This document shows, one piece after another, positions 1 to 64,000 of a stretch of 64,000 bases of DNA (position 1 is the stretch's first letter; every line of letters begins with the position of its first letter). The DNA lies in NCBI RefSeq assembly GCF_032854445.1, contig NW_027017972.1:124001-188000 (forward strand), in the 5' to 3' direction. Both the position numbers and the translations under genes were made by a program. This stretch comes from Liolophura sinensis. Its lineage: Eukaryota; Mollusca; Polyplacophora; Chitonida; Chitonidae. A model generated the notes under the pieces. It searched no databases, was not told the DNA's origin, and saw nothing but the letters and a program-made list of their open reading frames with translations.

Positions 1-13027: not shown

Positions 13028-13349
13028 TCCCTCCTCCTCTTTAGATTTAGAAATTATCTCTGATTTAGTTTATAAAACAGGAGTGGAGTATTCAATATTC
13101 AAAGCAATGGAATAAAATCAAATTAATTACGTTACAATATCTATCTGATATTTGAAAACTGGAATAAAGATATTTCTTAGCTCAGTAAAACACAATTAAT
13201 ATTTGGATGAAATTCAACAAAACACTTCAGTATAATACAATTGAAACACATGTATAAGAAATCATTAATCATGCATAAACTATTGAATGCGCCCGCTTAA
13301 AAGGTTACAATCTAATTGATTTTGTACATTTTAATACATGTGGAAATCT

Positions 13350-14949
13350 TTAAAACGATTGGGTTGTTATCGGGCGTTGAAGAACAACTACTTGGTCAGT
13401 AACGACGTCGGGTAGTTGCGTTTCAGAGAAGTCGTCTAACTCATCGTGTGCCATCGGGTTGCCCTTTACTTGGCCAGTGAATTTGCGAACTTTACTTGAA
13501 TTTCGCAGCAGTACTTTGTTGTTGTCAGAAAGGAGAATCAACTGGTTACCTGAGATATGAATTACTTTGAACGGTTCCGGACCAAAATGAGGCGATAGCA
13601 TGTTATGCTTCGGTTGTCCCACTAGTACTTTGTCACCTATCTTGATTTTGCACTTGGCAGGACGACGTTTCTGATCGGTGTATTCTTTAGATTGGCGTTT
13701 ATATTCACCATCGCGTTTGCGCATCTTTGCTACTTTTGCTTTCGACGGCTTTCGGGTTTTGTCATTATTTTCCGTTGACAGCAGACCGTTGCGAACAACG
13801 TGGTTGAACAAGAGCAATGAAGGGGCAACCTCTATCGCAGAATGCGGGGTGTTTCGGTAGGCAAACAGGTACTCTAGCAAGGAGTCTTGCCACGGGTTGT
13901 TTTGAATTTGGGCTTTCTTCGGAGCACCTTTGAGATTTCTGTTGAACCTCTCTACCTCTCCATTGGCAGAAGGCCAAAGGGGGGGGGGGGGGTAACTCTG
14001 CGGTGTTCAATACGATTCTCATTCATGAAAGTACTTAATTCATCTGAAATGAATTGTGGCCCATTATCTGAGGTCAAGATTTTCGAAAGTCCATAAGCAG
14101 CAAAAAGCGACTTCAAATATCTGACGATTCCACAGAGATCATTTGCAATATGATCCCATGGGCGTTTTTGCCATTTTTGTCGATTTCAACGGTTCAGGTC
14201 ATGGCTCTGGAACATTAGTTTGACAGGCGTGACAGTTTGACACTAATGTGACAATTTCTGTGTCCATGTTTGGCCACCATACCTTTTCTGGGACTCGTTG
14301 CTTCATTTTAACTATGCCCACGTGACCTTCGTGAGCGAGTTTCAGTGTGGTCACTACACGGCATCATGATTCGGTTTCCACGGGGGATAGCATTACCCTG
14401 TACAGATAGCTCGTGTGTGCAAAATCTGAATACATTCTCACAGTGTATTCAGCTCAGGATCAAAGGCAGATTCGGTATCAATCTGTTCTAAGGTCATTGA
14501 CGTGAGAACAGATGATTTTGCCACGAGGCAGATGTAATCCTCTATATTTCTTGATTTGCAATTTTCTTCGAAAGTTGCAGTCGTGAAAGTGAATCGGCAA
14601 CGTTTTGTGGCCCTGGTTTGTACACCACTTTGAAGCTGTACAGTTGCAAGCGGAGTGACCAACGTTCAATGCGAGTAGGTAGTCTGGATGTCGGGCTGTA
14701 TATGATCTCAAACGGTCTGTGATCAGTAACGAACTCAAACTCTATGCCATAAAGATACAGATGGAACCTTTCACATCCAACAGCATGGGTCTCCCGTTCC
14801 CTTTGAGAGTAACGTTCTGTGTCAGTCAATGCACGACTTCCGTATGTCAAACCATGGTCAGAGTTTTTTTGACTCAGGACGGCACCTAATCCGTAAGGGC
14901 TTGCATCGATAATCAGTTGCGATTCTGAGGCAGGGTTGTAGAATGCCAT
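13350..14949 (-). pseudogene. RNase H and integrase remnants of the gypsy element
   Basis: The open frame 14949-14542 encodes an RNase H domain with the first catalytic Asp in DASPYGLGAVL and the later VTDHRP motif, ending in the linker YKPGPQNVADSLSRL. The frame 13880-13350 encodes the end of the integrase core (FAYRNTPHSAI) and a C-terminal region with IGDKVLVGQPK. Between them (about 14300-13890) zinc-finger and core residues survive only in fragments, and a long G run near 13980 probably marks a frame break. Confidence 0.85.
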
Positions 14950-15881
14950 TACTTGATCACTCGTCAGCTTCGATTTCAGATGATCAAACGTTTTTTGATG
15001 TTCTGATGTTCACGACCATGTAGATTTATTTCTGGCCAGATCTTGAAGCGGGGCGGTAATTGTACTGTGGTCGGAAATGAACTGAGCAACGTAGTTTGTG
15101 AGGCCTAGAAAACTGCGAAGGTTTGGAGACGTTTTCTGGCTCGCGAGTGTTTTGAATCGAAAACACTTTGGATTCTGTCGGGGAAATTCCCTTCGCCCAA
15201 ATAACGTGACCCATGAAAATCAATTCACTTGCACCGAAGATTCATTTGTCCTTGTTCAAAATCAAACCGGAAGCACGCACTTTGTTGAAAACTGCGCGTA
15301 AACGGGCATCGTGTTCGTCGCGTGTAGATCCGAAAACTATGATGTCATCGGAGAGAATTCGCGCGCCTTCGCATGTCGGCTATGATTTGTTGGATACAGT
15401 GTTGATAGCATTCTGATGCACTTTTCAAACCGAACATAAGGCGTTTGTAGCGAAAAAGACCACGTTGTGTGACAAAGGTGGTTATCTCGCGAGATTACGG
15501 GGCAAGTTCGAATTGATGGTAGCCATCTTCAATTCGAGCTTCGAAAAGCTTCGCGCCGTGCATGTCTTGTATTACCTCATCCACGGTGGGAAATGGGTGT
15601 CTCTCGCGCATCACGGCACGGTTCGCACTGCGCATGTCTACACATATACGCTGAATGCTGTGTCGAAAGATGCGGGAAGGTCCTCTTCGATTTCCTCGGT
15701 GAGCGTATCCAAAATTTCTTGAACAGTAGGTCCACTAAGATGAAGCAGAAGTGCTCTCTTCTGCATGTTGTATGTAACACAAGACGCGTCGAGGTAGTAT
15801 CTGAATGATTTGGTCCATGTGTCCCATCGTTGTGCAACACCATTAGTACGTGGGTCAAATGCTTGAATTGGAGAACGCCAT

Positions 15882-16098
15882 TGTTATATGTCCGACCTCC
15901 GATGATGGTCGACATGAAGGTAGGGACAATGAAGACCAGCGTCTCATTCAGACTGCCATCTTTATTCATCTGCATACTCTCTACGACAAAAGAGAACAGG
16001 TGATGTCAAGCAAACCTGTCACGTGATATCTCGTGCGTAATGAGCATTTAATATATAGTAAATGATTTAAGTACACAATATAGTATGCAAACACAACG
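15882..16098 (-). repeat. 5' LTR of the gypsy element
   Basis: 217-bp partner of the LTR at 12811-13027. Inside it, on the minus strand, the sequence TGGCGTTCTCC follows one base after the LTR end and could be the start of a tRNA primer-binding site, but it also reads as gag coding sequence, so that is uncertain. Confidence 0.92.
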
Positions 16099-16103
16099 AT
16101 GAC

Positions 16104-18124
16104 CCCTCGGTCAGATGAAGCTGACCCCATTTTGACGACAACCTCGGTCATTCCACAAGAAATGAAGAATTAATTTCTGCGGAAAATACCCATCGAATTC
16201 GTGATAATTGAATTAACATGTAAGCAAACATATACTATACGGACATCAGTAACCTTTTCCGGAATCTGGTTCTTGACTTTTAGGCGGAATTTGACCGTTC
16301 TATGGCAAAGATAAATCGATGTCTTCTTTAAAGTTCTGTGATTGGTGAGTTAATCTCGTGAAGTCTTGGACTGGCGCGTGATCAAGCGAGCGAGGGCATG
16401 ATTCTCAAGACTGACTAAGCGAGAACAATAGAGTTTCATATCCCTCATATCCTTTAATCCTAGGTCTCCCAAAGTTGGGGATATATCTTGAGAATATTAA
16501 GGCTACATTTCCAAAGGACGAGCGTATATCACAGAAAAACACCTCTCATTCGACAGAGCAATTCTGTAAGACGGATCAGAAGCTAGAGACCACGTGATCT
16601 CCTTAGTCCTCCGATCCTGTAGCCGTTGGATTTGTCTAATTTTCAGCTTTCAAGACAGTCTGAGTATTTCTGCAGAACTGTTGTGATGTTATTTTGTACA
16701 AGTAGGCCTTACCGGTCGCTAGCGAAGTGACAAAAAGTGACCCTTTCACCAATGCTTTAACATTGGGCGGCCATTGTGTTTTACGCAAGAAAGGGTGGTC
16801 ACGTGACCTCCAACTTCCGACCCGTCTTACAGAATGGAATTCAAACTTAACAATGCAAAATCCTCTGCTTGATTATTGTTAAACATTAACCTTAAGAATT
16901 TCTCGCTTATACGATTTTGTACGGGAGGAGGAAACCGGCGTACCCAGAATAAAACATTTGGCGAAATGTTGGCAAGGTCAACCATAACGACTACGTCCTA
17001 TCGAACTTCATGCAAGACAACGCAAGAAAACACTGTACACCGCTGAGTCATAACCAAAGGCCCGGGAGCAACAGAAACAGGCAAATCTAAAAGATTTCCT
17101 GTCTGAGAACGGGACTGAAACCACATCTTGTATGACCTAGCTATAAAAAAAAATATCTTCGGACAGAGACGCCTTGACATAAATACACAGCTGAAGCAGG
17201 CACAAATAACGGTTTCTGTTTGCCGATGCCGCCTGGCGACATTTCTGGAATAAAGAAACCACATTACTACAACTGTAATGTTCGTGAATGGGGTTTAACT
17301 CAGGTTGTCACCCGGCGTTTAATTATGGTAAAACGAAAGTACATTCATTTATTTATTTGTTTCTTCTTTTCTTGTTATAGTGGAAGGAAAACAGGCAATG
17401 CACGGGTGGAAACCCACGACCATCAAGAAAATTAATATACTGTAACACACCAGTCACAATGACAACAAATTAAAATAAAGTTTTAAAAACACATTGAATA
17501 ATTTTAAATACATGTATTTATTCCATGTTTGACTATATACAGAGAATGACAGCTGATTGTGAGAATATTCCGGGTTCAAGACCAACGGGCAGTTACAGCT
17601 TTATTTGTATGAACACTCAACAGGTCACATGTTTCCCTCGTAACAGCCTTACAACCGGCATGTTGAAATCAGACAGAGCACATATCTCTATACAGTGACG
17701 TCAAAACCGACATGACCAAGAAACCCTGCAATCTGTTATTACTTAAACAAGTCTGTTGCAATGTCTTCTTTGTTGTCTCCTTTACACTTGCTAAGGTAAG
17801 TTATTAAATTTCAAACTAGTGACAATGTGTCAAAGCAATTGGGCACTTCATGTCAGACAGCACCAAAGTGCAAAGATGACTGCAATGAAATCATACAAAA
17901 CACGAAGATGGTGTTCCAGAATTGTGATGTATGGACATAAATTTGCCTTCACAAATGTTTCCTTAGGTGACTGTTAGATAGCAGAGGGGAAAGGTCTTAT
18001 TTCTTTGAGTTTGCCTCCACATAAGACTAAGCAATTCAATCAGTAACAGATGTTAACCGCCAATTTAGCAGCCTGTTTATCACGACAACAATCATGACAA
18101 GACTGAAGTCCACATATCATCATG
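16104..18124. other. No gene recognised
   Basis: No exon of a known family was recognised. A decayed SINE family 1 fragment (minus strand) lies at about 17345-17427, starting with a TTTATTTATTTG tail complement. The right end may hold sequence past the poly(A) site of PSMB3. Confidence 0.5.
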
Positions 18125-18130
18125 TTTATT
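18125..18130 (-). terminator. Poly(A) signal AATAAA of PSMB3
   Basis: AATAAA on the minus strand, 184 bases past the PSMB3 stop codon. It is the first canonical signal after the gene. Confidence 0.65.
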
Positions 18131-18313
18131 TTGACTTCTTATCTGGTCTGTAAGGAAATTTGATAGCACTCATTTCTTTCAAACATAGCCTTGAAATGTT
18201 CAGGACAGACTCATAATCATCGTCTGGCTTATCTGCAGAAATGTCTAACAATGGTTGATGAACTGGAAAATGGCTGGAAACAGGAACAGGAAAATGGCGG
18301 CATGAAAGAGCCA

Positions 18314-21300
18314 TTAGTCCATTCGAGCCTTCAGCGTTCTTGTAGTTACCTTGTCTTGTTCACTGGAGAAGGAGAGAGAAAAGAAGAACACACATGATAA
18401 TAAAACGATATTTGGGAAAAACAACTCTGACATGACCCCCAAAAATATATCTGACATTAACAAGTGCAAACAGCTGCGACACTACACCAAAATGGTTTAA
18501 ATCTCGTCTCGCACTCAGGGCCATTGGTAAGTGAATTGTCAATGTTAACATACGGGATGTCCTACAAAAACAACCAACCAAACAACAGAAAGAATGAATG
18601 AATGATTATGGCTTAATGACACATGGGCAATATTTCAGCCATATTGTGGCCAGAACAGGGTGAAAACACAAGACTATTCAGGTTTTAAATATGGTAGTGA
18701 GAACATCAAAAACGAAACAAAAATGTTTGAACATGTTCAAAATCAGATAGAAAACACCAAAACAGTTGTAACTCGAAAACCAGCATATTTCAAAAATAGT
18801 ACATCTAGAAAACTATACGTTTATAGCTTTTATCTATAAATATTTATGATAATTAAAATTTATATTTTATGATATAGGCCAATGGCCCTCAAATACTTTA
18901 TGACTACATTGCCAGCGATGCTGTTAAATAAGTCATATATAGAGTTGACTGTAGAATTTTTTGCGAACATGGGCAAAGTCTACACAGTCAACCAGGATTT
19001 TTGATGCCGTATTGGGCATCACATCCAACACACTCTGGGGCAGAGCCCCCATCAAGAATAAAATTGAGAGACAAGAATGCCCAATACGACACCTCGTTAA
19101 AACTACTTGATCTCTACGAGACATACCATGAGTATACAAATTTAAGCCAATGAAAGGGTGAAAACTATGCAATTTATTATTGAACTGAAGGTTAAATTCA
19201 CCCTGCCAAAGGCGATGAATATATTTAAGAATATTCGTTCGAATATAAGTATATGGGCTTTTAATTTTTAATATGGATTTATTTAGGGCATCCTTTGCTG
19301 CCCTGTCTATGAGTTTCCACAGATACCAATGTGACTCTGTAACCAACAGAATATAATATCTTTACCTTTCTGAATCAGTTTTCAATGTAAGGCTAATATT
19401 TCAAGTATAAATGGATATTACATTTACTGTGCTGTATTGCCAAAAGGCAGGACAGAGAGTCTCTACATATCATAACCTTCTGGACAACTGTGTTTCCATG
19501 GATACCAATATGACCAACAAAAGTATCTTTACCTCTTTTAATTAGCCTTCTATGCAAGGCCAAAACTTAAAGATTTAATGGATTTTTAAATTTATTGTTC
19601 TGTATTGCAAAAGGAAGAAGAGAGAGTCACTACATATCACTGTCTTCTGAGTATGCCCAGAAGAAACATATGAAAAGGCCAGGCAGACAAGGAGAGGAGA
19701 CTCACTGGTCTGAGACAGTCGCAGACGCAACCCAACGCAGAGTCTCACACACCTTGGTGATGAACAGGATCCAACATTTTAACATACCACTTCCTTGCAG
19801 AACCACAAATGATGGACCCATAGTCCAATTTAGACCTCACCAGAGAACAATATTGACTGAGTAAAACAAATCGGTCAGCACCTTAATCGGTGCTAGACAT
19901 GACCTTAATAACATGTAGAGCCCAAACAACAGAAAGGGTGACATATAGAGCCGCTTGATGAAACCAGAAAGTGGAAAATGATAAAAGAAAAATGACAGGA
20001 CATAAAAACCAAATATCTATCTTTAAATCCTAAATCCTACAAAATGAACAAATTGTCTATCGACTTGACCGGAGCTTAAGGAAGCTCAAACATACTGTAC
20101 ACCTTAAGGAAGCTCAACCATACTGTACACCTTAAGGAAGCTCGACCATACTGTACACCTTAAGGAAGCTCAAACATACTGTACACCTTAAGGAAGCTCG
20201 ACCATACTGTACACCTTAAGGAAGCTCGAACATACTGTACACCTTAAGGAAGCTCGACCATACTGTACACCTTAAGGAAGCTCGAACATACTGTACACCT
20301 TAAGGAAGCTCGAACATACTGTACACCTTAAGGAAGCTCGAACATACTGTACACAGCACAACCCACAAATGACCCACCATTTCCACCTACTTGTTACTTG
20401 AAAAAAACTTTAAGGTGAAATTTAAAGAGTTTTTGAAGAAATTTAATTCAGAAACACCATTTTTTTGCAAAAAATTTCAGGGCATTATGATAATTTACTC
20501 CAGAAAAAAAACAACAATTGTATTGTTCTGTCATTAAGGGGATACAAGGGGTGTTTTAGGGGTGAGCTGACAAAAGTGCAAACAGGGAATAAAAACTCAA
20601 AATCCAACTTTCTATTTTGTTTGATATTAATGTTTTTATGATTTTCCTGTTTTTCAAGGCTTTCCAATCAGGTAAATATGTCTTCAAGTTTTATTTCATT
20701 TTCACACTCTCCTATGACGTTTCAAAAAAGATATATTCTGCCCATAAAACAACAACTAAAATTGATGTGGCCTTAATAGCACACATAATTTATTTATTTA
20801 TTTGATTGGTGTTTTACGCCGTACTCAAGAATATTTCACTTATACGACGGCGGCCAGCATTATGGTGGGTGGAAACCGGGCACAGCCCGGGGGAAACCCA
20901 CGACCATCCACAGGTTGCTGACAGACCTTCCCACTTACGGCTGGAGAGGAAGACAGCATGAGCTGGACTTGAACTCACAGAGACCGCATTGGTGAGAGGC
21001 TCCTGGGTCATTACGCTGCGCTAGCGCGCTAACGGACTGAGCCACAGAACACATAACAGCCTGACTACTCACATGATGTGAACTATGGCCCCCCAACCAG
21101 ACACTGCATCTCTGTCCACAGCATTTAACAATGCCTGGGATATCGTCTCAAAAAGATCATCTGGCTCCTATCATGAAATAAAAACAGTTACCACAGATGA
21201 CCAGTGTGTGACAACAACAAAGTTAACCCAATGTACACATTATGTACTTCTTGTATATATAAAACAAACCATTCATGTCAATAAACTTTTCTAATTTAGG

Positions 21301-24300
21301 TGTGCGGATCCAATATTAAAAATATAGAATGTTTTATATCCTTCAAGGCTTTGGGAACATCTAAAGCTCTTCAAACGACAAAGTCTGCATTAAAAGCAAA
21401 GAAACTCTATTACAAGATCATTATCATACATTAACGTGAAAAACAAATTAGGAAATACTTTCTTTTTTTCACAACTTTCTTTTGTAATTTTGAGTAGGTG
21501 AAAGCCTGATTAACTGATGTTTTGTGTCGTACTGAAGCATAGTGAATGAGTCATGATTACTTGGAGTTTAACGTCAAACTTAAAGTCATATGACAACAAG
21601 AGTCATTAAGTCTATGTACATGTACTGTGTCTCCTTGTCGGAGGGCATGACCATCCTGCCTAGGTGCTGCCGCCCCTAAGGTATAATGCCGAAAACACTA
21701 GACATGAGACCCACCAGTCACATTATACTGACCCCGTGCCAAGCAAAGTTTGCTTGCTTTAACATTTTTATAACATTGCCGGGTGCCAAGCGAGGCAGCA
21801 ACAAGTACAAGTTTCAAAGTCTTTGGTATGACCGGACCTGGGTTTGATCTACTGAAGAATACACTGTTTTTATGACAGAAGTGTGCTGTATTGGTGGTGG
21901 GACACTGGAGCCTTTGGGAAACAAGTACACTGTACTAGGTATCAGACTAACCTTTATGTAATGTGAATGTTTTCTGAGGCTTTGGTCCAAACCATTTGCT
22001 AGGATGCTGAATTGCTTAATTTTGATCTTTGTCTTTAGAGGGACAGAGAATTAGTGGAGATTTCCTGGGTTATCTAACACACCAGTTACCTATCATTCTG
22101 TATCCCTTTCAGCATTAAGCCCCATTGTAACTCGTTTGCTTTTGAGTTAAAGCTCATTTATAGTGAGGTGATTCACAGGACACTGTTTTCATTGTATTGA
22201 GGAGAATCATACCAAATTGGGCTCCCAGAGAGATTCACACATGCCGTACATCTGCTCTGAACACGTCCCACTGACGACAAAGTCATCCGTCACCATTGGG
22301 CAGCCAATCAAATCCATGGAGGCTATGTATGGAGCATGAGTCTTAGGGTCAAGACCTGCTATAACGGGCTCAGCAAAGTATGGTCCAAACCTGAAATATA
22401 TCGCATACTTGAATTACTTTTACATCATTTTCATAATAATTGTATGCACAAACTCCGCTGAAAAAAAGTGTTTTAGAGATCAAAGTTACAACTTCCTCTA
22501 TTGAAGTCATAAGTGTGACCTGATGCAGGATTGATCCTGGATCTACGCCTCCGGCGCTCTACCAACTGAGCCATCATCAGTAGCTCTCTACTGGCTTGAC
22601 TGTACCTTAATTTATTCATTAATTTGATAGTTGTTTAAATCATACTCAAGTATTTTTTACCTCCATGGTGGAAGTGCATGGTCGTTTTTACTTTATGAGT
22701 AGGGAGAACTGCAGTTCCTGGGGTATGTGTGTATGTATGTATGTATGTATGTATGTATGCTTGGAGTTTAATGTTGTACTTAACAATTTTTCAGTCATAC
22801 GACGAGGAGTCATTGCGTGTGTGTACATACACTATGTCTTCTTGACATGACATGCCACCCAGTCACATCATACTGACACCAGACCAACCAGTCATGTTTC
22901 TTTACCTCTTAGTGCTGAATGCCTTGCAAAATAGCAGTGAGTACCATTTTTAAAGTCTTTGGTATGACCTGACCAGAGTTTGATCATGTTTTCTCCCGAC
23001 ATAGAGGTGGTCACGCTAAGCTTGAGGCCACCGAAGCGGTCAACTTCCTGGGGTAAACTGGAGTACCCAGGCAAGTTTCTGATGAAGTTTCAAATGGCTC
23101 ATTGGCACACTTGCAGTGGGAATATGTTGTTACAAAAATCCCTTCCTTTCTGTTTCTGTATCTTCTAGCCTTTAAAATTTATTCGTTGAAAAAGTTAAGA
23201 CTTTAAATGAAGCATTTACTTTGCTGATTAACACAAAGCAGAGATATAATTCTCAGCTATTAAACCTATACTTGACAGCCACTGGGGCCAGCAGAATGGA
23301 ACACAATGATACTTTGCACAGTGATACATGTACAAGAAAGAATGAATTCTTGTACATGTATCACTGTGCAAAGTACGACGTTACTCATGCTGACAGAATA
23401 TAATAACTACTCTTTCATGAAAAGGAACTGACTAAGAGATATACATGTATGTATGTCCAGTCCCTCTTCTTGAAGTTTTCCTTCTCATCAGGAAAGGTAG
23501 TCCATTTATCTATCATGCTCTTTGTTCTGATGCTTTCTCACAATATTCACTTAACAAGACTTAATGAGCACAAACAGCAAGTTTTAATGTAGTTTGTAAC
23601 CATCCACACTAAACTGATACCATGTAACATCTTACCTCCTTTCATATAGCAAATTGGACACCATGCTCATGAAGGTCTTCGGTTTTATCCTCCGATTTTC
23701 TCGCAATTCATAGAGATTTAATCTGAACTTTAGGCGTTGAGAACTACAAAAAGAAAGACAATGAACATTTAACTGACTCTTCCTCTATCCACATGCATGC
23801 CAGTGTTTTGTTAGGTTTTGTGACAGCTGACAAACCAAAATATTACGATATTTGTATGGGTTTTAACATCACTTTCACAGCTTGCTTTCACAACTAAATG
23901 TAATATAATAGTCAAATAAAAACAGTATTTTAACTGCTAATTTATTTATTTGACTTCTTAACATTATTAAATGCTAACAGTTTTAGTGATAGTGCTGTTC
24001 AGTTTCAAGCAACACAGTTTCAGTACCTCCTTGGCTGAACAGGCGCGTCTTTACCCAAGCCAGTGTAATGGGGAGAAACCTTCAAAATGTTTTCACCCAA
24101 CCAACTTAAAAGGGTCAACAAAATCATTAAAACTCAAAAACATGCAAATGCTCTTTCTCTTCCAAACTGCCACAAAAGTATACCCCCAAAGAAAACTGTG
24201 TACATGAATCACAAATTACAACGCGTAACTACAACTTACACTGTCTGAACATCTGTGGCCAAACCAGCAAGGCCGATATACAGACGTGGTCCCATCTCAA

Positions 24301-26251
24301 AGATCTTGTCAAAGTCTGTACTGATGGTCTGAGCTTGGACTCCAAACCTTCGATCAGAGGCAATGGCAACACAGTTCTTCCCCTTCATGGCTATGATAGC
24401 CGCACCGTTATAGTCCATAATACTCTGTCACCAAACACAAGATTAATAAGAATAAGCATGAAAATCATTAGTCAGAATTTTCTGTTCAGAACTTACAGCA
24501 GATATTGTGATAAGCCGAACTGTCGAATGGCATGCTGCAGTTCTTGTCAGAAGTAGCTCCATTTAGATTAATGGAACAACATTTCAGAAATTTCAGGCTG
24601 TGGAATCACGGCCACGGTCGCCACATTAGTACAAGACTACTCTGACGCTAAGTTTGGCAACATTTTTATTCGGCTACTGAAGACCCAAACCAACGCCAGA
24701 GCAAGCTCCATTCCAAAACCTGTGGTAGTTACCTATCCTTGTCAAATATTACAAGGCTGGCAGTACATCGAGTTGCCATGAGCATTACCAAAGAATCTCC
24801 AGATGATGCGGCTTTGAAAATAAATAATCGACATTGTGCTTACAATAAATCTGCATATGAAAGGTTAAGGAACATGTGATTCCAAGTTTACAGCCTGGAA
24901 GACGCAGATTCAGTGCGGTATTTTAAAATTCTCGCATTCAGTCCATCACCACCTATCTGAGTCTCATTAAGTCAACCTCTCATCTCCTTGAGTTCACGCA
25001 GGTTGAGACGAGACAGGGTGGGAGCTAAAAGGCATGGTTTTACAGCAGCTGCTGACGGCTCCATTGGGCCGACAGACCTGGCTATGTGAGATTGATATTC
25101 AGTCACCTGGAATACGTTGACTAGGCTTATTCAACCCAGAAAAAAAATCTTGTTTTTTTTAGTGTAGGTATGGTTGGGTGTCATTAGCATGGACCTCATT
25201 GAGATAGGTTCCATCGAGTTGAACTTCAGTTCTGCGGCAATTTTTTGGAGAGGCAGGATGGACACAGTGTTACAATGCATGCCAAAATTTTAAGTTAACA
25301 CACCGAGTCCATCTAGATGGAGCTTATCCAACTTACGTGGTCTACCTGGTCTCTCAAAAACATTACTATTATCATTCAGAATGGAATTATATTGTGTAAC
25401 GTGCTACAACAACAGCGTCAATCTAATCTGATCTTTTTTTCACTATTTAATCTGAAAACAAATTCAGAAAATAAATACATTACACCCACTGTGGCCGTAT
25501 GCTGTCTGTCACCATTCTGACCACTTGCAAAAACCACGAAGATTGAAGCAGTTTGTGCCATCTGACGTCAAGGGGAGTGAACCAGCCAAATGGACGAGTA
25601 GATTTGCTGAGTGTTACTATAATGATTGCCAAAGCTATTTTCTCCCTTGAACGGCCTTATTTTTTTCTTCGCTCACATCAATCATGTGAATAGCACGTAT
25701 GATTTTCAGACTGAGATGACCGCCGTAGTGGGTATGGTGTCTGAAAAAAATAATTTTTTTTATGAATTTGTGCGTTTGTCATGCATCGTTTTTGGAGAGT
25801 TGATTATGAGGACCACTTGGTTGACATGGATTTACGCTAGGAAAGTCATAAAGCGCAAGTGAAGATGTGATAAATGTGATTTATCGTCGACATGACAGAT
25901 TAGAAGCACTTTCTCCTCGTAACTCTCCCAACATTTCGTGTTGGTCGACTTCAGAGTTACATTCCGCAATCAACCGAGTCCATCTAGATGGACTAAACAC
26001 TGATAGAATATAACACACACACAGTGATATGCAGGGGCTTATGTCTCATACACATCATTTAAACAAACAAACAAAAAAATTTATTACACACACGAACACA
26101 AGATAGGCATAGTCTGCAGTGTCATGGTTTCCATCAAATTCAACAACAACAACAACAAAAGCACACGTCTATAATGCCTCGCAAGTGCACATACTCGTTG
26201 CGTTTGAGATCTGAACAACATGGGAGATTACAAACTAGTTAAACTCACCAT
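18314..26251 (-). CDS. PSMB3: Proteasome subunit beta type-3, six exons
   Basis: Beta-3 is a non-catalytic subunit of the 20S core beta ring; it lacks the N-terminal catalytic Thr of beta-1, -2 and -5. Exons in gene order are 26251-26249 (ATG only, inferred), 24424-24240, 23743-23636, 22390-22213, 21167-21073 and 18362-18314. All joins are GT-AG and in phase. The product is 205 residues, which I recall as the human length. Recognisable segments are [80 protein letters not shown] and the C-terminus [12 protein letters not shown]. Exon 2 begins with Ser-Ile-Met, so an upstream Met is needed; ATG|GTGAGT at 26251 is the best candidate. An internal start at Met 24418 would lose only three residues. 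Intron 5 holds a LINE fragment, a 28-bp array and a SINE. Confidence 0.94.
18930..19346 (-). mobile_element. LINE fragment, C-terminal part after the RT
   Basis: The open frame contains a stretch typical of the end of ORF2 in I/Jockey-like LINEs: [18 protein letters not shown], then [16 protein letters not shown], and upstream AAKDALNKS as in the RNase H domain. The usual Cys pair between these is degraded. It sits in intron 5 of PSMB3, same strand, and is a dead fragment. It may be of the same family as the fragment at 7245-7640, which covers the segment just before. Confidence 0.7.
20075..20355. repeat. 28-bp tandem array, 10 copies
   Basis: The unit contains CTTAAGGAAGCTC and CATACTGTACAC with very little variation (CGA/CAA and A/C changes), so the array is young. 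It lies in PSMB3 intron 5. Confidence 0.95.
20789..21049 (-). mobile_element. SINE family 1, near full length, in PSMB3 intron 5
   Basis: The minus strand shows the tRNA-like head (CTGTGGCTCAGTCCGTTAGC), box-B-like GAGTTCAAGTCCAGCTC, the body and the TAAATAAATAAAT tail. The head starts about 22 bases after the exon 5 donor site. Confidence 0.92.
21530..21860 (-). mobile_element. SINE family 2-related copy
   Basis: The plus-strand sequence carries the complement of the family 2 tail (GGAGTTTAACGTCAAAC, then CATATGACAACAAGAGTC) and body. It continues to AAGTCTTTGGTATGACCGG and GGTTTGATC, which replace the ordinary family 2 head complement. The variant recurs at 22755-22990 and 26660-26985, so it is probably a subfamily. 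It lies in PSMB3 intron 4. Confidence 0.65.
22490..22990 (-). mobile_element. Two SINE family 2 pieces around a family 1 tail
   Basis: Bases 22490-22580 hold a family 2 head on the minus strand (GGCTCAGTTGGTAGAGCG). About 22610-22670 resembles a decayed family 1 tail. Bases 22755-22990 hold a family 2 subfamily copy. A (GTAT)n microsatellite lies at 22732-22760. The cluster is in PSMB3 intron 3. Confidence 0.6.
23310..23375. repeat. Perfect 29-bp inverted repeat with 8-nt loop
   Basis: Arms at 23310-23338 and 23347-23375 are exactly complementary, with the loop AGAATGAA. It lies in PSMB3 intron 3. It could be a recent palindromic insertion or a transcribed hairpin. Confidence 0.95.
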
Positions 26252-27057
26252 GATGATGCCTTAGTTTCACGTCCAATCAAAGATTAGACTTAATTCCTGT
26301 TACTGTCAGTGTCAAGCGGCTTTTCACACCGCTTTCTTTTCTGCGAAATCATGCACTGGGTAGCTTATTTCCTCCAAAACCTAAAGAGTTCCCTGACACA
26401 AAATACAAAGATTGTCTCCCTTAGACAGCTTATCAGTATGACTGATCGAACCTATTCGCTATTCCCCCCCCCCCCCCCCGCCAACAATCCCCTGTCAGTC
26501 AGTTTGTTTTTAGGATATGAACATGATGTTACATGGATATATAGATTATGACTTTGTATCCTATGCTGCCTGATCTGTTTATTTTATTGACACTTATGCA
26601 GTACTCAAAAATATTTCACTAATGTAGGCCTACTGGTGAGAAATGAGGCTTATGGGTGGCATGAATGAATAAATGCTTGAGGTTTAACATCATACTGAAC
26701 AATGTTTCAGTCATACAACAACGACAAGTCATTAGGTGTGTGTAGGCTACATATACTGTGTCTTCTTGTGGCATGGTGAGTCCATGCTGCCAAAGTGCTA
26801 CCTCCACTGAAATATCATGATAAAGACACTAGACATGACACCTCACCAAGTCACATTATGCTGACACTGGGCCAACCCGGTGTACCTGACACACCTCCTG
26901 ATCGGTTATGCCAGCCAATTAAACCACTCAGGCAGGGAGCTAAACTAGATCCCAGGTCTTCATTAAACTTTGGCAGACCCATTACATCATTTAGTCCACA
27001 ATGAAAGGAGATTCGAATCTCTGGCTATGTAGGCTATCTCAGTAGTTGAATGCCTGG
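26252..27057 (-). mobile_element. SINE family 2 subfamily copy in the spacer upstream of PSMB3
   Basis: About 26585-26640 resembles a family 1 tail. Bases 26660-26985 are a family 2 subfamily copy on the minus strand. A C run lies near 26465. The first hundred bases or so should hold the PSMB3 promoter and 5' UTR, but no motif is clear. No gene is seen. Confidence 0.6.
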
Positions 27058-27332
27058 CGGGGGCCAAATGTGGCCGAGGGGGTTAGCATGCAAATGCAGC
27101 ACAGGAGACCCAGGAGCCTCCCAGCAATGCGGTTGCTGTGAGTTCAAGTCCAGCTCGTGCTGGTTTCCTCTCTGTCCATACTTGGGAAGGTCTACAATCA
27201 ACTTGCAGATGGTCATGGGTTTCCTCAAGGCTCTGCCCGGTTTCCTCCCACCATAATGCTGGCCATCATCATACAAGTGAAATATTACTGAGTACTGTGT
27301 AAAACACCAATCAGATAAATAAATAAAAATGA
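27058..27332 (+). mobile_element. SINE family 1, near full length
   Basis: It has a diverged tRNA-like head, a box-B-like GAGTTCAAGTCCAGCTC, the conserved body (GGTTTCCTCCCACCATAATG) and the tail TAAAACACCAATCAGATAAA followed by TAAATAAA. Confidence 0.92.
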
Positions 27333-27660
27333 ATGTCTGACAGTAGGCCTACATATAGACCTACTATCTTTTATGCTTTATCTTTCAGCCTGCGTGGCTA
27401 CACAGATCTGACAAGAATGTACAAGTGTATTTAGATGAAAACCTAGAGAACTCCAAAATGCTGTCTAGATTTATCACATTATAATTGGTATAAAACTACT
27501 GTAGCTCATCAGATCAGGCATAATTGTATCACATCTCTTGTGAACTTGCCAGTTTTAGAAATACAGCTCAAAGTGCATAGATTATTGGCTGAAATCAAAA
27601 TAGTTCATGTCTGCAGGAGAAGTGCAATCATACAGCATGATAGATTTTACCAGCAGGTTT

Positions 27661-28043
27661 CTGTTTATTTGTTTATTTAATGTATTATTTAAGTACCAAA
27701 TTTTTCATCTAAACATTTGCAATTGATGAGGGAACAGGATTGACCAGGATAAACCACAAAGCTTGGGTAAGTTACTGACAAACCTTCCCACAGATGATAT
27801 TATACACACCATAGTCAGAGGAAGACAAGTGTCTTCAACAAACGTTAAACTACACAACCAGCCACATCAGTGTCAACAACCGCTTGTTGTCACCATGACC
27901 CCAGGGGCATTAAAAGCTGGGGAAAGTTAGAAATTCCTCGTCCAAGACTGGGATTGAATCCCTAGCAAGTGTTGAATCCGTATTGAACCTGTATCATTCA
28001 AGCCATTTAAAGGCAAGCATATTAACCACTCTGCCACGACCAG
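27661..28043 (-). mobile_element. Probable third SINE family with a Ser/Leu-tRNA-like head
   Basis: On the minus strand it begins TGGTCGTGGCAGAGTGGTTA, which resembles box A of a tRNA with a long variable arm, followed by GGATTCAATCC-type box B candidates. A unique body of about 280 bp follows, and the 3' end is A/T-rich (TTAAATAAACAAATAAAC). Only one copy is seen in this window, so the family call rests on structure alone. Confidence 0.5.
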
Positions 28044-28642
28044 ATTGTACCATATCAGGTTTCTAGATAACACATTAAATATATGAACAGTCACATACAT
28101 ACATTCAATAGAGAATACATAAACACAAACGACTTTTGTAAAACAAGTCAAAAATGTATTATTAATCATACATGTAATATGCTTATCCAGTGATAACTGA
28201 TCAATATATATATTCATGTAATGCTGTAAACTGAGTTCACTGGTAAATATGTGAATGGTGGAAGTATATTAGTGGCTCTATCATTTCTGCTTTAGTGGAT
28301 TCAGCTTGAAGAGTAGGATATTGATATATAGATAATAAAAAATGATAAAGTTCTGCAAAAATATTACAGACAAGTATTTTATCTCCAGTATTTTACATTT
28401 TCTTTAAGGTGTTAAACTCTTGGGACACATTGTTGAAAGGAGACAGACTGAAGTCAGACTTATGATATCATGCTTACATGTAATAACATAATTAGCCCAA
28501 ATATGTTTTTGCACTTCATTAAATATGAGAAAAAAAATTTACATGTTGTAAAAGTTCATGTAAATTTGAAATCGAAATTGTGATGTGCTGTATTAAATAA
28601 CAACTTGATTTGGGGGGCAGAACTGTTGAGCCTGTGTCAGCA

Positions 28643-31600
28643 TTAAGCCTGGGGTTGGTATTGCTCAACTCTGTCCAGAAGGGCGTCTGAGTAACCAGGG
28701 GAGTAGTATCTGAAAAATAGTGAACAAGAAATTGCAAGCCTTTGATGCAAAAACTAACAACATAAAAGAGCACATTTGTCTTCATTTTTGAAAGGAATTG
28801 TAAGTTGAATTGTAAGTTGAATTGCTAAACTGTAATAAATCAATAGTAAGATAGACAAGGTCGCAGTTAAGTGAATAAAAAATTAGGTAGAGACACCTTT
28901 TACAAAATGATAATATGCTTCAAGACTTTCATCAGATTAATTTAATTTGACCAGTGTTTTATGCCATACTCAAGAATACTTCAGCCACACAATGATGGAC
29001 AGCATTATGGTGGGAGGAAACTGGGCAGAGCCCGAGGGAAACCCATGACTGTCAGTAGGTTGTTGGTTGACCTTGCCACAGACAGCTGGAGAGGAAGCCA
29101 GCATGAGCTGGACATGAACTCACAGCGACCGCGCTGGTGACATGCCCCTGGGTCATTGCGGCGCACTGGCGTGTTAACCACCTCGGCCACAGAGGCCCCC
29201 ACTTTTGTCAGTTTACTAAACATTTACTTCATAACACACAGATTTAATGGTATTTAACAGGTCAGGGTCATTTTTCAATAAAAACATAACATGCCTATGT
29301 ATCGGTATAGATGTAGCGTTACTTTTCTTTTCCTATGCAATACCAGTATTTCACTGGCATTCAAAACTATTGGGATGTACATGACTTATACCCATGTTAG
29401 ATCGTTGATAAAAGAATTTCACAATCCAGTGCACATAGTGAATAGCAAATTCCCGGAAAGGCCTTGAAATACTTTTGTTAAGAGATCCAACATGACTGTG
29501 AGTGCAAGTCATCATCTCTAGCCTACAGAGAGATACTCCATCGCATAATCTTCGTGTTTCAAAACATCTTGATCCACGACCCATGGCCATACTCACTTGA
29601 CAATTTCCTCTGGGTAGCAGTTGTTGATCGTGTTGATGTACTCAGCCAGGGCAGAACCTGGCTCAGATTTGATTTCTTGGATTTTCTTCAGTCCTCCGCT
29701 CGTCACAAACAATCTGCGTGCCTTGGCATCATGTGGTAGCACTTTGCTGAACTGTCCCACAATGTGCTTGAGGATGTTAGCAGGTGCCTGGTGCAGTAAT
29801 GGTTCTAATGCTGGCAGATGGACGCACTTCTGTAATATGTTCTTGCACGCTTTCTTGCTCTGTAGGAAAATAATAATAGTAATGATGTATGTACAAGTTA
29901 CTTGTAAAAAATATGTAAAAACATATTCGTAAAACATAATCATGAATGCCCACATGAAAAGAAAAAGAAAATGGACAATTTCATGTTTCTATAAGTCATG
30001 TGTTCAATAGAGTATCTGTAGATTGGAAAAACAGAAGAGAACCTCAATATTTTATTGTCCCTTCCCACATTTATGCAAATGAATTACTGTGTGTTTATTG
30101 GCCGAATCAGAAATATACCGCCATATATACATTAACAGTGCCTCCGGGAGTTTCTTTCTCACCTTTGTCTGTAAGTCTTCAGAGGCATCGGCTCGTAGGT
30201 AGCAGTCCAGTAACTTTGGCAGGACGTTAGCGACAGCGACAGCCTTAGCGTGCTCTGGGGTGTGGCGTCCTATCTGCCCCAGCGCCCAGGCGATGGCTGC
30301 CTGAATATGATCCTCTTTTTCCTCACCTAGGGCAATGGCCAGCTGAACAACACCCTGTACAGGAGAGTCAACAGTGTCTTCAAAAATACATACTGTATTT
30401 CTTTATTCATGTAGAGGGCAAAAAGTTTTTGAGATTCCAACACGAGATTATCAGAGGTCAAAATATTACAGGGTGTCTGTCTGTCCAGCAAAGTTAACTT
30501 TTTCAAGGGACGTGAAAACGAAAGCTGCCATGTAACAGGTGCATTTTAGCAAACTATTTGTGAGTCCAGGATATCAAAGCTAGTCATCCCACTTTTTTTT
30601 AAGCAGCTTTGTATTTGATTAACATCATTTTCATTGCATAGCATAACCCACCATAGTAAGACTGTCCTATACTGAGAAGGCCTTACCTTTGACACAATAA
30701 CAGCCATGGCCAGATTTTCCGAGTGAGCCGCCACATAACCTAACATCATAATTCCTGGCAGTCGGACATTGCCCTTTGAGTCACCGACATAGTCAACCAC
30801 AGCTGCCACTCCTCCAGCATTGACTATCAGCTGTGCCAACTGAAATGCAAAAAGCAAAAATGTCACAAAGTACTCATATCGCACAAAATTAGAACATTCA
30901 AGTTATTAACATAGCATTATTATGCCTGCTGACCAAAATCCCCAAGATTTGAGTCCTCAGAAGTTTACACCCAGAAAGGAAAGGAATGCTACACACACAA
31001 TACAGAGTTATCTCCCATCCTCACTAAGTTATCCTCCTTGTTCCACATGAGCATTCTATTTTAACATAAAACGTTTGATTTATATACTTCAGTATGTTTC
31101 CATTATCTCATATGTACATGTTATACATGTTACTGTATGTCTCCTGGAAATACATTCTATTCTATTTAATTGCAATGCTTCATGCAGTCTGCAGGATTTC
31201 GGTATAGTTCCAGTAACTAATCTGATTTCACAAAGTGCCTGAGTTATTCCCCTTCATCCATATATCCATTTTATATACAGATAATGTTTGAGACTGGTAA
31301 CGCGACAAGTTACCCATTGTACTTTTGAATGATAAGAATTCTTATGATTCAGAATTAAACAACCATTTATTTGTAAAATTTCCCAGGCGATGCATTGATC
31401 AGAAGATGACACATCAAAACAAACTTACCTCAGGCGTGTGTTTGGCAATTTCTCTAATCAGAGTAGCCACATTTTTCCGCACATACTCGTCACTGTCTTT
31501 CAAACATGTCAGAATTGCGGGGAAGATCTCTGCCTCAACAACCATCTCAGCCAGATCCACTGAATGTTTGGAGATCTGACTTAGAGCGGAGAAAACTTGT

Positions 31601-34489
31601 CTCTACAAACAGAAATACGAAACGATGAAAGATCAGGACAAGAAACACACCAAAGTGAAAGTCAAAGAAAATTATACGCCAATTGAACCAACAGTGAACT
31701 CAGGGTTTATCCATCATTTCTATGTACAACAGCAACCGTTTGAGTTTCAAGCAACTGAAAATGTTTTTGAAGGCACTTCATTATAGCCATTAAAAGTTGT
31801 CACTCATTGTAAATCTTAATGACAGTCTGGTCTGTTCTTTAAGGCATTCTCCATAAAATTTCAAAAATTTGGCCTCGTTCAGATCTGGAGTAGCTCTTTT
31901 ATGAAATCTAAGATGATGTGAATGTCATGTTTATCTGAATGAGTAGTTTTGGGAGTAGATACCTTAAGCTTTGCATCCGGATTGAGGATCATCTGAGCTA
32001 AATGTGCAATGGCACCAGCATCCACAACAGTTTGGGCTAACTCTGGGGAGTGCTTGCAGATGTCGCTCAGCGCAGACGCAGCGATGCGTTTTAGGGAGAG
32101 TTCTGGCTCCTGTATACACAGTACCAACAGTGGAACAGCACCTGCATCTACCACAGCCTGGGCCAACTCTGCAGGACATTTCAACAAGAATATCAAGCAA
32201 GAACAGAGAACAAGTACTGTATTTATCCTAAAAATTCACCATAAAAGTTCATTTCTAGAGGCAAAGATCACAAAATATTACTTTTGTTGTTGAAACATTT
32301 TTTCAACAAACCTAAAAACACCTATCAAACAGAACTTTCAGAATCAGGCAAAATGAGTTACTCAGACATGAAAACATTATTAGGTCAAATAATCAGTATT
32401 ACATGTGAACTAAAAAATAAAATCTCAACCTGATGAACCCATTCCAAAAAAAAAAAAAATTCTATTGATCTACTCAAAGGAAGTGTAATAAAAGTGTACT
32501 TTTTCAACCCTTAAAGACACCAACCTATCTGGTCACAGTGTATATGTATTTATGTACATGCACCTGTTACCTTTTATATAAATTGTTAAAGTGCAATACA
32601 CTCTTACCCGCATTATGCCTTGCTATGTAGCCTAATGCCCAGGCAGCAGATTCCTTGACCCCTGGATCAAACTCCTCCAAACAGATGACCAGTGCATCCA
32701 GAGCACCACAGTCAACCACCGACTGAGCCAGTTGTGGGGAATGCTTGGCAACAGCGCGCAGCACAAATGCTGCTGCTTTCTTGTAGAATCTCTGCAAATA
32801 TAAAGTTACCACCCTGCATGTACATGTACTACAATTTAATCTTCAACTTCAGGTGGCCTTTAAGTAGGAAGATGACATATCATATATCTTTTACAATGAT
32901 TTATTATTAAATAAAATCACAACATTTCAACCAAAACTGTGGATGTTGTAGTACAATTACAATTAAATCTTCCTTTCATTTGATGGGAATAATAGAAAAA
33001 GATATTTATTTCAACTCCACTGTTTGACTTTATTAAGTCTTCTTTTGTATGTTGTGTTCAAGAATTAGACAACCGATCTAGGACTACATCTAAATCATAA
33101 TACTGATATGAGAATATTACATGTACTTGTTTTTATGTGACTTTCCTGTATGTGACATACAGATTTTTCATCCACAGAACAAATGTCATATATCTGTCAT
33201 ATTGGTGCTCAGCAAGTGACCTCCAACAAGCAAACGTGGTTGATTGAGTATTGTATCCAAGGCCGTGAGAACAGCTAATGGAGATGAGTAAATCACTGGA
33301 TTCCTTGCTTCAAGTTTGGATTTGATTTGATTTGACAGGCGTTTTATTCTTTATTAAGAATATTTCACTTATACAATGGCATCCAGCATTGTGGTGTGAG
33401 GAAACCAGGCAGAGCCCGGGGGATACCCATGATCATCCAGATCTGACAGAAATTCCCATTTACAGTTGGAGTGGATGCCAGGACAAGCTGTACTTGAACT
33501 CACAGCAACCGCATTGGTGGGAGGCTCATGGGTCAAGCTTAGATTAAACCCTTGCAAGGTTCTGAACATTATACAGGTAAGCTATATTAGCATTACACAA
33601 CAACCTGTCTGGACCCAAAGCTGACACATTTCCAGTGCTGCATCACTGGAATGCCATGCTGAAGGCACCATTCAATCAGTCACATTATGCTGACACTGGG
33701 CCAACCAGCATTTAGTTGGCCTATTCCGCCTATGCTGGGCACCAAGCCATGTATACTGCATATATATACACTTACATTCTGTTCAGCCAGGGAATACACC
33801 AACTGAGGGAGGATGTCTCCTTTCACCACAGCTTCTGCCAGGTCGTCGTTGTAATTTGCCAGTCTGCCGAGTGCCAGAGCTGCTGTCTGTTGTATTGTGG
33901 GTACAATGTCAAGCAGAAGAGGACGGAGAAGGGACATAACTCCTGCATTTTGTAATGTCTCAATATTTTGTGGACGAGATGCAAGCTCTGCAACAGTCTG
34001 TACAAACTGTGTGCGAGACTTCTGGTATTGTTCAAACACTGAAAGGGATAAGAAATAACGGTGAAAATGAGACGGAGGGAAATTAACAATGTTACAGTTT
34101 ACAGCCAACTATCTTTTAATAATACCAGAAGACATGATATATAAGCATGTCACAGTCATGTTTGTTGTGTGATTTACTGATGATATAATAAGGACATACA
34201 TGCAAAAGAAGTGGGCACATTTTATGAATTCCAAGTTTAAATGGAATATGTACTAAGATGGGTGTAGGCCTATACTGAAGAACAATGCACACCAACCTCA
34301 GATTTATAGCTCCCGGTTTGTGATCACTGGACATAGTACAACAACGACGAACAAGCCAGAAATCTAAACATTGAAATGTCAACTCTCGGCTCGCTTTTAT
34401 CCCACAAAGAAAACATGCTGTGTGCGCGTAAGTATCTTTCCAGCGGTGCAAATTAATAACTCACCTTGTAAAACTTGTCGTTGACTCAT
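28643..34489 (-). CDS. SPAG6: Sperm-associated antigen 6 (PF16 homologue), nine exons, complete
   Basis: SPAG6 is an armadillo-repeat protein of the axonemal central pair, needed for flagellar and ciliary beating. Exons in gene order are 34489-34465, 34038-33776, 32791-32608, 32168-31963, 31602-31429, 30839-30687, 30354-30163, 29859-29597 and 28709-28643. Every join is GT-AG and in phase. The total of 1527 nt gives 508 residues, against about 509 in human. It starts MSQRQVLQVFEQYQKSRTQF and continues with near-identical armadillo helices such as PTIQQTAALALGRLANYNDD, SPQLAQSVVDCGALDALV, LKRIAASALSDICKHSPELA and VRLPGIMMLGYVAAHSENLA. It ends YYSPGYSDALLDRVEQYQPQ then Ala and a stop. Introns 2 and 8 contain SINEs. 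No canonical AATAAA was found just past the stop. It is divergent from CISD3. Confidence 0.98.
28941..29199 (-). mobile_element. SINE family 1, near full length, in SPAG6 intron 8
   Basis: The minus-strand head GGGGGCCTCTGTGGCCGAGG, box-B-like GAGTTCATGTCCAGCTC, full body and 3' end are present; the A/T tail is short. Confidence 0.9.
33314..33735 (-). mobile_element. SINE family 1 and partial SINE family 2 in SPAG6 intron 2
   Basis: Bases 33314-33540 are a family 1 copy on the minus strand without its extreme head. Bases 33600-33735 match the family 2 subfamily body (CAGTCACATTATGCTGACAC). Both lie in SPAG6 intron 2, the second ending about 40 bases from exon 2. Confidence 0.75.
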
Positions 34490-34808
34490 TTTGATAACCG
34501 CTTCTTCCAGAAACAAATAAGAAATGAATGACTGGTAGCTGTCACACTGCTCTTTATTGTGAATCTCACAGGCACGTTGCTACCTGTCAACAGCAACGGT
34601 TGCTATGTGCTGCAAATAAAATCCTTCATACTATTGGTTACAAATATACAGAAAAATTACAATCCAGTGTCACCAAAATATACATTAAATTTTAAAATAA
34701 GAATTTAAAATTGATTTTTTAGTGGAAAGATTCTTTCAAATAATTAGCAAAACAGAAGATAACGTTTATTCATTGCGCCCTGGTTGTTGTTGTTGAACTG
34801 CCAGCGCC
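34490..34808. promoter_or_regulatory. Shared divergent promoter region of SPAG6 and CISD3
   Basis: Only 319 bp separate the two start codons, so both 5' UTRs and promoters must fit here, unless further upstream exons exist. A cluster of GTTGCT/AGCAAC half-sites lies at 34576-34581, 34592-34597 and 34599-34604. These match half of the X-box bound by RFX factors, which drive ciliary genes. A perfect full X-box is not present. No TATA box is convincing. Confidence 0.6.
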
Positions 34809-37800
34809 ATGGCGCTTCAAGTAATAAATCTTGGTGTCAGAACATTTCGTGGACCATTTTCAGCATATTGTCAAGTATGTATTGTTATGTCCCCGTTATT
34901 TAAACTGATTGGCGTTTTCTTCGTGGATCTAAATGCCGTGCCATCATCTTGTTAGGAAGGCTTGTATGTACCATGCCACGAAAATCGAACCACGCATGGT
35001 GTCGCTTAGTTCAATTAAATTAAACGTTGAGGTCTTTAAGAAATTGTTGAAAATATACATCAACGTTTAATTTATTTGAACTAGATGTCATTGTCTGTTG
35101 TGCTAGTCCCTTTAGACGAGCTGCTATTCGGAAATCTCTACATAATTCTTTAGACTAAATTAATTCAAGAGGTACAGTAGCTCTGAATTATTTGACACAA
35201 AAGCTATAAAATCTTTGACTGTTTGGTGGGATAGAAGTAGCCCACCTGACTACAGAAACCCTTGTCTTAAGTGCAGCCAGGGGTGGGTGGAGCTGTGGGA
35301 CTCTTTCTAATTACCCGCCAATTCAGTTTTATTTGAGACTATAAGACTGACACTGATGCTGCATACATGTAGTGAGGAAAATCATACTAATTATGAATCT
35401 TCAACTTAAGACAAAATTTTGTGGTGGAAAGGCCAATTAAGACAAAGATTAATTAGGGCTAATTAAGGATTTATTTGACATAAAACCTAAAACATTGAAA
35501 CCAGATATAAAATGTTGAGCATGGTCTAAATATCAAGAATCACCAACTCACCAACTTAAGACAAGGTTATGGGGTAGAAAGGTCACTTAAGAGTCAAAGG
35601 TCAGTTTGCACTGAATTACCTTTGATTCTACTGTAACTGACATACGTGTTGAACCTGCAGTTCTGAACATGGAAAATGTAGTTTGATCCCTTCATCCATA
35701 ATCACCTACTAAAGACCAACTTATGTGGTGGAAAAGTGATTTAAGATAAGGTCAAAAGTCAGTTGACATCAAATGACCTTTTCATGTTAAAGTTGGGATT
35801 CTGCCTCCATGCTTGCCGTGAAGCGATGATGTCATTTTGTACTGGTATGTCACTCAGTTGTCGTAATGACCTAACTTTAAAACTGTGTATTGACATAGAA
35901 CCTATAAAACTTGCAACTGGTGGAAAATGTATGGTTTGATCTTTATTAGTAATCACCGACCTAAGACGAGATTATGTGGTGGAAAGGTCACATAAGACAA
36001 GGTCAAAGGTCAACTGCACTGAATGACATTATTACATTACATTATTTGACGTAGATGTTGGAGCTGCAGAACTGTAAACTAGTGGAACATGTAGACGTTG
36101 ATTTCTTCATTAATAATGGCCTGCTTAAAGTTCTAGTCCAGAGGAATTACATGTCCATAAAAAGTAAAAGTGAGTATAGTTAAAGTGAATAGGTTAAAAA
36201 GTTGAGTTTTTGAAACTTAAATGTTTTCTGTACTGTGTTTTATCAACTTAATGATTTGCCGCAAAACCCATTGGTGCGGTTGCCCCGGACTTCATGATGT
36301 GACAAATAGACATATCAGTTCGTTAGTCATATAGTCAACAGTAGAGGCAAGTGATAGACGTGCCAAAACACGACATATTTAAAACATAAGATCGATAAGA
36401 CTGAGCTATGCGAAGATAGGCATGTACCCTCATGTACCCTCAAACTTTTTTTTAGAAACTTTTTATTAATGTATGACTCTCACTTATTTTCATGCACTCA
36501 AGTCATTTTATTTGCCCATACTTGTGAAGTGCAGATTGGAGAGTAAATCACACACACTGAGAAGCAGGATTGTACCATAGAGGCATATTGGTCACATCCA
36601 TACAGTACATGTATGGTAGACATTTTTTGCCATGTTTTAGCCTTACTTTTTAAGTGATATTCACTCTCTGACCATGTGAATGATGATGCCATGGTAATCC
36701 GTCTTTCTTGTTTTCATTTTTTTCTTTAATGCTTGGCTTCATTCATGCTTTTTTCCAGTGAAAATCAGCTTTGAAAGCCCGAATTGGAGGTGGGTGATAA
36801 TGATCAGCTGTTATTCAAGTAACTAAATAGTTATTGAATGCTTTTATCATGTAACCAGACCCAAGCAATGTTTAAGGAGAGGGGTGGAAATTAATGTCAG
36901 TGTCCCAAAAATTCGAAGAATTTGGACAAATTAATTGTGCTTTGTCCTATGTGTCTTTACTGACAAATTATCTGTCTTGTGCTTTGTCCTATGTGTCTTT
37001 ACTGACAAATTATCTGTCTTGTGCTTTGTCCTATGTGTCTTTACTGACAAATTATCTGTCTTGTGCTTTGTCCTATGTGTCTTTACTGACAAATTATCTG
37101 TCTTGCAGAATCTACCAGCTATTCAGGCGGTGAGACATCTGAAGGTAGAAGATTTTGATCAGGAGAAATATGAGAAGCGAGTTCATCCCGAAACACCACA
37201 ATACCCACAAGAGTATAGCCTTGAACCAGCAAAAGGAAAGATATATGACAAGAAGCCGTTCAAGATGACCTTGACAGCAGGGAAGAAGTACTCCTGGTGC
37301 ACATGTGGAACAAGTAAAAACCAGGTAAGGCCATCATTAAAAAATTGGTTCATTTGCTTTTCTTAATGTTTTTATTAAACCTTTGGTAGAGTTTTTGATA
37401 TTATATACATCTTTCATATCGTATCTTTTTTGTTAGTCAGAATGAAAAAGAAAAGGTTGACTCTACCAGCCTACCTTATTTTTTCTGACAAGTAAAAATA
37501 GGTGCTAGGTGCAACAAAGAAGTTTTTAAGCATGGTATAACAGCATGATTCTTTCATTAACTGAATGCCGTGCTGTCTTAATTGTTTCCTTTTTTGGTCA
37601 ATTGACATTCTTGTAACAATTTTTGGAAAAATGTAGTAAACTATTGCAGTGCTTTGAATAAATGAAGATTTTTTGTGAATTACCCAGATTCCTCAGCCTT
37701 TTTGAATATACAAGAGCAACTTTCAGTGCCATTTATGTACCGTTACAATTAAATGTTGGAGGCACAACTACATTGGTTAGGTTGGCCGATTTCAGGGCTT

Positions 37801-40305
37801 CACATGTGCAAGAAGCATAATTTTATCAGCCTACACAGCATTATACTCCAAAATATGCTTGAGTGAACATCTTGCAAGTGTGCGAAAGGATTAAAGAATT
37901 ACAGGTGGTTTTTCCAGCACAGTGGAACTGAATTATATAAGTGAAATATTCTTGAGTATGGCATTAAAACTCTAATCCATTAATTGGACAGGAGAAACTG
38001 CTTTTGTGTATGTATAGGGTATAAGTATAACGTGTACATGACAGATGATGACAAGTTGGTTGACAGCCTAGTTGTTAAGGACGCTTGTTTGTCAGTCATT
38101 AGGAGTAAGGACTTATCAGGAGTGGGCTCAGTCTTGGCCTTTGTCTGGGGATATACATGTGAATTCTATCGCTATTATTGTTGGTGGGGCTAGGTTTTGT
38201 CATAGACTTGGACTGCTTGCTATGCGTTCAAGTCTGGCTCATGCAGATTTACTCTCTGGTCGTATGTGGGAAGGTCTGTCAGCCACATGCAGATGGCAGT
38301 GGTTTTCCCCCTGGGTTGTGCCTGGTTTCCTTCCACCACAATGTGGTTCCCCATCATATACATGTACCCAATTCCTCAGTGCTTTCGCATATGTTAAAAC
38401 AACTTTCATTGCAATTTATGCACATTTTGATTTTGATTTTGGAGACAAAACTACATTGACCGGTCCCGATAGCACAGTTGGTAGAGCGTCTGTTTCGGGA
38501 GCTGTAGATCCAGGGTCAATCCTGGGTAGAGTCACACCTAAGACTTTAAAAGAGGAAGTTGTAACTCCCTTGCTTGGCATTTAACATAAAGGGGATAGTG
38601 CAGTGACTGGTTGACATCAGTTTAATGGCTCAGGTATTGTGTATGTGTATTACATACACTCTAAGGACTCCTTCGTCATCATATGACTGAAAAATTGTTA
38701 AGTACGAGGTTAATCCCCAAGCTCTCACTCACACACTCACTCAAAACTACATTGGTTGAATTGACCAGTTTCAGGGCTTCACAAAAAGTATAATTTTATC
38801 AGCCAACACAGAAAAATGCATTCGGAATGTGCTGGATTAAACACCTTGCAAACATGCGAAAAGGTTGAAGAATTACAGTAATTGAAATATTCATGTGTAT
38901 GGCATGAAACACCAGTCAAATAAATGAATACTATATACTGGGTATATAAATGAAATTTTCTGGCGTACAATATAAAACACCAATCAAATAAATGGAGTGA
39001 GTGCTTGGGGTTTAACGTCGTACTCAACAATTTTTCATTAAGGAATCATTAGGGTGCATGCACGTGTAATGTGCCTCCTTGTTGCAGGACGGATTTCCAC
39101 CGCTCTTTTATTTAGTGCTGCTTCACTGAGACAACTTACCGAAGGCAAGTAAGCCGCCCCGCCCGAGCCATTATACTGATATGGGTCAACCAGTCGTTGC
39201 ACTATCCCCTTCATGCTGAACGCCAAGCGAGGAAGTTACAACTTCCTCTTTTAAAGTCTTAGGTGTGACTTGATCAAGGATTGATCCTGGATCTACCGAT
39301 CTCGAAGCGGACACTCTACTCAAATAAATGAATACTATATACTGGGTATATAAATGAAATATTCTTGTGTACGGCATAAAACACCAGTCAAATAAATGAA
39401 TACTATATACTGGGTATATAAGTGAAACATTTTTGTGTACGGCATAAAACACCAATCAAATAAATGAATACTATATACTGGGTATATAAGTGAAATATTC
39501 TTGTGTGCGGCATAAAACACCAGTCAAATAAATGAATACTATATTCTGGGTATATAAGTGAAATATTCTTGTGTGCGGCAGAAAACACCAGTCAAATAAA
39601 TAAATACTATATACTGGGTATATAAGTGAAATATTCTTGTGTGCGGCATAAAACACCAGTCAAATAAATGAATGCTATATACTGGGTATATAAGTGAAAT
39701 ATTCTTGTGTGCGGCATAAAACACCAATCAAATAAATGAGTACTATATACTGGGTATATAAGTGAAATATTCTTGTGTGCGGCATAAAACACCAGTCAAA
39801 TAAATAAATACTATATACTGGGTATATAAGTGAAATATTCTTGTGTGCGGCATAAAACACCAGTCAAATAAATGAATACTATATTCTGGGTATATAAGTG
39901 AAATATTCTTGTGTGCGGCATAAAACACCAGTCAAATAAATGAATGCTATATACTGGGTATATAAGTGAAACATTCTCGTGTATGGCATAAAACACCAAT
40001 CAGATAAACGAATATTGCAGTAATTCAAGCCATGAAGTTAGTCTTATCAGTGTGTGATTGTTTTGAATAGCAAATTTCATCATTTTCTGTTTTTCCTCTT
40101 TCTTACCCAGCCTCTGTGTGATGGTAACCACAAGACAATCCGTGGCACATCTACAAAGAAAACATCTCCAAAGTTTGTACCATTGAGATTCACTGTGGAG
40201 GAAACTAAGGACTACTGGTTGTGTAATTGTAAGCAGACGAGCAATCGGCCGTTTTGTGATGGAACCCACAAACAAGAGGATATACAATCTGCAGTCAGAT
40301 CATAG
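34809..40305 (+). CDS. CISD3: CDGSH iron-sulfur domain-containing protein 3, three exons, complete
   Basis: CISD3 (MiNT) is a mitochondrial matrix protein with two CDGSH domains, each binding a [2Fe-2S] cluster by three Cys and one His. Exons are 34809-34874, 37109-37324 and 40111-40305; joins are GT-AG between whole codons. The product is 158 residues. The N-terminus (MALQVINLGVRTFRGPFSAY) is basic and lacks acids, fitting a mitochondrial presequence. The first cluster site is CTCGTSKNQPLCDGNH (residues 86-101, split by intron 2 just before Pro). The second is CNCKQTSNRPFCDGTH (residues 132-147). Both keep all ligands and the C-x-C-x2-S/T-x3-P-x-C-D-G-x-H pattern. Both introns end next to tandem arrays. 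The gene is head-to-head with SPAG6. Confidence 0.97.
35390..36130. repeat. Old degenerate tandem repeat, about 4 copies of 150-240 bp, in CISD3 intron 1
   Basis: Copies begin near 35402, 35553, 35712 and 35955 with variants of CTTAAGACAAGGTTATGTGG, followed by GAAAGGTCA...AAGACAAGGTCAAAGGTCA and then a region ending in TAATCACC. They differ at many sites. Confidence 0.65.
36936..37103 (+). repeat. 42-bp tandem repeat, 4 exact-looking copies, at the CISD3 exon 2 acceptor
   Basis: Units start at 36936, 36978, 37020 and 37062. Each contains TTTACTGAC, a good branch-point match, followed by TTATCTGTCTTG. Only the last unit runs into CAG, which is the exon 2 acceptor at 37106-37108. The period is divisible by three, which explains the open frames across it. 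Confidence 0.95.
37930..38365 (+). mobile_element. SINE family 1 tail fragment and separate family 1 body fragment
   Basis: Bases 37930-37985 match the family 1 3' end (AAGTGAAATATTCTTGAGTA). Bases 38196-38365 match the box-B-like region and body on the plus strand (GTTCAAGTCTGGCTCATGC, GTATGTGGGAAGGTCTGTC). Both lie in CISD3 intron 2. Confidence 0.75.
38455..38745 (+). mobile_element. SINE family 2, near full length
   Basis: The head GATAGCACAGTTGGTAGAGC (box A) and GGGTCAATCCTGGG (box B) are intact. The body follows with AAAAGAGGAAGTTGTAAC and GGGGATAGTGCAGTGACTGG. The 3' end is CATATGACTGAAAAATTG and a CACTCACTCA-like tail. A short internal part of the body is deleted. Confidence 0.9.
38880..40010. 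repeat. 68-bp tandem array derived from SINE family 1 3' end, about 10 copies plus 2, interrupted by a SINE
   Basis: Ten copies lie at 39310-40010 and about two at 38880-38997, with a family 2 SINE between them. Each unit contains GTGAAATATTCTTGTGTGCG and GCATAAAACACCAGTCAAAT followed by AAATGAATACTATATACTGG. The first 50 bases match the 3' end of SINE family 1, so the array is an amplified SINE tail. It ends about 100 bases before CISD3 exon 3. Confidence 0.93.
38996..39312 (-). mobile_element. SINE family 2 inserted into the 68-bp array
   Basis: Complete on the minus strand from the head region (GAGTGTCCGCTTCGAGATCG) to the tail (CCCCAAGCACTCAC). The array sequence TCAAATAAATG appears on both sides and fits an 11-bp target-site duplication, so the SINE is younger than the array's start. 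Confidence 0.9.
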
Positions 40306-40357
40306 TGCATCCAGACTACTGTGATACTTTTAGCTTCTTGGACTGTGTCTTTGTTGA

Positions 40358-40363
40358 AATAAA
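40358..40363 (+). terminator. Poly(A) signal AATAAA of CISD3
   Basis: Canonical AATAAA, 53 bases past the CISD3 stop codon. Confidence 0.8.
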
Positions 40364-41823
40364 TTTCATGCGTGGACAGTTAGAAATATGCAATGCTGTG
40401 TGTAATTAAAATCTGTTTAAACTTTCAAGTGAGGCTTAGATTTTGCAAATGCTCATGTTCTACACTTATGTGAAAGGCTACAAACTTCTCAAACCATGTT
40501 GGCTCTCAAAAAAAATAGGCTTTTCAATGTTTTTGTTGATGACAATGATTTTTTGTATCAAAGCGAGCAATTGTTTACTAAACACAGTACACATGTGAAT
40601 ATAGTTAGCTGAATGCTTAGGTGTAGGACACAAACTGCGGTGTACAGTCACTTATTATTTAACGGAAATTTTCACTGACACTGCTATACCAAGTTGGTGA
40701 AAACTCGTGGAGTTGAATGTGATAATCAGTATAGCACACATGGCTCATCTGTACCACATTTTGTACAGCAGAATATAAATTGATAACTTAGAAAAATTCC
40801 ATGCAATTTTAGGTGATTAACAGTAGTCATGTAGCTCTTCTGTGTATGGAGGTAATATAGTGTTGTCTGCATTCAGCTGGCATTCTGTGTTTTCTGTAGC
40901 TGTATTTGAATCCACGTAAGTGTGTTGCCCAGAATGCAGTATGCTTGTGTCAGCTGATACCAGTGTGTAAATACAAGAGCACGGAGGACGCTGTATCTCA
41001 GTATTATCCTTATTGCTTTCCTTTCTAAACCCAGAAGAATGGGGAGTGAAAATCTTGTTCAGGAACAGTGTTCTCGTGTTAAAACCTCATTCTGTTGTCA
41101 GATCAACATGAGTACAAAGTCTCAAATTTACCCTTTGTATAAGATGCGTGCATATAACAAAATCAGTGATTTAAGGAGAAACGGTGTTCTACCCTCTGAT
41201 TGGCTGATGGACCACACATCTGATTATAACCTCCCAATATGGCCGCCCTGAGATACATCCAGCTTTTGCTTACTTGTCTTTTGTAGTTTTTGAATAAAAA
41301 AATTCATAAAAGTAAAACTTGTTGCTCTAGATTCAATAGGCAGTGGTCTTAGATTTCCAGTATACTTGATCTGAGAGTTTTCTGTTAACTGTATTCACGG
41401 GTGAAAGCACAATATCTGAACACAGATTTAGTTTACCATGTATGGTCATTTTCATTTTATAACAATATGCCTTCCATAGTTCATATATCCCTTTAGCACC
41501 ACGTTTTGTGACGTATCTTAAGTAAATTGTAGAAGCTGTTAGGTAACAAACTTTGCTCTGTTTGATATTCATTGCATCAGATCTAACAGGTCCAATACAA
41601 GCTTGCCTGCACTAGACAGAATCAAGGAATGAAATCTTAGGAGTACTTGTCTGTCATCATAGCATGGAAATCCAGTTTTATTATTCGACTGACTTTTACC
41701 CATGGAAATCATGTTCATGCTGTCAGAGATTACATAACACTGCATCTCAGATGTGAGAATGTATTAGATGAATGAATGTATTAATGTGTTTCTGGTCCTT
41801 GCCTTAATTTACCTCCTCCTAAT
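40364..41823. other. No gene recognised
   Basis: Intergenic sequence after CISD3. It has short open frames without known domains and no clear SINE. Confidence 0.5.
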
Positions 41824-42862
41824 GATGTGCAGAATCACTTACAAGTGGATCCGCATGGGAACTACTAGTACAGGCTGTGACAAACAGGGAGCCTGACTCC
41901 TGGTCATTTTTATTGTGGTTAGGGTTATTGATGTACAGAATCACTTACAAGTGGATCATCATGGGAACTACCAGTACAGGCTGTGACAAACAGGGAGCCT
42001 GACTCCTGGCCATTTTTATTGAGGTTGGGGTTATTGATGTACAGAATCACTTACAAGTGGATCATCATGGGAACTACCAGTACAGGCTGTGACAAACAGG
42101 GAACCAGACTCCTGGCCATTTTTATTGTGGTTAGGGTTATTGATGTACAGAATCACTTACAAGTGGATCATCATGGGAACCACCAGTACAGGCTGTGACA
42201 AACAGGGAGACTGACTCCTGGCCATTTTTATTGTGGTTAGGGTTATTGATGTACAGAATCACTTACAAGTGGATCATCATGGGAACTACCAGTACAGGCT
42301 GTGACAAACAGGGAACCTCACTCCTGGCCATTTTTATTGAGGTTAGGGTTGTTGATGTACAGAATCACTTACAAGTGGATCATCATGGGAACTACCAGTA
42401 CAGGCTGTGGCAAACAGGGATCCTGACTCATGGCCATTTTTATTGTGGTTAGGGTTATTGATGTACAGAATCACTTACAAGTGGATCATCATGGGAACTA
42501 CCAGTACAGGCTGTGACAAACAGGGAGCCTGACTCCTGGCCATTTTTATTGAGGTTGGGGTTATTGATGTACAGAATCACTTACAAGTGGATCAGCATGG
42601 GAACTACCGGTACAGGTTGTGACAAACAGGGAGCCAGACTCCTGGCCATTTTTATTGTGGTTAGGGTTATTGATGTACAGAATCACTTACAAGTGGATCA
42701 TCATGGGAACTACCAGTACAAGCAGTGACAAACAGGGAGCCCCACTCCTGGCCATTTTTATTGAGGTTAGGGTTATTGATGTACAGAATCACTTACAAGT
42801 GGATCATCATGGGAACTACCAGTACAGGCAGTGACAAACAGGGAGCCCCACTCCTGGCCATT
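41824..42862. repeat. 106-bp tandem array, about 9.8 copies
   Basis: The unit contains GTACAGAATCACTTACAAGT, TGTGACAAACAGGGAGCC and CCATTTTTATTGTGGTTAGG. Copies differ by a few substitutions. Because 106 is not a multiple of three, the repeated 71-codon open frames shift between units and are not genes. Confidence 0.95.
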
Positions 42863-42946
42863 CAGGTGTGGATTTAAACATGGTATTGAACTGGGACCGT
42901 GTAGATTCAAAGAGGCTTGATGACTACTGTTCCTCCACCAGTAAGG

Positions 42947-43222
42947 ACCGGCCCCGATAGCACAGTTGGTAGAGCATCCGCTTTAGGAGTGGTAGATCCA
43001 TGATCAATTTTGGGTCGACTCACACCTAAGACCTTAAAAGAGGAAGTTGTAAATTCCTTACCTTTGGTAAGGCATCTCAGTGAAGTAGCACTAGACAAAA
43101 GAGCCGTGGAAATCTGTCAAGCGACAAGGAGGCACATTACATACACTCTAAGGATTCCTTCATCGTCATATGACTGAAAAATTGTTGACTACGACGTTAA
43201 ACCCCAAGCGCTCACTCACTCG
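42947..43222 (+). mobile_element. SINE family 2 copy
   Basis: The head GATAGCACAGTTGGTAGAGC, box B GATCAATTTTGGGTC, body and 3' end CATATGACTGAAAAATTG then GACGTTAAACCCCAAGCGC are present, with a deletion in the body. Confidence 0.9.
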
Positions 43223-43423
43223 CTCCACCAGTATGGTGCTCATAGCTATATGTATGAGAAATTTTTTGCAGTTACTGCCCAAAGGTTGGTGGTTTACCTG
43301 GTGTACTCGGGGTTTCGTCCGACCGTAAAAACACCCTCTGTTGTATGAGTGGAGTATTCTTAACTGTGATGTTAAAAAACTAATTCTCATTGGGGTAATT
43401 GAGCTCAACATTATTTGGCGAGC

Positions 43424-43745
43424 AGCCCCGATAGCACAGTTGGTAGAGCGTCCACTTTGTGGGCGGTAGATCCAGGATCAAAAGAGGAAGTAGTAGCTTC
43501 CTCGCTTGGCGTTCAGCCTGAAGGGGATAGTGCAATGGCTGGTTGACCAGTGTCAGTAGAATGGCTCGGGCGGGGCAGCTTACTTGCCTTCGGTAAGTTA
43601 TCTCAGTGAAGCAGCACTAGATAAAAGAGCGTTGGAAATCTGTCCTGCAACAAGGAGGCACATTACATGCACTCTAAGGACTCTTTCATCGTCATATGAC
43701 TGAAAAATTGTTAAGTACGACCTTAAACCCCAATCACTCACTCAC
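43424..43745 (+). mobile_element. SINE family 2, near full length
   Basis: It starts AGCCCCGATAGCACAGTTGG and lacks a short piece after box B. It then has the whole body (GGGGATAGTGCAATGGCTGG, GGCTCGGGCGGGGCAGC) and ends in CCCCAATCACTCACTCAC. Confidence 0.92.
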
Positions 43746-43839
43746 TTGCGGCCACATTAAATATAATATGTCATAGTAGTGGAAGGTAATTGGTTCGCCA
43801 GTGATTTTCATGTAACACCACACGAACAGCCCAACAAAT

Positions 43840-44338
43840 GCTGTCAACCCCATAGTACAGCCACCAAAGACCTGAAACACAAGTGCTGTCAACCATATAG
43901 TACAGCCACCAAGGTCCTGAAAACACAAACGCTGTCAACCACATAGTACAGCCACCAAGGTCCTGAAAACACAAACGCTGTCAACCACATAGTACAGCCA
44001 CCAAGGTCCTGAAAACACAAGCGCTGTAACCATATAGTACAGCCACCAAGGTCCCGAAAACACAAGCGCTGTCAACCACATAGTACAGCCACTGAGATCC
44101 CGAAAGTACAAGCGCTGTCAACCACCTAGTACAGCCACCAAGGTGCTGAAAGCACAAACGCTGTCAACCACATAGTACAGCCACCAATGTGCTGAAAACA
44201 CAAGCGCTGTAACCATATAGTACAGCCACCAAGGTCCCAAAAACACAAGTGCTGTCAACCACATAGTACAGCCACCAAGGTCCTGAAAACACAAGCACTG
44301 TCAACCACATAGTACAGCCATCAAGGTCCTGAAAACAC
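43840..44338. repeat. 46-bp tandem array, about 11 copies
   Basis: The unit contains GTCAACCACATAGTACAGCC and CCAAGGTCCTGAAAACACAA, with modest variation and one copy lacking a base. Confidence 0.95.
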
Positions 44339-44612
44339 TGCAGACTGAGCTTCTCTGAAGACTCCAAGCCTCGAGCAGAGTGTAGTGGAAGTCATGCATA
44401 TGAGACAAGTCTCGCTTTGGAGGGGGATTTATTTTCAGTTATTAGATAGCCCATGTATCAGTCCAAGTACAGGTATTTTTTTTTATGCAAATTGAGAAGA
44501 GGAATTTTGCATTACCAATGACCAATACCTGTAACCAACCATGCAAGATACAGTGAGTGAAACCATAATAACAATCATGAGTATTGGATTGATCTAATAC
44601 AATACAGGATCG

Positions 44613-44682
44613 CTTGGTCAGTGTGGCTTGGTCAGTGTGGCTTGGTCAGTGTGGCTTGGTCAGTGTGGCTTGGTCAGTGTGG
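44613..44682. repeat. 14-bp tandem repeat, 5 copies
   Basis: CTTGGTCAGTGTGG is repeated five times without change, just before the 53-bp array. Confidence 0.95.
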
Positions 44683-44699
44683 CTTGATTAATGTCTCTT

Positions 44700-45143
44700 G
44701 GACTGGTGGATGATAATTGTGGTGATCGATTGATGGTTGATATTGTAAGGACTGGTTGGTTGATGATAATTGTGGTGATTCATTGATGGTTGATATTGTA
44801 AGGACTGGTTGGTTGATGATAATTGTGGTGATCGATTGATGGTTGATATTGTAAGGACTGGTTGGTTGATGGTAATTGTGATGATTCATTGATGGTTGAT
44901 ATTGTAAGGACTGGTTGGTTGATGATAATTGTGGTGATCGATTGATGGTTTATATTGTAAGGACTGGTTGGTTGATGATAATTGTGATGATTCATTGATG
45001 GTTGATATTGTAAGGACTGGTTGGTTGATGATAATTGTGGTGATTCATTGATGGTTTATATTGTAAGGACTGGTTGGTTGATGATAATTGTGGTGATCGA
45101 TTGATGGTTTATATTGTAAGGACTGGTTGGTTGATGATAATTG
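44700..45143. repeat. 53-bp tandem array, about 8.4 copies
   Basis: The unit contains GGACTGGTTGGTTGATGATA and GATTGATGGTTGATATTGTA. CGATTGATGG and TCATTGATGG variants alternate for part of its length, suggesting a 106-bp higher-order unit. Confidence 0.95.
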
Positions 45144-45311
45144 GGATTGTTGTTTGATTTATGTGACATGTTGATGGATAGGCCTGTTGTTTTAATTGCA
45201 TGTATCCTATTTTCATAATTTATTGTGTAAAAATGGCGGGTAATATTAATGAGTTGATTTATTTATATAATTCCACTTCAAAGTGGTGTCTAATGGCAAC
45301 CAAAGTGAAAC

Positions 45312-45316
45312 AAAAA
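45312..45316 (-). terminator. Pol III terminator of the tRNA-Asp gene
   Basis: A run of five T on the minus strand begins 7 bases after the end of the tRNA, as expected for RNA polymerase III termination. Confidence 0.85.
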
Positions 45317-45322
45317 GGAAGC

Positions 45323-45394
45323 CTCCCCGGCGGGGAATCGAACCCCGGTCTCCCGCGTGACAGGCGGGGATACTCACCACTATACTACCGAGGA
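45323..45394 (-). tRNA. tRNA-Asp (anticodon GTC)
   Basis: A 72-nt cloverleaf. The acceptor TCCTCGG pairs with CCGGGGA (one T-G wobble), with discriminator G. The D arm is GTATAGTGGTGAGTATC. The anticodon stem CCCGC/GCGGG encloses CTGTCAC with anticodon GTC. The T arm is CGGGG-TTCGATT-CCCCG. CCA is not encoded and there is no intron. Boxes A and B are intact, so it should be functional rather than a SINE head. Confidence 0.97.
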
Positions 45395-46532
45395 CTGGCT
45401 GGTAGAAGAGGGCATATTTTTAACCTATATATCTCCATGCAACATAATCTGATAGCGTCCAGTGGTTCGTGTAGTGTGATAGTAAGCCTTTTGAATGTGT
45501 AAAATTAAGCTTACGCTGGATGAACTCGCAAAAATAGTAACCAGTTAGTCACACATTTCAGGAGCTCAAGAAAAAAAATGTAAATCATCAACTGAAACCA
45601 GAAGTCTCCCATCCTCCGATTACGTACGCCAGGTAGGCTGTCTCTTAGAAATCTCTGAAGTCAATATTCACTAATTCAGTGTTTTTAAGAGCAAGTAGAG
45701 AAACCTGAGGGAAAGATATGATGAAAATACTTTACTGGGGTAAATCAGAGACGTCTTCTATAAGCCCACATAGTTTTTATGTAGGTCAACAAAGCTTTAT
45801 GTAGACATGCTCCACGCGGGGTACGTGTGATTGCTGCACGAATTAGAAGCCATGTTGTGTAGCAAGAAACAAGGGAAATAACTCAAACCAGCACTTAGGG
45901 TTTAACAGCGTTTAAAGTCGTACTGAAATAATTTTTCAATCATATGACGACGAAGGAGACCTTAGAGTGCTACCCGTAGTTCGAAAACCGGTTTTTACAA
46001 TCTGTAGTGTCAAATAAGACATGCAAGCGTTGACATATGTATATGCGGTGGCGACTCCTCCTATCCTCGCCCAGTTCTTTGACAACCTGTAGTTTGAAAA
46101 ACAGATTTTGCAACCTGTAATGTGTACTAAAACATCTACAGCGTTAACATATGTATTTGGCTTCGGATAAAGAACACGGACAACAACAGCAATTCTGAAC
46201 GTATTTTTGTGGTATATTTCGATGATATAATGAATGACAAGGTGTGATGAAGTTCCACCATTGCATAGGGAAATTGCATAGGTTTATTCGTGGCCTGCTG
46301 GTGAAATGGTCGTGGCCTACATCATAAGTTTCTTATAGTGGCAACGCAATGACGATCCTCCGTCAGAGTTACATGCATAATGACGTTTTCTCTGACTGGT
46401 GCCACATATACCTTCAGGGGTACTCCAAGGGTCCATTTCGGGGCCCTTATTATTTCTAATTTATATATTTTGAAAATGCCCCACAAGAAAGGTTTCATAT
46501 ACAAAAATGCCTCACAAATAGCAGATGTCTAA

Positions 46533-46533
<1 letters not shown>
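45395..46533. other. No gene recognised; SINE family 2 fragment
   Basis: A partial family 2 3' end (minus strand) lies at about 45893-45970. Two diverged copies of a roughly 110-bp segment follow (about 45977 and 46088, sharing AACCTGTA and AACATATGTAT motifs). No exon of a known family was recognised. Confidence 0.5.

Positions 46534-46582
<49 letters not shown>
46534..46582. repeat. (TA)n microsatellite
   Basis: About 24 TA dinucleotides in a row. Confidence 0.98.
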
Positions 46583-46585
<3 letters not shown>

Positions 46586-47825
46586 CTGTGACCTACTTCT
46601 GCACCTTTCAGCTGTTTACGCTCTTTGCTGACGATGGAAAAGTGTTTTTCAGCCTGTTCATACTGTTGCAAGTTAATGGAAATTTTAACAAGTCGTGTAA
46701 TATAATACATGAAGGCTGTGTGTAAATGCAACAAAATGTAAATGGTTTGATTGTTTTTCAAATAAACTCATATAAACAGATCACCGAATTCAATTCCTTC
46801 AAAGTTTACTGTTATATAATGCAAGAGAATGTAGTCAAAGACCCGGGAGTTTTATTACCTGACAATCAGAGTTTCAGAACCAATCGAAACTCCTATGTAC
46901 AAATGTTTTGCCTATTTGTGCAGAACGAGGATATCCTTTAATAATATCAGCGCTTGTTATCAGATTGAATAGAAAGGGTTCAGAGGAAAAAATTGATCTG
47001 GATTGTATACAATCTTGTGGTATTTTTCAAACGGCATTGCAAATCGTTATTGCGCAGATATTTGCGTTTATATATGTATTACCCCTGAATGTAACCATTT
47101 TGAATAATCTCATGCGTAGCCTACAGGTATGCCTGTTATTGGGAAGGCATCACTTTTTTATCACAGTTCCTGGGTATATTAAACAATTTTGATATAAAAA
47201 CACATGGATTTTTCAATTTGCAGTCATAAATACTATATATTATGTAGTTGACCTTTCACTGTTTTTAAAATGATAATGTGGATTTACTATATAATAATTC
47301 AAAAAACTCAACCACCAGGTGTTTTGTAGGAAAGCACCGCAAGATTAATTTTGACTTATGATTCCATTAAAGCCTAACACAATAAATTCACTAAGATGGT
47401 TATGTCAACCATTCTCCCCACCCTTCCACTGCCATTCCCCACCAAGGTTTGCAGAAATAAGTAATGTGGGAATGAATTTAATTTACTTTACTTTAAATAT
47501 AAATTTTAAGCCCCAATAACTCGAGCATGCATGTCGCATGTACAAATGTGTGTTATACGAGCAAGAAAAACAGACAAAACTTAAAATAATCAAGAGATTG
47601 CAATCTAAAGTGATTTCTCAAATACTGATACCTACAATCAAAAACACACCCCAGTTATACCGGGTATAGGCGAGTAATAAATACTCACCAAAACAAAAGC
47701 ATGCAAAATTTTTACCGTTCTAAATACTGGCGCGCAAGTAATAAAAGCAAATTTTCCGCCAAGAAATACAGCATACATTTAATACGTTTTGCGTTATGTG
47801 AATGGGTTGGTACAATTCTGTGTTT
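46583..47825. other. No gene recognised
   Basis: AT-rich spacer. Open frames of up to 94 codons (46908-47192) show hydrophobic stretches but no known family. Confidence 0.5.
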
Positions 47826-47990
47826 AAGTTTATTTATTTGCTTGGTGTTTTACGCCGTACTCAAGAATATTTCATTTATACGACGGCGGCCATCATTATG
47901 GTGGGAGGATATCGGACAGAGCACGGGAGAAACCCACGACCTTCCGCAGGTTACTGGTAGACCTTCCCACGTATGGCCGGAGAAGGTATT
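47826..47990 (-). mobile_element. SINE family 1 copy, head missing
   Basis: The minus-strand 3' end and body are present (tail complement TTTATTTATTTGC, GGTGTTTTACGCCGTACTC, CGACGGCGGCCATCATTATG). It stops in the middle of the body near GTATGGCCGGAGAAGG, so the tRNA-like head is lost. Confidence 0.9.
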
Positions 47991-49049
47991 TAAGTTTATA
48001 CATACATGTACTTATATAAATAAGAATCGATTACTCATGATAATCATCTCCAAGAGTATACCATATTTAGCCACCACGATTATCCCATCGGTAAAGACTT
48101 AAAGGATATCAAACACTGCACTGATAAACCATTTGCTAGCAATAATCCAACCGTGAATTGAACTTTTGAACTGAGACGTCAAACGGACGTGCGCACCATG
48201 CCTGCTTCGTACTCACACATGAAGCAAGATGGATGCTGGTTGTTTGAAAGACAAACTGTTGGCAATGAAAGGACTAGAGATTATCTGTATATTTGAAGGT
48301 AAATACAAAAAGCAAAAGATAATAATTCTCAGTGAAAAGGCCGTTCAAAGGAGGGAAAATTTTCGTACAGCCTCATGTATCTTGTGCCTCTGAAGTTCAA
48401 GAATGAAACATGGCGAATGCTGGTTTGACTTCTCGAGTGAAAAGTTTCAATGGCTGGACTATTGTTAGCAGAGGGTGAGCGGTGAAGGTTTAGACATCTT
48501 TAAAACCCGAATAACTTGCTGATTCGATTCATCTCAAACTTCAGATTGGACTTGAACAGGGAAAGGAAGCGAACGTTTTTTGAGCAGTGGAAGACATACG
48601 GATACGTGTCGATCTGTATAGGTACATCGTACTAATGAGTTTGATGACCTATACACCATTATCCCCTTCCCAAAAGTCCCTCCGGTAAAGTGGCCATTTT
48701 CTGGATTGCTAAAAAAAAAAATAAAAAAAAAATAAAATACCTCGGAAAAAAATGAAAACAAGTGACAAAACAGAAAAGGTGCTGCCGTGAATACCTCTCT
48801 GCCAAAAGCAATTTCCAGGGCAAACCGTTCACGTTTGGGTAAGCATACATGCTGACATACAATGCACAGATTCCAGTACCACATACATGTCAAGGGAGAA
48901 CGCTTCCTGCCCGTTTTGTCCAATGAATATCTCTCTGAATACGACCAGATATATACCTTGAGCAACAAGGTCATGAACTCGAATCGAGGTGGTGGTTTTA
49001 ATCATCAGTCAAAAATACAAATGATGTTGGTGATGTTTTTAGTGGTCAC
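47991..49049. other. Probable 3' flank of the CARD gene; no separate gene seen
   Basis: A 146-codon minus-strand frame (48974-48534) lies just past the CARD gene stop. It includes a Phe-rich part encoded by an A-rich tract near 48711-48737. It looks like 3' UTR or spacer, not a gene. Confidence 0.45.
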
Positions 49050-52000
49050 CTAATCATCCCTGCCTTCGACCGATTTGCTCAGAGCCCCTTCCAGATCCTC
49101 TGATTGCTTCAGGTATTGGCAGAATACAGTATCCGTGGCATTTTGTATTGCTGTCAGCCAGACTTTGTAAATTCTTTTCATAAAATGGCAATCAGGGTCA
49201 ATACAGAAGCTATACTGATCCCTGGTACCCGAGGCCCCGTCAGATTTTTGGGTGGTATTTCTTAATTCATCATCCAACGATCTCGATTCAACGCAAAATA
49301 TCTGCTGCTTCTGTTTCTCTCCCAGGCCTAGACGTTGGTCTGCGGATAACTTCTCTGTGGTGAAATGTGCAACGTTTTGCTGCCTTTCAATGATCGTTTC
49401 TGGTACGGTCGGTCTTCCAGTGGAAAACGTCTGGGCAGTCGAATCAAAGTTCCGAATGGTGGTGTTTGCCAGACCTGTGCCAACAGATAGTCTTCCGCTT
49501 TCCATGACCATTGAGAAGAAGCTGCAGTTCGTTCTTCGTTCACCAGGTCTGGGAGACCTGGAATCGTAGAATCGCTTCGCTACACACCGACCCGTCCCAG
49601 TTCCACCATTTTCTGAACCACAGCCTTCCTCATGCTGTTGCCCATAGCAACTCTTTTCTTCCCCCTGACTGGCGGGCAGCTGTGCCACGGCTTCCTGAGA
49701 GTGCCCGGATTGGACTAAGCCTTCCACTTTGAAACCGCAATGCAGATTGGCTGAAAGGAGAGTAAGACCAATGTTGGATAGACGCGACAATATATATATA
49801 CATTCTGTGATTATTACACATTTTTTCATACCTGTACCTTCGATGAGAATTTTCTTAATTAAATTTCAACCGATAATAACATTCAACTGCCTGTATCAAT
49901 TTTTGACTGTATGTACTTTAAGTCTGGGACATTGGCCCTTATTCACGAAATTTCCATAGCAGTATATAGTCTGTTTATAATCAGCTAAAATTTATTTTGC
50001 CGACTACCGTAAGCAGGCTAAAGGAAATGGATAAAGCCATTCTGCAATAGCAAAGCTGTCTAATACTTTGTCGGCTCATCAACGTCTGCTATGTGCCATT
50101 GTTATGATTGAATCAAACTTAACAACTGTTAAATTAGTTTTAAAATATAAATAAGTTAAATTACTATGAATAAATAACAGAAAAAAATGATAATTTCTTA
50201 CTCACATTCATTTTGACAAAGTTTGTAAATGAACTCTGAGGGATAACCCACTCGAACGAAAGACGAATAGAAAGAACACCAGCGTTTTCGTGGCGTGTAA
50301 GCTTTAAAACGACTTTCATGTGCTGAAAGAATCTAATTTATTCATATTTTCAGCTCTATTCGTGCACCTCTTGCAGGGATTAAGGATTTCGGACCAAAAT
50401 TTCAAAATCTAACACAAAACACTTTAGTCAGATATGTTCTTTGTGAAAGGGACTGGATGAAATTGTTTGCCGGCTAACTGAGATAGCCACTGGTACCTGG
50501 AGATTCAAATATTTAAGTTTCCTCCTCAAACAAACTTGACTAACGTGATGCGTAGAAAATTCTTGCTTTAATTCCATTTAAATAAAAACGAATAGATAAA
50601 TACATTTTCCTATAATGTATGGTATACATACGGTCTATTACCTTGAATTCCTATTCCTCGTTTCTTCGAGAAAAAATTAAAAGCCAGGTTTCCAATGACA
50701 TTGTCTCCCTGCTGTGTTCTGGGGCTGGTGGCATTGTCTTCCTTGAGATCAGTCAAGTTGTTACCTGCAACAGTTGACAAACGAGATGTATAAGATAATT
50801 AAAGTTGTACAACGTAGCGAGTACATCCACAGCAGCGAAGACAATGTGATAATTGGCAAATAGTTACATGTAACCAGTGAAGCACGGCCTCTTTACGGTC
50901 AATTTACCTCAGTTAGGGTTTTATTCTAACTTTTTAAGTAACTGCTTAAATAGTAGCAAATTACACGCCCACTAGCACTATGGTTTAAACAGAATTAAGT
51001 ACGATAAAAATGAAGTGATGTAACTTGCTGTTTATTGGACGATGGTCACACATAAGCAGTGGAATGCTACCTGTCGTCAATTTACTCAGTTAAGGTTAAG
51101 ATCAGCAAAAACGGGCCATGTTGACTTGAGAGTTGTGTATAGTAACACACACAAATACTCCGCATGGCAAAGACAAAGGTCTTCGCTGGCTAAATTGTCT
51201 ATAGCGCAGGTTTCGTCGCATGCACCCAATGGGCCCTGGCCAATGGAGTGGAGGGATCGAAACAAGCTGTGGCTTCTACAGGACTTGTTGGTTTGAAGTG
51301 CATTGGTTCAGGTTATTACAATAAACCTGACTGCCGTTCTAAATATGCTCGGAGTACAGCGATAAAACAAACGAAACCAATTAATATATAAATTCTGACA
51401 CATATATACATGCATTCTGGTACAATCCACACACGACACATGCCTTACCAATTCACACTGAAACGATTTCGGATTTTTAACACAATGACTGTTATCAGAG
51501 TAATGTTAGAATATCTCGTTACATTTTACTCAAAATCCTCAACTCTACCACACACAGTGTGCATGTTTTCGCATATTAGAGGAATGATCTGCCTGGAACA
51601 GATTATTTTATGATTTCTGTAAAGTTCATATATGCCCCTATAGGTTTTAGTCTTCAATATCAAAAGAATTTTGTTTTCAAACAAGATCTAAAGTTACACT
51701 TAACTGGTCGAATTTGTTGAGGCTGGATTACATATATCCAACGTATTTGTTAGTCTTATAAATCTTTAATTATATTTGTGGTGAATTAATAGAATATGTG
51801 TGCTATCTTTCAAATAAAAATGTGTTGCAAGATAATAACAGAATACATTAATTTTAACATCATCTAGACAACAGGACTTTCGGTCCAAATTACAAGGCCA
51901 TGTTTTTGTGAGATAGGCCTATAGCAGGTGACTCGTTTTGATGTGCAGATGATTCATTTTAATTGATTGCATATGAACCACTGCGATGTACATATGATAG

Positions 52001-52726
52001 GGCTCACGGCGATACAAGATTTATGGGGACCTGTCAAACGCCGGGTAACAGGATGTTATTTTAATGACGTCAAATGTTCCTTTCCCTGCTCATCGTGATG
52101 ACGTCACATTAAAAACAGAACGACTTTAGAAACTGATAGTTGTAACATTGTATACGTTTCGCTACAATCCATTTTTGACACAACAATGGCTCGAAGCTCT
52201 GCTTCACACAAACGCCACCTCACAGGATTTAAAAATATGCTGCCACCCACAAAGCGACTTTAAAAGAAGCTGATATACAGATATGAAAGTTCTCACCGTC
52301 AACTAAACCCATTGAGGGTTCACCACTCCTCGATGGCTGTACCTCCACGCCCCTTGGGTCCGATGCTTCATCCGTGAGCTCTGCAGATTCATCCTGAATT
52401 CCCGGGAAAATATGCGAGAATTTCCCCTTAAATCTGCTCGGTACACATCCATACAGTTCTTGCGCTAATATCTGTCCACTGGAACTAGCTTTTACCACGG
52501 CCTCTACAAACCTTACAAAGGTGTCTGGGTATGACCTCAGGAGCACATCCACGAGTTTCCTGGCGCCCTCGATGTCGCCATCCTGTAGGCAGCTCTGTGT
52601 GATGCGTTGACGGTCCACGTCTGATATCGAGTCTCCCATATGGTCCAGGACAGTTCTAGGATTGATCTTCCTTTGGATTTCATATCGATTATTCTTTATT
52701 ATACTTTCGTGAAAATGTCGACTCAT
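49050..52726 (-). CDS. CARD-domain protein, three exons, 417 residues
   Basis: Exons are 52726-52297, 50764-50642 and 49750-49050. GT-AG joins with phase G|GT and G|CC give an uninterrupted 417-residue frame. Residues about 8-95 look like a death-fold CARD of the RIG-I/MDA5/MAVS type: INPRTVLDHM, DVDRQRITQSC, GARKLVDVLL, TFVRFVEAVVKAS and QILAQELYG fall where these CARDs have helices 2-6. No helicase, caspase or transmembrane segment follows. The rest is Ser/Gly/Gln-rich and probably disordered, ending in a possible helix (KRIYKVWLTAIQNA) and an acidic tail. An adaptor role in innate immune or cell-death signalling is inference. Further exons are unlikely because the frame closes with a stop and starts with Met. 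Confidence 0.8.
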
Positions 52727-53444
52727 TTTGCCCTTAAAGGGAATAAAAAAATTCTTTTTTTAAACTGATGTTTACAAGACGGCATGTCATATTGTTATAG
52801 TGGGTTAATCAATGGGTAAAGCTACGGTGGAAGAAAGAAACAACCTCACATCACCAGGAACGTGATACAACGCCTGGCGTAAAACTGAAACTGGGTTAGA
52901 ACAATTATTTACGTCTATACATACGATTGTTGGTTAAGGAAAAATATGATGCTTGTTATAGCGCTCCTTGTCACTCTAAAACAAAATGGAATCTCACGTA
53001 CAGACTATAGTGAATAGACATCGATAAATAAACGAGTATATAGTAGATTAATCGATGTTACTTAACAACAAACACTGAGTGTATGTAGCTCCATATTTTG
53101 CGGATACAACCGATGCGTGTATATACACGTACGTAAGCCCGGTTTCCTATACAGGGAAATCTTCGCCAATATACACATGCACAGTTATCGTAAACCATTA
53201 CCGCTAAAAACTTATATCCTTGTATATACTAACCGAGGTGGGAAGAGACGACCTACATCTGGTGGGAAGAGATGACCTATGTCTGGTGGGAAGAGATGAC
53301 CTACATCTAAGCTGGAGAGCACTACAGCCTACATGTACCCCTAGCTTTCTTTCATGTACCCCAGTGTTTAGCTGGTTAGGTACTCCATTCAGAGGAGTGT
53401 CTGTGTAATTCAACTTTAAACACAAATACAGATGTACTTTACAC
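52727..53444. other. No gene recognised; upstream of the CARD gene
   Basis: The CARD gene promoter should be in the first part. A short repeat of about 24 bp (GGTGGGAAGAGATGACCTA variants, three copies) lies at 53236-53310. No coding signal is seen. Confidence 0.5.
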
Positions 53445-53870
53445 GATGGAGGCCAGCATTATGGTAGGAGGAAACAGGGGCAGAGTTCGAGGAAAACCCA
53501 CGACCAGCCGCAGGTATTCTTAAAGGGAAAACCTTCTGAGCACCCTGCAGATGGTCTTGGGTTTACCCCGGGCACAGCCCGATTTCCTCCCACTATAATA
53601 CTGACCTCCGTCGTATGAGTGAAATATTCTAAATAATTACGGCGTAAAACACCAATGAAGTTTATAAATAAATAAATAAATAAATAAATAACCTTCCCAT
53701 GTACGCCACGACCATTCGCAGGTTGCTGCCAGGCCTTCCCATGTACGGCCGGAGAGGAAGCCTGTATGAGCTTGACTTAAACTTACAGCGACCGCATTGG
53801 TGACATGCTCCTGGGTCATTGCGCCGCGCTGGCGCCTTAACTACATCGGGTACGGAGGCCCGCAACACGA
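53445..53870. mobile_element. Nested SINE family 1: a plus-strand copy inside a minus-strand copy
   Basis: Bases 53445-53518 (minus) and 53690-53870 (minus) are two parts of one copy. Between them is a 5'-truncated plus-strand copy ending in a (TAAA)n tail near 53690. The sequence around CACGACCA..CGCAGG occurs on both sides of the insert, consistent with an old target-site duplication. Confidence 0.8.
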
Positions 53871-55317
53871 TTATTAGGCAGGACGAACTCTTTGTTTCTT
53901 ATACAGTATACCGCCATACACAGTATACTTATCGCTTTGCCCCGAGGAAGAGCGCTGGTGAGATCTTGCGGTCATACCATGTTGACGTTACTCAGCTTCC
54001 ATACATCATACACACATGAAGATTAGAAGCCTACAAAAGCCTACCTAACTATCTGATTCATTATATACTTGTAAATATATTTTAAGAGATACGCGATAAA
54101 AAGCTCAGATGTACATGTAGCTAATGCCTAGATTAGCATGTCATTATTTATTCATTACTGTATATAGGTCCGTGTTTCGCAGACTTTTTTTTAGTATAAA
54201 CTACTGTAAACTGTATGAATTTCGAATTAAATTTTATCGTATAAATATATACCAAGTTTTCACCTATACATTTACATGTATATACATTGATACTACACGT
54301 AAGGGATAAAAAAAAAACAGACAGGATTTCCTACAAAGATGAGAAATATACACCTATGTTAGATATTTGCTATTACTGGCCCGGCCTAAAACTCGGCTGC
54401 TACGGTACCCAGGTGTGTATAAATGATAACTGCATGAAACTGGACTGTTTAATCGTGGTACTCTGAATTAGTTATGGCACCCACAATGAAAACATTCGCT
54501 CGTGTCACTTAAATGTGTGGTTTGTAGGCTGGGTACATTTGACCCATATAACATCAACAGTTGCAATACAGGCCTAAATTAAATAGTGCCACAGAATCGA
54601 TTCTGTAGCCTGTCACACAAGCACATATATTACCATTCAGTCGACAAAATAAACCGATGTTCAACTTACACAATCGATCGGGGACAGTTCGGCAACACTT
54701 CCTTCTAGATGTAATGATGACGGCTATATGACGTCAGGTATCGGCAGACCAAAAGCTGCCAAATAATAATAATGTCGACCTACATGTACATTTTTTTTAT
54801 ATTCGATTCCTGGATTTTACTCTTATTTGAAACATTCAAAACGCTGTTGGTATATTTAAATACTTTGGATCGATCGATTTAAATACTTAGGGAATGGTGA
54901 TTGACATCTGTTTGGATTAGACATCATGGTTCAAGGGTACTAGCTATGTCCGTGCTCACATTTTGGGAAATTTTCAAAAAACATACATTTTGTTTCACTT
55001 TCGCATACCAGCATATATGAGTATACAGTAACATTGATCTGTTGTCCAGAGTTATTTCCCTTTAATATATAACATAATGGTCCTTTTAAAAAAAAATACC
55101 GCCACAGCCTGATCACTTTTGTTATTTTTTGCTTCTTTTATTCGGTTCGTATGTGCAGTAAATTATTTAAAATAACCTTTTTAAAAATTCATATTTAAGT
55201 ACAGTAATATAGATGAAAATATATGACGAAGTAAGTATAAAGGCCTTCATGTATACAGCGGCGTATGTCGGGTGTACATGTAGGCCTACATGTGTGTGGG
55301 CCCTACACTTTAAAACG
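53871..55317. other. No gene recognised
   Basis: AT-rich spacer with several TACATGTA stretches. No open frame with a known domain and no clear transposon. Confidence 0.5.
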
Positions 55318-55600
55318 GATGATGGAGCATCCGTGCAGGCCAAGGTGATTAGCGTGCCAGCGCGGCGCAATTACCCATGTAGAAGCCCCTCACCAATATG
55401 TTCGCTGTGAATTCAAGTTCAGCTCATACTGGGATCCTCTCCCACCGTATATAGGAAGGTCTCTCAGTAACCTGTTTATGGTCGTGAGTTTCTCCCAAGC
55501 TTTGGCCCGTTTCTTCCCAACATATAATGCTGGCTGCCGTAGTATAAGTAAAATATTCATGAGTACTGCGTAAAACACCATCCAAATAAATAAATATAAA
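55318..55600 (+). mobile_element. SINE family 1, diverged full-length copy
   Basis: Head (GTGCAGGCCAAGGTGATTAG), box-B-like GAATTCAAGTTCAGCTC, body and the 3' end GCGTAAAACACCATCCAAAT followed by AAATAAATA are all recognisable. Confidence 0.9.
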
Positions 55601-56024
55601 GTATGAACAAAAATAAGTAGGGCTATTTACTCCATAAAATAAACATTGTGATGAATTCAAGCTTATTTCTTATGTCACTAAGTAAAATATTGTATTTCCA
55701 TTCCACATATTATTCATTAAAGTAACAACCTAAAGAGTGATGTGAATTACCTCAATCAGATTATATGATAGGCCTACACATGCACTCAGCCGATATTTCA
55801 GTACTTTAGATATGCCGCTTTTACGTTGGCTTTAATTTTCGTAATTACTGTATGTCTACCTTTCAACAGGATTAAGGTAAGTTTCTTTTTTCCAAAGCAT
55901 AGGATTATTTATTGATTTAACTATGATTTTAACATTATGTGTATAAATTATTGGATGTAGGCGATGAGCCTGAATATATTATAGAGAGCTGTGTGAATGT
56001 AAAGATCACTGAAATAACGCTTTG
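55601..56024. other. Spacer, nothing recognised
   Basis: AT-rich sequence between a SINE and the 58-bp array; no coding or repeat signal was seen. Confidence 0.5.
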
Positions 56025-57479
56025 CGTAAACGCCTGATGACAGAGTACATAAAAGAACTGTGAGAAGGTACCGTAGTCATTTCGTAAACACCTGATGACA
56101 GAGTACATAAAAGAACTGTGAGAAGATACCGTAGTCATTTCGTAAACGCCTGATGACAGAGTACATAAAAGAACTGTGAGAAGGTTCCGTAGTCATTTCG
56201 TAAACACCTGATGACAGAGTACATAAAAGAACTGTGAGAAGGTACCGTAGTCATTTCGTAAACGCCTGATGACAGAGTACATAAAAGAACTGTGAGAAGG
56301 TACCGTAGTCATTTCGTAAACGCCTGATGACAGAGTACATAAAAGAACTGTGAGAAGATACCGTAGTCATTTCGTAAACGCCTGATGACAGAGTACATAA
56401 AAGAACTGTGAGAAGATACCGTAGTCATTTCGTAAACGCCTGATGACAGAGTACATAAAAGAACTGTGAGAAGATACCGTAGTCATTTCGTAAACGCCTG
56501 ATGACAGAGTACATAAAAGAACTGTGAGAAGGTACCGTAGTCATTTCGTAAACGCCTGATGACAGAGTACATAAAAGAACTGTGAGAAGGTACCGTAGTC
56601 ATTTCGTAAACACCTGATGACAGAGTACATAAAAGAGCTGTGAGAAGGTTCCGTAGTCATTTCGTAAACACCTGATGACAGAGTACATAAAAGAGCTGTG
56701 GGGGCCTCCGTGGCTCAGTTGGTTAGCGCGCTAGCGCAGCGTAATGACCCAGGAGTCTCTGTGAGAAGGTACCGTAGTCATTTCGTAAACGCCTGATGAC
56801 AGAGTACATAAAAGAACTGTGAGAAGGTACCGTAGTCATTTCGTAAACGCCTGATGACAGAGTACATAAAAGAACTGTGAGAAGGTTCCGTAGTCATTTC
56901 GTAAACGCCTGATGACAGAGTACATAAAAGAACTGTGAGAAGGTACCGTAGTCATTTCGTAAACGCCTGATGACAGAGTACATAAAAGAACTGTGAGAAG
57001 GTACCGTAGTCATTTCGTAAACGCCTGATGACAGAGTACATAAAAGAACTGTGAGAAGGTACCGTAGTCATTTCGTAAACGCCTGATGACAGAGTACATA
57101 AAAGAACTGTGAGAAGGTACCGTAGTCATTTCGTAAACGCCTGATGACAGAGTACATAAAAGAACTGTGAGAAGGTACCGTAGTCATTTCGTAAACGCCT
57201 GATGACAGAGTACATAAAAGAACTGTGAGAAGGTACCGTAGTCATTTCGTAAACGCCTGATGACAGAGTACATAAAAGAACTGTGAGAAGGTACCGTAGT
57301 CATTTCGTAAACGCCTGATGACAGAGTACATAAAAGAACTGTGAGAAGGTACCGTAGTCATTTCGTAAACGCCTGATGACAGAGTACATAAAAGAACTGT
57401 GAGAAGGTACCGTAGTCATTTCGTAAACGCCTGATGACAGAGTACATAAAAGAACTGTGAGAAGGTACCGTAGTCATTC
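56025..57479. repeat. 58-bp satellite array, about 24 copies
   Basis: The unit contains GGTACCGTAGTCATTTCGTA, AACGCCTGATGACAGAGTAC and ATAAAAGAACTGTGAGAA. Copies are nearly identical; the main variants are GGTACC/GATACC/GGTTCC and AACGCC/AACACC. A SINE head interrupts the array at 56701-56758. Confidence 0.97.
56701..56758 (+). mobile_element. 3'-truncated SINE family 1 head inside the 58-bp array
   Basis: It starts exactly at the family 1 5' end (GGGGCCTCCGTGGCTCAGTT) and stops after CCCAGGAGTCT, before box B. CTGTG stands on both sides (56696-56700 and 56759-56763). Confidence 0.93.
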
Positions 57480-57949
57480 AATAACCGAGTAATATTTACC
57501 GTACCTTAAGCACCATATGACAAAATAGTGTAAATTACCTCGGCGCTCCTATATTATTAAACGATCTGTTCATTCTTTAGCGGCTTGTAACAGATAGAAA
57601 CTTCTTGGGAATATATCTAGTCCTTAGTAATTCAAACATTGGACACGTCATTATAAAATGAAGCTTTTTTTTTCAGAAACACCGCAGTGTTCGATTCTCC
57701 CACGGGATCTTCTTAAATCTCCCTGAGTGAACGGTTAATCTAGCTGTAGCAACTCGTACCCTTGATATGTCTCGTACAAACTAACTTAAACACAAAATAG
57801 GTAAAGTGTAATTCAGTTCGCAAATCGGTTTTCTAAATCTCGGTATTCTTTATATTGAATACTTTCATTCAAATGTCCTATAAGTTTCTGAGTGCAAGTG
57901 TCCTTGATTCATCCCAAGAGGACTCAGACTCAAGCTATAAAACTTTGAC

Positions 57950-58200
57950 AAACGGTTAATTGTGATTAATATCAGCAGAATTTTGAACGATGTTGAGGTT
58001 ATCAAAGCTCTATCCAATCATTTCTCAGCAAAAACACAGAAAGGTAAAAAAAGCATCCGCCAGCTAAGGCGAAAACCTCTTCCGCAGTTTAAATCAGTCG
58101 TGAGAAATTCAGCAGTACAAGATGCAGTTGAAGATCTTCATCATAAATATGTCATCGTCCCACCTGACAAAGTACCAAATAATATAATTTCTTGAAAGAT
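57950..58200 (+). pseudogene. Probable Penelope-like retroelement fragment
   Basis: The open frame includes AVEDLHHKYVIVPPDKVPNN and then II before a stop. It matches my recollection of the N-terminal RT region of Penelope-like elements (a VPADKAxNNIVFVCK-type motif). The rest of the element is absent. The family assignment rests on this one motif. Confidence 0.45.
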
Positions 58201-58462
58201 ATATTAAATTTTATTACAAATCGTTTGTATTTTCAAAGAATATTTTAGCTACACAAGGCCGTCGGAGTTTGTGGGTAGAGAATTATTTGGAAAAGCACCA
58301 GAAATTCTAAGTTTGGTTTATGTTTTACACAAGACACGTTCTTACCAAGAATTGGCACAAAAGCAGTTATTTTCTTAGGTGGGTTTTTAAAATTATTTTT
58401 AGCCCTTTATAACTTTATCTGGAATAATTCTACGATAGTTCATCACAGTTCATGATTTCACA
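58201..58462. other. Spacer, nothing recognised
   Basis: Short stretch between the Penelope-like fragment and the 66-bp array; no feature is supported. Confidence 0.5.
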
Positions 58463-59847
58463 GGAAACCGGACAGAGACCAAAGACACCCATGGCACCAG
58501 GGACAAGAAAAACCTCCTGTATGGTGGGGGAAACATGATAGAGGTCACAGACAACCATGGCACCAAGGACATGATAAACTTCCTGTCTGGTGGAGGAAAC
58601 CGGACAGATGTCACAGACAACCATGGCACCAAGGACATGACAAACCTCCTGTATGGTGAGGGGAAACCGGACAGATGTCACAGACAACCATGGCACCAAG
58701 GACATGACAAACCTCCTGTATGGTGAGGGGAAACCGGACAGATGTCACAGACAACCATGGCACCAAGGACATGACAAACCTCCTGTATGGTGAGGGTTAA
58801 CCGGACAGAGGTCACAGACAACCATGGCACCAAGGACATGACAAACTTCCTGTCTGGTGGAGTAAACAGGACAGATGTCACAGACAACCATGGCACCCAG
58901 GACATGAGAAATTTCCAGTATGGTGGAGGGAACTGGACAGAGGTCACAGACACCCATGGCACCAGGGACGTGACAAACCTCCTGTATGGTGAGGGGAAAC
59001 CGGACAGAGGTCACAGACAACAATGGCACCAGGGAAGTGACAAACCTCCTGTATGGTGAGGGGAAACCGGACAGAGGTCACAGACAACCATGGCACCAGG
59101 GACATGACAAACCTCCTGTATGGTGGGGGGAAACCGGACAAAGGTCATGAGCATGACACAAGGGACATGACAAACCTCCTGTAGGGTAAGAGAAACTGGA
59201 CAGAGGTCACAGACACCCATGGCCCTGGGGGCTGTTAAACCTTGTGTAGGGTAACAGAAGCCAGACAGAGGTCACAGATAACCATGGCACCAGGGACGTG
59301 ACAAACCTCCTGTTTGGTGGAGGGAACTGGACAGAGGTCACAGACAACCATGGCCCTGGGGGCTGTTAACCCTTGTGTAGGGTAACAGAAGCCAGGCAGA
59401 GGTCACAGATAACCATGGCACCAGGGACGTGACAAACCTCCTGTATGGTGGAGGGAAATGGACAGAGGTCACAGACACCCATGGCACCAGGGACGTGACA
59501 AACCTCCTGTACGGTGGAGGGAACTGGACAGAGGTCACAGACAACCATGGCACCAGGGACGTGACAAACCTCCTGTTTGGTGGTGGGAACTGGACAGAGG
59601 TCACAGACACCCATGGCACCAGGGACATGACAAACCTCCTGTATGGTGGGGGGAAACTGGACAAAGGTCATGACCATGACACAGGGGACATGACAAACCT
59701 CCTGTAGGGTAAGAGAAATTGGACAGAGGTCACAGACACCCATGGCCCTGGGGGCTGTTAACCCTTGTGTAGGGTAACAGAAGCCAGACAGAGGTCACAG
59801 ACACCCATGGCACCAGGGACGTGACAAACCTCCTGTATGGTGGGGGG
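58463..59847. repeat. 66-bp satellite array, about 21 copies
   Basis: The unit contains GGAAACCGGACAGAGGTCAC, ACAACCATGGCACCAGGGAC and ATGACAAACCTCCTGTATGG, with length variants of 64-67 bp. The period is a multiple of three, so long frames open on both strands; none is a gene. At 59221-59275, 59350-59400 and 59745-59790 a different unit variant (CCCTGGGGGCTGTTAACCC) recurs, showing a higher-order pattern. Confidence 0.95.
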
Positions 59848-61749
59848 CCCGAACATAAAGAAAACTGAGATGATATAAACTTGTGGGCAAAAATCACAGC
59901 TTTGAGAACAGAATGTTCTCCAAAGGCTGATTATGAGAGAGTAATTTTCATTTATTGAGCCAGCATATACAACATCAAAAGCAAGAAGAAATAAAATATA
60001 AAACAATTTCATAAAGATATCGACTATATTAAAAACATATGAGTAAAGTATCTATTAACACTATTTATCATGTTTATTGTAGAAAACAGCTAAATAGAGA
60101 AAAATTAGCTGTCCCACAATGATTTTAAACAAAAGCTTAATGTGTAGATCAGATAATGACGTGAAGACCACTTCTATTTATTTACATGCTTGCCTTGAAA
60201 TGGAAATCACATCCATCATTCTACTGTCTTGTCCACAGATGACAACCATCTTCTCTGGTATAAAACCAGATGTTGTATGTGAATAAGGCTACTTTTCACC
60301 ACTTAGTCTTGGTCAAGGTTTTCAACACATTTGAAACTGAACACAGTTTCCAGCACCAGAGGCTATAGGCTCGATTTGTTTTCATAGTCATTTATAGATG
60401 GCCGTAAGTGGGAAGGTCAGTCACCAACCTGCAGGTCGTGGGTTTCCCCCGGGCTCTGCCCAGTTTCCTCCCACCATAATGCTGACCGCCGTCATATAAG
60501 TGAAATATTCTTGAGTACGGCATAAAATACCAATCAAATAAATAAATAAATAAATCATTTACAGAAATAGTCATATAAGAATAAAAAAAAAAATCAAACA
60601 TTTGGACCAATATAATACAGTATAGCAGCCTTTATATTCACAACTTCATGCATAATATCCCTGTTTTAGCAGGCTCTAGTACGAGATAAATCAAGGATGA
60701 TAGAAAGGAAAGTTTGGTGACAATTTTACTGAAAAAGCTTCTCTTTGCAATACCACTTACAGAAGTGTGCAATTCTAATTTGATTACACTAAGCTGCCGA
60801 TTCGATATTCATCTTCATAAAGGCTGTTTGCACATACACACAAAGAAACAAAATGGGTGTCTTAAATGTTAGGAACAAACGTATCAAGTGTAAAGCAAAA
60901 TGGTACATCTATCTAACCTGATGATGAGGATCAAGAGTGCATTATTTTCAAAGTTTCTATTCCAATAATTCCTGCCAAAATCAACCTCTTTTATCTACAT
61001 TAGCACTAGCACACAATACAGAGCAAAACACCATTTATTTTTTAGGATAATTGCTTCCAAATTTCAACATGGCATCTGTCAGTCTTCATTTTCATGTTAA
61101 AGCCTGACTATTAAAACACAAATCCCCAACTAATTAGCCAATAAACTCATACCTTGAGTATAGTCCCATACCACAGTATAGTCCCGGATAAACAATTCTT
61201 CCCAATTATATATTCACCGCTTGCTATGGCAGTGCATCCATGATGGGATTTGATGAGACCATGCTGCGACAATGTCCAAAAATAAAATGTAATTTAAAAA
61301 AAAAATTTTAAAAATAAAAATAAATGTAATTTACAGTGAGAAATTGATTAACTGTTCTCTTTTTCCATTTCATCAAAATCCCAACAACTGACTAATTTTG
61401 ACTGTTTATAACATTGTGTGACTGCCTTTGTTGTCACCTCACACCTTGAGCATCTTTGATTGTACTCTCATATTTGAATTTACCTACTCAACTGCAATAG
61501 TTTTTAGTCTTGCCACAACCATGACAAGAAAGGATTTATGTGGGTGGCATCTAAAACCCTCATCTGGGTACAACCCTGATCTTCTACTCTGATAACATCT
61601 GCAGTTTATCCACAATGAGCACCATCAACAGAATCATTACAGCTTTCAGCATCACCATCATCAACTTCACCATTATCACAGCCTGTCCCAGCATCAACCA
61701 TAGCACCGTCATTAGCAGTTACATCATCATTATAACTTGCATCTTAATG
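59848..61749. other. No gene recognised; SINE family 1 3' half at 60395-60556
   Basis: The SINE piece (plus strand, from GGCCGTAAGTGGGAAGGTC to the (AAAT)n tail) is clear. The remainder is AT-rich spacer. The last part may be 3' UTR of the minus-strand gene on the right. Confidence 0.55.
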
Positions 61750-62545
61750 AATGCTGGCACCATCATGAACCCTGGCACCTTAATCACCCTGGGCACCATC
61801 ATTATCCCAGGCAGCATCATCACCCTGGGCACCATCATCATCCCAGGCAGCATCATCACCATGGGCACCATCATGAACCCTGGCACCTTAATCACCCTGG
61901 GCACCATCATCATCCCAGGCAGCATCATCACCCTGGGCACCATCATGAACCCTGGCACCTTAATCACCCTGGGCACCATCATTATCCCAGGCAGCATCAT
62001 CACCCTGGGCACCATCATTATCCCAGCCAGCATCATCACCCTGGGCACCATCATCATCCCAGGCAGCATCATCACCCTTGGCACCATCATAATCCCAGGC
62101 AGCATCATCACCCTGGGCACCATCATGAACCCTGGCACCTTAATCACCCTGGGCACCATCATCATCCCAGGCAGCATCATCACCCTGGGCACTATCATGA
62201 ACCCTGGCACCTTAATCACCCTGGGCACCACCATGAGCCCTGGCACCTTAATCACCCTGGGCACCATCATTATCCCAGGCAGCATCATCACCCTTGGCAC
62301 CATCATTATCCCAGGCGCCATCCTCACCATGGGCACCATCCTCACCCTGGGCACCAGGCTCACCCTGGGAACGATCCTCACCCTGGGCATCATCATCACC
62401 CTGGGAACGATCCTCACCCTGGGCACCATCATGAACCCTGGCACCTTCATCATCTCTGGCACGATCCTCACCGTGGGCACGATCCTCACCCTGGGCACCA
62501 TCATCACCCTGGGCACCATCATCACCCTGGGCACCTTTATTACCA
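61750..62545. repeat. 18-bp minisatellite, partly coding
   Basis: Units such as ATCACCCTGGGCACCATC alternate in 36-bp pairs. On the minus strand each unit encodes six residues (for example AQGDDG or AWDNDG). From 62545 down to 62248 it is the C-terminus of the minus-strand gene. Below 62248 the same array continues, but many units carry an in-frame TAA. Confidence 0.95.
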
Positions 62546-64000
62546 CTGCTATCCTCGTCATCAGCACTACAATCAGCAGCACTGTCTTCATCCTCACTAC
62601 ATGCACCGTCATCATTGCCACTGTACCTGCCGGTAACCCTTGTGCCTCCCACTACATCTTCACTCTGAATGACTCCTGTCTCATCTGTGGTGTCCACTGA
62701 CTCTGAACATGAGTCATATAGTCCTATTTTAGGCTGATACACATACAGTTCACGCCTTACCCCAAACCCACGACTATCCTGGCTCTTATCTTCTGAGGAC
62801 AAAGATTCCGCACTTGAAGTCAGATTTCCTGAAGCCTCTTTAGGTAAGTTTTCATTACCTTTGTGATCTTGACTGGACAAATTGTTAAGTATGGTAGAGC
62901 TAGACGCAGAACTGTGTGTGGATTGGAAATTGAAAGCAGTGGTAGCTTCACAGTCTGCAGTGGTGGAAGTTTGTGCATCTCTTGGTGATGAACCTGAGGC
63001 AGCGGTATTTGTAACTTCAGAGCTGGCATTAGTAGAAGTTTGTGCACCTCCTGGTGGTAAACTGGAAGCAGTAGTCTCTACAAGGTCACCACTGGGAGGC
63101 AAAGGTAGGGCAGTACCTACAAGTCCATTTCTGCTGGCATTAGAACTGTGCCCAGTGGCTGTACACATCCCAATTCTTTCAGACTCTTCTTGTATGTTCC
63201 TGAAACCTAATTCCTCTTCAGCACGTCGGTCCTCCTGGAGTCTTTGGGCCTCGACATCAGGACACTTCTCTGCCTGAAATCCTTCTGGATCCTCCACAGA
63301 GGGAATTGGTAATGCTTTTGTCTCACTGTCACACGATGCTGATATGTCTTCTTGCAGCCTTTCTGCTTCCAGACCAGGACCTTTCTCAGCTTGATGACCA
63401 TGAGTGTCGCTTTCTGCTTGGACACTTTCCCTTACAGATGCCCCTCCTGAGGGCAATGGGTTGGATTCCTGACCACTGATAGGACTTTGTGCAGAGATAT
63501 CCTCCCTAAAGTATTCAGCATCAATCCCTGGACTTTTCTCAGCTTGATGACCATGAGTGTCGCTTTCTGCTTGGACACTGCTCTTCTCTGCCCTTACAGA
63601 TGCCCCTCCTGAGGGCAATGGCTTGGATTCCTGACCACTGATAGGACTTTGTGCAGAGATATCCTCCCTAATGTATTCAGCATCAATCCCTGGACTTTTC
63701 TCAGCCTGTTGTCCATCAGTGTCACTCTGTGCTTGGACACCTCTAGGTAAGCTGCCTTGGCCTTCACTAGATTGACTGTGGTCACCACGACTGCTCAACT
63801 CAGGGTTCGTGCAAACTACTCTGTGAAGAGGAAAACTCTCAATTTGACTACTCGGCCGCTGGTCTCGTGCAGCAGATCCAGTGGGTCTACTAGCTCTGCT
63901 CCCCCTTTGCCATGTTTGCTCTGAACTGCTAGGAGTATCCTCTGTTTTCAAACAACTAGCCATTGCATTATTTGGTCGTAATGGAGGCTGCAAAACATTG
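62248..64000 (-). CDS. Repetitive, acidic, disordered protein; 3' part of a gene running off the right edge
   Basis: One uninterrupted frame of over 580 codons reaches to within a few bases of the window edge. TTTTGCAG at 63995-63988 could be a splice acceptor, so this is probably the last exon of a larger gene; the first internal Met is in NNAMASCLKT, which could instead be the start. The product is rich in Ser, Gln, Glu and Gly. It has three to four copies of a block of about 50 residues (with QAEKSPGIDAEYFREDISAQ and SPISGQESNPLPSGGASVR) at about 63760-63240. It ends in six-residue repeats (GAQGEDGAHGEDGAWDNDG). No folded domain, signal peptide or membrane segment is seen. I do not recognise the family. 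Confidence 0.72.
   Translation of the reverse strand, partial: NVLQPPLRPNNAMASCLKTEDTPSSSEQTWQRGSRASRPTGSAARDQRPSSQIESFPLHRVVCTNPELSSRGDHSQSSEGQGSLPRGVQAQSDTDGQQAEKSPGIDAEYIREDISAQSPISGQESKPLPSGGASVRAEKSSVQAESDTHGHQAEKSPGIDAEYFREDISAQSPISGQESNPLPSGGASVRESVQAESDTHGHQAEKGPGLEAERLQEDISASCDSETKALPIPSVEDPEGFQAEKCPDVEAQRLQEDRRAEEELGFRNIQEESERIGMCTATGHSSNASRNGLVGTALPLPPSGDLVETTASSLPPGGAQTSTNASSEVTNTAASGSSPRDAQTSTTADCEATTAFNFQSTHSSASSSTILNNLSSQDHKGNENLPKEASGNLTSSAESLSSEDKSQDSRGFGVRRELYVYQPKIGLYDSCSESVDTTDETGVIQSEDVVGGTRVTGRYSGNDDGACSEDEDSAADCSADDEDSSGNKGAQGDDGAQGDDGAQGEDRAHGEDRARDDEGARVHDGAQGEDRSQGDDDAQGEDRSQGEPGAQGEDGAHGEDGAWDNDGAKGDDAAWDNDGAQGD

Follow-up and report, generated by a model that had tools for sequence, protein, structure and literature searches.

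A gene on the minus strand of the window (the whole stretch of DNA analysed here, 64,000 nucleotides of the Liolophura sinensis genome, C33:124001-188000 in the assembly) encodes a predicted soluble, probably lineage-specific CARD protein, which belongs to a local CARD_2 family and carries a unique, probably disordered tail. We propose, with a probability of about 0.5, that this protein modulates signalling from RIG-I-like receptors (RLRs) to MAVS. Signalling by RLRs in invertebrates is poorly known; this genome holds RLRs, an adjoining CARD+Death gene that is probably MAVS-like and, separate from both, a duplicating family of predicted soluble CARD_2 proteins that are candidate regulators or alternative adaptors.

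To establish the gene itself, we rebuilt the coding sequence from three exons, obtaining 1254 nt with 0 internal stops and a product of 417 amino acids. The exons, the CARD and one possible further exon are as follows.

52297-52726, minus strand: exon 1, with the start codon at 52726 (context AAAATGA), encoding residues 1-143, which comprise the CARD and an acidic linker, and one further base
52484-52711, minus strand: CARD_2 domain (PF16739), residues 6-81, Pfam
50642-50764, minus strand: exon 2, 123 nt, phase 1-1, an unmatched linker
50206-50322, minus strand: possible additional exon of 117 nt in phase 1-1, with good splice sites in a splice-site scan
49050-49750, minus strand: exon 3, stop codon included, encoding the orphan C-terminal region (residues 184-417)

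All splice sites of the three-exon gene were canonical GT/AG (G/GTGAGA, TTGCAG/GTA, G/GTAATA and TTTCAG/CCA, the slash marking the exon boundary), and both introns (2/2) were in phase 1, beginning with the phase-1 donor of exon 1 (G/GTGAGA). The layout and coordinates given in the original prediction were right. The open frame that holds exon 3 runs for 271 codons. Sequence simulated at the same composition gives, per 57 kb, an expected 0.03 stop-free runs of at least 233 codons, and a run of 271 codons occurred in 0 of 60 such simulations; the exon 3 frame stayed open in only 2 of 20,000 shuffles matched to exon 3 composition. The gene is genuine, and the openness of exon 3 is far beyond chance.

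A simple splice-site scan recovered exon 2 and, at 50206-50322, one further internal exon with symmetric phases, which is in frame whether it is used or skipped and whose inclusion would give a protein of 456 amino acids. This predicted fourth exon, overlooked in the original prediction, is possible. It also bears on the idea that the gene model is truncated, the CARD exon being the 5'-terminal part of a longer transcript that encodes additional domains. That a symmetric, in-frame exon had already been missed speaks for this idea, as does the extent of the related A-type genes described below (about 15 kb). However, a stop codon closes exon 3, and the scan of positions 48000-52296 found no phase-1-1 exon beyond exon 2 and 50206-50322. 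We regard truncation as very improbable, although an unseen downstream exon could yet add a domain or an anchor.

Sequence comparisons strongly support the identification of the N-terminal domain as a RIG-I/MAVS-type CARD. The Pfam CARD_2 model matched residues 6-81 (E value 3.7e-12), scoring 46.5 bits on the whole protein and 49.1 bits on exon 1 alone against a cut-off of 28.2, and a scan of the genome with the same model returned C33:176484-176711 at 49.8 bits. The classical CARD model, by comparison, reached 13.6 bits on this domain, below its cut-off of 23.9. A single-sequence search of the PDB ranked RIG-I CARD 2 first, weakly (E value 0.0046). A profile built from the five CARDs of the array described below, and from these alone, found RIG-I CARDs at E value 2.9e-9 and, among CARD families, none besides RIG-I up to E value 1; a profile that included the RLR CARDs of this genome ranked RIG-I, MDA5, MAVS and APAF1, a ranking biased by those rows. 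In a phylogenetic tree, array and RLR CARDs together separated from the seven classical CARDs of the genome with support of 99/99, and the array CARDs formed a single clade against the RLR CARDs (96/98). The earlier suggestion that the CARD is closest to those of RIG-I, MDA5 and MAVS is therefore borne out, as is its placement at the N-terminus. Structural evidence was weaker: a single-sequence model without alignment placed helices where expected (mean pLDDT 57.7), with seven predicted between residues 3 and 106, at low confidence and past the end of the CARD_2 match at 81. The best structural matches of this model were the MAVS CARD filament (Z 4.8) and the RIG-I CARD (Z 4.3), values scarcely higher than those of unrelated folds, and a Foldseek search was uninformative, all hits having E values of at least 0.8. 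Because the Z values are not clear of unrelated folds, the death fold draws its support from sequence, and the model is no more than consistent with it.

Beyond this single CARD, we found no recognisable effector domain. CARD_2 was the sole Pfam match to the 417-residue protein, with neither a DExD/H helicase nor an RD domain detected, and no transmembrane segment was found, the highest 19-residue hydropathy (0.94) lying inside the CARD; the absence of helicase and anchor had been correctly read from the sequence. No Pfam match to a Death domain was present in exon 2, the possible exon at 50206-50322 or exon 3, and the possible exon aligned to the C-terminal halves of the Death-like exons described below no better than shuffles did. 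The tail had been described as a 320-residue region unlike known domains. Its novelty holds, with no relatives in Pfam or NCBIfam, while its length after the CARD is about 307-311 residues; a tail this long is atypical for a CARD-only protein. We dismissed a match to RPN7 (E value 0.11) as noise. Exon 3 occurs once in the 609-Mb assembly, and a viral origin was rejected, as neither exon 1 nor exon 3 had relatives in viral contigs. Structure prediction of the tail gave a pLDDT of 31.9, uninterpretable and without a confident fold, and the sequence is hydrophilic (GRAVY -0.75, pI 5.2); the tail is probably largely disordered.

Next, we compared the gene with the rest of the assembly. Contig C25 carries four more CARD exons of the same clade, with 48-96% identity to the window CARD, and much of the right-hand end of the window is closely similar to C25.

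C25:21195-21512: CARD exon of paralogue A2
C25:26770-27189: CARD exon of paralogue B', 96% identical to the window CARD at the protein level
C25:49817-50134: CARD exon of paralogue A1
C25:82872-83195: CARD exon of paralogue C
51096-64000 of the window: C25-like segment, matching C25 in pieces, from position 25852 on, at about 94-98% identity
50789-51041 of the window, within intron 1: dispersed repeat, present in at least 40 copies across the genome, most of them at 75-80% identity

By these comparisons, the gene is a member of a local, recently duplicating CARD_2 family. "Stand-alone", the word used for it originally, suits the protein, with its one CARD, and does not suit the gene, given its close paralogues on C25. 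The original prediction overlooked these paralogues as well as a neighbouring A-type gene that ends inside the window; its idea of a lineage-specific adaptor or regulator fits a local tandem family such as this one appears to be. The C25-like end of C33 may be either an allele or a duplicate, and substitutions between the near copies are too few for selection to be measured. We considered whether C33 is a redundant haplotig; an Armadillo-repeat gene on the same contig (29593-34108 of the window, minus strand), which we take to be SPAG6-like, is single-copy in the assembly, which argues against this. A satellite with a period of about 40 bp occupies C25:1-9388 and about 38-40.7 kb of that contig, flanking the CARD array, and C33 ends in it; this satellite is a likely reason that C25 and C33 are unplaced.

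Homology to C25 ends within intron 1, adjoining the dispersed repeat, so that exons 2 and 3 lie outside the C25-like segment; for the same reason, B' lacks counterparts of these two exons in the fetched sequence. This boundary can be read as a sign that the gene is a degenerating member of the array, a CARD exon duplicated beside unrelated sequence and now non-functional or barely expressed, and the position of the array in satellite-rich, unplaced contigs points the same way. Against decay stand three open exons out of three, good splice sites, compatible phases and an exon 3 that stays open far beyond chance, and we consider it improbable.

The paralogues differ from the window gene in what follows the CARD. 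A and C have a common downstream exon (E value 5e-5 between them) and a second common downstream exon at 44% identity, both in phase 1-1 in C. When C was aligned against A, 0 of 2000 shuffles reached the score, and the exons are homologous to each other. We hypothesize that each of these paired exons corresponds to one half of a Death domain. Searches of Pfam and the PDB with the downstream exons found no Death match, and their alignment to a true Death domain on contig C6 was modest, its score being reached by 24 of 5000 shuffles for C and 591 of 5000 for A; for these reasons we hold the Death-half reading as a hypothesis. Parts of the neighbouring A-type gene could be placed in and beside the window.

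62248-64000 of the window, minus strand: most of the terminal coding exon of the A-type gene, the whole exon encoding about 650 amino acids, the frame beginning at the equivalent of 64206 (C33:188206)
C33:188726-188866, just outside the window: Death-like C-half exon of the A-type gene

The terminal exon is rich in proline, serine and acidic residues, is of low complexity and follows the Death-like exon pair. It ends in a minisatellite that has a weak match to a collagen-repeat model.

We then located the RNA-sensing machinery of this genome. Contig C6 carries CARD_2 exons at 33.3135, 33.3353 and 33.3593 Mb, each with an RD domain 11-12 kb downstream. By their domain content these are three tandem RLR genes, and the genome thus has at least three; further RIG-I C-terminal (RD) domains were found on C10 and C473. 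Adjoining this cluster on the opposite strand, C6:33304902-33309508 encodes a CARD_2 domain (E value 1.6e-14) and a Death domain (E value 2.5e-15), its pieces joined by eye, and runs on into more than 500 low-complexity residues. It has the architecture of oyster MAVS except for the transmembrane segment, of which none was seen in the part obtained, and it is probably the MAVS-like gene of this animal.

These findings bear on whether the window protein might instead be a positive adaptor, with activated RLRs recruiting its CARD and its tail recruiting downstream proteins, as a divergent, soluble MAVS-like molecule. As A and C carry Death-like exons, members of the family may be adaptors, not decoys: both pair a CARD with two Death-half-like exons, the last exon of A is long and of low complexity, and oyster CgMAVS consists of CARD, Death and transmembrane (TM) regions and interacts with RLR CARDs (PMC5557890). 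The window member, however, has neither a recognised Death-like exon nor a membrane anchor, RLR CARDs were not bound by oyster MAVS from which the TM region was missing (PMC5557890), and C6 holds a better MAVS candidate. Since the C6 gene is present, the array is not required as the sole MAVS candidate of the genome, and a modulator role for the window protein is the simpler reading. We consider the adaptor unlikely. Competition or modulation is favoured since a Death-like exon and an anchor were not found in the window member.

RLRs activate MAVS through CARD-CARD assembly, and from the type of its CARD we infer both the partners of the window protein and its mechanism as a modulator. Its CARD would join or cap CARD assemblies in the RLR-MAVS pathway; with neither helicase nor anchor, the protein would act as a competitor or modulator, by decoy or co-nucleation, that limits or tunes filament formation, and the unique tail would determine partners, stability or location. 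Such capping or competition would be analogous to that of the primate CARD-only proteins CARD16, CARD17 and CARD18, which act as decoys for caspase-1 (PMC3775265). A more speculative idea, which we hold to be doubtful, is that the array recombines phase-1-bordered CARD exons with changing tails and so may produce lineage-specific, possibly haplotype-variable soluble regulators of RNA sensing.

Other features of the window include a Thaumatin-family exon at 9032-9523 on the plus strand (Pfam E value 1.5e-46), CDGSH iron-sulphur domain exons at 36935-37366 and 40216-40296 on the plus strand (Pfam E value 1e-7 for the latter), retrotransposon remains with reverse-transcriptase RNase H at 13350-15009 on the minus strand, with many related copies genome-wide, and a tRNA gene or tRNA-derived element at 45323-45394 on the minus strand (Rfam, 60.4 bits). 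Elsewhere in the assembly, C632 (15.2 kb) is a mitochondrial genome, and C99 carries seven COX1 copies at intervals of about 15.5 kb, which is probably a concatemer produced by assembly. The order of the mitochondrial genes resembles the arrangement in chitons, in other molluscs that branched early and in phoronids.

Finally, we set the window gene beside known systems. With the RIG-I-like receptors it shares a CARD of the same family by sequence and, as judged by eye against the RLR genes of the same genome, a CARD encoded by one exon whose 3' end is in phase 1; unlike them, the protein has one CARD and neither helicase nor RD domain. Like MAVS, as represented by CgMAVS and the C6 gene, it begins with a CARD_2 domain, after which comes a long region that looks unstructured, and the Death-like exons of its paralogues A and C extend the likeness to the array; unlike MAVS, it has no detected Death domain or transmembrane anchor, its tail is unrelated, and its CARD is not split by an intron, whereas that of the C6 gene is. 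Like the window protein as we read it, the primate CARD-only proteins are lineage-restricted, stand-alone CARDs that arose by gene duplication, but they have a caspase-1-type CARD, are small and do not carry a long tail. In Aplysia, where MAVS is seemingly missing, LOC101858480 and LOC101846979 encode RIG-I/MAVS-type CARD_2 domains (IPR031964) without the helicase and the RLR C-terminal domain (PMC9334734). The window gene resembles these as a mollusc CARD_2 protein lacking both domains, though one of the Aplysia genes has two CARDs; the comparison covered domain content. Helicase-less CARD_2 genes were thus already known from Aplysia, and grafting of N-terminal domains is known among lophotrochozoan RLRs (PMC8998645); the novelty here lies in a local array whose members have differing downstream exons, among them the window gene with its orphan tail.
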